From positions 368,001 through 432,000 of the forward strand of contig AP031359.1 in assembly GCA_037833965.1 (NCBI GenBank): a DNA stretch of 64,000 bases, written 5' to 3'. The first letter of the stretch is position 1; each line of letters opens with the position of its first letter. The position numbers and the translations under genes are program-made. The stretch comes from Marchantia polymorpha subsp. ruderalis. Lineage: Eukaryota; Streptophyta; Marchantiopsida; Marchantiales; Marchantiaceae. This document shows, piece after piece, positions 1 to 64,000 of the stretch. The notes beneath the pieces are model-generated. The model did no database searches, was not told where the DNA came from, and was given only the letters and a program-made list of their open reading frames with translations.

Positions 1-1858
1 CACTTACATGATACCTTGGCAGGTAGGGTTCATCAAGGGAGCTTTGCGCAGAGATCGTATTCACTGGGTGCGGATTTTCTGGACTTTAACCTGATAGCAC
101 ATTGGGCTACTCGCAGGAGGGTCGCCTAGTTACTTGTCCCTGTTTTTGATCAATTTCTATAGGGGCATGAACTTGTTGACTGGTGAAGAGAGCAGAGCGT
201 TTCCGATGCGGAATGTTGAGCAGGAAGGAGAGGAGGTAGTGTTAGCCAACGAGGTCAATTCGGACCTGGAAGGCGAATCACGGAGCTCTCCTCAGTAGAG
301 GAGGAAGCGACCTCGAGGTCGGCAGGACTCATAGCCAAGAAGAAAGCGTCAAATCGACGAGGCTGTAGTAGAAGAGGAGCGGTTACAGCGCACCGCCCTC
401 ATTGCGATGCGAACATCCGATTTAGGACCCGGTCGAAGATGAAGGCCATGAGGTTGGTTCTAGACGAAGATAGCAGTCCCGAGAGTAGGAGAACAGTGAG
501 AAAGGACCGTCCTAGTCAAGAAGCAAGGTCAGTGGAGAAAGCGGCCAGGGGAAAGGAAGAGCCGACAAGGAAGAAGTCCTACTTTGAAGAAGACCGGTCG
601 ACCTCTGTCGAGAAGTTGCAGGCTTCAAGGAGAGATAAAGGAAAAGTCATTTTGTCTGCGGATGTTCCCTTGAAGCGGAGAGATGTTCTTGTGGAGAGAA
701 CCTGGCGGAAGGAACCTTGGAACCAGGCCGCTGAGGTCTTAACTGTGTTCTCGGATACTGAGGAGGACCCGGTGGCGTTAGAAGAAGCGCGAAGTCGCGG
801 CGAAGGCCGTTGAAAACGTGGTAGCAGCCGAGAGTGAACCGCAGAAGGTGACCTCACCTCGGATTTCCACAGACACCATCATATAGGAGAAGGGTGAGGA
901 ACCCTCAGCAGAGTAGACACAGTCGCTAGGCTTGAGTGCCATCGATGTGTTGAGTGTGTAGGTACTACCGTTGCTCCAGTACCTCGACCGGAAGTGGGAG
1001 AAGTACGCAGAGGGCAACCCCAATGAATCCTATGTGGAAATAGTGCGCAATCAAACGCGAATTAAGCGAGAACTGGCTGTTGAGGTCGCTGCTAAGGAGC
1101 GAAGAAGTCAGCCGACGGAAGCAAAGTACCAGGCACTTCAGAGGAAGCTAACTGAGGAAGTTGAGAAGCGACGGAAGGCGGAGCAAGCCGGTGATAGTCT
1201 TTGTGAGGATGTGAAGAGAGCTAAGTGCGCTAGCGTGAACCTACTAAAGAGGTTGGAAGCGAGCAGAACCGCGTACGACGCTGAGGCCTTAAAGGTAGAT
1301 GAGTTGCAGGCTGCCGCGGAGGAAGCGAAGCGAGAGTACCAAACCGAGTTGGTGGTAAAGGCGAAGCACCTATCCGAGTACGAAGCTGCGCGGATTGCGG
1401 ATCTGGAGTTAATTAAGAAATTGGAGACGCAGTGTTGCGAGTTGAGGATGCAAAGGTGGCAAGCTGAAGAGCAGTTATGCGAGGTGGAAGCGAAATTGAC
1501 GGAGACCGAAGGGAGAAATCGGCAGTTATCGAAAGAGACGCGTGAAGCCTTAACTGCGCGAGTGGAGCGATGTTTGCGCGGGTACGCGTTGTGGCAGATC
1601 GAATCTCACAACGGGCTTCCGTTACGTGAAATTGAACATCGCGCTGCCGAGTTGATCACGAGGAGCGGACGAAGGCACCGTCGGTTGTCCAAGAAGCTAG
1701 AATCGTATCTTACCAGATCGCGCGACGTGGTAGCGAAGTTAGAGGTAGAATTAGTAGACGTTTTGAAAAGATTAGGTTTAGAGCGGAGGTTAGAGGAAGC
1801 GGCAACTGCCGACTCCGAAGGCGTAGGACCTGTTAGGTGCTCGCACCGCATCAGATGA
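1..1858 (+). pseudogene. LTR-encoded ORF remnant (family Y, copy a)
   Basis: Decayed copy of the long ORF carried inside the LTRs of these elements; the window opens in the middle of it. Bases 1-300 still read, with frameshifts, like the N-terminal domain (WQVGFIKGALRRDRIHW, then a 'FLINFYRGMN' block). 439-813 is the charged linker. 971-1858 is an open stretch of 295 codons that begins near a LLQYLDRKWEKY block and continues as a long Glu/Lys/Arg-rich coiled coil, ending in the conserved 'LKRLGLERR' tail. Homology to the intact 946-aa ORF at 10789-13629 is clear in block order. Function unknown. Stops and frameshifts separate the pieces, so no full protein is expected. Confidence 0.75.
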
Positions 1859-2410
1859 TAGTTTTTGATAGTTAGGAATAAAGTAGTCCAAGGCGTTGGC
1901 CTTGGAGATCTTTTCTCAATTTAGTTTCTCAGTTTGGACTTCTGTATTCTCTACGCGTTTTGTGAGTTGAGTGTGTTGTTCACCGCGTAAGAGTAACTTC
2001 GGTTTGACAAAGGTACCGCATCCGAAGTAGGAGCCTCAATTTGAATGTTGTGAAAAAGCGTCTGACTAGTGACAGGATTTAAGCAAATTCGTAATTGGCT
2101 GCTAGCTACAGGTCCTCTAAGTGTACTCCTTGGGAAATTTCCCCCCTGAATCTTAAGTTGAGGTCCTGATCGACCTCTGAGTTTTGCATTTACTTGTTTC
2201 AGGTGTGTTTGTGTGTATTACGTTGCATTGCGTGTCCTCCAAGTGATCTCCGAGTCAAACACCTGCAGTATTTCTAGGAGTGACAGTAGCATGAAAATTC
2301 AAACTCCTGTTAAGAACGTGACAATTGGTACTCTTTGTGTTGTTTCTGTCCTCGTGGGATCGGATCTTTACTATTATGTTCCATTTTGGTACTTCTCTAT
2401 CATTATAGTA
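1859..2410 (+). repeat. LTR tail (R/U5-like part) of copy a
   Basis: Non-coding LTR end that follows the ORF stop. It starts with an AATAAAG box and a CAAGGC...GCCTTGG hairpin near 1877-1905. It contains the TTGAGGTCCTGA and 'GTCCTCGTGGGATCGGATC' blocks shared with the other LTR tails in the window, and ends near 2400 at 'CATTATAG', the degenerate equivalent of the TCATTACA end. The LTR end runs directly into the middle of another copy's ORF, so the junction at about 2410 is a deletion or recombination scar. Confidence 0.6.
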
Positions 2411-3577
2411 GTAACTTTATTGAAGTATTTAGATTCAAAGAGGAAAAAGTATATTGTAAGAAGGGAGTCCGGATCGTATGTTGAGCTGATTAGGAACAAA
2501 ATGAAGCTCAAGAGAGCGATAGCAGTGAAGAGGGAGTGGGATTCCGCGACTGCGATGGCAAAGGAGCGAGCTGCAAGCTTGGCAGCCGAGTGCGCAGCGG
2601 CAAAGGCAACGTTGTAGGAGCCAAAAGACCAACTTTGTGGGAAGGAGATAGAGTACAAAGTGCTGTTGTTGAACTTAGCCAAGAAATCTGAGCGCTGTAT
2701 AGAGTTAGAGGAGGCATGCAGCAGTCTTCGTGTCACTAACGAGAATGCGCAGAAGGTGACTGTGGACTTGTGCGGGAGATTGGAGAAATCCAAGGAAGCG
2801 TACGAGGCGGCAATCAAACGTGCAGAGAGGATGATCACAACTGCAGGGAAGCGGGAGTAGATGCATGCTGAGGAGCTTACTAAGGTTGAAGCACAAAGAG
2901 CCAAAGAAGCTTTTATCGCCGAAGATCTTTCGGGGAAGATTGCAGAGGCGAAGACAGCAGAAGAAGAACTTTGCAATACGATTGCGGAGCTCACGAATGA
3001 GTGTAACAAGGAATTCAAACGCGCGGAGGAGCTAACAGAGAGTCTGGCGGAGGAAATCCGGAAGCACAAAGGGGAATTGACGGATTGGGCCAAGAAATTG
3101 ACGGATTGTGAGTCGGCCAGATCTTCAGCGGTCGAATGTAGATTAAAGGTCAAATCGGAACAACGGCGGTTACAGGAGCAATTGGGGAAGGCTGCCATGA
3201 GATCAGAAGAATCGCAGAGGAGAATGAAGAAGTCCGAGGCAACACACAGTCATTTGTGGGATGAGACAACCGACGAGTTTAGATTGCAAGTTGAGAAGTG
3301 CCTGCGTGGATTCGCAATGTGTAGATTGCAATCGGTAAAATGGTTGAAACTAGATTTGCTGGAATGACGTTTGATGAGTATTAAGGCCAGCGGATCCACG
3401 GAACACAAGCAGATAGTAGAGTTAGTTAATTCTTTTTCTAAGGGATTCGTAAAGGCGCGGGAGAATTTAGAGATAGAGATTGTAAACGTTTTGCGTAGGT
3501 TAGGTGCAGACATAAGCTTAGACGACGCTCTAACCGCTACGTCGGATGGCATTGCACCTGAAAGCAGTTCGCCTTAG
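2411..3577 (+). pseudogene. LTR-encoded ORF remnant (family Y, copy b), coiled-coil half
   Basis: Only the C-terminal half of the LTR ORF remains. It begins at LLKYLDSKRKKY, continues with 'SYVELIRNK', a long coiled coil (2660-3367, broken by stops at 2617, 2860 and 3367), and ends with the conserved 'VLRRLGADIS' tail at about 3490-3577. Stops are scattered and the frame shifts at least twice. The N-terminal domain is absent because the copy is fused to the LTR tail of copy a. Confidence 0.7.
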
Positions 3578-4165
3578 GTGGTTGCGATTCCTAGGCCGCC
3601 ATTGTGAATTAAGAAATCCAAGGCTCTTTCCTTGCAGGGCTTTTTCTGTCATTTGGCTTGTCTTGACTGTGAATCTGTACCCACTACGTGTCTGTGTGCT
3701 AGTGTGTGATCTAGACATTGAGCAAAGAGCGCTCCTGTTTGACGAAGTTACCGCATTGGAAGTTGTGAGTGTCCAGCCTGAATGTTCTGAGTAGCTGGGG
3801 GAGGGGGGGGGTTCCTCATGATTTAAGCAAATTCGGGTCTTGGTATTTGGGTCAGTAAGTCGGATGTACGCAATGCTGGGAGAGTTTTCCCCTGAAACCT
3901 GAGTGTGGGGTCGAAGGCGATTCCCACAGGTGTTGATTGGACAAGTTTCAGGTCGTGAGGGTGATCATACTCTGCTCTTTGGATCTTTGGCTGTAATTGA
4001 GCAGTGTCTTCTGGGAGTAACAAGGGCCCAAGAAGTAAAACTCATCAATAGAATGTTAATACGTGACAAATTGTGACTTTTGTTGTTGTTTTTGTCCTTG
4101 TGGGATCGAATCTGTACCATTATGCTCCATTCTGGTATTTGTCCGTCATTACAAGGACATTCGCG
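3578..4165 (+). repeat. LTR tail of copy b
   Basis: Follows the ORF end. It has the CCAAGGCTCTTTCCTTG hairpin (about 3618-3636), a G-run at 3794-3810, the segment 'CCTTGTGGGATCGAATCTG', and the terminal 'CCGTCATTACA' at about 4145-4155, the family Y LTR end. No coding content recognised. Confidence 0.6.
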
Positions 4166-4169
4166 CCGA

Positions 4170-4213
4170 CAATGCAAGAGAAAGAGAAAGAGAAAGAGAG
4201 AGAGAGAGAGAGT
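4170..4213 (+). repeat. (GA)n / GAAAGA tract upstream of an LTR-ORF start
   Basis: Purine microsatellite of AGAGAAAGAG and GA repeats about 45 bp before the ATG of copy c. Equivalent tracts stand before the same ORF in other copies (minus strand at about 30617-30635, 38935-38955 and 57012-57052, and a GAGAGAGCGAGCG version at 13370-13392). It is therefore a positional feature of the LTR leader, possibly regulatory, and not just a random microsatellite. Confidence 0.7.
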
Positions 4214-4257
4214 CAAAATTGATCGACCTTGTTAGCAGCAAAGACGCGATTAATGAT

Positions 4258-6307
4258 ATGGCGCCACCCATGCCGCCCAAGGTGCAAAAATTGGTTCCGT
4301 TGAAGGTGCTTTACGAGGAGTTACGACCCTGTAGGCGGGAGCTTATCAAGTTACACCTAGATTTCCTCCTATGGAATTGGAATTGCGTGTCGGCAAGCAT
4401 CTGTAAGGAGATCATGGACAAGAACCAGAGCGAAGGAGAGGAACTCCGCGGCAATCCAATGCTGTGGACAATTGAGCACTAGACGAGAGTTCTAGGGCCA
4501 TGCGCAGGAGGAAACGGGGATTACATGTTTGAGAAGGATAACGTTAAGATAACCCACACAAAGGAATTTTCTTTCGCCTCACTCTTCCAGAGCGTGAGGT
4601 CGGGGAGAAATGAGTGGAAGACCGCAGATTACAAGGATCCGAAGAGGCGTGCGATTGCATTGGGGATCATGCACATTTTGCGACCGCAGTGCACGACTTA
4701 TGTCACTGCTTGGCAAGTCAGCTTCTTCGAGCGCGTCTTAAAGGGAGGACGAATGCATTGGGCGAGAATTTTCCATGATCTAATTTGGTTCAATGCGAGT
4801 ACTCGATGGAAGGAAGCATTGGTTAATCACCTAACCCCTTACATAGTGAACTTCAACCAAGGGGTGGGATTACTCACGAAGGAGGAAGAGAAGCGATTCT
4901 CAAAGGAACGGGAGATTCCGGCAATCGAGTCGAGCGAGGAGATAGAGGAAGAGGACAATGTCCAACTTGAAGTGCCACCTCAGAGTACAGCGCGCGGACC
5001 AGTGTAGGTGAATGTACTCACGACACGAGAGCGGCCAAAAAGGAGACTAGCAAAGAGACGGAAGATAATTGCAGACGATGAGGAAGACCGAATATTGAAG
5101 TCGCGGATGGCCGAGACTAAGATAATGGGAATCAGGCAGTTAGGAATCTGAGCCAAGCCGAAGAAGAACACAAATTGTGGGAGGGTTGTGTCAGATTCTT
5201 TGGATAGCAATGTGGCGAAGACAGATGCAGCGGCTTTGAGGACAGACGATGACAAGAAGGATGAGCCTACTCTTCAAGTTTTGGAAGGAGAACCTTCGGC
5301 GGTACAAGTTGAAGTCCCAATCAAAGTAGCAGTGGAACCTTTGGAGGAGAGGACGGAGACAACTAGTCTAAGTCTTCCACCTTCGGAGCAGACGCGATCT
5401 GTGGGAAGTGAGGACGTACCTCAACCGAAGACAAGTGAAGAGCTAGTGAAGGAGCTCACGATGAGTGAGGAAATACTTGAGCAGATTGTTGCGCAGGTTG
5501 GAGGGACGGTGGTAGACGCCATCAATATTCCAACGCCGCCACCTCCTGAAGAAGAAGTAAGATCCAAGGCAGAGAAGAAGACTTCGGAGGAGGAACCGAA
5601 AGAGGTTGCCTTCCCTTATTTCTTGCACGATAGTGTAGGAGACAAAGACGGAGACGGAGCAAGTAGAACTTCAAAGTAGGATAGCGGAGCTTACGGATGA
5701 GCGTGATAAGGAATTCAAACAAGTGGAGGAGCTAGTGGCAAGTCTGGCGGATGTACTCCGGAAGCACGAAGGTGAATTGACGGATTGGGCCAAGAAATTG
5801 GCAGATTGTGAAGCGGCCAGATCTTTGGAGGTCGGATGTAAAGTAAGATTTGAATCGGAATGCGGACGGTTACAACAGAAGTTGAAGTTAGTTGCTGTGC
5901 AGCTTGAGGAGTTGCAAGCGAGAGTGGAAAATGCGGAGACGACACACCAACGGTTGCGAGACGAGACAACCGACGAATTGCGATTGCGTGTTGAGAAGTG
6001 CCTTCGCGGATTTGCAATGTGGGAATTGCAAACGGTTAAGTGGCTGAAGTTAGATTTGCTGAAGCGACGTTTGATGAGTACAAAGGGCAGCGGATCCGCG
6101 GGGCACAAACAATTTGTAGAGTTAGTTCATTCTTTCTCTTCAGGATTGGAATAGACACGAGAGATCATAGAGATAGAGATTGTAAACATATTGCGTAAGT
6201 TAGGAGCTGACAGAAGCTCAGAGGACGCTGTAATCGTTGCGTTGGATGGCACCGCACCTGAGAGTAGTTCGCCTCAGGCGGTTGAGATGCCTAGGAGATC
6301 AAAGTGA
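4258..6307 (+). pseudogene. LTR-encoded ORF, broken (family Y, copy c)
   Basis: Most complete family Y copy on this strand. The start is at ATGGCGCCACCCATG (MAPPMPPK). It carries the N-terminal domain with the landmarks LHLDFLLWNWNCVSASI, 'CAGGNGDYMFEKDNVKI', 'KTADYKDPKRRAIAL', 'TTYVTAWQVSFFERVL' and 'LTPYIVNFNQG'. Then comes an acidic linker (5188-5679) and a shortened coiled coil (5723-6154) ending 'LRKLGADRS'. In-frame stops occur at 4482, 5007 and 5679. Compared with copy b, part of the coiled coil between the linker and 'KEFKQVEEL' is deleted. The N-terminal domain is conserved with the large-LTR family, so the ORF predates their split. Function unknown. Confidence 0.75.
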
Positions 6308-6841
6308 ATAAAGACGTCCAAGGCTCTTTCCTTGGGGGCCTTTTTTGTCAATTGGCTCGTCTTGGCTGTCAATATGTATCCACTGTGCATGTCTTTGTGC
6401 TTGTGTGTCTTGCCACCGCGCATAGTGCGCTTCAGTTTGTCAAAGATACCGCATCTAGAGATGCGGATGTCTAGCCTGAATGTTCTGAGTAGCCGAGGGC
6501 TATTCAGAATTTAAGCAAATTTGGGTGTGGGTATTCGGGTCAGTGAGCCGGAAATATGCAATTCTATGAAGTTTCCCCCTTGAAATCATAGTGTGGGATC
6601 CGAGGCGATTCTCATAGGTGTCGATTAGAAAAGTTTCAGGCTGTGTTTGTGTTTATACTCTACTATTCGGGCCTTTGACCGTAATTACAAGTGTCTTCTA
6701 GGAGTGACATTTGCCTAGGAAGAAAAACTCTTCAATAGAATGTTATCTACTGACAAAACGTGACTCTTGGTGTTGCATCTATCTTTGTGGAAATGAATCT
6801 ATACCATTATGTTCCATTTTGGTATTTGTTGGTTATCACAT
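6308..6841 (+). repeat. LTR tail of copy c
   Basis: Begins with AATAAAG and the CCAAGGCTCTTTCCTTGG hairpin just after the ORF end, and continues with the shared tail blocks. It ends at 'GGTTATCACA' (6832-6841), the reverse of the TGATAACC end seen at 7069 and 43242. No gene seen. Confidence 0.6.
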
Positions 6842-7068
6842 GCTATAAATTTACTTCTTTATGCAAAAATCCAAAAAAACTAGGCACCACATACTTCATC
6901 CCTAATTGTGAGCGACCCCGCAAACACTTCAAAAATAATATTTTTTTTTCAATCTCCAATCATTCACACGAGTCCCCAGCATCTGACCAGAAAGATCTGC
7001 CAATTGTACCGACCTATTCGGGCCGGTACAGGATAGGGCCCCATCCACCTTAGATGTAGCTTTCCTGG
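6842..7068 (-). pseudogene. Truncated minus-strand element: LTR start plus 3' end of pol
   Basis: 6842-6891 matches the beginning of a family Y LTR read on the minus strand (TGTGGTGCCTAGTTTTTTTGG). Next to it on the minus strand lies the last part of an integrase C-terminus: the 'KLHLRWMGPY' block can be read at about 7030-7065, followed by degenerate 'RVNDWRLKK' codons. It is cut at 7068 by the LTR end of the next element. It is the leftover of a third family Y insertion. Confidence 0.55.
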
Positions 7069-7710
7069 TGTGATAACCAACAAATACCAAAATGGAGCAT
7101 AATGGTAAAGATTCGTTCCCACAAAGACACACACACAACACCAAAAAGTCTTGATTTTTCACTAATTAACATTCTATTGAAGAGTTTTACTTCTCAAGCA
7201 CATGTCACTCCTAGAAAACACTGCTTAGTCACGGCCAAAGGTCCGAAGAGCAGAATATAATTGTGCACACAACCTGAAATTTATCCAATCAACACCTGCA
7301 GGAATTGCCTTCGACCCCACACTCAGATTTCAAGGGGAAACTTCCCAGAATTGCACATTCTCAGCTTACAGACCCGAATGCCATGACTCAAATTTGCATA
7401 AATCCCGAAGAGCCGTAGAATTTCTCAGAACACCCGAATTGGACACTAGCAGTTTCAAATGCGGAAACTTTGACAAACCGAAGCGCATAATGCACAATGT
7501 CAGAACACACAAGCTCATAAACGCACATAGTAGATGTAGGTTGACAGCCAAGACAAGCCAATTGACAAAAAAGCCCCACCCCCTCTCCCAAGGAAAAGAG
7601 CCTTGGATCTCTTTATTCATTCCGAACTCCTAAACATCTCAACCGCCAAGGCGAACTACTCTCAGATGCGGTATCATCCGACGCAGCGGTTAAAGCGTCC
7701 TCTAAGCTTC
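7069..7710 (-). repeat. Family Y 3' LTR, first part (Y1)
   Basis: LTR end region on the minus strand, beginning at TGATAACCAACAAATACC. It contains the CCCAAGGAAAAGAGCCTTGG hairpin (7579-7600) and the ORF tail. It is interrupted at 7711 by the solo LTR and resumes at 28124; the ORF-tail sequence 'AAGCGTCCTCTAAGCTTC' is taken up again by 'CGTCAGCTCCTAATCTACG'. Confidence 0.7.
7706..7710. repeat. Target-site duplication GCTTC (left) of the solo LTR
   Basis: GCTTC immediately before the LTR start TGTGGTACCCC; the partner copy is 28124-28128. A five-base duplication is usual for Ty3/gypsy integrases. Confidence 0.85.
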
Positions 7711-7909
7711 TGTGGTACCCCACTTTTGGGATTTTTGCGGAATTTAAAACATTTTCGGAAAACTGTACTGCGGCAACAGTGTAAATAGCCATCGATACGT
7801 CAAAATAGAGTGAAACTGGATGATCTCGGAGAAATTCAAAGAATCTCGTAGAATCCAGGAGTTGGGCGCAACGTCTGGTACAGGCGCCACCCTAAACGAC
7901 GGGCTCTGA

Positions 7910-8790
7910 AGGAGCACCCCTTCGGCGCAAGGCGCGTAATCCGCCTTCGGCGCTACGCCTTCGGCGCTGGAGAAATCCAGCAGAATCTGATCAATTCCCA
8001 AACGCCTTGACTTGGTTAGGGTTTCGTTGGAAAGAGCTTGACGCGCTGATTCTAACGAGTCCAAGAACGCCCAGAACAGATGCAGACTCAGGGAGTTGTG
8101 ACGGTCGAAAGATACGAAGATCTTCGCCTACGCATAGGCGAGGGAAGTTTGTCCTATGTGCGGACGAGGGAAGTTCGCCTACGCATAGGCAAAATAGGGT
8201 TTGAGCCGGCGGAATGTCTGCCGCGAATGCCGCCTACGCATAGAAGGGGAAGACTTGCACCTACGCATAGGCAGACGGAAGCCGCCTACGCATAGGCGCT
8301 TCGGCGTCGGCGGGAAGTTTGCCTTTGGCGCTAGAAATCCGCCTTCGGGGTTGGAACTTGTACGGCGCCTTCGGCGCCAGCGCATCACGGATGGGCGAGG
8401 ATCCAACGGAGTAGTAAAATCCGTACGGACCGTACGGACTGAACGGACGGAACGGATGAGTGCACCTTCGGCCGGTCGAGATTACGGAGACAAGAGCGCC
8501 GACGGAGAGGCGAGAGAAATGAACAGACTGGACGGAGTCCGTTGACCGCGGTCAACGCCTTCGGCACAGCCGCCTTCTGCGCTGCGCCTGCGGCGAGGGA
8601 CCTGCGCGGACAAACTTCCGATGTGCAGACGGAATTTGCCTATGCATAGGCGAGCGCCTACGCACAGGCAGATGAAGTTCTGCGCCGGCGGAAACTCCAC
8701 CAGGGATTTCGCCTACGCAGAAGGAAGTTCGACTTTTGTCCTATGCGCGGACGAACGCCTTCGGCGGAGCGGGACTAGCCAAAGTTAAGT
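7910..8790 (+). other. Cluster of CGCCTTCGGC and CGCCTACGCATAGGCG hairpin motifs
   Basis: The leader of the solo LTR contains many near-copies of GCCTTCGGC (or GCCGAAGGC) and at least six copies of the inverted repeat CCTACGCATAGG. Examples of the latter lie at about 8118-8133, 8179-8192, 8259-8272, 8282-8298 and 8636-8651. Each can fold as a short hairpin. Further copies lie in the coding linker (25460-25780). The related leader and linker of the LTR at 58829 (59030-59680, 61105-61500) keep the first motif but almost none of the second. Confidence 0.7.
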
Positions 8791-8855
8791 ACGACGGAGT
8801 GTAGCGCGCCAATGAGTAGCCATCCACGCGATTTCGACAACGCGTCAAGAACGCG

Positions 8856-9830
8856 ATGTCGAAATCGATGAGGCTGCGGATGGTGCCACTCAAGCTCCCG
8901 CAGAATGGGTTGCGTGCTTTTGAGGAACGGCTGATTGCAAGGAAACTGGAGTTCTTGCTGTGGGGATGGAATTACGTGTGCGTAGACATGGTGCGCGAAT
9001 GGTTGGACGAGGAGCGACCACCTACGCGCGGATTGCGTCCGCACGTAGATAGATGGACTGTCCACGATTCGGCACATGCATTGGGGAGGTGTGCAGGCGA
9101 CGACGGGTACCTCCTATTTGAGAGTGAGAGCGTCAAGGTAACGAAGCAGGACGAAGCGCAATTCGTGGAATTGTTCAAGCGGGAGAGGTCTTCCAAGAAC
9201 GGCTACAAGACCCGCGACTACAAAGATCATTTCCGCAGGACTGTAGCGATGGCGCTGCTGCAATTGTTGAAGCCACACCGCACTTCGTACATCACGTTGT
9301 GTCAAGTATCTTTCGTAGAGCTCACATTGGCCGGAGCTCCAGTTCACTGGTCGCGTATCCTACATAGGGTGATGCGACATCATGCATTTGAGGAGAGAGG
9401 AGGAACTCTCAATCACCTCTCCCCCTTCTTGATAAACTTTTATCGCGAGATGAATTGTTTAACCGCGGCGGAGCGTGCTCGATTTCCGCCATTGTCAGTC
9501 GACCATCCCGGGAGGTATGTGCGGGATAACGAGGTAGACACTGACGCGGAGGATTTGCCAGCTTCCACTCCACCGACTCAACAGGATGAGGGAAGAGACA
9601 CACCCGCAGCAAGAGTGCCGCGGAAGCGAAGATGGAGAGAGGAACCGGAGAGAGAGCAACATCGAGAACCCACTGCTCTCATACGGAAGCGGCCACTGCA
9701 CGAAATTTGCAGCCGGCCGAAGCAGAAGGCGCGCAGGCTTGTGTTACCAGCCAGCAGCGCGGAAACGGCGACGATCGCCACAGAGAAGGGAAGTTCGTCC
9801 CCGGAGAAGGATGGTACTACGCGGACGTCC
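8856..9830 (+). pseudogene. LTR-encoded ORF of the solo LTR, N-terminal part (interrupted)
   Basis: The start is chosen at ATG 8856 (MSKSMRLRMVPLKLPQ) because all homologous copies begin with the same MSK/MAP...PLK block. Domain landmarks: 'KLEFLLWGWNYVCVDMV', 'RPHVDRWTVHDSAHALGRC', 'YKTRDYKDHFRRTVAMALL', 'HRTSYITLCQVSFVELTL' and 'GGTLNHLSPFLINFYREM'; a basic linker follows. The ORF is open up to the insertion point at 9830. Removing the nested element and one TSD restores the same frame at 25375. Function unknown; the N-terminal domain is faintly reminiscent of the 'putative plant transposon protein' (Transposase_32) domain, which is inference only. Confidence 0.75.
9826..9830. repeat. Target-site duplication CGTCC (left)
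   Basis: CGTCC directly before the element end TGTAATAACCC; the partner is 25370-25374 after GTTACCACA. Confidence 0.92.
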
Positions 9831-12800
9831 TGTAATAACCCACCAAAGGCTAAAACTGCAGTATGGTGGTAAAAAGATCGAACCCACAGGGACAGAGGCA
9901 ACACACAGAGTAAAAGTGTCACGTTTAACAGACTTTTGGTAGAGTTTGAATTCTAGGCGACTGTCACTCCCAGAAATACTGTAGTGCTCGACTCGGAGGC
10001 TCGACTCGGAGGAGGAACTCAACTCGGAGGATGCTCGGAGGATGCACGGTACAGCTTGGTCACTCAACACACACACACACACACCTGAAACTGGCAAAAA
10101 GCACAACTCGGAGGTCGGTCAGGACCTCCGCTTCGGATTTCAGGAGGAAAGTGTCTCGCAAGTTCACTCAGAGGTTCTGCAGGAAGTGCCTCCCACTCCG
10201 GCTTTTACTGCCCTTCCGCCAGGAACTAGCGGGGGTACCCGGACTGGACTTCTCACTTCGGAACGAAGCCTCTACGTACGCCGTGGACGTCACCCTCGAC
10301 TATCACACAAAACGCAGGGAGTGCAGACCCGACTGAGAACTTACTGAAAACACGATCCAGTAACACACACACAACCTGAATTACAAACCAAGGTTTACAC
10401 GAAGTAATGAAACTTCACATTGGCATTCAGGGGAAACTTCCCGTAGGAGTACAATCAGGATATGTCACTCGAAGGAGTAAGGGGGAACTGTTCAAGTCTC
10501 TAACTCGCAGCCGGCTCTGAGCATCAGAAATCACCCGCAGGTGCAGATCCGCACTACTCAAGTCTCTAACCGGGTGCGAGCTCTGAACATTCAGCCGAAG
10601 GCCTTCAACTACAACATACGGTAACTTCGCTATGCTGCAGCTTCTCTACGTGGTGCCAGGACCAAAATGCACAAACACGCCAAGAAAGTGAGTTCCTGAT
10701 CTGCACTTCCGAAACTGGAAGAGTCCCAAGGCAAAACGCCTTGATCTACTTTATACTCTCAAAAGATCCTAACTAGCACTACGCTATCCTATCTACCACT
10801 CGCAGCATCTGCGCGAAACCAAACTACTCTACTGCACTCGGCAGATCCGGTGCTGCGCCTCCTGCGCGCCGGACTGCTCCGCGTACTATCTCTACCCTGC
10901 CAGTCTTCCGACCGGCTGCGTAACCCCAGGCGTCGGAGCGCTGCAGTGACTTCCGACTGCAAGTGCGCCATAGTGTCGCGCGCACCCGACAGAAAAGTTT
11001 CTAATTTCCTTGCCACTCGCCGCCGACTCCGACTGTCACCTTCCGTCAATGCCGCCGCCCGAAGCTCGAACTCCCGGAGTGTAACCCTCTCTTGAGCTGC
11101 CACCTCCCAATGGGTGTATCCGTTTAGACAACGAGTCACCCGTGCCGCCAACTCTCCTCGTGCCCTGCAGCTGCTCTCCACCTCTGCCAGCTGCATTTCT
11201 AAATCCGCACGTTGTGCCCTCAAATCCGAGCACTCGGTTTGCAAGTTGCACAACAACTCCTCATCCTCCTTCCGGGCTCTTTGACTTTCCTCTAAGGCGC
11301 GCGTCTGGCGCGCAAGCTCGGCTGCTAGGACTTCGTTCTGTCTCCGCTCCTCCTGCAGTTCCGACTCGATCTTTGCCCGTATTAGTTCGGCCTCCGCCTG
11401 ACTCTTCGTCGCCGCATCCTCCTTCTGCTGCTGCAAGGCTTGGTACAGCTTCTGGGTGACCGCCAGGTGTTGTCGGAGGGCGGTGTTCCTATCCACATAT
11501 ACTCCGCATCTAGAGGCCCACCTTGCCACCTTGCTCCTCGTCCTTCGCCTGATTGTCTCCACATAAGACTGCGGTTTTAAGGCACTTCCGTATTTGGATG
11601 TCTTGCGATCCAGATATCGCAGGAGTGGAACTATCTGTTCGCACAGCACCCCTGTTGGCGTTTTCTGCACTGACTCCTCTTCTTGCTCTTCCGAGCTCGT
11701 ATCATCCTCAGTCGCGAGGATTTCAGTCGCCACCGAATCCCTTGGCGACTCCCTGGAACTGTGGCGCGCAGCAGCTTCTGCTGCGACTGCTGCTCCACTG
11801 CCTGCTAAAATATCCAGGGCAGTGGGAGATCCCACTGCTTGAGCCCCTGTTCCGGCTCGATCTTCGGTTTGTGAAGGGGTCGACGCCGTAGTGACTTTTG
11901 TCACTCTTGCACCGCCCGCTTCTGCTGCCTGTCCTTCCGGCGCAATCTGCGCGGAAGGTGTCCTTGCTGAAGGTGCGTCCGCCGAAGGCGTCCGCACACT
12001 GGTCGTTGGCCCCATCCGTCTTGCAGTCGGCGAATCCGGCTGACTCTCTGTTGTCCGACTCGCAGTCGGCCGACCATTAGTTGTCCGACTGGGAGTCGGA
12101 TACACCCTGCGCGTCTTGACTCCACTTGGCCTACTTGTTGGTGGCGTTCTTCCAGAAGTGCCTTCCGCCGAAGACGACCCTCTGAGGATTGTTGGCTCGT
12201 CAGCCAAACTCTCTCCCGCTTCCGGCCTGCTGTCCGGTTCAACGCGCCGTTCAGTTGGCCTTCCTTCCGTCTGTCGACCTTCAGTCATCCGACTCGCAGT
12301 CGGCCGGTCGTCAGTCCGTCCATCTCCTCCCGAAGGCCGTGGTGCCTTCTGTGCAGAGGTTTCTGCCGTCTTCCCTAGGACCTGAGCAATTATCTCTTCC
12401 TGCGTGAGATTCCGCCGGGTCGGAGTTCGCCTGGTCTCCTCAGTAACAGTTGGCATTCTGCGTGCCCTCTGTTTTGGTCGACTATGAGGCTCGGGGGTGG
12501 GCCGACCACGAGTCGGCGCAGCTGGTACTTCCGGCTGCCTGTCCTCAGGTCTCTCATCCCACTTCCGCTTGCGCGGAATGCGCTCACTTCGACGTTCTTC
12601 TGCTGCTCTGGCTGGAGCCGGAGCCGGAGGCGTACTGGCAGGTTCCTCGTCCGGATCCGTGTCTACTTCGGCCTCCCTCGAATATCTACCTGGATAAGAC
12701 CGGCTCAGCTGCGGAAACCGAGTTTTCTCAGCATTCGTCAAACATCCCATCGCCCGGTAAAACACGATTAAGTAAGGCGATAGATGATTGAGCGTTCCTC

Positions 12801-14700
12801 CCCTCTCTTCTTGCGCATGTTGGCGCGTCACCTTCCACAGAAGTCGTGCCCAATGCACCGGAGCTCCTGACAACACTAGCTCCACGAACTCTACCTGCCA
12901 ACCATGCATGTAAGCGGTCTTGGTCGGCTGCAATATCTGCAGCAATGCTGTCGCGACATTTCTCCGCAATCGATCCTTGTAATCCCGAGTCCGGAAACCG
13001 TTCTTGGGATGTCTAGCCACCTTGAAGAGCTCATTGTAAGAGACTTCTTCCTCTTGGGACACTTTCACGCTGTCGGCCTCGAAGAGGAGATCCCCTTCCT
13101 CGCCGGCACACCTGCCCAACACCTGCGCCCAATTGCCAATTTCCCATCTCTCTGGGTGTGGGCGAAATCCGCGAGAAGGCTTGTGTCTCTCTTGCAGATA
13201 CTCGCGCACCATCTCCGGACACGTCCAATTCCACCCCCATAGGAGAAAATCGAGCTTCAACCTCAACAGCACATCTTGAAATGCGCGTAGACCGATCTGC
13301 GGCACCCTGAGTGGAGACACTCGCAGCTGGGGAACCTTCGACATTGCGTTGCCTGCACACACACAAACGTTCTCCCTTTCGCTCGCTCTCTCACAATCGC
13401 CACTGCGCGTCGGCCACTCAAGCACTGACTGCTCACTCTCTCTGCGCTCGTTCAAGATCGCTACTCCAATTCTTTCAAGGTCCGCCAAGATCCTTGCGCA
13501 ACTCGTCTCCGCACTCTCTACTCTCACTGCAGGTCGCTCCGCCCTTGCGCGTAATCTTGGAACTGGAAATCGCAAAGTCAAGAATGAGAGAATGAGACTG
13601 GAGCGCAGTCTTTTCTTCTCCGATTTCAAGAACGTCCAACGTTCTTACTGGTTGCAACGTACGCAGCCGGCTATACGGCTTAACGGTTCGCCCTTTGCAT
13701 GCGCGAATTCACGTCTCCGCCTTGCGCGCATTCGCATGCTTAAACGTTGAATTCTCCCGCCGCCGCCACCTTCCGGACTCGAGTCCGCTGCAGGGTATAC
13801 GTCGGCCCTGTTGTCTTTTCCTAACCCGCCCTTCTCCGGAGGCGTGTTGCCGCTGGTGCGTTCATTATCCGTCGGCGCCTTGCTGGAGGCGCACATCCAG
13901 CCGGAGCGAATTACGCCGGCGCGCAGTCGTACCGCCTATTTTGTCCTTTATGCCTCGTCCGTTGCTGCCAGCGCATATCCGTCAGCGCAACTCATGCCAG
14001 CGCATCCGACCGTCAGCGCCACGTCGGAGGCGTACATCCGACCGGCGCTTTCCTTCCATGAACAGCCGCCAAGGGCGCTTCCGACTCTGAGTTGGTTTCC
14101 TCCTGTGAGCGCGTGATTCCGCCGAAGGCGCATCGCCGAGGGCGTACGGGAATCCTTTCCGGCTGTGAACCCTAGCGCGAACGGCGCATGTCCGGCTACG
14201 AGTTTTCCGACGCTCATAACTTCTCCATTCCTGATCCATCTCCGGCGCTCTTGGACTCGTTAGAACGAGCGTCCCGAGCTCTTTCTAATGCAACTTCAAC
14301 CAACTGGATCTACCGTGTATCCCGATTGTTATGAAGGTTTTCCCTTTCCGCGCTAGCGGCGCTTCGCCGAAGGCGCACTCATGGTCGGATGCCTTTAGAG
14401 GTCCGGGCCCTTCCCCTGACGTCTTTAGCACAACCTCCTCCTGAGGTGTCTGCGCCGGAAGCGTAGCTTCCTTATACGCTAGAGGCGCGTGAGTAGAGAT
14501 ACCTCAAAAAGGAGCTTTTGCCGAAGGCGCCGAAGACGTTGGCGTTGGTACATCCGACTACGTGATTCTTTGTGCCCTCGTGACGATCTCATCAATCCAC
14601 TCTATTTAGCGTACCCTTCTCTAGCTACAAACACTGCTTTGGTACTAGTTTTCTGAAATTGTTTAAATTCTGCAAAAAAAACAAAAAGTGTGTTACCACA
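9831..14700 (-). repeat. 3' LTR (4870 bp) with internal ORF
   Basis: Same length as the 5' LTR at 20500-25369, with every ORF shifted by exactly 10,669 bp. In sense direction: TGTGGTAACAC start (14700); a 1.36-kb leader without recognised gene (14700-13345) with GCCGAAGGCG motifs; the 851-aa ORF (13344-10789); TATAAAG and a CAAGGCGTTTTGCCTTG hairpin (about 10755-10725); then about 0.9 kb of tail with a TG/CA run (10060-10083). It ends GGGTTATTACA at 9831. Confidence 0.93.
10789..13344 (-). CDS. LTR-encoded protein, 3' LTR copy (851 aa from the conserved ATG)
   Basis: Unrecognised protein encoded wholly within the LTR, in gag-pol sense. I start it at MSKVPQLRVSPLRVPQ (13344), the block shared by all homologues; the frame stays open upstream to 13629, adding 95 basic residues (946 in all). 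Residues about 1-220: a conserved globular domain (KLDFLLWGWNWTCPEMV, 'RTRDYKDRLRRNVATALL', 'GWQVEFVELVLSGAPVHW', 'LNHLSPYLIVFYRAM'). About 220-530: low-complexity Pro/Arg/Thr/Ser linker with repeats such as PTASRTTE. About 530-790: long Glu/Gln/Arg coiled coil after VVPLLRYLDRK. A basic tail ends the protein. No signal peptide, zinc knuckle or catalytic motif seen. The upstream GTTTGTGTGTGTGCAG resembles a 3' splice site, so a spliced mRNA is possible. Confidence 0.75.
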   Translation of the reverse strand: MSKVPQLRVSPLRVPQIGLRAFQDVLLRLKLDFLLWGWNWTCPEMVREYLQERHKPSRGFRPHPERWEIGNWAQVLGRCAGEEGDLLFEADSVKVSQEEEVSYNELFKVARHPKNGFRTRDYKDRLRRNVATALLQILQPTKTAYMHGWQVEFVELVLSGAPVHWARLLWKVTRQHAQEERGGTLNHLSPYLIVFYRAMGCLTNAEKTRFPQLSRSYPGRYSREAEVDTDPDEEPASTPPAPAPARAAEERRSERIPRKRKWDERPEDRQPEVPAAPTRGRPTPEPHSRPKQRARRMPTVTEETRRTPTRRNLTQEEIIAQVLGKTAETSAQKAPRPSGGDGRTDDRPTASRMTEGRQTEGRPTERRVEPDSRPEAGESLADEPTILRGSSSAEGTSGRTPPTSRPSGVKTRRVYPTPSRTTNGRPTASRTTESQPDSPTARRMGPTTSVRTPSADAPSARTPSAQIAPEGQAAEAGGARVTKVTTASTPSQTEDRAGTGAQAVGSPTALDILAGSGAAVAAEAAARHSSRESPRDSVATEILATEDDTSSEEQEEESVQKTPTGVLCEQIVPLLRYLDRKTSKYGSALKPQSYVETIRRRTRSKVARWASRCGVYVDRNTALRQHLAVTQKLYQALQQQKEDAATKSQAEAELIRAKIESELQEERRQNEVLAAELARQTRALEESQRARKEDEELLCNLQTECSDLRAQRADLEMQLAEVESSCRARGELAARVTRCLNGYTHWEVAAQERVTLREFELRAAALTEGDSRSRRRVARKLETFLSGARDTMAHLQSEVTAALRRLGLRSRSEDWQGRDSTRSSPARRRRSTGSAECSRVVWFRADAASGR

Positions 14701-14713
14701 TGCCCCCCTCCTC
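14701..14713 (-). other. Polypurine tract of the large-LTR element
   Basis: On the minus strand GAGGAGGGGGGCA lies directly before the 3' LTR start TGTGG. This is the expected primer for plus-strand DNA synthesis. Confidence 0.85.
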
Positions 14714-14737
14714 AATTGTGAGCGCCCACGCGAACAT

Positions 14738-17578
14738 TTACACGTGGTATTTCTTCAGACGCCATCCGTTCACGCGGGTGCCTAACCATTCTCCCGTCAG
14801 TTCTGCGAGTTGGATGGATCCATTTGGGAAAACTTCTATCACCTTGTAAGGTCCCATCCACCTCAAGTGGAGCTTGCCTGGAAATCTAGCATGTCTGCTA
14901 TCGTATAGCAGAGCCAAATCGCCCTTCTCCAGCAATACTGGTTTGAGCCTTCGATCGTACTTCTCTTTCCGCCTGAGTTGTAATTGCTTTGTCCGATCTT
15001 CGGCCTCTTGACGTCTTTCCTCCAGTGCCATTACCTCTTGCAGTCGATATGCCTGACTTTCTTCCGCGTCCAGCCTTCTCTGATCTAAGGTCCTCTTGGT
15101 AGGTATCTCGAATTCGATGGGTAAGATCGGATGTTGCCCATAAACTAGGAAGTAAGGTGTTTGCCTGGTGGTGACTTTTTCTGCCGTTCTATATGCCCAT
15201 AAGGCGGCCGGTAGCTTGGTGTCCCAGTCATGAGCATGGTTTACAGTCACCTTGAGGAGTATCTTACAGAGTAATCCATTGGACTTCTCTGTCAGACCAT
15301 TTGCCTTGGGGTTGTATGGAGTAGTCTTCCGATGCTTAATCTGGAAGTGCCGCGTCAAACTTTCTATCACCTGATTCAGAAAGTGCGTCCCTCTGTCACT
15401 GACTATTTCTAGGGGGCACCCGTAGCGTGTGATGATGGATTCGAATAGGAACCGTGCTACTGCGGCTGCGTCATCGTGCCTTGTGGCTTCTGCCTCCACC
15501 ATCTTGGTCGCATAGTCTGTTGCTACCAATATGTAGCGCCTGCGCGTGCCTTTAGTGACAGGTTGTATTGGTCCCACGAAGTCGATCCCCCATTTTTCAA
15601 ATGGTGCCAATGGCATGATTGGTGTAAGAGGCCATCTCGTGGTCGGAGTCGGCCTTCCCGTCCTCTGGCAGCTGTCGCATTTGCGAACGTAGTCGTGTAC
15701 ATCTTTGAACATCGTCGGCCACCAGTATCCTGCATTCACAATTTTGGTCACTGTGTTTCTGGTGGCGTAGTGACCACCAGCGTCTTCTGTGTGCATGGCT
15801 TTGACAACTCGCGGTACTTCAGACTCCTCTAGACATCTGCACAACCTCTCGTCTGCCATTTTCTTGAACAAGACCCCCTGTTGAAGCTGGTAAGGTCCCG
15901 CTTTATGAACGAAGACTGTGCGCTGCTCCGCATCCAATCCTTCCGGACATTGGAGTGTGAGCAGAAACCTGTATAAGTCCGCGTACCTGGACTCATGGCT
16001 GGCGGACAACTGAAAAAGTTGTTCGTCGGGAAAATCATCCACTACTTCCTCCTCTATGGGTTCGGTCCATAGTCGGGAGAGGTAGTCCGCGTTCTCATGG
16101 TGAACGCCTTTCCGTGTCTGTACAGTGTAGGTGAATTCCTGCAGCAGTAGCACCCACCTGGCAATTCGTCCGGACAGATCCGCCTTCTTCACCAGGTGCT
16201 GTAAGGCGTAATGATCTACATGAAACACGAACTCATAGCAGATCAAATAATGTCGGAACTTCTTACAGGAGTACACCATTCCCAACGCCTCCCTCTCAGT
16301 TGTCGTGTACTTCTTCTCTGCTGCTGACAACTGACGACTCGCGAAGTAAATCGGGTAGTCTTTCTTGTTGTCGTCCTTCTGACTGAGAACCACCCCGATT
16401 GCAAACGCCGACGTGTCTACATAGACATGGAAAGGTCTGTTCCAATCCGGACTTCTCAGAACCGGAGCAGTCGTCAGTTTGGCCTTGAGCGTTTCAAAGG
16501 CCAGCTGTTGCTCCTTGCCCCACACATAGGGTTCATCCTTCTTAAGCAGCTTTGTCAGATCGGCTGCCAAGATGGCATACATATTTATGAACCTTCTGTA
16601 ATAACCTACATGGCCAAGGAAGGCCCTCAACTCACGCAGATTCGTTGGCGGCTGCAGTTCGAGAATAATCTTCACCTTCTCTACATCCACTGCAATGCCA
16701 TCGGACGAAACTCGGTGCCCCAGCAGGATTCCGCTGGTCATGAAGAAGAAACATTTCTCAGGGTGTAAGGACAAGCTGCTCTCCCTACATCTGTCGAACG
16801 TTTGCCGAAGATGGTTAAGGTGCTCCGACCTCTTACCGAAGACACAAAAGTCGTCGATGAAAATTTCTAGGAACTTCCTCAGGTGCTCTTGGAAGATGTT
16901 TGTCATCATCCGCTGGAACGTCGCTGGCGCGTTGCACAGACCGAACGGCATCTTGTGATAAGCATAGGTTCCCCAGTCGGTTGTGAAGGTTGTTTTGTCC
17001 TTGTCCTGTTCCCTGATGGACACCTGGTTGTAGCCGGAAAATCCGTCTAGGAAACTGTAGCATTCATGCCCTGCTACATGGTCCAGAATAGAGTCCGTGA
17101 AAGGAAGAGGGTGATGGTCCTTCCGCGTTGCTGCGTTCAGCTTCCTGAAGTCCTGACACACCCGGATCTTACCCGTCAGTTTCTTGGGCACGATCACGAT
17201 AGGCGACACCCACTCGCTACTGAGTACCGGGTAGATGATTCCTGCGCTCAGGTACTTATCGATTTCGTCCTTCACCAATAATGAATATTTTGGGTTGAGC
17301 CTGTATTGGCGTTGGCGAACCGGAACTGCCTCGTCCAACAAGTCGATTCTGTGCTCTCCATACCTTGCAGGTATGCCTTTCATGTCTTCAATCCTCCATG
17401 CGAAGACATCCTCATATTGGCGAAGAAACGCCTGTACCCTGTTCAACTCTTCTCCTTGTACCTGGCTTGACACCTTCAAGTTTTTACCTGGACTGAGCTG
17501 CAGTTCGCAGCAATCACTCGGGTCAACAATCCCCTCTGTGTGACTGATCTCGCTTCTGCCCAGTCCGGCTGCTAGTTG
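14738..17578 (-). CDS. Pol: reverse transcriptase, RNase H, integrase (readthrough part)
   Basis: Continues in the gag frame after UAG 17581-17579; the first in-frame initiator-like codon is at 17479 and residues below are counted from there. RT about 60-240: 'KIRVCQDFRKLN', 'MPFGLCNAPATFQRMM' and the catalytic FIDD at 207-210. RNase H follows: 'FHVYVDTSAFAIGVVLSQ', 'TEREALGMVYSC' and 'HVDHYALQHLV'. Integrase has an HHCC zinc finger (HTEDAGGHY ... CDSCQRTGR) and a catalytic triad D633, D695, E731 with 35 residues between the last two. The C-terminal module 'FPGKLHLRWMGPYKVIEVF' is followed by 'GTRVNGWRLKKYHV' and the stop, with no chromodomain. It copies RNA to cDNA and inserts it. Fully open, so probably functional. 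Confidence 0.93.
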   Translation of the reverse strand, partial: QLAAGLGRSEISHTEGIVDPSDCCELQLSPGKNLKVSSQVQGEELNRVQAFLRQYEDVFAWRIEDMKGIPARYGEHRIDLLDEAVPVRQRQYRLNPKYSLLVKDEIDKYLSAGIIYPVLSSEWVSPIVIVPKKLTGKIRVCQDFRKLNAATRKDHHPLPFTDSILDHVAGHECYSFLDGFSGYNQVSIREQDKDKTTFTTDWGTYAYHKMPFGLCNAPATFQRMMTNIFQEHLRKFLEIFIDDFCVFGKRSEHLNHLRQTFDRCRESSLSLHPEKCFFFMTSGILLGHRVSSDGIAVDVEKVKIILELQPPTNLRELRAFLGHVGYYRRFINMYAILAADLTKLLKKDEPYVWGKEQQLAFETLKAKLTTAPVLRSPDWNRPFHVYVDTSAFAIGVVLSQKDDNKKDYPIYFASRQLSAAEKKYTTTEREALGMVYSCKKFRHYLICYEFVFHVDHYALQHLVKKADLSGRIARWVLLLQEFTYTVQTRKGVHHENADYLSRLWTEPIEEEVVDDFPDEQLFQLSASHESRYADLYRFLLTLQCPEGLDAEQRTVFVHKAGPYQLQQGVLFKKMADERLCRCLEESEVPRVVKAMHTEDAGGHYATRNTVTKIVNAGYWWPTMFKDVHDYVRKCDSCQRTGRPTPTTRWPLTPIMPLAPFEKWGIDFVGPIQPVTKGTRRRYILVATDYATKMVEAEATRHDDAAAVARFLFESIITRYGCPLEIVSDRGTHFLNQVIESLTRHFQIKHRKTTPYNPKANGLTEKSNGLLCKILLKVTVNHAHDWDTKLPAALWAYRTAEKVTTRQTPYFLVYGQHPILPIEFEIPTKRTLDQRRLDAEESQAYRLQEVMALEERRQEAEDRTKQLQLRRKEKYDRRLKPVLLEKGDLALLYDSRHARFPGKLHLRWMGPYKVIEVFPNGSIQLAELTGEWLGTRVNGWRLKKYHV

Positions 17579-17581
17579 CTA
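17573..17581 (-). promoter_or_regulatory. UAG CAA CUA stop-codon readthrough context between gag and pol
   Basis: Gag ends ...GAG GAA UAG and is followed in the same frame by CAA CUA GCA. This fits UAG-CAR-YYA, the type I leaky context known from tobacco mosaic virus and SIRE1. Gag and pol are in one frame separated only by this stop. No frameshift is needed. Confidence 0.8.
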
Positions 17582-20416
17582 TTCCTCATCCGGATACACC
17601 TCGTCTCCTTCCTCCTCAATGGAGCAGCAAGTGACGTAGCCCACAAAGTCTTCCGACGTTTCGGTCTCTGAAGTGCATGATGAGCTGGTCTCCCCTCCGG
17701 TTGTGTAACCGGAGGTGGTGGAAGGTGTTTCGCCCTCATGGGGTACCTTGGTCCACGGTACGGTAATGACAGTCGGAGGGTCCGCAGGGCTACGGAACTG
17801 TAATCTCTTCCTACTCCAGTCACACCTTGCTTTGGCATCGTATAGCCACGGTCTGCCAAGCAGCACATCATAACCTTTCTTCATCAGAGGTTGCAGTATT
17901 ATGTAGGACAGTTGAAAGTCCACTCCTCCAATGTTGGTTCTCACATTGCTCAACATTCCTAGTGGCATTCTGCGTGTTTGATCGGCCAGTCGCAATACTC
18001 GGGATGTAGGTTCGAAGGTCTGGAACCCCAAGGAGTTCGCTGTCTCCTCGGTCATGATATTCACGCCCGAGCCGGAGTCCACTGGTACCTTCTGAATGAC
18101 ACAGCCTCCGATCTCTACTTCGATCTCTGGTGGTCCCAGGTCTCCTCCTTCCACTCTGTACACAGCCGGAAGTTTCTCTTTTCGGGGTTTGCGTGGTCGG
18201 CGCAACGAAAGCATCAGCATCCTCCTGTACGTCTTATTGTCTTCCAACAACTGGTGGAAGGAAATATTTGCCCTCTGGCTCCCCATGTCTTTCACTATGT
18301 CGTAGGGAGTGTTGGAAGTCACGGCCGGAAGTTTCCCTGTACTCGCGGTCGGAAGGGGTGTAGGGGGCCTAACTGCCTTCCGGTCGTCGGATGTCATTCC
18401 GGCGCCCAGTGCTTCCTTGATGAGGTGACTCACCTCATCTTTGATGTCCGGAAGGTAATCTCGAGTCCGGAACTCTTCTGAATACCTGTCCGCCTTTTCT
18501 GAGTTCTGCTCCGGCTGGGTGTTTCTCATAGCCGGAGGTGTACCCGGCCTTCTCCTCGGGCCTTCTCTAACTTCTTTAGACTTCCTCCTCTCTTCCCTAC
18601 GCTCGAGGCGGCGAGTGTCCTCGTGGCCTTCTCCTCTCCTCTTCGAACTTCGGGTTTCTACCCGACCGCACATTACTTCTTCCTCTGGCCATACTTCGTC
18701 TCCTTCAGCTGGGTCCAGACTCAGTTCTACCTGGTTGACCTGCACTTCTTCCTTGCCAGGTGTTGATACGAAACGCACGGCTGGCCTAGGGATTGGTGGC
18801 TGGTCACATTCAGCTGCTGTATGTCCGGACTTCTTGCAATTGCTGCACAATGGTGCATACCCCATTGGCTTCCTCGGGTGGGGACAACTTGGCGCGTAAT
18901 GCCCCATGTCTCCGCAGTTGTAGCAACCATCGAATTGTGGTCGAGGTCGGTGATTTCCTGTGTGATTTCCTGGAGGTGCCATGCGTCTTGGTGGGAGTGT
19001 ACCCGCCATTTCCCTTGGAACAAAGCGCGGTATATGCACCGGTGGGTTCGGAGTTGTAGCTGGAGCTGTCTGTACCGAGTAGGCGGTGTCCTCAACCTGC
19101 TCAGCATAATACATAGGCGGCTCAGCATAATACATGGGGGTCTCCCACTGTGGTGCCCATTCGACCGCATTCACTGGGTAAGATGGCCTCGCGGACATGC
19201 ACTCCGTGTTGGCATGTCCCACCTGTCCGCACGTAGTACACCAGAGATTTGCTCGTTGTCTCGCAGGTGATTTACGTCGGTCTTGGCCTCCCACTACATG
19301 AACTTTCAGGTCCGCAAAATTCTTCACCAGGTTGTCTACCTTGGCTGCGATGTCCCCTTGAGTCTTCACTGGGATTCCCTTACCTCGATCCTTCTTCTTG
19401 ATCGCACTGCGTTTCTTCTTCCGTCTTTCTTCTTCTGAAGATGACGAGTCCTCTTCCTCCTCCGAGGAAGAACTTGATTCGGAGGAGCTTGATTCTTCTG
19501 TCGAGGAAGGCGAGTTCCTTCTCTTCCGACGTCCGCCTTGCGACTTCTTCTTCGTCGACCGTCGGTCGCGTCTTCGAGTGTCAAGGGTTGACGTCTCAAA
19601 GGTCTCCGCGGAAGCTATCACATCTTGGATTGTGTCAGTCTTGCCTCTCCTACAGAAGGTCTCCATTTCTCTTGAGAGCCCCGTCACATACCAATCCACT
19701 GCCTGTTGTACCGAATACGGTTCTCCCGGGCCTGTCTTCGGAATTCGATCTAGGAGGTCTTGGAATCTCTCCGTGTAGTCTCGAAGATTCTCCTTCCGCT
19801 CGCGTCGAAGATTTCGAAGCCGGGTCAGAACTCGACTGTCGTATCCGAGTTCGCGGAACCGCTTCAGAAACTTTTCCTTGAGCTGAGCCCAGGTCCGGAT
19901 GCCAGTGGGGTCGGTGCTCTCATGGTTGTACCAGCTACGCGCTCGTCTGCGTAGCAGGCTAGGAAAGATTCGTAATCTGTCTTCATCACTGGTCTCACGA
20001 TTGGCGATGGAGACAGACTCGAAGAGCTTTATGTATGAATCTGCATCATCGTCGTCGCCCGTTCCCGTGTATCTTGGATACGAATGTTTGGTGGTAGGTT
20101 GGGAAAACACCTGGCGGAGATTGGCTTGATGTTCTGCCATCGGTGATCCTGTCGACGGACTGATCCTAGGTTGGCCAAACTCAGGAAGAGTTCCCGTCGG
20201 AGGGATGTCCAATAGAACTGTTAGCTCAATGCTCTCGGTAGGTGAACTGGAACGCCTTTGTCTTCCAGTAGTCGGTGATGGCGATCTTTCTGCAGAGTCC
20301 TCACCGGGAGTCTTCTTTTTAGTTCGCCGTTTTGTTTCCACGGCTTTTTCTGAATCTCGACGGAGTTTCCGTGTGGCTCTCGCACTCAGGTTTCCCACAC
20401 TATCGCTCGTCGACAT
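17579..20416 (-). CDS. Gag-protease polyprotein (945 aa)
   Basis: Structural Gag plus aspartic protease of the complete element. The basic, Ser-rich N-terminus is followed by a retrotransposon Gag domain at about 120-265 (YPRYTGTGDDDDADSYIKLF, 'RARSWYNHES', 'LKEKFLKRFRELGY', 'QQAVDWYVTGLSREMETF'). Then come a Lys/Ser/Glu-rich stretch, three CCHC knuckles of CX2CX4HX4C type (first at C393, CTTCGQVGHANTEC, the next two at CYNCGDMGHYAPSC and CSNCKKSGHTAAEC) and a charged linker. The protease has the VDSGSG active site with Asp at 780 and the typical plant 'LLGRPWLYDAKA' C-terminal block. It ends at UAG in a readthrough context. Start: first ATG of the frame, 84 bases after the LTR. Intact. Confidence 0.92.
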   Translation of the reverse strand: MSTSDSVGNLSARATRKLRRDSEKAVETKRRTKKKTPGEDSAERSPSPTTGRQRRSSSPTESIELTVLLDIPPTGTLPEFGQPRISPSTGSPMAEHQANLRQVFSQPTTKHSYPRYTGTGDDDDADSYIKLFESVSIANRETSDEDRLRIFPSLLRRRARSWYNHESTDPTGIRTWAQLKEKFLKRFRELGYDSRVLTRLRNLRRERKENLRDYTERFQDLLDRIPKTGPGEPYSVQQAVDWYVTGLSREMETFCRRGKTDTIQDVIASAETFETSTLDTRRRDRRSTKKKSQGGRRKRRNSPSSTEESSSSESSSSSEEEEDSSSSEEERRKKKRSAIKKKDRGKGIPVKTQGDIAAKVDNLVKNFADLKVHVVGGQDRRKSPARQRANLWCTTCGQVGHANTECMSARPSYPVNAVEWAPQWETPMYYAEPPMYYAEQVEDTAYSVQTAPATTPNPPVHIPRFVPREMAGTLPPRRMAPPGNHTGNHRPRPQFDGCYNCGDMGHYAPSCPHPRKPMGYAPLCSNCKKSGHTAAECDQPPIPRPAVRFVSTPGKEEVQVNQVELSLDPAEGDEVWPEEEVMCGRVETRSSKRRGEGHEDTRRLERREERRKSKEVREGPRRRPGTPPAMRNTQPEQNSEKADRYSEEFRTRDYLPDIKDEVSHLIKEALGAGMTSDDRKAVRPPTPLPTASTGKLPAVTSNTPYDIVKDMGSQRANISFHQLLEDNKTYRRMLMLSLRRPRKPRKEKLPAVYRVEGGDLGPPEIEVEIGGCVIQKVPVDSGSGVNIMTEETANSLGFQTFEPTSRVLRLADQTRRMPLGMLSNVRTNIGGVDFQLSYIILQPLMKKGYDVLLGRPWLYDAKARCDWSRKRLQFRSPADPPTVITVPWTKVPHEGETPSTTSGYTTGGETSSSCTSETETSEDFVGYVTCCSIEEEGDEVYPDEE

Positions 20417-20459
20417 TCACCGAGCATTGCTGCTCAAGGTTTCTGGTGTTGACGCACTG

Positions 20460-20477
20460 TCCCCGGCAGCGGCGCCA
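20460..20477 (-). other. Primer binding site, tRNA-Asp type
   Basis: TGGCGCCGCTGCCGGGGA on the minus strand, the tRNA-Asp-like PBS widespread in plant Tat/Athila elements. It lies 22 bases inside the LTR end (20500), a longer spacer than the usual 0-5 bases. Confidence 0.85.
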
Positions 20478-20499
20478 AAAAGAAGTTGTCGGCTCCTTA

Positions 20500-23400
20500 T
20501 GTAATAACCCACCAAAGGCTAAAACTGCAGTATGGTGGTAAAAAGATCGAACCCACAGGGACAGAGGCAACACACAGAGTAAAAGTGTCACGTTTAACAG
20601 ACTTTTGGTAGAGTTTGAATTCTAGGCGACTGTCACTCCCAGAAATACTGTAGTGCTCGACTCGGAGGCTCGACTCGGAGGAGGAACTCAACTCGGAGGA
20701 TGCTCGGAGGATGCACGGTACAGCTTGGTCACTCAACACACACACACACACACCTGAAACTGGCAAAAAGCACAACTCGGAGGTCGGTCAGGACCTCCGC
20801 TTCGGATTTCAGGAGGAAAGTGTCTCGCAAGTTCACTCAGAGGTTCTGCAGGAAGTGCCTCCCACTCCGGCTTTTACTGCCCTTCCGCCAGGAACTAGCG
20901 GGGGTACCCGGACTGGACTTCTCACTTCGGAACGAAGCCTCTACGTACGCCGTGGACGTCACCCTCGACTATCACACAAAACGCAGGGAGTGCAGACCCG
21001 ACTGAGAACTTACTGAAAACACGATCCAGTAACACACACACAACCTGAATTACAAACCAAGGTTTACACGAAGTAATGAAACTTCACATTGGCATTCAGG
21101 GGAAACTTCCCGTAGGAGTACAATCAGGATATGTCACTCGAAGGAGTAAGGGGGAACTGTTCAAGTCTCTAACTCGCAGCCGGCTCTGAGCATCAGAAAT
21201 CACCCGCAGGTGCAGATCCGCACTACTCAAGTCTCTAACCGGGTGCGAGCTCTGAACATTCAGCCGAAGGCCTTCAACTACAACATACGGTAACTTCGCT
21301 ATGCTGCAGCTTCTCTACGTGGTGCCAGGACCAAAATGCACAAACACGCCAAGAAAGTGAGTTCCTGATCTGCACTTCCGAAACTGGAAGAGTCCCAAGG
21401 CAAAACGCCTTGATCTACTTTATACTCTCAAAAGATCCTAACTAGCACTACGCTATCCTATCTACCACTCGCAGCATCTGCGCGAAACCAAACTACTCTA
21501 CTGCACTCGGCAGATCCGGTGCTGCGCCTCCTGCGCGCCGGACTGCTCCGCGTACTATCTCTACCCTGCCAGTCTTCCGACCGGCTGCGTAACCCCAGGC
21601 GTCGGAGCGCTGCAGTGACTTCCGACTGCAAGTGCGCCATAGTGTCGCGCGCACCCGACAGAAAAGTTTCTAATTTCCTTGCCACTCGCCGCCGACTCCG
21701 ACTGTCACCTTCCGTCAATGCCGCCGCCCGAAGCTCGAACTCCCGGAGTGTAACCCTCTCTTGAGCTGCCACCTCCCAATGGGTGTATCCGTTTAGACAA
21801 CGAGTCACCCGTGCCGCCAACTCTCCTCGTGCCCTGCAGCTGCTCTCCACCTCTGCCAGCTGCATTTCTAAATCCGCACGTTGTGCCCTCAAATCCGAGC
21901 ACTCGGTTTGCAAGTTGCACAACAACTCCTCATCCTCCTTCCGGGCTCTTTGACTTTCCTCTAAGGCGCGCGTCTGGCGCGCAAGCTCGGCTGCTAGGAC
22001 TTCGTTCTGTCTCCGCTCCTCCTGCAGTTCCGACTCGATCTTTGCCCGTATTAGTTCGGCCTCCGCCTGACTCTTCGTCGCCGCATCCTCCTTCTGCTGC
22101 TGCAAGGCTTGGTACAGCTTCTGGGTGACCGCCAGGTGTTGTCGGAGGGCGGTGTTCCTATCCACATATACTCCGCATCTAGAGGCCCACCTTGCCACCT
22201 TGCTCCTCGTCCTTCGCCTGATTGTCTCCACATAAGACTGCGGTTTTAAGGCACTTCCGTATTTGGATGTCTTGCGATCCAGATATCGCAGGAGTGGAAC
22301 TATCTGTTCGCACAGCACCCCTGTTGGCGTTTTCTGCACTGACTCCTCTTCTTGCTCTTCCGAGCTCGTATCATCCTCAGTCGCGAGGATTTCAGTCGCC
22401 ACCGAATCCCTTGGCGACTCCCTGGAACTGTGGCGCGCAGCAGCTTCTGCTGCGACTGCTGCTCCACTGCCTGCTAAAATATCCAGGGCAGTGGGAGATC
22501 CCACTGCTTGAGCCCCTGTTCCGGCTCGATCTTCGGTTTGTGAAGGGGTCGACGCCGTAGTGACTTTTGTCACTCTTGCACCGCCCGCTTCTGCTGCCTG
22601 TCCTTCCGGCGCAATCTGCGCGGAAGGTGTCCTTGCTGAAGGTGCGTCCGCCGAAGGCGTCCGCACACTGGTCGTTGGCCCCATCCGTCTTGCAGTCGGC
22701 GAATCCGGCTGACTCTCTGTTGTCCGACTCGCAGTCGGCCGACCATTAGTTGTCCGACTGGGAGTCGGATACACCCTGCGCGTCTTGACTCCACTTGGCC
22801 TACTTGTTGGTGGCGTTCTTCCAGAAGTGCCTTCCGCCGAAGACGACCCTCTGAGGATTGTTGGCTCGTCAGCCAAACTCTCTCCCGCTTCCGGCCTGCT
22901 GTCCGGTTCAACGCGCCGTTCAGTTGGCCTTCCTTCCGTCTGTCGACCTTCAGTCATCCGACTCGCAGTCGGCCGGTCGTCAGTCCGTCCATCTCCTCCC
23001 GAAGGCCGTGGTGCCTTCTGTGCAGAGGTTTCTGCCGTCTTCCCTAGGACCTGAGCAATTATCTCTTCCTGCGTGAGATTCCGCCGGGTCGGAGTTCGCC
23101 TGGTCTCCTCAGTAACAGTTGGCATTCTGCGTGCCCTCTGTTTTGGTCGACTATGAGGCTCGGGGGTGGGCCGACCACGAGTCGGCGCAGCTGGTACTTC
23201 CGGCTGCCTGTCCTCAGGTCTCTCATCCCACTTCCGCTTGCGCGGAATGCGCTCACTTCGACGTTCTTCTGCTGCTCTGGCTGGAGCCGGAGCCGGAGGC
23301 GTACTGGCAGGTTCCTCGTCCGGATCCGTGTCTACTTCGGCCTCCCTCGAATATCTACCTGGATAAGACCGGCTCAGCTGCGGAAACCGAGTTTTCTCAG

Positions 23401-25369
23401 CATTCGTCAAACATCCCATCGCCCGGTAAAACACGATTAAGTAAGGCGATAGATGATTGAGCGTTCCTCCCCTCTCTTCTTGCGCATGTTGGCGCGTCAC
23501 CTTCCACAGAAGTCGTGCCCAATGCACCGGAGCTCCTGACAACACTAGCTCCACGAACTCTACCTGCCAACCATGCATGTAAGCGGTCTTGGTCGGCTGC
23601 AATATCTGCAGCAATGCTGTCGCGACATTTCTCCGCAATCGATCCTTGTAATCCCGAGTCCGGAAACCGTTCTTGGGATGTCTAGCCACCTTGAAGAGCT
23701 CATTGTAAGAGACTTCTTCCTCTTGGGACACTTTCACGCTGTCGGCCTCGAAGAGGAGATCCCCTTCCTCGCCGGCACACCTGCCCAACACCTGCGCCCA
23801 ATTGCCAATTTCCCATCTCTCTGGGTGTGGGCGAAATCCGCGAGAAGGCTTGTGTCTCTCTTGCAGATACTCGCGCACCATCTCCGGACACGTCCAATTC
23901 CACCCCCATAGGAGAAAATCGAGCTTCAACCTCAACAGCACATCTTGAAATGCGCGTAGACCGATCTGCGGCACCCTGAGTGGAGACACTCGCAGCTGGG
24001 GAACCTTCGACATTGCGTTGCCTGCACACACACAAACGTTCTCCCTTTCGCTCGCTCTCTCACAATCGCCACTGCGCGTCGGCCACTCAAGCACTGACTG
24101 CTCACTCTCTCTGCGCTCGTTCAAGATCGCTACTCCAATTCTTTCAAGGTCCGCCAAGATCCTTGCGCAACTCGTCTCCGCACTCTCTACTCTCACTGCA
24201 GGTCGCTCCGCCCTTGCGCGTAATCTTGGAACTGGAAATCGCAAAGTCAAGAATGAGAGAATGAGACTGGAGCGCAGTCTTTTCTTCTCCGATTTCAAGA
24301 ACGTCCAACGTTCTTACTGGTTGCAACGTACGCAGCCGGCTATACGGCTTAACGGTTCGCCCTTTGCATGCGCGAATTCACGTCTCCGCCTTGCGCGCAT
24401 TCGCATGCTTAAACGTTGAATTCTCCCGCCGCCGCCACCTTCCGGACTCGAGTCCGCTGCAGGGTATACGTCGGCCCTGTTGTCTTTTCCTAACCCGCCC
24501 TTCTCCGGAGGCGTGTTGCCGCTGGTGCGTTCATTATCCGTCGGCGCCTTGCTGGAGGCGCACATCCAGCCGGAGCGAATTACGCCGGCGCGCAGTCGTA
24601 CCGCCTATTTTGTCCTTTATGCCTCGTCCGTTGCTGCCAGCGCATATCCGTCAGCGCAACTCATGCCAGCGCATCCGACCGTCAGCGCCACGTCGGAGGC
24701 GTACATCCGACCGGCGCTTTCCTTCCATGAACAGCCGCCAAGGGCGCTTCCGACTCTGAGTTGGTTTCCTCCTGTGAGCGCGTGATTCCGCCGAAGGCGC
24801 ATCGCCGAGGGCGTACGGGAATCCTTTCCGGCTGTGAACCCTAGCGCGAACGGCGCATGTCCGGCTACGAGTTTTCCGACGCTCATAACTTCTCCATTCC
24901 TGATCCATCTCCGGCGCTCTTGGACTCGTTAGAACGAGCGTCCCGAGCTCTTTCTAATGCAACTTCAACCAACTGGATCTACCGTGTATCCCGATTGTTA
25001 TGAAGGTTTTCCCTTTCCGCGCTAGCGGCGCTTCGCCGAAGGCGCACTCATGGTCGGATGCCTTTAGAGGTCCGGGCCCTTCCCCTGACGTCTTTAGCAC
25101 AACCTCCTCCTGAGGTGTCTGCGCCGGAAGCGTAGCTTCCTTATACGCTAGAGGCGCGTGAGTAGAGATACCTCAAAAAGGAGCTTTTGCCGAAGGCGCC
25201 GAAGACGTTGGCGTTGGTACATCCGACTACGTGATTCTTTGTGCCCTCGTGACGATCTCATCAATCCACTCTATTTAGCGTACCCTTCTCTAGCTACAAA
25301 CACTGCTTTGGTACTAGTTTTCTGAAATTGTTTAAATTCTGCAAAAAAAACAAAAAGTGTGTTACCACA
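20500..25369 (-). repeat. 5' LTR (4870 bp) with internal ORF
   Basis: Partner of 9831-14700, same length and same ORF content, consistent with no or almost no divergence since insertion. Leader 25369-24014 and tail 21457-20500 contain no recognised gene beyond the motifs listed for the 3' copy. TSD CGTCC follows at 25370. Confidence 0.93.
21458..24013 (-). CDS. LTR-encoded protein, 5' LTR copy (851 aa from the conserved ATG)
   Basis: Same translation as the copy at 10789-13344: globular N-terminal domain, Pro/Arg/Thr-rich repeat linker, long coiled coil, basic tail. Frame open to 24298 (946 residues). Being upstream of gag in the sense direction, this copy would be the first cistron if transcription begins before it, or silent upstream sequence if the TATAAAG near 21425 is the promoter. 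The sequence alone does not decide which. Confidence 0.75.
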   Translation of the reverse strand: MSKVPQLRVSPLRVPQIGLRAFQDVLLRLKLDFLLWGWNWTCPEMVREYLQERHKPSRGFRPHPERWEIGNWAQVLGRCAGEEGDLLFEADSVKVSQEEEVSYNELFKVARHPKNGFRTRDYKDRLRRNVATALLQILQPTKTAYMHGWQVEFVELVLSGAPVHWARLLWKVTRQHAQEERGGTLNHLSPYLIVFYRAMGCLTNAEKTRFPQLSRSYPGRYSREAEVDTDPDEEPASTPPAPAPARAAEERRSERIPRKRKWDERPEDRQPEVPAAPTRGRPTPEPHSRPKQRARRMPTVTEETRRTPTRRNLTQEEIIAQVLGKTAETSAQKAPRPSGGDGRTDDRPTASRMTEGRQTEGRPTERRVEPDSRPEAGESLADEPTILRGSSSAEGTSGRTPPTSRPSGVKTRRVYPTPSRTTNGRPTASRTTESQPDSPTARRMGPTTSVRTPSADAPSARTPSAQIAPEGQAAEAGGARVTKVTTASTPSQTEDRAGTGAQAVGSPTALDILAGSGAAVAAEAAARHSSRESPRDSVATEILATEDDTSSEEQEEESVQKTPTGVLCEQIVPLLRYLDRKTSKYGSALKPQSYVETIRRRTRSKVARWASRCGVYVDRNTALRQHLAVTQKLYQALQQQKEDAATKSQAEAELIRAKIESELQEERRQNEVLAAELARQTRALEESQRARKEDEELLCNLQTECSDLRAQRADLEMQLAEVESSCRARGELAARVTRCLNGYTHWEVAAQERVTLREFELRAAALTEGDSRSRRRVARKLETFLSGARDTMAHLQSEVTAALRRLGLRSRSEDWQGRDSTRSSPARRRRSTGSAECSRVVWFRADAASGR

Positions 25370-25374
25370 CGTCC
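25370..25374. repeat. Target-site duplication CGTCC (right)
   Basis: Second copy of CGTCC, directly after the LTR start read on the plus strand as GTTACCACA. It rejoins the interrupted LTR ORF. Confidence 0.92.
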
Positions 25375-27111
25375 GCAGGAGCAGTGGACCACGCTAAGCC
25401 TTCGGCGGACGAGAGACGGCCTTCGGGTCAGGAGTTACCACGTGCGGTGCGGACGAGTGTGCCGCCTACGCATAGGCAGGACTCACCCCCGATACAACGT
25501 AGGAAGGGGAAGGAGCCGGCGGAAGATCCGCCTTCGGCTCAAGGGCCTTCGGGGCAAGGCCCTCCGGCGGAAAGAGCGCCGGGATTTGCGCCTTCGGCGC
25601 CAGGGCCTTCGAGCCAACGAGTTACAAGCAGGGAGCAGGCGGAAGCCGCACCTTCGGCGGGAAATCCGCTGGACGAGGCGCCTTCGGCACAAGGGCCTTC
25701 GGACCAAGGGACATCGGACGGGCCGCCTTCGGCTCTATCGCCTTCGGCGGGTGAAGCGGCGGGATTTGCGCCTACGCGTAGGCCGGACGCATTCCTCGCG
25801 CAGAACCTAAGGGGAGAGCAGGACCGATCGAGGGAGCAGGACCTAACGGAGGAGCGGATTGTATGTCTGCAGGATGAAATTCGTGCGCGCGATGCACAAT
25901 TACACCCCGCGCAGACACATTCCGCACGATCGCCTTCGGCGGTAGATGCAGGCGGCGAAGACATTACAATCGACGCACGACAGGCGGACGATGGGGATGT
26001 GGCACGGCCGCATTCACCCACCGCCTTGGATATTTTAGCGGGGAGCAGCGAGGCTGCAGGAGCGCCATCGGCGGCAGAACACGCAGACCACTCGCAGCCC
26101 CACTCAGGCCAGTCGCCGACGCAATCAATGGCGACCAAAATCCTCCCTTCGGATGATGATGAAGAAGGAGGATCCACGGAATCAGTGTCGGGATCGGGAT
26201 CCACCAAGGAGGAGGAGGAAGAATTAGTTGGTGCGCCGGCGGCGGCGCTCTGTGAGCAGGTAGTACCTCTGCTGAGGTACTTGGATCGCAAGATGGAGAA
26301 ATACGCGGATCCTCGCCAGCCTGGGTCCTACATCGAGTTAGTGCGCAGGCGAACTGGCACTAAAGTCCACACCAACAAGTTGCTAGCTCGGGTGGACCGG
26401 GAACTTAAGGAATTGCGAGAGAAGCATCAATGCTTGTGGGGTCAGTACAATCTCAATCAGAAATTGTACAAACACTACGACAAGGTGAAGGATGGGAGAC
26501 TGGAAGAGCTCACCAAGGAGCAGGTGAAGGTCAAGGAAGCACTGATTTCTGAGAAGACTTAGAATCAGGTTTTGTCAGAGGAGCTCGTGCGACAGACGCG
26601 GTTGTTAGAGCAGTGTCAGCTCGCGCGATAGGCGGTTAAGGAATTAATCCGCAGGCTGCAATCCGAGTGCGGAGAATTGAGAGCACAACGTGCGGAGGCC
26701 GAATCGCAGTTGGTAGTAATTGAAGACGGTCGCCGACGAGAGGCAGATCGCACGAAGGAAGAGATGGCGAGGCGAGTCACCCACTGTCTCAAGGGCTACG
26801 CCCACTGGGAAGTGGCGGCGCAGGAGAGACTCACACTGCGGGAGTTAGAGCTTCGTGCAGCCGGATTGTTGACGGGTGACAGTCGGAGTCGGCGGCGAGT
26901 AGCGAAGAAGCTGGATTCTTTTCTATCGAAGGCGCGAGACACCATGGCCACCCTTGAGACGGAGGTTTCCGCGGTGTTGCGGCGATTGGGACTGCGCAGT
27001 CGAGCTGAGGACTGGCAGGGTAGGGAGTTAGTGCGCGGCAGTCCGTCGCGCAGGAGGCGAAGCACAAGTTCCGCGGAGTGTAGTGTAGCGTGGTTCCGTG
27101 CCGGCGTGTAG
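25375..27111 (+). pseudogene. LTR-encoded ORF of the solo LTR, C-terminal part
   Basis: Continues 8856-9830 in frame (AGAVDHAKPSADERR). First a Pro/Ser/Ala-rich linker largely built from 'PSA' units encoded by CCTTCGGCG, then VVPLLRYLDRKMEKYADPRQ and a coiled coil, ending 'LRRLGLRSRAEDWQG' and a basic tail. Two in-frame TAG codons (26560-26562 and 26629-26631) interrupt it. Compared with sister copies the first is CAG changed to TAG, and the second is best aligned with CAG too. Otherwise the frame is intact from 8856 to 27111. Confidence 0.75.
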
Positions 27112-28123
27112 CGTAGTGCAGTGTAGTGCTAGTTAGGACTTAGAAGGTATAAAGTAGTTCAAGGCGTCTTGCCTTGGGATCTTTCCCAACATCGGAAGTG
27201 CAGATCAGGAACTGATTTCCTCTGCGTGTTTGTGTCCTTAGTTCTGTTACCACGCAAGAGGAGCTACAACTTGGCGTTCCGCATTTTGTAGCTGAAGGCC
27301 TTCGGCCGAATGTTCAGAGCTAGTACATTGGTTAGAGACTTGAGTAGCTCGGATCTACACCTGCGGGTGATTGCCGATGCTCAGAGCCAGCGACGAGTTA
27401 GATACTTGAACATTTTCCCCCTTACACCTTTGAGTGGTTGTTTCTGATTGTACTCCTTCGGGATTTTTCCCCTGAATGCCAAAGTGAAGTTTTGCTACTT
27501 CGTGTAAGCCTTGGTTGTAAATTCAGGTTACGCTGCAGCAGGTGCTTTCCGGGTAACCCCTGTAGTATTTCTGGGAATGACAAGTGCCTAAGAATTCAAA
27601 CTCTTCAATAGACTGTTATGGTGTGTTACTGGAACGTTTCTCAGTGAGTCCTTCCGTGCGGACCTGTGTTCTCTACGTGTTCTGTGAGTTGAGAGTGTTG
27701 TTCACCGCGTATGAGTGACTTCGATCCAAAGTAGGCAGTCCAAACCGGGTTCCCTATGCTAGCAGAAAGCTAGTGGAAGGGCTGTAAAAGCCGGAGTTGG
27801 GGGTCACTACCCCCAGCTTTGCTCAGTGTACCCTCGAGAGACTTTCTCCCTGAAATCTTGAGTAGAGGTCCTAACGGATCTCTGGATTGTGTTTCTGTAG
27901 TTTCAGGTGTGGGTGTGTGTGTGTGTTACGCTGCACTGTGCGACCTCCGAGTAAGCTCCAAGTGGACACTTGCAGTATTTCTGGGAGTGACAGTCGCCTG
28001 AGAATTCAAACTCCTCAATAGTCTGTTAAAAGTGACACTTTGTACCCTATGTGTTCCTCTGTCCCTGTGGGTTCGACCTTTCTACCACTATATTGCAGTT
28101 TTAGCCTCTAGTGGGTTATTACA
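27112..28123 (+). repeat. Tail of the solo LTR
   Basis: Non-coding end of the LTR: TATAAAG with the CAAGGCGTCTTGCCTTGGG hairpin at 27147-27178, pyrimidine- and GT-rich stretches, and two related segments (27540-27620 and 27940-28030, both 'ATTTCTGGGARTGACA' to 'CAATAGWCTGTTA') that look like an internal duplication. It ends AGTGGGTTATTACA. No gene seen. Confidence 0.65.
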
Positions 28124-30994
28124 GCTTCCGTCAGCTCCTAATCTACGCAACACGCTTAGAATCTCTAATTCTAAATTCTTCCGTGCCTCTTGTAATCTGG
28201 AAGAGAAAGAATTGACTAATTTTGTTAACTGATTGTGCTTTGCGGCTCCGCTGGTCGTCATGCCCATCAATTGCCGCTCCAACAAATCTAACTTCAACCA
28301 CTTCAGCGTGGAATTTTGACATCACAAACTTGCGCAGGCACTTCTCTACACGCAAACACAAATTGGCGGTTGTCTCTTCCCTCAGCTGACGATACGCCGC
28401 CTTTCCCTATTCTGCTCTCGTCCGTGACGCCTCCAACTGCTTCGTAATTGCCTTTAACTGCTCTTGCAACCGATCGCAATCCGCTTTGAACCTTATTCTA
28501 CATTCAACCTCCGAAGACTTGGCCGATTCACACTCCGTCAATTTTTGAGCCCATTCGGCTAATTCGACTTCGTGCTTCAAAAGCTACTCCGCCAAATTTG
28601 CCATAAGCTCATTTGCTTGTTGCAACTCCCTTCTATGGGCCTAAGTGGGTGCCCTAATCCTTTCTTTTAGCTCCATACGCTCAATCTTCAGCGCGGCAAT
28701 CCATTGTCGAAGGTCTTCGGCCTTCTTTTCCTCTTCGGCTCCACACTCTTTTTCCTCCGCTGCGTGCAAATGATCGCGCTTCATCAGATCCGCAACTCAT
28801 CCACACGACACGATTCTTTGTTAAAGGCCACCCTAGTTGCTTCCAATCTATCCCGAAGATCTATTGTCGCCTTCCGCGCATTCTCAATGTCAACCCGAAG
28901 GCTCGTGCAATCACGCTCCGACGATGCACAAAGGTACTTCTCCGTTGTCAAACTCTTCTGAAGTTCAACACATTCTAACTCCGTTTGCCAAAGTCGCTTT
29001 TCCTGCTCGTGCAAAGTCACGTTCATGATTGCGCACTCGGACGACAAGCTCGCAATTCTTTTGTTTGCCATTGCAGTTGCTGCCTCCCACTCTTGCTTCA
29101 CTGACTATAAATAGAATTCTGTGTCCTTCAAAACAACATACTTCTCTCTCTTTCCATTCAAATACTTCAGTAGGGAACCACGCTATTCTGCAAGAAGTCG
29201 GGAAAGAAAACTACTAACTCCTTTGATTCTTCCTCCGAAGCCTTCTTCTTCTCTTCGAGTCTTACCTGTTCCTCGGATGGTGGGAGCGATGGAACCTCAG
29301 GAAAATCTACCACCGTCCCACCAACCTGCGCGACTACCTGCTCGAGTATCTATTCACTCAATGTGAGCTCCTTTGCTAGCTCTTCACTCGTCTTCGGCTG
29401 AGGTACTTCTTCCCTCTCTATAGATTGCATTCGCTCCAAAGGTGGAAGACTTGGACTTACCGTTACCGTCCTCTCCTCCGAAGGTTCTACTTCTACCTCT
29501 GTCAAGGGCCTCGTTCTGTACTACCAAAGGTCTTTCCTCTTCTGCCCAAAGATTTGGCTCCTCATGCATATCTTCGTCCGTCGTAGAGGTAGGTGCCTCC
29601 GACATCGCAAAACTACTCTCCAAAACTCAAACACCACTCTCTTGCGATTTGCTTTCTTCTTTGGCCTAGCCCGGCGCTTTGGCATCCTAATCTGAGTTAC
29701 CTATTTCTCGGCCATTTGCGACTATGGTCTTCTGCCTACACCACTATTGTCAACTACCTTCCATGTCTTCGCCGGTCTCCTATCTGCAGGGTCCCTGGTC
29801 GTGACAACGTCCACTCGAACTTGCCCTTGTGCTTTCCTTCGGGAAGGCTCTTCGGCTTGGCCATTGTCTTCCTCCTTTGTTTCTTCCTCCGACTCGATTA
29901 TCAACACCTCCGCTCCTCAGGGAATCGCTTCTCCTCGGTTTTCGTCAACAATCCCATCCCTCGATAAAAATTGACCAAGTAGGGCGTTAGATGATTACTT
30001 AGACCTCCCTTCCATCTGGCTAAACATTGGTCCAAATTAGGTCGTGGAAGATCTTCGCCTAATGGATTGCTTCCCCTCTCAATGCTTGTTCAAAGAATCC
30101 GACCTGTCATGATATGACATAGATTGTGCGTTGCGGTCGTAGATTGTGCATCATCTCTAACGCAATCACACGCCTCTTTAGGTCCTTGTACTCTGCTGTC
30201 CGCCATCCATTTGTGCTCGATCACGCGTTCTTGAAGAGTGGCACGAATGTGAACTCTTCTGTGCCCGTGACCTTTACACTCTCCTTCTTGAACATAAAGT
30301 CTCCATCCTTTCCTTCGCATGGTACTAAAACCCTCGTCCAGTGGTCAAGCGTCCACAGCATCGGATTGTCGCAGAGATTGTCACTTCATTCCGATTGTTA
30401 TTCATCATCTCCTTGCATATGGTCGCCAACACACAATTCCGGTCCCAAAGCAAAAATTCTAGGTGCAGCGCGACAAGCTCTCGTCGGTAGGTTCATAACT
30501 CTTCAAAGGGTTTCTTAAGCGAGACCAATTTCCACACAGCAGCTTTAGCGGGTTGCGTCATGTCTTCGGTCGCGTATTTGCTGCTGCTAAAGCCAATCAA
30601 TTGCAATTTTTCCTATCTCTCTCTCTCTCTCAATGTCAGCGCAAATGTGTCAGCTTTGTGCCCTTATCCTCAATGCCCTAACAATTCCCACACGCGCGCA
30701 AAGTGGCACTCTGTACGCGTGCGGTTCTTGACCGGCCATTGGCGAATTCAAATTGTGACCAATCGTCTTCGCCAAAGGTCCGGCTGTTGCATCGCCAAAA
30801 ATGTCAGCGCTGATAATTCACAGATTCAAAGATCTTTGGCCGAAGGCAAATTCCATTTTCCTTTCTCCTAAGTAACGAATTTCAATTTAACCTCCTAACT
30901 CTTGTGACTAAGGACTTATATGTATACGTTCTACCATAAATATGTTTAAATTTTTGTTCTCTATGCAAAAATAAAAAAAACTAGGTATCATACC
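28124..30994 (-). repeat. Family Y 3' LTR, second part (Y1)
   Basis: Continuation of 7069-7710 after the solo LTR; opens with the TSD GCTTC (28124-28128). In sense direction it begins near 30994 (about ...CTAGTTTTTTTTATTTTTGC) and includes a (GA)n tract at 30617-30635 before the ORF start at 30561. Combined length about 3.5 kb, like the 35786-39311 LTR, but clearly diverged from it by eye. Confidence 0.65.
28129..30561 (-). pseudogene. LTR-encoded ORF remnant in the Y1 3' LTR
   Basis: Starts at ATG 30561 (MTQPAKAAVWKLVSLKK, homologous to MAPPMPPKVQKLVPLK) and soon meets a stop. Further fragments: N-terminal domain 30090-30320 (heavily damaged), acidic linker (29384-29623, with EEPNLWAEEE), coiled coil (28784-29101, 'KQEWEAATAMANKRIASL') and the 'LSVLRRLGADGS' tail just before the junction. 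Many stops and frameshifts. Confidence 0.65.
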
Positions 30995-33664
30995 TAAAAA
31001 CCGATTGTGCTGATTGTCAAATAGTAAAGCTAGATCTCCTTGGAGCAACGTCACCGGTCGAATTTGTTTGTCATATGTCTCCTTTCTTTTCAGTTGAAAC
31101 TGCTCTGTATAGTGCATCGCTTCTTGTCTGCGCTCTTTTGGAGATAGTATCTCCTGCAAGCAATAAAGCTAACTTTCTTCCTCATCCAGTCGTCGTCGAT
31201 CTAGCAGCCGATGGGTGGGTACTTCAAACTTGATGGGCAAAAAGAAAGTACGTTAGAAAGTACGTTGTCTGCTTGGTAATCATCTTCTCTGCTATGCAAT
31301 AGGCCCATAGAGCAGCTGGTAACTTTGTACTCCAGCCATGCGCATGACTTACTGTGACCTTGAGCAATATTTTGCCAAGAAGCCCATTTGATTTTTCCGC
31401 TAGCTCGTTTATCTTTGGTTCATAAAGGGTAGTCTTTCAATGCTTAATCCGGAAGTGAAAAGTGAGATCCTCAATGATTGAATTCAAGAAGTGCGTTCCT
31501 TGATCACTGACCAATTCTAGTGGGCATCTGTATCTTGTAATAATGAACTCAAACAAGAACTAAGACACGGTCGCCGCATTGTCTCTTCGGGTAGCTTCCG
31601 CTTCTACCATCTTGGTGGCATAATCTGTTGCTACTAAGATATATTGTCTTCGGGAATGTTTGGTAGCTGGTTGAATCGGCCCCACGAAGTTGATTTTCCA
31701 ATTTTTGAAAGGTCCTAACGGCATAATTGGAACTAGCGGCCACCGCGTAGTAGGTGTTGGTCTCCCAGTCCTCTGACAATTGTCACACCGTTGCATATAA
31801 TTGTGTACTTCTTTGAACATAGAAGGCCACGAATATTCAGCATTCAAAATCTTCGACACCGTGTTCTTGGTGGCGTAATGTCCTCCAACATCTTTGGTGT
31901 GCATGGCCTCAATAACCTGTCCTACTTCCATGACCTTCAAACAACAACACAACCGGTCATTTGAGAGCAGCTTGAATAGCACCCGGTGTTGAATCTGGTA
32001 TGGTTCAACTTTGGGTGTGAAGACTGTACACTGCTCCACATCCATCCCCTCCGGACATTGCAAAGTGAGTAAGTATCGGTAAAGATCCGCGTACCGTGAG
32101 TCAGGGCTTGCCGTCAGCTGAAAAAGTTGCTCGTCAGGAAAATCATTGACCAACTCTGTCTCTTCATGTTGGATCCAAAGCTGAGACAAGTAATCTGCAT
32201 TTTCATGGTGGATGCCCTTCCTTGTCTGTACCGTAAAAGTGAACTCTTGTAGTAACAGTACCCACCTTGCAATATGTTCCGACAAGTTGGACTTCTTCAC
32301 CAAATGTTGTAGTGCATTATGATCTATATGGAAAACAAACTCATAGCCTAGCAGGTAGTGTCAAAATTTCTTCATCGAAAACACCATACCCAACGCCTCA
32401 CGTTCCGTACTGGTGTAATTCTTTTCTGCTGCCAACAACTGCCTGCTCGCAAAAAAGATTGAGTAATCTTTCTTGTTTTCATCTTTCTCGCTTAGCACCA
32501 CTTCAATGGCAAAGGCCAAGGTATTAACAAATACATGATATGGCTTCGTCTAGTCTAGACTGCGTAAAACTGATGCAAAAGTGAGTTTTGCCTTGAGTAC
32601 GTCAAATCCTTTTTGTTGCTCCTCTCCCCATTCATAGGGCTCATCTTTCTTTTCTAGCTTGGCAGCAGTAACCGCATACAGATGAATGAACCGTCTCTGG
32701 TATCGCACATGCCCCAGGAAGGCTCGCAGCTCCCGAAGGTTCGTCGGTGGCTCTAGAGCCAAGATGACCTTGACCTTCTCTTCGTGTATTGCTATTTCTT
32801 TGGCGGACACTCGGTGTCCTAACAAGATGCTGCTTGTTATGAAAAAGAAACATTTCTCCAGATGGAAGGACAATTGAGACTCCTTGCACTTCTCAAATGT
32901 CTGCTATAAATGACTAAAATGTTGATCGCGAGGCCCGGATACAAAGAAGTCATCGATAAAAATCTCTATAAATTTCTTTAGATGATCTTGAAAAAGAGTA
33001 GTCATCATTCGCTAAAAGATTGCAGGCGCATTACACAATCCAAAGGGCATCTTATGATATGCATAAGTTCCTCAGTCGGTAGTGAACGTTGTTTTATTCT
33101 TGTCCTGTTCGCGAATGAACACCTGATTATAACGTGAGAATCCATCTAAGAAGCTGTAACATTCATGTCATGCTCCATGATCTAGAATGGCATCTGTGAA
33201 TGGCAACAGATGGTGATCCTTCCGAGTGGGCGCATTCAGCTGCCGGAAGTCTTGACAAACTCAAATCTTTACTATCAACTTCTTCAGTATTATGACAATG
33301 GGAAAGACCCATTCGCTGCTCAACACCGGATATATGCATTGAGGTACTTATTGATTTTGTCCTTGACCAACAAGGAGTACTTAGGATTCAAACAATATTG
33401 ACGCTGGCGTACTGGGACGGCATCATCCATTAAGTCAATACAATGTTCTCCATAACAAGCAAGTATGCCTTTCATGTCCTTGATCTTCCAAGCAAACACG
33501 TTCTCATTATTGAAGAGAAATCTCCGTACAATCTCTAGCTTCACAACGGTGACATGGCTAGAGATCTTCAATACTTTGTGGGGTCTTAGCTCGATGTCCT
33601 GGCAGTCACTTGAGTTTATCACTCTCTCCGTGTTACTAATCTCACTTTGCCCAAGCCCCACTGC
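30995..33664 (-). pseudogene. Decayed pol of family Y element Y1
   Basis: Homologue of the pol at 14738-17578 in the same order, broken by stops and frameshifts. 33661-33320: protease-RT linker and RT start (FAWKIKDMKGILACYGEHC, 'RQRQYCLNPKYSLLVKDKI'). 33300-32900: RT core, badly damaged. 32873-32550: 'LEKCFFFITSSILLGHRVS' and 'RELRAFLGHVRYQRRFI'. 32303-31560: RNase H end, integrase zinc finger ('KDVGGHYATKNTVSKI', 'CDNCQRTGRPTPTTRWP') and first catalytic Asp (NFVGPI). 31540-31160: integrase core remnant. 31159-30908: C-terminal 'LQGDLALLFDNQHNRF'. Non-functional. Confidence 0.8.
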
Positions 33665-33673
33665 TAGTTGCTA
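33665..33673 (-). promoter_or_regulatory. Preserved UAG CAA CUA gag-pol junction in Y1
   Basis: The decayed gag frame ends ...GCA GAA UAG CAA CUA GCA, the same nine bases and frame relation as at 17573-17581. This shows that the readthrough context predates the split of the two families. Confidence 0.7.
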
Positions 33674-35785
33674 TTCTGCCTCGTTGTGGCTACCCGGCTC
33701 TTCCTCAATCTCATAGCACTCCATGTAATGTACGTCTGAGTCCCTTTTTGATGTCAAGGTATTTTCCTCCAAAGTGTACTCAAAACTGGTCGACGGAGTT
33801 TCTCCTTCATGTGGGATCTTCTCCCAAGGTACAGTAATCTTTGATCCTTTCTTGTTGTTGAGGTCCCGGAACTGCAACTTCTGATTATGCCAGTCCGTAC
33901 GGACTTTAGCACCATACAACTAGGGCCTGCCAATCAACATATCATATTCCATCTTCGTCAAGGGCCTCAGAATGATGTACATTAAGGGGAACGCTACCAC
34001 GGCAATGGTAGTTTGGATATCCCGTAGCATCTCTAGCGGTTTTCTTTGGATCTGGTTGGCTAACCGTATGATCTGAGACGTCGACTCAAAGGTTTTGTAC
34101 TGAGCTCATGGGCCGTCTCTTCAGTCATTATGTTGACGCATGACTCCGAATCTAAAGGCACCTTGCAAATGGTACACCCGCAAATCTCTATGTTGATCTT
34201 TGGTGCCCCCAAATCTTCATGTAAGACTTGGTACACCTGCAGCAATTTGGGAGCCCTCAATCTTTTGGGTCGTTTTAACGCAATGGCTAGCATCTTTTGA
34301 TAAATCTTGTTATCTTCCAACAACTGCCGGAAGGTGATGTTGGGCCTTCGTTCATACAAGTCGGCCGCAATGTCAAGCTGAGGATCCCGAAGCCCATCCG
34401 GTATTTTACTACTTCTTTCTCCCTTCGGCGTTGGTTTGGGTATTGCCGACACCCCTTTCTGTTCCTTCGGGGTAGCCACCTTGCTCAATTCCTCCCGGAG
34501 TAATCCACTTACTTCATCTTCAATATTTGGGTCGTACGTCCTCCAAAGAATTTGCACAGTGGAACTATCTAATTGATAATCTTCCTGATCCGAAGACCGA
34601 AGATCTTCGGCCGAAGGTTAGTTCCTCTTCACCGAAGACTCAGGTGTCTTCAAACGAAGATCTTCTTTCTTATTTGACAACCCCTTCGATTTGGATTCTT
34701 TAGCACTTGTGACCTTCTTCTCCCGTTTTCCTTTCTCGAAAGATGCCTCCTTTTTGCGGGTCGCACTCCGCGTCTCCACCCATCCTACCAAGGTGTCTTC
34801 GTCCGATCACAAATTATCTTCGTGTTTAAGCCCCAAACTCAAGTCAACCTTGTTGACTTGTACGTCATCTTTTCCTGGTGGAGTGACAAAGCGTACCTGC
34901 GGTTGGAGTGCCATTGGCTGGTCGCACTCGGCCGCAATATGGCCCGGTTTCCGGCAGTTACTGCGCATGGGCACGTACTTCATCTGTCTTCGGGGGTGGA
35001 GGCAATTAGGTTAGTAATGTCCAAGTCCTCCACAGTTTTAGCAAGCATTTGATGGAGCCCTCATCATCACTCCAGGCGGCACCATCCTTCGTTGCGGCAC
35101 GATAGTTACAACCTCCTTCGGCGCATATCGGGGTATGTGCGCGGGAGGGATGGCCGTCATAGGGGTCCTTCTTCTACTGCGTATGCAGTGTCTTTTGCAT
35201 TCTCAACATAGAAGCCTCCCATTTCCCACGCCGGCACCCATTCTACTGCATGAACTGGATGGTACTGAGGTCTCGATCTACATTCAATGTTGGCGTGTCC
35301 TACTCTACCACAGTTAGTACACCATAAGTTCGACCTCATGCCTGTGGGGGACTTCCTTTTATCTCGGCCACCCACAACGTGGACCTTCAAATCCGCAAAG
35401 TTCTTTGCTAACGCGTCCACTTTGGACACGATCGACGAAGAACCCTTTTCCGGCATCGACATGTGTCGACTCTTCTTCTCGGTGGTTTTCTTTTGTGGTT
35501 TCTCATCTTTGGAATAGAAAGAGTCTTCCGCCTCACTAGACTCCGCCGGAGACAAAGATTTGTCATATGAAGGCATTGCCACCCTTTGCTTTCGTTGGCT
35601 ACTCTTGGACTTGCGGTCCCCTGAGCCGTGATCCTTCCTTCTGCGGTATAGCATGGATGTCTCAAATGCTTCTGCTGAAGCAATCACCTCTTCAATATCA
35701 TCGCCCTTACTTTGCCGACAGAAGGTTTTCATATCCACTGGTAACCTCGTGACAAACCAGTCGATAGCTTGTTGCGTTGTGTGAG
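33671..35785 (-). pseudogene. Decayed, 5'-truncated gag-protease of Y1
   Basis: Begins abruptly at 'TQQAIDWFVTRLPVDMKTF', which corresponds to about residue 235 of the intact Gag. The PBS and the Gag N-terminus are therefore missing and the LTR end is fused to mid-gag. One clear CCHC knuckle remains (CTNCGRVGHANIEC); others are damaged. The protease active site reads LDSESCVN instead of VDSGSGVN (Gly to Glu after DS). The final piece 33919-33671 carries 'TVPWEKIPHEGETPS'. Frameshifts and stops between the pieces. Confidence 0.8.
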
Positions 35786-38700
35786 TGTAATGACAGACAA
35801 TTACTAAAATGGAGCATACTGGTACAAATCCGATCCCACGAGGACAGAAACAACCACAAAAGTCACAATTTTTCACAGAATAGCATTCTATTAAAGAGTT
35901 TCACTTCTTAGGCCAATGCCACTTCTAGAAGACACTACCCAGCTAGAGCCAAAGACCCGCAGAGTAGTGCATAACCACACTCAAAGCCTGAAACTTTTCC
36001 AAACAACGCCTGTAGGAATCGCTTGCAACTCCACACTTATATTTCAGGGGGAAACTTTCCAACATTGCATACATCTCAACTCACTGACCCGAATACTCAG
36101 ACCCGAATTTGCTTAAATTCCAAGGATCCTCGCCTACTCATGTCATTCGAGCCGAATACTCACAACCCCTGATGCGGTAACTTCGACAAACAAGAGCGCA
36201 CCGTGCCCAAGGCCTAGATCACACACCAGCACACAGACACTGTGGATACATATTTACAATCAAGACAAGCCAATTGACAAAAAAGCCCCCCAAGGAAAGA
36301 GCCTTGGGCCTCTTTATTCACAATGGCAACTCTAGAATCTCAACCGCCTGAGGCGAATCGGTCTCAAGGGCTGTGCCGTCCGATGTAACAATTACAGCGT
36401 CGTCTGAACTACTCTCTACTCCTAGTCTACGCAACACGTTTACAATCTCTACTTCTACATTCTGGCACGCCTCATTCAATCCCTCTGAAAATGTATTAAC
36501 TAACTCTACAATCTGTTTGTGTCCTGCGGATCCGTTGGTCTTCGCGCTCATTAGCCGTTGCTCGAGTCAATCTAACTTCAGCCACTTCACGGTTTGCAAT
36601 CCCCACATCGCGAACTCGTTCATGCACTTCTCTAACCGCAATTTCAACTCATCGGTTGACTCGTCCTGCAATTGACGGTAGGCCTCCTCTGCCTTCTCCA
36701 TTCTCCTCTACGACTCTTGCGATCTCATCTCTGCCTTTTCTAACTGCTCCTTTAACCGTCGGCAGTCAGATTCAACTTTTAATCTACATTCGACCTCCAA
36801 AGGCTTGGCCGACTCGCAATCTGCCAATTTCTTGGCCCAATCCGCTAACTCCTCTTCATGCTTCTGGTTTCCCGCCGACAAACTTGCTAATAGCTCCTCC
36901 GCACGTCGAAATTCCATTCAAACTTCGCCTCAATCTCCGAAATTTTGCTACGAAGATCTTCTTCCGCCGTCTTCGATTTTGCCCCGAAGTTCTTCGGCGA
37001 TACGAACTTCTTCGGCTCTTCGGCCCTCCAACTTAGCAAGTTCCTCAATGTAATTCTTCTCTCGCTTCTCCGCTGTGGTGATCAATCGCTCCGACCGTTT
37101 GACTGCTTCATCGTAAGCTTCTCTAGATTTCTCCAACCTCGCCATCAAATCCACTGTTACTTTCTGTGCATTCTCATTAGACTTACGAAGTCCACCACAG
37201 GTTTATTCTAACTCTGTACATCGCCCGGATTCCTTCGCCAGAGTCAACTGCAGCACTTCACACTTAGTTTCCTTCTCTCAAAGCTGGGCTTCTCGCTCCT
37301 GCAATGTCACCTTCACTGCCACGCACTCGGTTGACAAGGTTGTAGCTCGCTCCCGTGCCAATGCAGTCGCGGAATCCCACTCCCTCTTTACTGCAACTGC
37401 TCTCTTGAGCTTCGTCATGTTCCTAATCAACTGTACGTAGAAGTGCTCCTGGCTCCTTCGATACAACATATCTCTCTCTCTTCCCATCCAAGTACTTCAA
37501 TAATGGAACTACACTATCATGCAAGAAATCAGGAAATGTAACTTCCAACCCCTTCGCATCTTCGCCCGAAGCTTTCTTCTCTTCTTCAGGTCTCATCCCT
37601 TCCACCAGAGATGTCGGCAGTGTAATGCCATTGGCCTCTACCACCGTCCCTCCAATCCGTGCGATAACCTGCTCCAAAATCTCCTCGCTCAAAGTGGACT
37701 CCTTCTCCAGGTCCTCGTTCATCTTCAATTGTGGTGTTTCTTCATTCCACGCAGACCGTGTCTGCTTTGAAGACAGAGAAATCAGACTTATCAACTCCGT
37801 TCCCTCCTTCAAAGGTTCTGCCGGTATGTCTGTTGGAACTTCGATTGACACCCCCGAAGGTTCTCCTATCTCCACAGGCCGCGTCACCTCGCTAGCTGCG
37901 ACTTCGGATATGTTCATTGGTGCCACTGTCTTCTCTACGCTGCTATCCGCCACTTCAGCTGTCACCATTCTCCGATTCATCCTCTTCTTTGGTCTTGCGC
38001 GTGCTCTCGGATGCCTCGCTCCATATACATCCATGTCCACCCTTCTTACTTCGTGGGCCAATTCTTCCTCGTCATCACTCACTACCTTCCTTCTCTTTGC
38101 CAATCGTCCCTTTAGCTTCTCCCGTCTCTACATCACGTCCACCTGAACTAGTCCTCGGGCTGTCGTATGTGTTGGGATTGAGGGGAGTCGGTTCTCGTCT
38201 TCGGTCCCCTCACTGGACTCGGCTGTCAAGATTTCCCGTTCTCTCGGAAATCGCTTCTCCTCCTCCCTCGTAAGCAACCCCATTTCTCGATAGAAATTCA
38301 CTAGAAAGGGAGTGATGTGATTGGTCAAGGGTCCAGTCCACCGGGAGCCCGCATTCACCCAGACAAGATCGTAAAAGATCCTTGCCCAATGTATTCGCTG
38401 TCCCTTCAGGATGCGTTCAAATAACCCTACTTGCCGGGCCGTCACATAAGTCGTGCGCGCCGGCCGCAAGATGTGCATAATTTCCAAAGAGATCGCCCTT
38501 CTCTTCGGATCTTTATAATCGAGAGTCTTCCATCCGTTAGTCCCCTGTTTCCCAGACTCGAAGAGACGCCCGTAAGAGAATTCCTCACTGCGTGTAAGTC
38601 ATACGCTATTCTTCTCAAATAAAAGATCTTTGTCGCTGCCTGCACACAGTCCTATTACCTTCGTCCAATGCTCGATGGTCCACAGCATGGGATTACCGCG

Positions 38701-39311
38701 GAGCTCCTCGCCTTCGGTCGTGCTATTGTCCATTACCTCCTTGCAGATACTCGCCGAGACGCAATTCCAATTCCACAAAAGGAATTCAAGCCGCAATTCA
38801 CTCAGCTCGCGTCTGAAGAGTCGCAATTCTTTGTAAGGCACCTTCAAGTGAACCAATTTTCTCACCTTCTCACTCTTCTTAGGCGCCATGTCTTCAATTT
38901 GCGTTTCGCTACTCGCGAGTTGGGTCGATTTCGCTTTCTCTCTCTCTCGCTCGTTCTTGCTCGATATCGCAATGTCGGCGCGAAGACTCCTCGTACTGAC
39001 TTTACTTTCAAAGCCCTAACATTGCCTCCTCCCGCGCCTAGTAGAACCCTCGACGCGTGCGAACGTCGTCCGGCCCGTTGCGTGATTTGAAATTGATTCC
39101 GATGTCTTCTCCAAAGACGTAGCTCTTCACACGTCCAGAAAAGGCTGCGCCGAAGACACGAAGATCAGAAGATTTTTGGACGTAGGCGAATTCGAACTAA
39201 TTCTATCATTTCTCCTCACAAGCTACTCATTCTAACTCGAACAACTACTTTCTAGACAAATATCTTTTAGTTTTGTTGATTTTTAAAGAAAAACAAAAAA
39301 ACTAGGCACCA
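35786..39311 (-). repeat. Family Y 5' LTR of Y1 (about 3.5 kb)
   Basis: In sense direction it starts near 39311 (GGTGCCTAGTTTTTTTG; the outermost TGT appears changed) and ends ...TTGTCTGTCATTACA at 35786. It contains a GA-rich tract (about 38955-38935), the ORF, an AATAAAGAGG box with the CCAAGGCTCTTTCCTTGG hairpin (36316-36288), and the tail blocks. The tail 35786-36317 has no gene; 38890-39311 is a leader without gene. Confidence 0.7.
36318..38889 (-). pseudogene. LTR-encoded ORF, broken, in the Y1 5' LTR
   Basis: Begins at ATG 38889 (MAPKKSEKVRKLVHLKVPYK). N-terminal domain in two frames: 38889-38599 with LRLEFLLWNWNCVSASICKE and 'GLCAGSDKDLLFEKNSV', then 38487-38128 with 'TTYVTARQVGLFERILKG' and 'NHITPFLVNFYREMG'. 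Acidic linker 38103-37423 (226 codons open, 'HDSVVPLLKYLDGKRERY' at its end). Coiled coil pieces at 37487-37278, 37154-36948 and 36917-36708, and the tail 36551-36318 ('VNVLRRLGVESSS'). One of the better preserved family Y copies but with several frameshifts and stops. Confidence 0.75.
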
Positions 39312-40302
39312 CCGTGAGGCGTATATTTTTTTAGATAGGAAAAATTGTAGTAGTTTTTTTAGTTTTGCAATAGATAGTTTTTTTCTCCACTACACAAGGC
39401 ATTTTAGGCGTTTGAAAGACACTTATAAGCGTGACAATTGACTTTCCTATTTAAGCAGCCCAGAATTTCGGGGGTTCTGCCCGGAGCATGCATATATTTT
39501 CAGTAATAGGAAGTTGAAAAGTAGTCTTCCACAAACAGTAGTATCCCTGTGTATTTTTGATGTGATGGACTGTAAGGAAGGTGGAATCATATACTGCTAT
39601 CACTCCATTGTCACCTACCCATTGGCATCGATAATTACGATAATTACCCAATTTAAAGATGTGTTAGGAGTATTATGCATGGCCATCACATTTAGAATGT
39701 CATCTTCGCACTAAAAGAAATATCCTCTGAGAAAGTTTGTGGACAGATTCTCCCGTCAGGAGAAGGAGACTTAATTGATAGGAAACAGTTACAGTAGCAT
39801 ATCAAAGATGAACGTACAACTCCATTGTGAAGACAAGAATTTGAACGTGTTAGGAGACGCGCAGAAAAAGAGAGTACATCAGAGCCACCTTCTTTTTGAG
39901 GGAGGTTTTCTTCAGGCGTAAGATCTGGAGATCCAGATTTGAGGTAGAGACTTTGATTTTTGCTGGCAATTAGTGTCTTGATTGGCTCGTCCGTGGGTTT
40001 GTTCCGCGAGGTTTTCCTCGGTGCAGATTGGGGAGTCTAGTGGATTTGGTAATGAGTAGAGTGGACGGGGGCGACGGTGTGAAGGTTGTGGCGAGGTTGC
40101 TGGATTTCTGATGGTGGTGAGAAGGTCGGCGTGAAGGAGTAGCTTGAAGCAGGCAGATATCAGGCCGGGCGGATCGTTAGAGGAGCGCTTGGAAGGACGT
40201 TTGAATCTCTTGTCCAAACGATCGGCTATTTGATTGAGTTGCCGCGGTAGGCAGTTCTGTTTGATTGAGGAAGTAACGAGAGGCACTCTTGTAGAGTAAT
40301 AC

Positions 40303-40428
40303 AAGGATGGGGTAATTTTGGAAGCAAACATGACGAAGCGGCCGAGCTTCTGGAAAAAGCGGGAAACTCCAACGAACTTGCCAAAGCTTCGAGTAAGGCT
40401 GCTACGGTCTACATTACACTTGGATAAC
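40303..40428 (+). pseudogene. Alpha-SNAP-like exon remnant
   Basis: A short open stretch reads QGWGNFGSKHDEAAELLEKA followed by GNSNELAKASSKAATVYITLG and a TAA. The pattern GW-x-x-FGSK-x-[DE]-[DE]AA-x-L-x-EKA-x-NS-x-x-LAK-x-x-x-KA is characteristic of the N-terminal TPR-like helices of alpha-SNAP, the adaptor that recruits NSF to SNARE complexes. Only this one exon-sized piece is present, with no start and a stop right after, so it is a decayed or captured fragment. Recognition rests on memory of the family pattern. Confidence 0.5.
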
Positions 40429-41765
40429 TGAATAACAGTCCAGACAAAATGGGCAGTCTGATTTTATCGGACATTGATATACTGCGTGAAAAGATTGCAA
40501 CCTTTGCTTGTGTTTCTACGGAATCTCTCCGATGCGTCAGATATCTCTGTACAAAATATGGGTTTCCCTATTGTACATACTTTCAGAGATAGAAACACAC
40601 ATGCGCATCCAGAAGAAAAAGGTCTATACGACCAGATTCAGATAAGTATTGGATTCAATGCGACAGTTGTAGCCCTTCAGCCTGCTGTATTAATTTGGAG
40701 AAGTTGGACAAAGGAAAGCGTTTTAACATCGGCGAGGATGAAAACCAAAAATTCTCTTACCGAAGAACAGGGCGCAGAAGATTTCTTTTAAAGGATAGAA
40801 ATAGAAGAGGTAGGAGTGAAGAGAAACATGATTCATATGAGTCCAATCTAAATACTTTACTAGAAAGAGGAACTGAGTCTGAGGAGAGTAATGGTCTACT
40901 GGTGGCAAACAACTGGGAAGTTCTCAGAATGTTAGACGCAACAAGAGAAGAGAGAAGAAGGAGAACAGAATAGTCTTTTTACTGCCGGACACAAACCAAT
41001 GAAGGACCTCCGAGGAGGATCTTCTTTCAAAAGAAGCGAGGCTAGAATGTTTGCCCCACCTGTCAGTCCACTATGCACGGTCTCAGCTCCCCATATGTTA
41101 TCACATTCAAGTAAGTTTCACTTGCAGCCCCCGTCACAGATTTCTCCACAAAAGCAGGAATAGTGCTCAAGAGTATCAGAAAAGCAGTTTGGAGCAACTT
41201 ACACTCGTAATAAAGAAGAGAGGAAACAAGGGCGCTCAGAAGCTGAGGACAAAATATTCAAAGACATTGAAGGCAAGGGATCTTCATCAAGAAAGCGGAG
41301 CAAGTTCCTGAGAGCGTGTGCTGCTGGGCTCGGAGAACTTGGACGGTCATGACGGTAGATCGACAAGGACGGATCATTGGTTCAGAATCAGAGCAGACCC
41401 TATTCCGAGGCACGTGTGGAAATTGATTGTCTGGAGATTCTGCTGCGTGCAGTTATTCCGGGGCCGCAATGGATCACGGTGAAAGGCCGGTCCAAAATCT
41501 ATGTGCGCAAGGTTGTACATGAGATTTCGGAGAGAGCTTAATACCTTTGGCCTGGCATTCAGGCTATGACCTTCACGTTCAAGGCAGCGGCAGAGCTCTC
41601 GCTCAATCAGCTGTAGAAGAGGCTGCTTAGCTAGGACGTGATTGCTGTGAGTGTGAATTTTATATGCAAGTTGGGCCGGGTTAGCACTACTGTCATGCCC
41701 AAACCAGTAGTGATCTTCTTAGCATAAACCAGAGCTCAAAACTAGACTAAGTAGATAATAGCCTC

Positions 41766-42146
41766 ATGCATGCAGATATGATTCCAGCTCCTCGTTCCAA
41801 AGATGTTTCTTTGCGGAAGTGTAGATGCATTGATCTCGTTCATTTTACATTAGCAAGTACAGCAAAAGGCCTATTAGATAGGATACTGCGCGGCAAAATC
41901 AGATCTCTAAAATCTTTGAGTATATGGGCGGATACATGGAAGTATATTATCCATCTATCATATGATAAGAATTTTATCACTTTTAGTATCCTCCGGATAA
42001 TGAGAAAACTGGAGAAACTTCAGAGGCTAGAAGTATTTGTTCGAAGCATAGTTGTTTTGAAGGAACACCAGAAGGGCCAGCTTTGATGCATGCAAGGAAA
42101 CCACCTCACTCACTTGGATTTGTCTAAACTCGACGAGGAGGCGTTC
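41766..42146 (+). pseudogene. Possible leucine-rich-repeat protein fragment
   Basis: A 106-codon open stretch with 'LKSLSIWADTWKYIIHLS' and 'LEKLQRLEVFVRS' is followed, in the same frame after one TGA, by 'NHLTHLDLSKLDEEAF'. The spacing of leucines is LRR-like, as in NB-ARC-LRR or F-box/LRR proteins, but no full repeat series or N-terminal domain is present. Could be coincidental. Confidence 0.25.
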
Positions 42147-43035
42147 AGGACCTGAGAGGTTATGATCATTGGATATCACCAAGGATCAAGTTACCCCCAT
42201 CGAGAGTGAAGAGGCAGGGAGGCAAGAGCAGAAGAGAAGGGAGGTTTCTAGGTGAGATAAGGTGATACTATTTTTAGTTTAGATGAGATGGTTTTTCAGT
42301 GTTTTATTTGTAGAAATACCTTTCCACCATTGGAGAAGGGCTATAGGTGCTTTGGACTTGGCCTTTTGGGGATGTCTTGGTCTTTTTGCATACTAGTTTG
42401 GTCTTTCAGATTTTAGGGGAAGTGGCATCGGGAAATGTGCGCTCAGAGCCCAAGAGGTAGTGTCTCCTTCTTTTCCTCATTGCTGATGAGACTTAAGTTG
42501 GTGATTCTTTCCTCCTGTGACAGGATGTAGTTTCCTAGGAGCATTTCATTGGGTACTCCTGTGCAATCTTGGTCTTTCCTTGCAGTGTAGCTATGAGACG
42601 CAAGCTAGAAGATTGGAAGTGATATTTGGTGTTTGAAGTTGTTAACTTTAGATGGGAGGTTGCACACCTTGGTGACAGTAAGGTGTTACCCCATCCGGAG
42701 AGGAGGGAAGGTAGAAATAGAGCATGCAATTCTTAAGTAGTCTTGCCCTCTTGGTGACGGAATTAAAACATATAAATTTTAAGTCCGAGTATAACGTGTT
42801 TTGTTAGTATTTTCATTACTTAGGAGCCCCTTCTAGTGAATCCGGCTACTATGACAAGGTAAGAGTAAAAATTTCACCTCACTATAAGATTACTCAAGTG
42901 CTCTCCGAACCGTATGAGCACGTCACCGTGCTACGGCTCACTAACTCGACTTACTTCGGATTACTTTCCATCAGATAAGAGTTTCATCAGTGTGATATCC
43001 GAAAACAAGTCCTGACATAGAGTGTACACGTTTTT

Positions 43036-43053
43036 TGGCGCCACTGCAAGGGA
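43036..43053 (+). other. PBS-like sequence, possible scar of another LTR element
   Basis: TGGCGCCACTGCAAGGGA resembles the tRNA-Asp PBS (14 of 18 to TGGCGCCGTTGCCGGGGA) and follows a T-run. No LTR pair or gag is seen around it. Confidence 0.25.
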
Positions 43054-43241
43054 ACAATAATGTTAATTATATGCAAATATCTTTGGTTTGATGGAAGTTT
43101 GTAACCTGAGGACAAGATAGTACTTTGTGTTAATGTAGGGGTATGCCTCAAACTAGGAGTCAAGGACATTTGCTTTTGTAACTTCCTATAGAGAGAGAGA
43201 GCTACAAGAAGATAGGAAGGTGATTCAAGAGTTCAAGGATT

Positions 43242-43783
43242 TGATAACCAACAAATACCAAAATAGAGCATAATGATAAAGATTTGTTCCCATAGAGACA
43301 AATGCAACACCAAGGAGTCACAATTTGTCACTAATTAACATTCTATTGTAGAATTTTACTTCTTAGGTTCATAGATCGCATCCGCTCTAAAGGTGGTAGA
43401 CTTGGAGTTACTGTTGACGTTCTCTCCTCCGAAGGTTCTACGTCTTCCTCCATCAGGGCCTCATTCTGTACTCTTGATAGTTCTTCCTCTTCTGCCCAAA
43501 GATTCGGCTCTTCCCGCATATCTTTGTCTATCGTAGAGGCAGCTGACTTCGACATCGCCACACTACTCTCCAAAGATTTAGATACAACCATCTTACGATT
43601 TGCTCCCTTCTTCGGCCTAGCTCGTCGCTATGGCATCCTAATCTGCGTCCCCTATATCTCGGCCATCTGAGACTTTGGTCTTTGGCCTATACTATTGTCT
43701 GCGACCTTGCGTCTCTTCGTCGGTCTCCTACCTAACAGCTCCTGGTCGACACGACGTTAACCTGAATTGGCCCTCGTGTTGTC
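43242..43783 (-). repeat. Family Y LTR of a second element (Y2), left part
   Basis: Begins TGATAACCAACAAATACC as at 7069. After about 100 bp it jumps into the ORF linker (EEPNLWAEEEELSRVQNEAL, 43591-43343), so the LTR tail and the coiled-coil region are deleted. It is interrupted by the methyltransferase element at 43784 and continues at 56256. Alignment with 29790-29840 supports the empty site CCCTCGTGTTGTCTTTCGGG. Confidence 0.65.
43780..43783. repeat. Target-site duplication TGTC (left) of the methyltransferase element
   Basis: TGTC before TGTCATGTAG; the partner is 56252-56255. One further T may belong to either side, so the duplication could be 4 or 5 bases. Confidence 0.75.
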
Positions 43784-44077
43784 TGTCATGTAGTTACGAG
43801 TCGGCTCACGAAGTTCAGACACTTACTATATTTAGCCGTAAAGTTAGGGTTCCGGTCACGAGGGGTATAGAGTCGGGGACGGCTCGAAGAACGTCAGTTC
43901 TTCGAGTCGAGCCTGGAAGCGTCAGGGAGCCTAGAGCGACTTCCCCTTTTGCGTCGACCTGGATTCTCCGAGTGTGGAGTGGGTTGGGCTGGACTCATGT
44001 TTGTGACGGTGACGGTTTGTTGCCAGTAGGGTAATTGACCGACGGGAATTCCAGTGGGGAATCTCCCGTCTATTTCA
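43784..44077 (+). repeat. 5' LTR, B part only (R-U5 and proximal promoter)
   Basis: 294 bp, TGTCATGTAG to CTATTTCA. Matches 55840-56133 over its whole length. It lacks the 116-bp A part that opens the full LTR at 55722. It contains the TATA-like box and the probable transcript start. Confidence 0.85.
43866..43906 (+). promoter_or_regulatory. TATA-like box and 11-nt self-primer at the presumed RNA start
   Basis: TATAGAG begins at 43866. Thirty bases on, AGTTCTTCGAG (43896-43906) is the exact reverse complement of the 11 bases after the LTR. The spacing fits a TATA-driven start at 43896, placing the primer at the very 5' end of the RNA, as in Tf1. The sequence also sits in a local hairpin with GGCTCGAAGAAC just upstream. 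Confidence 0.65.
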
Positions 44078-44088
44078 CTCGAAGAACT
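44078..44088 (+). other. Self-complementary primer binding site
   Basis: CTCGAAGAACT directly abuts the LTR end CA at 44077 and pairs 11 of 11 with AGTTCTTCGAG at 43896-43906. No tRNA-type PBS (TGG...) is present at this position. Confidence 0.7.
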
Positions 44089-44525
44089 CTCGACGTTTTT
44101 GTGTGTAACCGTTTTACGTTCCGTTCTGCCTCTTTGTGTTTTCGTCGGGTGTTTCTCTCTTTCGTGGTTTGTTTATACCTTTGGGCAATTTCTGTATTTG
44201 AAAGTCTGAGGAAATCAGGGTTTTAAATCGAGAAATCTGTGCAGAAAGATTCTCAGATTTGATGTTCGGAAGTAGGGATTTTGAAGATTGCGTCGGAGTC
44301 TGAAAGATTCGTCGAAGGACAGTTGAAGATTATCGAACTACAGTTTGAGTGAGCATTAAGAGCCGGACAACGGATTGAAATTGAAAGAACGGGACGACGA
44401 TTTCTCTCGGTGCTGATCGCTGTGCGGTTTTTGTGATTCCTCGGTGTCTTCCTTGAGAAGGGAAGGCCGTGAAGTCGCGCAGAATTTGACTTGCTGAAGA
44501 AAACAGATTTCGAATCTTACATCGA

Positions 44526-44671
44526 ATGTTGCCGCGCACCCGGACGTCGCTCGCGTACAGCACGAGGGAGAGGGAGGAGGTCGAAGCTGCGTGCCCGGCT
44601 CAACCTGAGGGACAGACGCCGCTTGTGGCCGCAGCAATTCTGGGGTATCTTGTCTCGTACTTCTCTTCTCG
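44526..44671 (+). pseudogene. Candidate first exon of a captured host gene
   Basis: From ATG 44526 the frame reads MLPRTRTSLAYSTRERE, then an acidic stretch and a hydrophobic segment PLVAAAILGYLVSYFSS. It stops being open right at CTCG|GTGAAT, a plausible splice donor. The next recognised exon-like piece (45945) starts in phase 0 whereas this one ends in phase 2. Either an intermediate exon is missing or the donor is wrong. Product unrecognised. Confidence 0.3.
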
Positions 44672-45944
44672 GTGAATGGCGGTTTCGGGTTTTCGTTCGG
44701 TCCTAGGCCTCTATCGCTTCCGTTTCAATCCGAGAGTGTTTCAGTTCTGCGAAATTGCACTCTGAAGTGCTCTGCGGTTCTATCGAGCTGCTTGCCTGTT
44801 CCCATCTTGCATAGTGTGCAGTGTACTGCCCTAATTGCTGTACCACCCGATGTGCTCGGTGCAGTTCTTGCCGTCGAGCGAGACATGCTCTTGGGGCTGG
44901 TTGGGCTCCTTGGTGTGATTTGTTTGGCTTCTCGGGCCTCTGGGCAATCAATCGCCCTCTGAAGTCGTCTTGTGGGTGATAATTTGCTTTATGCCGCTGC
45001 GTTGAGTGAGGGCTTTTATTTTTCCCGAATTAAGCTTTCTCGCGCGCGTCGCGATCCTCTTTCCAGCTTTTGGCGTCATGGAAGGCAGTCCCCACGTTGG
45101 AGCTTTGGGAGCCTCTCTCTGACTGATTGGAAAAAATGTTCCTGCCTGCCCGACTTTGACCTGCTTTAGTGCTCATATTCACCACTGCAGTCCGCCGCAT
45201 GCCCTGTGTAATCCGCCTCCAAGATGGACTAAATTATTCTGTGCGAGCCGTAACCGATTCTGCTGTGCGAGCAGACTTGGCGCGTACGCCGCGAAGACGA
45301 GTGCCTTTACTGCCTTTCGATGTGGCCGCTTGTCTGTTAGCGAATAGCTTTTGTACTCCCGCAGCTCTTCTGCTCACGCTTCTTGCGATCCCCTACCAAC
45401 TTCACGTTGCGTCCTGCGCCAAGCTGTAATGAATTTCAGTGTTAGATTCTATGAGCAAAAACTCTGTTGAGGTTTCGATAATCGTAGAGAATCTGGACAT
45501 AGTGAGGCAGGGGAAACGCGCGGGCCTGTTCACTTTGCTGGTTTCTTATTTTGGCTGACCTGACGTCAGTCGAGGAGCCCACCCTCGTCCTTGTTTGTCC
45601 TAATTTGGCATCCGCTGCTCTCAGTCAATACTTTTAGCGCACATTGGAGCCACCTCGGGCTCGTTTTGCTGTGAGGGGGCCTGTTAGCAACCGCTGACGG
45701 AATCAGAGGAATGAGTGTTGGCCATGCAAGGGGTGGATTTTCCCTGTTTCTGAGTTGAGTTTGATCGCCCATTTGGTCTGTGCGGTCTGTACCCAGAGCT
45801 GGTTGGTGTCGGAGGGAAACAAAAGAGGATTCTGGAAACACTTACCTTGCCAGTCTTGTCGAGAAGGAGACTCCACACCCTCCCAGTATCTGACACAACC
45901 GGGGTACTTCAGAATCTGGCCTTGATGTTCTAGCGAGATTACAG

Positions 45945-46139
45945 GAGCAGCAACCAGTTGCGCCGGTTGTTGTCAAGAAGAAGGTGAACAGGTTGTACAG
46001 AAAGGAGTTGGCACTGTCCTTCCTGCTGCTGACAGCAGCTGCCAGGAGTTTGCTGTCGGCTCAAGGGGTTCACTTCTACTTTCTACTGTTTAAAGGGGTT
46101 TCGTTCCTGGTTGTCGGCCTCGATCTGATTGGCGAGCAA
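45945..46139 (+). pseudogene. Exon of an unidentified membrane-protein gene, captured in the element
   Basis: An open 195-bp block bounded by a good acceptor (GAGATTACAG) and donor (GTAAGC). It encodes [20 protein letters not shown] followed by two hydrophobic helices ([18 protein letters not shown] and [20 protein letters not shown]) and ends LIGEQ. The basic stretch before the helices and the exact phase 0/0 borders look like a real host exon. I cannot name the family. It lies inside the retrotransposon, between PBS and gag, so it is best read as transduced host sequence. No clear following exon was found. Confidence 0.45.
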
Positions 46140-47286
46140 GTAAGCTGAGGATTTATCAAGTCTGCGAATGTTAATAGCTGCCAACGGAGTGGATGCGTAA
46201 GTGGAAATGGTTAGAGTATAGCACAGATGGTACATTCACATTGTGTCTAGCCCAAACCAGGCGGTTGTTGATGGTGGCAAATTCGAGCCCACGTCAATCG
46301 ACAAGCAAGCAACCTCCGATTTGGCTTAGTCACTCTGGTTTGTAGTAAGCAATCTAAGGACTCCTTATGGCGAGGTGGCCGGCTTACTCCTAGGATCATG
46401 AAGACGGAGCGGCAATTTACATCACATGCATGCGGCTTCTCTTCAGTGTCCTTGATTCAGGTTTGAAGATTTTTGGGTGACAGGCAAAAGTAATCTACGT
46501 AAGTCTCATGAGATGCTCAAGATTCTGCAGATGGGAGCATCTTGAAGTGAAGGCTTGTACTTGAAGTGAGAGTATCAAGAGAAGCCAAGCCAGCCTATTT
46601 GAGTTGCTCTCCTATTTGATCATCGCCAGTTGGAAGTAGTCTAGGCCGCATCTCTGGCACCTCTGTGATTGATGCGCCTCCATTTCGAGGTTTACAGAGT
46701 GTCTTCTAATCTGGATCGAAGGCTGTGTCCTCAGCGAATGTACGGTTCTGTGCATCAGCGGGCTTTGACACTTTTACCTTTGTATTGGAGAAGAGAGCTG
46801 CAAAGATGTGGGCGCCTCTGACAAAGGAAGCAGCGGACATTTTGGGGAAAGGAATGTTTAGTGCCGTTGCTCTAAAATGACTACCTAGATGTTTGGTATA
46901 TCCATACCTATATCCACACGAACTTAGTTCCATAGCGTTTTATAGCTGATCCACAGAAAATTATGTGTGACTTAGTTTGGCATAGTAGCATGGTGGAATA
47001 GTCCAATAGCAGCAACCTCCGGTTGGAAGATCTGTTAGGCGAAGGTAGCCTATGCAGGTATTGTGATTACGTTCAGTTTTGATAAATACAGTAGTGCTGA
47101 GTTTACAGTAGAAAGTTTCAAATTCACCAGTTGATGTGAATTTGTTTATACATAGTTCTTTAAAACTATTTAAATCTTTTAATAGTTTTTATAGTTGAAT
47201 TGTTTCTAGTTTTCCCTACAGATTTAGTTTACAAATATTTGTGAACAGTCCTTGCACACAGCGGAGTTTTGACTTGTAAAGAGAAA

Positions 47287-47643
47287 ATGCCGCTTGGTGA
47301 GAAAGGGGGAGACAGTGTACCAGAAATTCAGACAGTGGAGGTCGTCAGTCGCGAGGAACGTGATCCGGAGCAGGAGTTGACAGTGCAGCCTCAAGTAGAA
47401 GGGAATCTGGTAAACCCTGTCGTGGTAGAAGAAAAAGATTCCGGGTTAGATTGGGACGAGGCACTAGCCGTGGAAAAACTTCTAGAGGAATCCGGCCTAG
47501 AGTACAGGGTATGTGAGGATGAGTTACTAGACCTTCCGCAGGATATTGCTGACCATTTGAGAGATGTTCAGTATGTTCAAGACTGTCTTTCAGAAGAAAT
47601 TCTTGTACTAGAGAAATTTCTCGATAATCTTCCAAAGGATTGA
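47287..47643 (+). CDS. Small acidic protein (118 aa), function unknown
   Basis: ATG at 47287 (MPLGEKGGDSVPEIQ); the frame is also open upstream to 47269. Strongly acidic, with a Val/Glu/Pro-rich first half and a helical leucine-rich second half (LDWDEALAVEKLLEESGLEY, 'LDLPQDIADHLRDVQYVQD', 'EEILVLEKFLDNLPKD'). No zinc finger, signal peptide or membrane segment. It lies about 0.9 kb before gag in the same direction. It could be an accessory ORF of the element, the last exon of the captured gene, or a chance ORF; its composition argues against chance. Confidence 0.4.
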   Translation: MPLGEKGGDSVPEIQTVEVVSREERDPEQELTVQPQVEGNLVNPVVVEEKDSGLDWDEALAVEKLLEESGLEYRVCEDELLDLPQDIADHLRDVQYVQDCLSEEILVLEKFLDNLPKD

Positions 47644-47820
47644 TAGCAACTACCTGTAGCGTTTAGACAAAAGGTACTGAAGGGATCGGGAGTTTGCACC
47701 CGGTCTCACTACCTGTAAACGTGATGTTTTGAAAGCATTGTAAATATATATATGACGTAGTCAATATATTGAGCTTTCAGTGTGTAGTGTGTTTGTTGAA
47801 GGGCAGTGTGACCCCTGTGT

Positions 47821-47862
47821 GAAGGAGAAGAAAAAGAAAGAAAGAAAAAAAAAAAAAAAAAA
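47821..47862 (+). repeat. Purine/poly(A) run
   Basis: GAAGGAGAAGAAAAAGAAAG followed by a run of about 17 A. It could be the remnant of a poly(A) tail of a captured transcript, or a simple-sequence expansion. Confidence 0.5.
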
Positions 47863-48536
47863 GTTTTCGACCAATTTTTGTTTGGATTTGGAGGAAGAGG
47901 GCACCATAGGCACTGGAGGCCCACGTAAATGGAGGGCGATGGAGATCGAATCGGGATCGCGAAGCGATGCGATGTCCCGTGTGTGTTGTCTTGTTTTGTG
48001 CTGTGTTTCCTTTAGACTGGAGAGTCGTTGCTAGCTGGTTGCTTGTGTTTGGATCCTCTCCAGTCTTGCTTCCTGGTGCGCGCCCGTGTAGGGGCGACGC
48101 TGATTTCCGGAGTAGTTTTACTCCTGTGTGCTGGCGATAGGGGGCTGGACTTGATCACCGGCCGGTCTATCTATGTTTCTCTCACGGTGAGACTGGAATG
48201 ATGACCAGTAGACCGTGAGAGTCTTCTTGCTGTGATGACAGGTTAGATTGCCCATACCCCTTAGCTAGTAGGGCTAGAGTAACTCAGTGCGGCACGACGT
48301 CAGGGGCGGATTGGGTTATTGGGTGGAGATCTGGCAGTGGTGCCAGTTGAGGTCTCGTCATCACGGAGCAGTCTAGTGGTCCTGTTGAGGACCGCGGTGG
48401 ATTTACGCGGAGCGGGTTGAGGTATAGGCTACCTTCACCTATTTTGCCAGTTGTTGCGGAGCACGACCAGAGTGTTGCAGACACAGAGTCTTTGGTGGTG
48501 ATATCGTCTAGTGTCCCCACCCCATTGATTTGGGAC

Positions 48537-51500
48537 ATGGACGGGATGTACGGGGCCGCGAAGGGCCCTCGACGTTACTCTGGTGCAGTGGGCACCATCG
48601 AGCTTGATGATTTTATTCAGGAGTTCGACACGTGGTGTGATATGCAGTTTCTGCGTAATCCCACGTTGTTTACACCCTTCTTTGCATGGAAGGGATTATT
48701 CCAGCATTTGGAGGGGCCTCCCATGGACGATTATCATGAGTTTGGGAGAGAGTATGCTGTAGAGATTGATGCATGGAGACGGCATTGGTCTCCGAACTAC
48801 TCATCCATTACCCAGGGTGGTGTGGGTACCAGTGGAGCTGCGAGTATCGGCATCACAGGAGGTAGTAGCATCAGCGAGGGTACCAGTGGAGCAGTTGGCG
48901 CAACTGGTACTAGTACCAGCAGCGGTACTGTTAGCATTGCCGGTGGCAGCACGAGGGGAGATACTAGTGGCGTACCTTCGTTTAGCCCCATTCCTGAGTT
49001 CTTCCAGAGATTGAGGAAGAATTATCAGGGGGTGAAAACGGAGAAGTTGAGGAGCCTCCAGGAGTTTGAGCGGAAGACTGGTGAGAGTCTTCGTGAGGCA
49101 TACACTCGTATGCGACGGCTCATCTCAGTTACTCACGGTGTGACTGAGGCACAGGCTGTCCAGTACTGGTATCGGATCCTTGACAGAGAGTTGCGGAGGA
49201 GAGTGCGTGATGCTACTCTCATGAGCGACTCATCACCCACATTAGCCCATGTGTTTGCTCTTTCTGAGAAGATTGAGCTTAACATGGTGGAGGAGAGGGT
49301 GGTGACGTCTACATTTGCGAGGGACACGACCACTACCTCGCGTATCCCACATAGCCCAGCACAGTCTCGCCCCATAAGTGGGAGTCGTGGAGGTCATACA
49401 CGACATCCTTCAGATCACAGAGAGCCTAGTGCGCGGCCACCACTGCCTTCATTTTCGGGTCAGCCACAGGGACCGTCATGTTGGACATGCGGAGGTAGCC
49501 ATATGAGGAAGGATTGTCCCCAGGAGCGAGAGGGACAAACTCCACAGGCTAGGCCACAGCCGGCACAGGTGACCTGTGATCATTGTCATCGACCGGGTCA
49601 CCCTCGAGAGCGTTGCTTTGACCTTCATCCTAAGTTGAGATCTGGAGGTAGAGGTCGTGGAGGTGATGCTCCGCGAGGTCGAGGTGGTCGAGGTGGCAGA
49701 GGTGGTAGAGGTGGTAGAGGTACCGGGGCCATTGAGCGTACCGCAGCGAGTGCTACTTCTGCCACAGAGAGCGCTATGGCTGCTCGGATTGAGCAGTTGG
49801 AGCAGAGGCTTGCTGATATGGCCGGTCTGGGGGCGAGCACTTCCACATCTTACGAAGGAGAGGATTTCTCCTATTTGGCCAGTGCAGCACAGGTTGAGGC
49901 ATCAGTTGCAGTGACCAGAGGTGGTGCTCGCACTTCAGAGCCACGTGGTGCGACTGTGGAGTTGGACCCTCAGAGGGGTGAGGGTGGACGTCAGTCTAGA
50001 CTTCCCCAGTCCTTTTTGTTGTCAGAGGTGGGTAGCAGTTCATCTATGAGACCTGCACCGCCTACTGACACTAGAGTGAGAACTGAGGTTCTTACATCAT
50101 CTGTTGGGGGCGCAGACGTGCCATCTAGTGCAGTGATGCGGATGGCCACTTCAGTCTTGCGATCTCCATTGTTCTCAGCCACGGAGTTGATAGACTCTGG
50201 TTTTGATTTGGCTCGAGTATTTCGGGTAGCAGCCACGTCGTGTGAGCGTGGGAGAGTCGCTGCTACTAGTGCCGAGATAAGTGAGGATACAGTTGAGGAC
50301 CCATCCTCAACATCTACATTGTTCGAGGAGACGACTTGGCAGGCCGCAGCGGCGAGGATGGAGTCCTTACCAGCTCGCCCAGCCATTGATCGCGAGAGTA
50401 TTGTCCCTGGTGTATGTATGGTGGACAACCGAAATGGTCTATTTCGGTTAGTGAGTTCTACTGGACAGGTGTATGTCCCAGCCAGAGTTTTGTTGGATTC
50501 TGGTGCACAGCCCTTGATGTTGGGCAAGGTTGCATGCATTAGTTTGGGCATTCGGAGGTCCGAGTTGGAACCTTGCCCATTCCAGATCCAGACATCCCTT
50601 GGTGGTGCCAGCAATAGGTCTTACTTTATGACCAGGGAGAGCATAGCGGTGCAGTTGAGGCATGATCACCCTCATGATAGCTCGCAGTTTGGAGTTCGTG
50701 CTGTGGTTACATCAGCAGAGTCATATGATGTGCTTGTTGGTGGAGTGGTGTTATACCCGATGGGCTTCCGGATGGACTATTGGACGGAGACTGCCGCATA
50801 TCGTCCTGGTTGGCAGTCCGGAGATGGACGTTTGAGCGAGCTGCCAGTGAGATTTATTTCTCGGGATCGACCTCTTGGATCTTCGTCAGCGGTCTTGGCA
50901 TCTGTAGCAGGTTTTAGCGGAGTGCTTACCTGGCCCGGTGAGTTGTTGGCGGGGAACATGTCTGCCGACGATACCTCACTCTACGAGGATGTGGAGGAGG
51001 TTGTGAGTTTCACAGCGGCGGTGACTTCACCCTTAGATGTTCCACTGTGGAGTTCGTGCCAGGCACTACAGTTGGAAGCTGATAGGTTGGTAAAAAAGGC
51101 TTGGAGTGAAGCCTCGTTACCAGCAGAGCCAGAGAGGGCTTCAGATAATCGGCTAGTTAGTGGTTCTAGCGCATTGTCTCCATTGGTTACTACACCTATT
51201 GCATGGGAGTATTCCTCAGAGGGCGTTTGTTTGCTGGATCTTTTTGGTGGAATCAGCACAGGTTTGGCTGCAGTGTTGCAGTCAGGTATTCTCGTACGGA
51301 GATACTTATATGTGGAGAAGGACGAGACTGCACGTCGAGTCTCTTCACGACATGTTGCACAGTTGATGCGGCGTTTTCCTTCGTTGTTGCCGCGATCAGC
51401 TGTCCGAGGATTCCAGAAGGCGTTGCCTTCAGACATTTCGTTGCTGGGGGCGCCAGACCTTGACCGCGTTGACCATATTGATATGGTGATTGCAGGCTGG

Positions 51501-52421
51501 CCATGTCAGGGACACACACGCGCTGGACATGGGACAGGGTTGCATGATCCCAGATCTCGGATGTTTTGGGAGATGATGCGAGTGTTACGTCATCTCCAAG
51601 TGCAGCAGACACGTTCTCCAGCATACATTCTGGAGAACGTACCATTGTTGGGTGACACTCGGGCCCAGTTGATGGCGAGTGTCCATCAAGTCCGAGCATG
51701 GATTGGATCAGCAGTACTGTTGGATGCTGCGAGGGTTGGTTCACGTGCTCATCGTGCACGTTTGTGGTGGACCAACCTTGTACCACGAGAGATATTGCGT
51801 CATGCGTATGATTCTGTGTATCGTGATCCTACCCTCACCGTTGACAGGATCTTGGATGTCTCTCGAAACTCTCAGGTGGTGAGAGTGGCGGATAGGTCAC
51901 CCATGGCGTTGGTGAACCGCGTAGGTCAGCCTCGGATGGCTTTACCTACATTTGTCAGTTATCCGGCATCACATGCATATCGTGATGGGGGACCTGGACT
52001 ACTGTGGGACAGTACCCTACATCAGTTGGTGGAGCCCAACGCTGATGAGAGAGAGCGTGCGATGGGGTTTCTTACTGGTGTGACCCTAAATTCTTCAGTT
52101 TCAGAGGCGTCGCGTCGTCAGGTTTTGGGTCAGGCTATGGACCTGAACTGCTTGACGTGGATTGTGAGCTTGGGTTTGGCCGAGCAACGCCGTTTGCGCG
52201 CAGATTTGGTGGTTGTTACACCACTTATTAGCTCATTGCCTACCGAGACAGTAGTGGCAATGGCTGGGGGCGACAGGCGAGATATTCGGCATCCTTGGAG
52301 TTTATGGGACGTGACGAAAGGACTTGCCAGAGTTGCAGCCCATGCAGTTGGAGAGGATTCTCAGGTGGAGGTGGCTACGAAGGAGGGTACGGAGAACCCT
52401 TCTTTGCAGTGTGTAGCGTAG
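48537..52421 (+). CDS. Gag - aspartic protease - DNMT3-like cytosine methyltransferase fusion (1294 aa)
   Basis: One uninterrupted ORF from ATG 48537 (frame open to 48417). Gag: 'ELDDFIQEFDTWCDMQF' and 'LREAYTRMRRLISVTHGV', separated by a Gly/Ser/Thr-rich insert (about 90-145). Zinc knuckles C315-C327 (CX2CX3HX4C, CWTCGGSHMRKDC) and C347-C360 (CX2CX4HX4C), then an RGG-rich box. Protease: VLLDSGA, Asp 654. Methyltransferase about 895-1225 with all key motifs in linear order: I LLDLFGGISTGL (899), IV WPCQGHTRAG with catalytic Cys 990, VI LENV (Glu 1033), VIII AHRARLWW (1071-1078), X around Gly 1198. The unpermuted order excludes DRM; 'AHRARxxW' and motif I resemble DNMT3. No BAH, PWWP or ADD domain. 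Expected to methylate cytosine in DNA, perhaps the element's own cDNA. It lies upstream of the stop, hence expressed at Gag level. Confidence 0.92.
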   Translation: MDGMYGAAKGPRRYSGAVGTIELDDFIQEFDTWCDMQFLRNPTLFTPFFAWKGLFQHLEGPPMDDYHEFGREYAVEIDAWRRHWSPNYSSITQGGVGTSGAASIGITGGSSISEGTSGAVGATGTSTSSGTVSIAGGSTRGDTSGVPSFSPIPEFFQRLRKNYQGVKTEKLRSLQEFERKTGESLREAYTRMRRLISVTHGVTEAQAVQYWYRILDRELRRRVRDATLMSDSSPTLAHVFALSEKIELNMVEERVVTSTFARDTTTTSRIPHSPAQSRPISGSRGGHTRHPSDHREPSARPPLPSFSGQPQGPSCWTCGGSHMRKDCPQEREGQTPQARPQPAQVTCDHCHRPGHPRERCFDLHPKLRSGGRGRGGDAPRGRGGRGGRGGRGGRGTGAIERTAASATSATESAMAARIEQLEQRLADMAGLGASTSTSYEGEDFSYLASAAQVEASVAVTRGGARTSEPRGATVELDPQRGEGGRQSRLPQSFLLSEVGSSSSMRPAPPTDTRVRTEVLTSSVGGADVPSSAVMRMATSVLRSPLFSATELIDSGFDLARVFRVAATSCERGRVAATSAEISEDTVEDPSSTSTLFEETTWQAAAARMESLPARPAIDRESIVPGVCMVDNRNGLFRLVSSTGQVYVPARVLLDSGAQPLMLGKVACISLGIRRSELEPCPFQIQTSLGGASNRSYFMTRESIAVQLRHDHPHDSSQFGVRAVVTSAESYDVLVGGVVLYPMGFRMDYWTETAAYRPGWQSGDGRLSELPVRFISRDRPLGSSSAVLASVAGFSGVLTWPGELLAGNMSADDTSLYEDVEEVVSFTAAVTSPLDVPLWSSCQALQLEADRLVKKAWSEASLPAEPERASDNRLVSGSSALSPLVTTPIAWEYSSEGVCLLDLFGGISTGLAAVLQSGILVRRYLYVEKDETARRVSSRHVAQLMRRFPSLLPRSAVRGFQKALPSDISLLGAPDLDRVDHIDMVIAGWPCQGHTRAGHGTGLHDPRSRMFWEMMRVLRHLQVQQTRSPAYILENVPLLGDTRAQLMASVHQVRAWIGSAVLLDAARVGSRAHRARLWWTNLVPREILRHAYDSVYRDPTLTVDRILDVSRNSQVVRVADRSPMALVNRVGQPRMALPTFVSYPASHAYRDGGPGLLWDSTLHQLVEPNADERERAMGFLTGVTLNSSVSEASRRQVLGQAMDLNCLTWIVSLGLAEQRRLRADLVVVTPLISSLPTETVVAMAGGDRRDIRHPWSLWDVTKGLARVAAHAVGEDSQVEVATKEGTENPSLQCVA

Positions 52422-52427
52422 CAACCA
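52419..52427 (+). promoter_or_regulatory. UAG CAA CCA readthrough context between methyltransferase and RT
   Basis: ...GTA GCG UAG CAA CCA TTG ACA, with the same frame open on both sides. It fits UAG-CAR-YYA exactly. Readthrough would give a polyprotein of about 2,340 residues. Confidence 0.8.
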
Positions 52428-55400
52428 TTGACAGTGTCGCCTCCCTCTAGTGTGCCTATGGAGGAGGAGTGGGAGCCATTGATTGGTTCCCAGATCATAG
52501 GAGGAGAGAGGCGACGATTGACACAATTCCTACGAGACTATAGGAGTTGTTTTGCTTTCAGTATGAAGGAGTTGGGTGCGTTGATTGGACCCGGTATACG
52601 GATAGAATTGGCTAGTGATACGCCAATCTTCCGTCGTCCTTATCGGTACAGTGAGATGGAGAGAGATTTGATTCGGAGTAGGACGTTGGACCTACTAGAG
52701 GCTGGACTAGTGGAGTTATCGCATGGTGAGTATGCGTCAGCCACTGTCATGCCGGTGAAGAAGGATGTACATGGCAACTACACGGATAGGCGCATGTGTG
52801 GAGACTACCGTCCTATCAATCGGCAGACGAAGTCCGATAAGTATGCCATGCCTACACCTGAGGAGATCTTCGATGTGGTGGGACATGCGAGGATTTTTAG
52901 TACTTTGGATCTTCGGGCAGGATACCATCAGTTGCCAATTCGAGAGGAGGACAAAACCAAGACAGCGTTTTGGGGCGTCAACTCCCACGGCAAGGATTGT
53001 TTGTATCAGTGGCGATTCTTACCCTTTGGGTTGAAGAATGCACCTGCCGAGTTTCAGAGGGTTATGGACAGAATCCTGGCGGGGCTGGATTTTGTCAGAT
53101 GTTACATTGATGATATCTTGGTGTTTAGTGACACTGTGGAGCAACACCAGATACACTTGCAGATTGTGTTTGAGCGATTGAGGGCTCATGGTTTGAGGTT
53201 ACATCCTGGGAAGTGTAAGTTCTTCCAGGAGAAGGTTGAGTACTTGGGTCATGTGATATACCCAGGTGGTTTAGGAGTTCAGCAAGCAAAGGTGGAGGCT
53301 ATTGCACGCATCCCTCGTCCCACGGATGTGAGTAGAGTTCGTGCATTTATGGGTTTAGCGAACTACTACCGGAGGTATGTGAAGGGGTTCAGTGCTATAG
53401 CCAAGCCTTTGAACCAGTTGCTGAAGTCAGATCAGGAGTGGCAATGGGGAGATGAGCAGGAGAGAGCTTTTGTTGAGCTCAAGGCCAGGTTGGTGGCCGC
53501 TCCCATCTTGAGGAGACCTATCAGAGGTCGCCCATACCAATTGCACACTGATTGGAGTATGTTGGGACTTGGAGCGGTGTTGACGCAGCGTGATGATGAG
53601 GGCAAGGAGTTTGTGGTTGCGTACGCTAGTCGTTCGAACAATGCAGCGGAGTCGCGGTATAGTTCGTACGAGGGAGAGTGCTTGGCAGCGGTGTGGGCTG
53701 TGGCGCACTTCAGGTGTTACTTGTTTGGTACACAGTTCACCCTTGTTACTGATCATCAACCGCTCAAGTGGTTGATGGAGTCCGACAAGCTTACAGGGAA
53801 GCTTGCACGGTGGGCTCTCATCTTACAGGAGTACGACTTTCAGGTAGTGCATAGACCTGGAGTTGCGAACCTAGATGCCGATGGTTTGAGTCGAAACCCA
53901 TGCACTAGCCAGGATGATGACACTGGAGCTAGATGGCATGGTGAGGTTGACGAGGAGATGGTGCCTGGTTGGCATGCATCTGCCTTCATGTGTTGGTTAC
54001 GTGGGAACTCCAGCAGAGAGGATCATGTGACATCTTACTCTAGTCAGAGAGTACATGGTCGATCTCCAGATCCTGAGGTTGAGGATGGTGGTGTGGATCA
54101 GCGTGATGTACACGATGATGCATTGGTGTTGGAGTTCCTACGGACCAGCATGGTGCCAGGCACAGTGGGTGCCAAGGAGCGAGATCGTGTTCTCCAACGG
54201 GCCAAGAGGTACCGATTGGAGGGATCACATGTTCTCCGAGTATGGGAGGACGGTAGGGTACGAGTAGTACCACATCCAGCCCAGAGAGCACGCATTGTGA
54301 GGCATGCTCATGAGGAGTTGGGACATTTTGGAGTGAAGCGTACATACAGCTTACTCCTTGGTCAGTATTGGTGGCGTGGTATGCATACTCAGGTACAGCA
54401 GTTGGTATCACGTTGCATGGTTTGTGATCGAGTGAGGGCATCATTCAATGCCCCGACACCAGTGTTACATCCATTACCCATCATGGGGTTGGCTTACCGT
54501 TGGAGTTTGGACTTTGCTGGACCACTACCTTTGACTGTACGACATCATCGGTATGTGTTGGTGATGGTGGAGCATTTCTCCAAGTGGATTGAGTTGGTGG
54601 CATTACCTGACAAAGCAAGTGAGGGAGTAGCGTATGCTTTTCTTGACAGAGTGCTTAGTCACTATGGTGCACCAGCTGAGGTGTTGACCGATCAGGGAAC
54701 GGAGTTTCAGGGTGAGTTTCAGGTCTTGTGCGACAAGGCACTGATTGATCATCGGACCACGTCGCGAGATCATCCAGAGGCGGATGGTTTAGCTGAACGT
54801 GTTGTACAGACGGTGAAGAGGGCGTTGCGCAAGTATGGCCTGCAGAAAGGTCATCTTGGGGACTGGGATATCCAGTTACCGTGGTTGGCCATGGGATATC
54901 GGTTCAGTCGGCAGGCATCCTTGGCTTCCTTCTCACCATATTTTCTATTGTACGGCCGAGATCCAGACTTGCCAACATCGATTCGTCGTGAGTCTAGCGA
55001 GGTGGTGAACCTTGATGACCCGAATATGTGGGTGAGAGTATGTTCTCAACGTGCAGAGCTCTTTCGAAGAGTTATGCCTGCAGCGTTTGAGAATCTTGCG
55101 ATTGCTCAACATAGAGATACGTTGCGGTATGCAACCATTCGGGGAGGAGGTTATCGACCATCAATTCGTAGATTCCATGTGGGAGACTACGTCTATCTAC
55201 AGCAGACTGCACCGACGACATTGGATGTGACGGCGGGACGCACCATCTTGCGGGTGCGGGAGGTGTTACCTTCTGGAGTTCTCCTGTTGGAGGGTCGTGA
55301 CGGCGTTGTTTGGAAGGATCATGTGCGCAATTGTGCGCCATGCCACCTCCCAAACGTAGATGGCACTATGGACCCAAGCTTAGCGATAGTACGTGCTAGC

Positions 55401-55550
55401 TTGAGGTGCATGCTGTGTGGGTCGGCTGGTCAGGCGGCCCGTATGTTGGTGTGTGATAGGTGCTCTAAGGGATGGCACATGTCGTGCCTAACTCCGCCTA
55501 TCGATGTTATTCCGGCTGGACGATGGGTTTGTCCTCGATGTACTTCATAG
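52422..55550 (+). CDS. Pol: RT, RNase H, integrase and C-terminal PHD finger
   Basis: In frame with ORF1 behind UAG. Residues are counted from codon 52428; the first ATG is 52458. RT: 'RMCGDYRPINRQT', 'FLPFGLKNAPAEFQRVM' and catalytic YIDD at 226-229. RNase H: 'YQLHTDWSMLGLGAVLTQ', 'YEGECLAAVWAV' and 'TDHQPLKWL'. Integrase: zinc finger (HEELGHFGVKRTY ... CMVCDRVRA), then D695 (SLDFAGPLP), D755 (LTDQGTEFQ), E790 (GLAERVVQT), with 34 residues between the last two, one fewer than usual. After an SH3-like region the protein ends in a complete C4HC3 PHD finger at 994-1039 (CMLCGSAG, LVCDRCSKGWHMSC, WVCPRC). No chromodomain. Known PHD fingers read histone H3 tails, so this may steer integration. 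Intact. Confidence 0.93.
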   Translation, partial: QPLTVSPPSSVPMEEEWEPLIGSQIIGGERRRLTQFLRDYRSCFAFSMKELGALIGPGIRIELASDTPIFRRPYRYSEMERDLIRSRTLDLLEAGLVELSHGEYASATVMPVKKDVHGNYTDRRMCGDYRPINRQTKSDKYAMPTPEEIFDVVGHARIFSTLDLRAGYHQLPIREEDKTKTAFWGVNSHGKDCLYQWRFLPFGLKNAPAEFQRVMDRILAGLDFVRCYIDDILVFSDTVEQHQIHLQIVFERLRAHGLRLHPGKCKFFQEKVEYLGHVIYPGGLGVQQAKVEAIARIPRPTDVSRVRAFMGLANYYRRYVKGFSAIAKPLNQLLKSDQEWQWGDEQERAFVELKARLVAAPILRRPIRGRPYQLHTDWSMLGLGAVLTQRDDEGKEFVVAYASRSNNAAESRYSSYEGECLAAVWAVAHFRCYLFGTQFTLVTDHQPLKWLMESDKLTGKLARWALILQEYDFQVVHRPGVANLDADGLSRNPCTSQDDDTGARWHGEVDEEMVPGWHASAFMCWLRGNSSREDHVTSYSSQRVHGRSPDPEVEDGGVDQRDVHDDALVLEFLRTSMVPGTVGAKERDRVLQRAKRYRLEGSHVLRVWEDGRVRVVPHPAQRARIVRHAHEELGHFGVKRTYSLLLGQYWWRGMHTQVQQLVSRCMVCDRVRASFNAPTPVLHPLPIMGLAYRWSLDFAGPLPLTVRHHRYVLVMVEHFSKWIELVALPDKASEGVAYAFLDRVLSHYGAPAEVLTDQGTEFQGEFQVLCDKALIDHRTTSRDHPEADGLAERVVQTVKRALRKYGLQKGHLGDWDIQLPWLAMGYRFSRQASLASFSPYFLLYGRDPDLPTSIRRESSEVVNLDDPNMWVRVCSQRAELFRRVMPAAFENLAIAQHRDTLRYATIRGGGYRPSIRRFHVGDYVYLQQTAPTTLDVTAGRTILRVREVLPSGVLLLEGRDGVVWKDHVRNCAPCHLPNVDGTMDPSLAIVRASLRCMLCGSAGQAARMLVCDRCSKGWHMSCLTPPIDVIPAGRWVCPRCTS

Positions 55551-55709
55551 GGGTAGATGACTTGATCTTCACATGTTATGAATTGCAGATAGGCGACTAA
55601 CGATGGGGAGACATAGCACCCGGCCTACTGGTTTGTGCACCCACGAAGGTGTATAGCATGTAGTTGGAGATGGGGCTACTTGGGAGTCAGAGGGACCTGA
55701 CCGCCAGCT

Positions 55710-55720
55710 AGGGGGGCGAG
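55710..55720 (+). other. Polypurine tract of the methyltransferase element
   Basis: AGGGGGGCGAG just before T|TGTGACATT, the start of the full LTR. This fixes the U3 boundary at 55722 and hence the A-B order of the LTR. 55551-55709 is untranslated and shows nothing else. Confidence 0.8.
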
Positions 55721-55721
55721 T

Positions 55722-56133
55722 TGTGACATTTTAGTGTGTACTCTCTCGCACCTTATATGTGTGTATGTGTGTGCGTATGTGTATGTGAGTAGCATGTCAG
55801 CGATGTAGAGTGTATGGCGATATGTATTCGCACGACAGCTGTCATGTAGTTACGAGTCGGCTCACGAAGTTCAGACACTTACTATATTTAGCCGTAAAGT
55901 TAGGGTTCCGGTCACGAGGGGTATAGAGTCGGGGACGGCTCGAAGAACGTCAATTCTTCGAGTCGAGCCTGGAAGCGTCAGGGAGCCTAGAGCGACTTCC
56001 CCTTTTGCGTCGACCTGGATTCTCCGAGTGTGGAGTGGGTTGGGCTGGACTCATGTTTGTGACGGTGACGGTTTGTTGCCAGTAGGGTAATTGACCGACG
56101 GGAATTCCAGTGGGGAATCTCCCGTCTATTTCA
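55722..56133 (+). repeat. Full-length LTR (412 bp, parts A and B)
   Basis: TGTGACATTTTAG ... CTATTTCA. A (55722-55837) has GT-rich repeats and CCTTATATGTG; B (55840-56133) matches the 5' LTR. A and B meet at ACGACAGCTGTCAT, which contains the perfect palindrome GACAGCTGTC and looks like an LTR-LTR joint (CA-GC-TG). Confidence 0.85.
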
Positions 56134-56135
56134 GT

Positions 56136-56251
56136 TGTGACATTTTAGTGTGTACTCTCTCGCACCTTATATGTGTGTATGTGTGTGCGTATGTGTATGT
56201 GAGTAGCATGTCAGCGATGTAGAGTGTATGGCGATATGTATTCGCACGACA
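56136..56251 (+). repeat. Extra copy of LTR part A at the 3' end
   Basis: 116 bp matching 55722-55837, linked to B by the two bases GT. CA-GT-TG is what end-to-end joined cDNA (a two-LTR junction) would give, because GT also precedes the LTR after the PPT. It ends GCACGACA next to TSD TGTC. Confidence 0.85.
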
Positions 56252-56255
56252 TGTC
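56252..56255. repeat. Target-site duplication TGTC (right)
   Basis: TGTC followed by TTTCGGGAAAGC, the continuation of the Y2 LTR. Confidence 0.75.
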
Positions 56256-56964
56256 TTTCGGGAAAGCTCTTCGGCTTAAACATTGTCTTCCTCCTGCGTG
56301 TCTTCCCCCGACTCAATTGTCAACACCGCTCGCTCCTTACGGAATTGCTTCTCCTTGCTCTTCGTCAATAGCCCCATTCCTCGATAGAAATTTATCAAGT
56401 AGGGCGTTAGGTGATTACTACATTCTCCCTTCCATCTGATGTTGACGTTGGTCCAAATTAGGTCATGAAAGATCTTCGCCCAATGAATTGGTTCCCTTCT
56501 CAATGCACATTCAAAAAAGCCGACCTGCCATGCGGTGACATAGGTCGTGCGTTGCGGTCTTAGAATGTGCATTACTCCTAACGCAACTGTGTGCTTCTTC
56601 GGGTCCTTGTACTCCGCCGTCCGTCACCCATTTGTGCTCGATCGAGCATTCTTGAAGATTCGCGCGAATGTGAATTCTTAGGCAGGCGTGATCTTAACAC
56701 TCTCCTTCTCGAACATGAAGTCTCCATCCTTTTCTACGCATGGTGGTCTAGCGTCCACAACATCGGATTGCCACGGAGATTGTCACCTTTGTTCCAATTA
56801 TTATCCATCATCTCCTTGCATATGGTTGCCAATACAAAATTCTAGACCCATAGCAAAAAGTCCAGATGCAGCGCAACAAGCTCTCGTCGATAGGTTTGTA
56901 ACTTTGCATAGAGCACCTTAAGCGGGACCAATAACAACACAATAGCTTTTGCTGGTGGCGTCAT
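56256..56964 (-). pseudogene. LTR-encoded ORF remnant of Y2
   Basis: ATG 56964 (MTPPAKAIVLLLVPLK) with the N-terminal domain in several frames. The best piece is 56572-56276 with 'MHILRPQRTTYVTAWQVGF', 'ECALRREPIHWAKIFHDLIW' and 'NHLTPYLINFYRGMGLL'. It continues in the linker at 43591-43343 on the other side of the methyltransferase element. Stops and frameshifts throughout. Confidence 0.65.
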
Positions 56965-57007
56965 GTCTCCGATCGCGTCTTTGCTGTTGTCAAAACCGAT
57001 CAATTGC

Positions 57008-57053
<46 letters not shown>

Positions 57054-57410
57054 GTCTAAATGTTGGCGCGAATGGGTTCGCTTCATGCCCCTACCCTCGA
57101 CGCCCTAACAATTTCCACACGCGTGTGAATTGGCACTCTCAACGCGTGCGGTCCTTGACCGGCCCTTGGCAAATTCAAATTATGACAAGTCGTCTTTGTC
57201 GAAGGCCTGGTTATTGCATCGCCAAAAATGGCTGCGCCGATGGTCCGATGATCTTCGGCCAAAGGTAGATTCCATTTTCTTCTCATAACTAATTAATTTC
57301 CATCAAATCTCCTAACTCTTATGACTAAGCACTTATACGGATTTGTATTACCACAAATATGTTTAAGTTTTTGTTATTTATGCAAAAATAAAAAAAAACT
57401 AAGCACCACA
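56256..57410 (-). repeat. Family Y LTR of Y2, right part
   Basis: Continues 43242-43783. In sense direction it starts TGTGGTGCTTAGTTTTTTTT at 57410, has a (GA)n tract (57052-57012 on the plus strand as TC), and the ORF start at 56964. 56965-57410 is leader without gene. Total Y2 LTR is only about 1.7 kb because of internal deletions. Confidence 0.65.
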
Positions 57411-58828
57411 TATTCCCCTTCCCATTTGAGAGCGACCCTGCAAACACTTTAGGAATAATACTTCTTCAATCTCCAACCGTTCACACGAGCCTCCAACATC
57501 TGGCCTGAGAGGTCTGCCAATTGTACCGACCTGTTTGGAAACACTTCTCTTACTCGACAGGGTCTCATCCATCGTAGATGTAGCTTCCCTAGAAACATGG
57601 CATGCCGACTGTCATAAAGTAAAGCTAGATCTCCTTTAAGCAAGATCACCGGTAGAATTTGTTTGTCGTATGCTTTCTTTCTTTTCAACTGTACATGCTC
57701 TGTACGGTGCATTGCTTCTTGTCTGCGCTCTTCCGAGGATAGCACTACCTGCAATTGATAAAGCTGACTCTCTTCCTTAGCAAGTCGTCGGCGATCCAAC
57801 AGCCGATGAGTGGGCACTTCAAACTCGATAGGTGATATTGGGTGCTAACCATATGTTAAGAAGTATGGCATCTGTTTGGTAGTCACCTTCTTTGCTATAC
57901 AATAGGCCCATAGCGCGGCTGGTAGCTTGGTATCCTAGTCATGTGCATGACTTACTGTAACCTTCAGCAATATCACCTATCACCAGCTTTCAGGTTATAA
58001 GGGTTTGTCTTCCGATGCTTAATCTAGAAGTGCAAAGTAAGTTCTTCAATGACTGAATTCAAGAAATGCGTTCCTTGATCACTGATCAATTCTAGCGGGC
58101 ATCCATAATTAATGATAATAAATTCAAACAAGAACTTTGACACGATCGCCGCGTCATCTCTTCGAGTGGCCTTTGCTTCTACCATCTTCGTGGCATAATC
58201 CGTTGCCACTAGAAAATATCGTCTTCAAGTGTGTTTGGTAGCAAGTTGGGCTAGCCCCACGAAGTCAATTCCCCATTTTTTGAAAGGTGCTAAAGGCATA
58301 ATTGGCGCCAGCGGCCACCGTGTAGTAGGAGTTGGTCTGCCCATTCTCTGACAGTTATCACACCGCTGAATGTGATCGTGTACGTCCTTGAACATAGAAG
58401 GCCACCAGTATCTTGCATTCAAAATTTATGCCACTGTGTTCTTGGTGAAGTAATGTCCTCTAACACCTTCGGTATGCATAGCTGCAATAACTTGTTCAAC
58501 TTCCGTGACCTCAAACAATGATACAACCGCTCATCCTGGAGTAGTTTGAATAACACTCCGTGTTGGATTTGGTAAGGTCCGGCCTTGTGTACGATGTTCT
58601 GCATCCATTCCCTCCAGACATTGTAGAGTAAGTAAATAGCGGTAAAGATCCGCGTACCATGAGTCTTGGCTTGCCGTCATCTGAAAGAGTTGCTCATCAG
58701 GGAAATCATCGGCCAACTCTGTCTCTTCAAGTTGGATCCATAGGTGAGACAAGTAATCTGCGTTTTCATCATGGATCCCTTTTCGCGTCTGCACCGTGAA
58801 AGTGAAATCCTGGAATAACATAACCCAT
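57411..58828 (-). pseudogene. Decayed integrase / RNase H region of Y2 pol
   Basis: Directly behind a degenerate PPT (57411-57425). In sense order from 58828: RNase H end 'QDFTFTVQTRKGIHDENADY' and 'DFPDEQLFQMTASQDSWYAD'; zinc-finger region (58604-58225) with 'CDNCQRMGRPTPTTRWPLAP' and 'KKWGIDFVGLAQLATKH'; core (58209-58024) with 'YATKMVEAKATRRDD' and 'LELISDQGTHFLNSVIEEL'; C-terminal part (57817-57449) with 'KLHLRWMRPCRVREVFPN' and 'GWRLKKYYS'. Broken by several frameshifts. The upstream pol is missing because LTR 58829 was inserted in the RNase H region. Confidence 0.8.
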
Positions 58829-61800
58829 TGTGGTAACCCACTTTTTGTTTTTGTGTGGAATTTAAAACATTTTTGGAAAACAGTACCGCAGCAGCAGTGT
58901 AAATAGGTAATCGGTACATTTAAATAGAGTGAAAATGGATAATCGTGGATCTCGTATGATCTTGTAGAATCCAAGAGTTGGGCGCAATGTCCGGAATAGG
59001 CGCCCGGCTCAAACGATCGATTCTGAAGGAAATCTCCTTCGGCGCAAGGCGTAGAATTTGCCTTCGGCGCTAGGGAAATCCCTCGGAACTTATTCAATTC
59101 ATAACGCCTTGACTTAGTTAGGGTCCTGTTAGAAAGAACTAGACGTGTTCGTTCTAACAAGTCCAAGAACGCTTGAAACGGATGAGGGATCAAGGAGTTA
59201 TGATTTTCGGAAGATATTGAGAGGGAACGCCTTCGGCGGAAGGGCTAGGTCGACGGACGAGCTGCCTTCGGCTCAGCCGCCTTCGGCCCTAGGTCAACGC
59301 CTTCGGGGGTGAACTTCTTTGTACGGGCGCCTTTGGCGCCTGCGCATCAAGACTAGGTCAACGCCTTCGGGGCAAGCAACTCCGTACGGTCCGCCTTCGG
59401 CCCAACGCCTTTGGCGGTACGACATGTGCGCCTTCGGCGGAACGGAACTCATGCGGCAAAAGCGCCTTCGGGAGGACAAGAGGGATCGACAGAAAGGACA
59501 AGACCACTTGGCTGCGGTCAACGCTTTCGGCACAGTCGCCTTCGGCTCTGCGCCTTCGGCGATGCACCTACGTCGACGGACGTCTTCAAGAAGTTTGCCT
59601 TCGGCGCTGGATAAAACAGAGATGCGAGTCAGCCAGAGGCGAAAGATTCCATCGCTGCGCCTTCGGCGCTGCGCGAACAAGGCCGCGGCGAAGTACGATG
59701 GTAGAAATCAAATTCAATTTTCGAGCGTGTGAGTCTGCGCAACGGCGGAGCGTGAAGTCAAGCGTGCGAGAGGAGGGCTATTACGCCTCCAAGTCGGCGC
59801 AGCCATCAAGTGAGTCGACCTCCACGACCAAGTGTCAAAGATGAAATCTTGTGAGCCGAAGGCGGGCGACTCATTCTTGAATTTGCGATTTCAATTTCTC
59901 GTGAGAGCTGCGCGCGCACGCATCCTGGCAGAGAGAAATCAGAGAAGGCGACGCGCAGAAACTTGCAAGTTGGCAGAGAGAGAATTGAGTGCGCGACCGT
60001 GGGAATTGAGTGAGAGCGGAGCTCACAGAGGGATCGCATCCGCGGGCAAGAAGCTTGGGCATAGCAGAGGAGAGTTTGCGAAGAGCAATTTCAAGAACGC
60101 GATGTCGAAAGCAACACAGCTGCGGATGATTCCGCTGAAGCTTTGGCAGATCGGGTTACGCGCTTTCCAGCACCAGCTGACTGCGGTGAAGCTCGATTTC
60201 CTCCCGTGGGGGTGGAATTACGTGTGTCAGAACATGGTGCGCGAGTGGCAGAAGGAGAGAGACCAACCTACGCGCGGGTTTCGACCGCACGTAGAGCGAT
60301 GGGCCATTGAGGACTGGGAACAGGTACTGGGAAGATCTGCGGAAGAGGACGGACATCTCCTATTCCAAAGTGAGAGCATCAAGGTCACGAAGGAGGAGGA
60401 GATTTCCTTCGCGGCCCTTTTCAAGAGCAGCAAGTCCAACAAGAACGGGTACAAGACCCGGGACTACAAGGATTGCTATCGCAGAAATGTCGCGGTAGCA
60501 CTTCTCCAACTTTTGCAGCCCCATAGGACCACCTACATCACTTCTTGGCAGGTGTCATCGTGGAGCTGGCGTTGATCGGAGCTCCAATTCACTGGACGTG
60601 TATCTTATGGAAGATAACGCGGTAGCATGCGTTTGAGGAGAAGGGAGGGTCGATCAATCATCTCTCCCCCTTCTTGATCAATTTCTATAGATCGATGGGT
60701 TGTCTGACCGCGACCGAGCGAGTTCAGTTTCCATTGCTGTCGCGCAGCAATCCCGGGCGATATGTGAAGGACGTCGAGGTTGACACCAACGAGGAAGAAA
60801 CTCCTGCCTCCACGCCACTAGCCCAACCAAGAGCGGAAGGAGAATCACTCGCAGCGCGAGTGCCAAGGAAGAGGAGATGGAAGAAAGAAGTAGAGAAGGG
60901 CCAACATCGCGATTCGGCTGCTCTCAAACGGAAGCGGCCACTGCACGAGGTCTGCAGTCGGCCGAAGCTGAAAGCGCGCAAGCTTGTGTTGCCTGCAAGT
61001 AGCACAGAGACAGGGCGTGCCGACGGAGCAAAGGAGTCACCATCCTCGGAGGAGGATGGGAACAAGCGGACGGCAGAGGGGTCAGCGGACCTCTCTACGC
61101 CGAAGGCACGGACGCCTTCGGCGGAAGCAAGACGGCCTTCGGGCCAGGAGAGACGACACGCGGCACCGACGAACATGCCGGTGACGGATAGGTGTTCTGC
61201 GCGAATACTGTTCGCGGACTCGCCTTCAGGGCTGGAGCCTTCGGCTCGAGCGCCCTCGGCGCAGCGGAGGAAGGGAAAGGAGCCGGCGGAAATTGCACCT
61301 TCGGCTCAAGGGCCTTCGGCCCAAGGAACTTCGGGCGAGCCGCCTTCGTCTCAACCGCCTTCGGCGATACGCCTTTGGCGATGGACCTATCGAAGGACCT
61401 ATCGAAGGAGCAAGATGACAAGCAGAAGGAGGAGGCATGTGTGCATTCTGCACAGTCGCCTTCGGCACAAGCACCTTTAGCGGTGGACGCCTTCGGCGAT
61501 GATGAATTGGTAGTAACAGATCGGGCGGGCGGTGCGAACTTGTCAAAACCGGGATCCCCCACCGCCTTAGACATTTTGGCCGGGAGCAGTGCGGCTGCAG
61601 CAGCAGTAGACGCAGACGCTACGCAGCCCAACTCGCGAGAATCGCAAGGGAGTTTAATGGCGACCGAAATCCTCAATTCGGAGGATGACGGAGAAGGAGA
61701 ATAGGGATCGGACGAGGAGGAGGAGCAATCGGTGGCAGGCACGCCGACGGCGGCACTATGCGAGCAGGTGGTACCTTTGCTGAGGTATCTCGATCACAAG

Positions 61801-62455
61801 GTGACGAAGTATGCAGACCCCCGCCAACCTAGGTCCTACGTCGAGTTAGTGCGCAGGCGGACTCGCACTAAAGTCCGCACCAGCAAGTTGTTGGCACGCC
61901 TGGATGGGGACGTTAAGGATCTGCGGCAGAAGAATGAGCACCTACGTGGCCACATTGCTCTTTTGCGGAAGCTGTAGAAGGCCGTCGACCAGGTGCGCGA
62001 TGAGAAGTTTGAGGAGGCGAAGAAGGAGTTCGCCAAGGAGAAAGCGAAGCTCGCGGATGAGCTGGATTCTGAGCAGACTCAGAATCAAATTTTGTCAGAA
62101 AAGCTTGTGCGACAGACACGGTTGCTAGAGCAGTGTTAGCGCGCACGCCAGGCGGATGAAGAGTTAATCCGCAAACTGCAATCGGAGTGCGGCTAATTGA
62201 GAGCGCAGCGTGCGGACGCAGAGTTGCTGTTGGTAGTGGTTGAAGACGATCGCCGGCTGAAGGCAGATCGCACGAAGGAAGAGTTGGTAAAGCGAGTCAA
62301 CCACTGTCTCAGAGGTTACACCCTCTGGGAAGTGGCTACGGAGGAGAAACTCACACTGCACAAGTTAGAGCTTCGTGCGGCGGGTTTGATGTCGGGTGAC
62401 AGTCGGAGCCGGCGGCGAGTTGCTAAGAAGCTGGATGCGTACCTGTGTAATAACC
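58829..62455 (+). repeat. Large-LTR family LTR (plus strand), interrupted at 62456
   Basis: Starts TGTGGTAACCCAC like the LTR at 7711 and keeps its colinear order. 58829-60101 is the leader with many CGCCTTCGGC motifs and no supported gene; then the LTR ORF. It is cut in the ORF tail by the next LTR. About 3.6 of the expected 4.9 kb are present; the rest should lie beyond the window. Confidence 0.8.
60102..62455 (+). pseudogene. LTR-encoded ORF of the 58829 LTR, frameshifted and interrupted
   Basis: Start ATG 60102 (MSKATQLRMIPLKLWQ), with the frame open upstream to 59832. Intact through 'KLDFLPWGWNYVCQNMV' and 'YKTRDYKDCYRRNVAVALL' up to TSWQV at about 60550, where a small indel shifts the frame. 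It resumes at 60674 (MINFYRSMGCLTATERVQF), and shifts again in the PSA-rich linker near 61200-61380. The coiled coil (61732-62455) has TAG stops at about 61976 and 62137, both at CAG positions of sister copies. The ORF ends at 'RRRVAKKLDAYL', where the minus-strand LTR begins. Confidence 0.75.
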
Positions 62456-64000
62456 CACCAAAGGCTAAAACTGCAGTATGGTGGTAAAAAGATCGAACCC
62501 ACAGGGACAGAGGCAACACATAGAGTAAAAGTGTCACGTTTTAACAGACTTTGTAGAGTTTGAATTCTCAGGCGACTGTCACTCCCAGAAATACTGCAGT
62601 GCTCGACTCGGAGGCTCGACTCGGAGGAGGATACTCGACTCGGAGGATGCTCGGAGGATGCACGGTACAGCGTAGTCACTCAACACACACACACACACCT
62701 GAAATTGGCAAAAGCACAACTCGGAGGTCGGTCAGGACCTCCGCTTCGGATTTCAGGGGGAAAGTGTCTCAAAAGTTCACTCAGAGGTTCTGCAGGTAGT
62801 GACTCCCACTCCGGCTTTTACTGCCCTTCCGCCAGAAACTAGCGTAGGGAACCCGGACTGGACTTCCCACTTCGGAACGAAGCCCCTTCATACTCCGTGG
62901 ACGTCACCCTCGACTCACACCAAACGCAGGGGGTACAGGCCCGACTGAGGACTTAACTGAGACACAATCCAGTAACACACACACACAACCTGAATTGCAA
63001 ACCAAGGCTTACACGAAGTAATAAAACTTCACTTTGGCATTCAGGGGAAACTTCCCGTAGGAGTACAATCAGGATATGTCACTCGAAGGAGTAAGGGGGA
63101 ACTGTTCAAGTCTCTAACTCGCAACCGGCTCTAAGCATCAGAAATCACCCGCAGGTGCAGATCCGCACTACTCAAGTCTCTAACCGGGTACTAGCTCTGA
63201 ACATTCAGCCGAAGGCCTTCAACTACAACATACGGTAACTTCGCTATGCTGCAGCTTCTCTACGTGGTGCCAGGACCAAAATGCACAAACACGCCAAGAA
63301 AGTGAGTTCCTGATCTGCACTTCCGAAACTGGAAGAGTCCCAAGGCAAAACGCCTTGATCTACTTTATACCCTCAAAGGTCCTAACTAACACTACGCTAT
63401 CCTATCTACTACTCGCAACACTTGCACGAAACCAAACTACACTACTGCACTCTGCAGATCCGGTGTTGCGCCTCCTGCGCGCCAGACTGCCTCGCTCTCT
63501 ATCTCTACCTTGCCAATCTTCCGACCGGCTGCGCAACCCCAGACGCCGGAGGGCTGCAGTCACTTCCGACTCCAAGTGCGCCATAGTGTCGCGCGCACCC
63601 GACAAGAAGGATTCTAATTTCCTTGCTACTCGCCGCCGACTCCGACTGTCACCCTCCGTCAATGCCGCCGCCCGAAGCTCGAACTCCCTGAGTGTGATCT
63701 TCTCTTGAGCTGCCACCTCCCAATGGGCGTATCCTTTTAGACAGTGAGTCACCCGCGTCGCCAACTCTTCTCGCGCCCGGCAGCTGCCTTCCACCTCTGC
63801 TAGCTGCATTTCCGCATCCGCGCGCTGCGCCCTCAAATCCGCGCACTCGGATTGCAAGTTGCGCAACAACTCCTCATCCTCCTTGCGTGTACTTTGACTT
63901 TCTTCTAAGGCGCGCTTCTGGCGCGCAAGCTCTTCTGCTAAGATGCGGTTTTGTCTCCGCTCTTCCTGCAATTCCGACTCGATCTTTGCCCGTATTAGCT
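62456..64000 (-). repeat. Large-LTR family LTR (minus strand), continues past the window
   Basis: Starts TGTAATAACCCACC on the plus strand, i.e. the LTR end in minus sense, preceded by ACCTG (presumed TSD). It is closely similar to 9831-11385 with scattered substitutions and small indels, so it is a separate, somewhat older insertion of the same subfamily. Tail 62456-63401 has no gene; the CAAGGCGTTTTGCCTTG hairpin lies at about 63342-63358. Confidence 0.85.
63402..64000 (-). CDS. LTR-encoded protein, C-terminal part (runs off the window)
   Basis: Open from the window edge to the stop at 63402. Coiled coil 'EERRQNRILAEELARQKRAL' then 'EVAAQEKITLREFELRAAAL', 'RRRVARKLESFLSGARDTMA' and 'ALRRLGLRSRSEDWQGRD', ending in a basic, Ser-rich tail. 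About 90% identical by eye to the same part of the ORF at 10789. No interruption in the visible part. Confidence 0.7.
   Translation of the reverse strand, partial: LIRAKIESELQEERRQNRILAEELARQKRALEESQSTRKEDEELLRNLQSECADLRAQRADAEMQLAEVEGSCRAREELATRVTHCLKGYAHWEVAAQEKITLREFELRAAALTEGDSRSRRRVARKLESFLSGARDTMAHLESEVTAALRRLGLRSRSEDWQGRDRERGSLARRRRNTGSAECSSVVWFRASVASSR

Follow-up and report, generated by a model that had tools for sequence, protein, structure and literature searches.

The nearest published case to the element studied here is KnitGypsy-Dnmt3 of Klebsormidium nitens (de Mendoza et al. 2018, PMC5890265). That account already describes a DNMT3-related enzyme in a gypsy polyprotein with A-coding-B-A-B repeats. 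The enzyme showed no activity in yeast, a result that the authors termed inconclusive, and in yeast the DNMT3-type enzyme of the dinoflagellate SymbioDIRS-Dnmt3 did methylate CG (PMC5890265). Self-priming, in which the RNA of an element serves as its primer, is described for Tf1/Sushi, Tcn1 and TAR, and not for DNMT elements, in the account of PMC6317226. A review describes methylase-encoding transposons as absent from land plants such as tracheophytes (PMC6338049).

The element described here lies in a 64,000-nucleotide stretch of the Marchantia polymorpha genome (the window). It resembles KnitGypsy-Dnmt3, as that element is described, in its gypsy domain set, the DNMT3-related enzyme within the polyprotein, the DIRS-like repeat structure and the purifying selection that acts on this enzyme (Ka/Ks < 0.2 in KnitGypsy-Dnmt3). 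It differs in its host, a land plant instead of an alga, and in the place of the enzyme, which is described as part of the Pol ORF in KnitGypsy-Dnmt3. SymbioDIRS-Dnmt3 likewise combines a retrotransposon-borne DNMT3-type enzyme with A-coding-B-A-B repeats, but it is a DIRS element with a tyrosine recombinase, whereas the Marchantia element has a DDE integrase and target duplications (PMC5890265). The terms readthrough, self-priming, PHD and Marchantia are absent from the main text of that paper, in which "primer" occurs once, for PCR. A search of the open-licence literature, with preprints outside its scope, found no report of a methyltransferase-bearing retrotransposon in Marchantia. New are the land-plant host and the order of the parts, in which a conserved leaky stop leaves the enzyme on the Gag side. 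Taken as a whole, we consider it likely that this is a liverwort Ty3/gypsy-type element which carries its own DNMT3-type methyltransferase, doses it by a leaky stop, methylates itself and descends from a single capture followed by relocation.

Boundaries and terminal repeats

The element and its ends are composed as follows.

43784-56251: Ty3/gypsy-type element, whole; flanked by a 4-bp target duplication, with one difference between the repeats over 412 positions
43780..43783, no strand: left target-site duplication TGTC; the same 4 bases stand 3' of the right end
43784..44077, + strand: left copy of repeat A (294 nt, TGTC...TTTCA), with a single mismatch to the right copy over 294 positions
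43896..43906, + strand: AGTTCTTCGAG, proposed RNA 5' end and self-primer; exact reverse complement of the 11-mer at the primer-binding-site position
44078..44088, + strand: CTCGAAGAACT, primer-binding-site position, directly adjoining A; follows 16 of the 17 left A copies
44089..48347, + strand: long 5' leader; contains a 118-aa ORF at 47287
55710..55719, + strand: AGGGGGGCGA, polypurine-tract candidate directly 5' of B, proposed from the sequence
55720..55837, + strand: repeat B, inner copy; 118 of 118 positions identical to the outer copy
55834..55843, no strand: GACA-GC-TGTC, palindromic B/A junction; TCGCACGACAGC precedes TGTC in 13 of 13 fetched right-hand A copies
55840..56133, + strand: repeat A, right copy, compared directly with the left copy
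56134..56251, + strand: repeat B, outer copy, ending in GACA; same joining point in 11 of 13 fetched right ends
56252..56255, no strand: right target-site duplication TGTC, matching the left TGTC

Judged by its sequence, the element is young-looking. The genome search lists at least 41 matches to repeat A, including a short one, and the 4-bp target duplication is exact in 8 of 9 left/right pairs, the ninth having one mismatch. Of 17 left ends, just 5, that of the present element among them, match the first 200 bases of the leader.

The layout of the ends is A-coding-B-A-B, with B-GC-A-B on the right side, and thus departs from the two identical complete LTRs of a Ty3/gypsy LTR element. Of 13 right ends fetched, 11 show split direct repeats of the form A...B-A-B, a DIRS character. 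On the two long ORFs, Pfam matched an rve integrase and no tyrosine recombinase, and the target duplication, absent from DIRS elements, is present. Its short integrase-type length (4 bp), the order of protease, RT, RNase H and integrase and the Ty3-type RT agree with Ty3/gypsy. The A-B-A-B ends may be regenerated either through a 2-LTR circle or in a DIRS-type manner; the constant position of the A/B joint (11 of 11 right ends with an outer B) and the lack of B upstream of the left A (0 of 17 left ends) fit either model.

Self-priming from the element's own RNA is predicted from the 11-nt complementarity. Both 11-mers are unique on the window's + strand, and 26 of the 30 A copies fetched carry AGTTCTTCGAG intact. 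Priming of this kind is known from Tf1/Sushi and Tcn1 (PMC6317226) and is only predicted for the Marchantia element. An Rfam scan of the element and a tRNA scan of the 64-kb window gave no match.

Reading frames and the leaky stop

Between these ends, the coding region consists of two long ORFs.

48537..52421, + strand: ORF1 with Gag (by position), zinc knuckles, protease and methyltransferase; first ATG at 48537
49479..49616, + strand: two zinc knuckles, of which the first lacks one residue of the CX2CX4HX4C pattern
50397..50816, + strand: retropepsin-like protease region with LLDSGA; the aligned region of the relatives P0018 and P0136 is Pfam Asp_protease_2
51204..52199, + strand: C5-cytosine methyltransferase, DNMT3-type, from PF00145, the profile match to DNMT3A and trees
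52419..52427, + strand: TAG CAA CCA, leaky stop in CARYYA context, kept between copies
52422..55550, + strand: ORF2 with RT, RNase H, integrase (H2C2, rve) and PHD finger, from Pfam and the Ty3 Gag-Pol structure 7q5b (7e-100)
52698..53837, + strand: reverse transcriptase and RNase H, from domain matches
54228..54827, + strand: integrase, from domain matches
55407..55541, + strand: C-terminal PHD finger (PF00628, 1.3e-10; PDB matches CHD4, PHF12 and KDM5B)

ORF1: The frame is uninterrupted from 48417 to 52421 and open from a stop at 48348; the ORF list starts it at TTG 48417. The first-pass annotation had read it as Gag, CCHC knuckles, an aspartic protease and a methyltransferase placed between the protease and RT. 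One knuckle is indeed canonical (CDHCHRPGHPRERC), and the other is the shorter CWTCGGSHMRKDC. The protease call is borne out by LLDSGA at residue 692 and by the relatives' domain, although Pfam matched neither a protease nor Gag on the window's own ORF1; the Gag label rests on position and the knuckles. The methyltransferase was placed almost exactly (51220-52200 claimed), in a single frame, with its catalytic cysteine at residue 990 as counted from ATG 48537.

TAG CAA CCA: The stop had also been called leaky, and the same frame does continue beyond the TAG into RT, RNase H, integrase and the PHD finger. Were it an ordinary stop, ORF2 would be translated by reinitiation or from a separate mRNA. 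We hold this to be improbable, given the shared frame and the CARYYA context, which is present as TAG CAA CYA in all 35 scorable copies out of 37 although the flanking codons differ between subfamilies. The relative P0136, moreover, carries the same domain order in one uninterrupted protein. Downstream, a stable stem is predicted from 11 nt 3' of the stop (z = -5.1). Comparison with other copies lent it no support as a conserved structure: two-sided compensation is lacking, and of the 17 pairs that vary, 11 fail to pair in one or more of the 18 distinct rows.

Affinity and conservation of the methyltransferase

Motifs I, IV (Cys), VI (EN), VIII and X follow in the canonical order of a C5-cytosine methyltransferase, and PF00145 matches ORF1 with E = 8e-10. 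A profile of 16 relatives found DNMT3A as its best PDB match (4e-23), ahead of 4onj (7.5e-12), DRM2 (3.5e-8), HaeIII (3e-8), HhaI (4e-8) and a DNMT2-type enzyme (5e-6). The entry 4onj is listed as a DNA methyltransferase, which we take to be tobacco DRM. DNMT1 or CMT was not among the 57 profile hits at E <= 0.1. By the profile ranking and the tree, which has HhaI and DNMT2 as outgroup and no DNMT1/CMT row, the enzyme is closer to DNMT3 than to DNMT1, CMT, DNMT2 or HhaI.

In this tree, 20 retrotransposon rows and 12 DNMT3/DRM rows (ten animal, one liverwort DNMT3, one liverwort DRM) group at 100/99, outside 13 Dcm-like rows from IMG/VR. The retrotransposon rows form one clade (100/100) that is sister to DNMT3+DRM and not nested among host or animal DNMT3 or DRM. 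The AU test rejects (p = 5e-7) a grouping of the host DNMT3 with the enzymes of the window's architecture (type II, below; 85/57 in the reduced tree). The sequence comparisons favour a DNMT3-type enzyme, in a sister clade to DNMT3+DRM rather than within it. The DNMT3-like label of the first-pass annotation stands in this sense, outside host DNMT3. Its idea that motifs IV and VIII are a mixed set finds no support, as the host's own DNMT3 locus also carries PCQ (GGFPCQDLS).

A bacterial or phage origin would account for the match of the window's enzyme to phrog_116 (3.5e-16) and for retro-profile scores in which Dcm rows overlap DNMT3 rows. The tree itself places the enzyme elsewhere, yet grouping the retrotransposon enzymes with the Dcm rows gave AU p = 0.06 (lnL difference 17.8) and so is not rejected at the 0.05 level. 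The IMG/VR Dcm rows had, however, been picked by the query's motifs, so that the comparison is biased in their favour, and both the best PDB profile match and the tree placement are DNMT3. Such an origin is disfavoured by these sequences, and we give it little credence.

At least 120 methyltransferase matches are listed in the genome; with the purifying selection described below, they argue that the domain is not a chance feature. At least 26 of the 120 listed copies have an open ORF1 frame of at least 1348 aa without a stop. Selection and motifs were scored in 37 copies from two subfamilies. The catalytic Cys is kept in all 37, and motif VI is ENV in 36 and ENI in one, so neither Cys 990 nor the ENV motif has been lost from all other copies, an outcome that would have spoken against the first reading. 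Motif VIII is kept in 36 (the remaining one has a stop) and motif X is intact in 35, with I for M in one and the motif missing in another. A stop falls within the methyltransferase in 6 of 37 copies. Pooled pN/pS is 0.185 for the methyltransferase, 0.183 for the protease part and 0.123 for the RT part; constraint on the methyltransferase is thus weaker than on RT. CpG is only mildly depleted, with o/e of 0.66-0.83 in coding parts vs 0.84-1.00 in four other stretches of the window.

The domain might no longer methylate and be retained in Gag-Pol for binding nucleic acid or in a structural role. The yeast result for KnitGypsy-Dnmt3 (PMC5890265) and the replacement of PCQ by ECQ in many type I relatives speak for this reading, which nevertheless seems very unlikely in the face of the motif counts given above.

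Alternatively, an active enzyme might act on the host genome, other elements or RNA instead of its own cDNA, for example by damping competitors or limiting the element's own harm. RNA methylation and a damping role were considered for related elements by de Mendoza et al. (PMC5890265), and the many open ORF1 frames make off-target action possible. The protease-like pN/pS and the Gag-side place favour a role inside the replication cycle, without excluding other targets. We consider a different main target unlikely.

Relatives, capture and proposed role

Relatives were found in Closterium, Sphagnum and chlorophytes; among the matches listed for relatives, none bears the name Klebsormidium, and a viral-contig scan with the element's RT found no relative. 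This phylogenetic spread was not part of the first-pass annotation, nor were the PHD finger, the A-coding-B-A-B ends and the self-primer-like primer-binding site.

Type I: The order is RT-RH-DNMT-IN-PHD, and the named members are from chlorophytes (Haematococcus lacustris, Chlamydomonas eustigma). These polyproteins share the enzyme clade, the RT lineage and the PHD finger after integrase with the Marchantia element. They differ from it in that the enzyme lies between RNase H and integrase and that motif IV is mostly ECQ (55 WECQ and 11 FECQ of 88).

Type II: The enzyme lies between protease and RT, and the named members are streptophytes. P0136 and the element of the window belong here.

The two types separate in the methyltransferase tree (47 retrotransposon rows; type I 100/97, type II 97/95) and in the RT-RH-IN tree (28 rows; 97/98 and 96/85 for the two types), which was rooted on one distant row, another gypsy. 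This parallel split by architecture is, like the spread of the relatives, new, and it suggests one old capture followed by relocation. Separate uptake of related DNMT3-like enzymes by each type would explain their different places in the polyprotein, and the Klebsormidium case is called an independent acquisition in that lineage (PMC5890265). The retrotransposon enzymes are nevertheless one clade, apart from the DNMT3/DRM sampled, albeit with few host sequences; by RT-RH-IN the types are close kin relative to the one other gypsy, and a PHD finger follows integrase in both (69 of 78 type I proteins reaching integrase; P0136 and the window in type II). We regard separate uptake as a minority possibility. 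The moss and green-algal sequences suggest a long-standing, maintained partnership.

For the leaky stop, we propose that most ribosomes would halt at the UAG and a minority would read through, yielding Pol. As most would stop there, the methyltransferase would be made in Gag amounts and would enter the particle. It may methylate the element's own DNA, either the cDNA or a newly inserted copy, with CG as the probable target; the PHD finger may direct integrase to chromatin. The enzyme was probably captured once from a DNMT3-like lineage, by the ancestor of a gypsy lineage that spans the green plants, and would later have relocated between the RNase H/integrase site (type I) and the protease/RT site (type II).

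A bolder version is tentative, and we rather doubt that it holds in full. In it, a single capture has been kept from chlorophytes to liverworts, and in streptophytes the enzyme gave up a low-dose place on the Pol side for a high-dose one on the Gag side of the leaky stop. Enzyme and PHD finger would form the element's own chromatin writer and reader, so that new copies arrive methylated, and the DDE integrase would join circularly permuted DNA via the palindromic GACA-GC-TGTC.

Bryophytes do have methylase-encoding transposons, which qualifies the land-plant statement of the review as worded there (PMC6338049). If the single capture is true, element and enzyme have been joined for far longer than an acquisition within one alga would imply. 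Retrotransposons are usually the targets of cytosine methylation, and a maintained methyltransferase of their own reverses these roles. The family is copy-rich and recent-looking, has open frames and occurs in a genus with a standard laboratory plant, which makes the question of self-cDNA methylation directly testable.

Polyprotein layout and the stop between the two ORFs

The Ty3/gypsy-type element 43784-56251 is flanked on both sides by TGTC target duplications and contains the following features.

Coding features of the element (window positions)
ORF1: ATG 48537, stop 52419-52421; Gag, two zinc knuckles, protease, methyltransferase
Gag: within ORF1; named by position
Zinc knuckles: two, within ORF1; one is one residue short
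Protease: within ORF1; LLDSGA motif and relatives
Methyltransferase: 51204-52199, within ORF1; Pfam match
ORF2: after the in-frame TAG; RT, RNase H, H2C2 and rve integrase, PHD finger

The first-pass annotation had joined Gag, knuckles, protease and methyltransferase in one ORF and placed the enzyme between protease and RT, ahead of a leaky stop. Both points were borne out at the level of sequence: all four parts lie in ORF1 (the protease by motif and relatives, Gag by position), and the in-frame TAG precedes RT. The Pfam scan of ORF1 matched the methyltransferase only, with nothing for protease or Gag. The long leader holds a 118-aa acidic ORF (47287-47643), followed by TGA TAG CAA CTA.

UAG CARYYA is a readthrough context of the tobacco mosaic virus type. 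The stop reads TAG CAA CCA or TAG CAA CTA in 35/35 scorable copies, and the codons beside it differ between two subfamilies (CVA*QPLT and EVS*QPVT). A stable stem begins 11 nt downstream (z = -5.1; 0/200 shuffles as low). Of its 17 varying pairs, 11 are broken in some copy, and two-sided compensation was looked for in the other copies and not found.

A second gypsy element in the window has LTRs of 4870 bases each with 0 mismatches (9831-14700 and 20500-25369), and each LTR contains a 946-aa ORF (10789-13629, 21458-24298). By eye, several further window ORFs, such as 8856-9872 and 59832-60575, resemble parts of this ORF.

Identity and proposed capture of the methyltransferase

The enzyme matches Pfam DNA_methylase at 8e-10, and DNMT3A is the top PDB hit of a single-sequence search (6e-9). 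With a 16-row profile, DNMT3A reached 4e-23, followed by 4onj (7.5e-12; listed as a DNA methyltransferase, which we take to be tobacco DRM), DRM2 and HaeIII (near 3e-8), HhaI (4e-8) and a DNMT2-type enzyme (5e-6); neither DNMT1 nor CMT was among the 57 hits at E<=0.1. The signatures at motif IV (PCQG) and motif VIII had been called a mixed set. This was not supported for motif IV, as PCQ is nothing unusual in plants: GGFPCQDLS stands at the DNMT3 locus of the host itself, and its DRM has GGSPCNNLS. Host loci L001 and L088 look like canonical-order DNMT3, and L002 like a rearranged DRM. Two results count against the DNMT3 reading: phage profiles match the enzyme well (3.5e-16), and retro-profile bit scores of IMG/VR Dcm rows (37-57) overlap those of DNMT3/DRM rows (37-69).

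The closest named proteins are from Marchantia polymorpha (the top one shares 94% identity across the 455 residues used as query), which places the host in or near that species. Among the 153 proteins obtained in the first two protein searches, 88 are type I (RT before methyltransferase), 41 are type II (protease-methyltransferase or methyltransferase-RT order, as in the window) and 24 are not assignable. Where a source is named, it is Haematococcus lacustris or Chlamydomonas eustigma for type I and Marchantia, Sphagnum fallax or Closterium for type II; the other relatives are mostly metagenome proteins. Type I proteins P0032, P0035 and P0039 have an extra methyltransferase-like stretch C-terminal to the PHD finger, which in P0032 reads EPFNGTG...TSPWF by eye; by a crude motif search, 8/46 type I polyproteins with long tails contain a motif of this sort.

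The larger methyltransferase tree comprised 22 type I rows (every fourth full-length domain), 25 type II rows (near Marchantia copies omitted, four Closterium added), 10 of the 120 animal DNMT3 listed, two host loci and 13 of 18 IMG/VR loci. It separated type I (100/97) from type II (97/95), as did the RT-RH-IN tree, built from 19 type I rows and the full set of 9 usable type II rows (97/98 and 96/85). When 20 of the retrotransposon rows were rooted with HhaI and DNMT2, they formed one clade (100/100) sister to DNMT3+DRM (100/99), with type II by itself only at 85/57. Constraining type II with host DNMT3 was rejected (AU test, p=5e-7). As to the rival bacterial placement, the tree puts the retrotransposon rows beside DNMT3+DRM, but grouping them all with Dcm rows was not rejected (AU p=0.06). 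Because the two trees split in parallel, the PHD finger is shared and the retrotransposon clade stands apart from the sampled DNMT3, a single capture followed by relocation within the polyprotein would be the simplest account with respect to those DNMT3.

Genomic copies, element ends and predicted priming

The genome search (241 Mb, nine contigs) gave at least 120 methyltransferase matches, and 26 of the 120 listed show a stop-free reading frame of 1348 aa or longer. For ORF2, about 40 of the 150 listed ends fall within an open frame of 1042-1045 aa. We compared 37 copies, a non-random set of the 30 best methyltransferase matches and seven from another search. Pooled pN/pS (with median pairwise dN/dS in brackets) was 0.185 (0.16) for the methyltransferase, 0.183 (0.14) for the protease part and 0.123 (0.10) for the RT part. 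Six copies have a stop inside the methyltransferase. Loss of Cys 990 or ENV in all other copies had been named as a point against the enzyme; the catalytic Cys is retained in 37/37 and ENV in 36/37, with ENI in one.

The left end consists of terminal repeat A and the right end of B-GC-A-B, with the palindrome GACA-GC-TGTC at the B/A joint. KnitGypsy-Dnmt3 of Klebsormidium nitens has the same DIRS-like arrangement according to the Fig. 4 legend of de Mendoza et al. (PMC5890265). The 30 fetched A copies are 17 left and 13 right ends. B was found upstream of A in 0/17 left ends, and the outer B is joined at the same place in 11/13 right ends; in one of these 11 a base next to the joint differs. 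The remaining two right ends (L018, L034) continue from A into PBS-like sequence without an outer B, which suggests tandem elements. Pairing ends by position gave nine pairs, of which eight have an exact four-base target duplication and the ninth one mismatch. Right ends L031 and L032, 16.5 kb apart on one contig, have the common flank CGGCCGCATGTTGA, pointing to a segmental duplication that took in the element's end.

Directly after A, at the position of a primer-binding site (PBS), the sequence is CTCGAAGAACT, which is exactly complementary to AGTTCTTCGAG within A; the + strand of the window has one occurrence of each. The former follows 16/17 left A copies and the latter is intact in 26/30, and the leader's first 200 bases match the window's in only 5/17 left ends, its own included. 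The pair resembles self-priming of the Tf1 type, which is a prediction for this element. The putative self-primer stretch also makes a hairpin within A.

Place of the enzyme and its proposed role

Retrotransposon-borne DNMTs of this kind have been known since 2018. The covered passages of a 2025 survey mention retrotransposon DNMT3 for streptophytes and dinoflagellates (PMC12344493); in those of Schmid et al. (2018), five methyltransferases are given for Marchantia and the term DNMT does not occur (PMC5784723). In the literature passages covered, we found neither a land-plant host for such an element, nor a Gag-side place before a conserved readthrough stop, nor the green-plant-wide spread and two architectures.

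The type I enzyme lies inside Pol. The window's enzyme lies ahead of the leaky stop and would therefore be expected in Gag amounts, which would give its place a functional meaning. CpG depletion in the element is only mild. In the passages covered, SymbioDIRS-Dnmt3 of dinoflagellates methylated CG in yeast; KnitGypsy-Dnmt3 gave no methylation there, a result that its authors called inconclusive (PMC5890265). Because of the activity within the family, seen for SymbioDIRS-Dnmt3, the enzyme would most likely methylate the element's own DNA.
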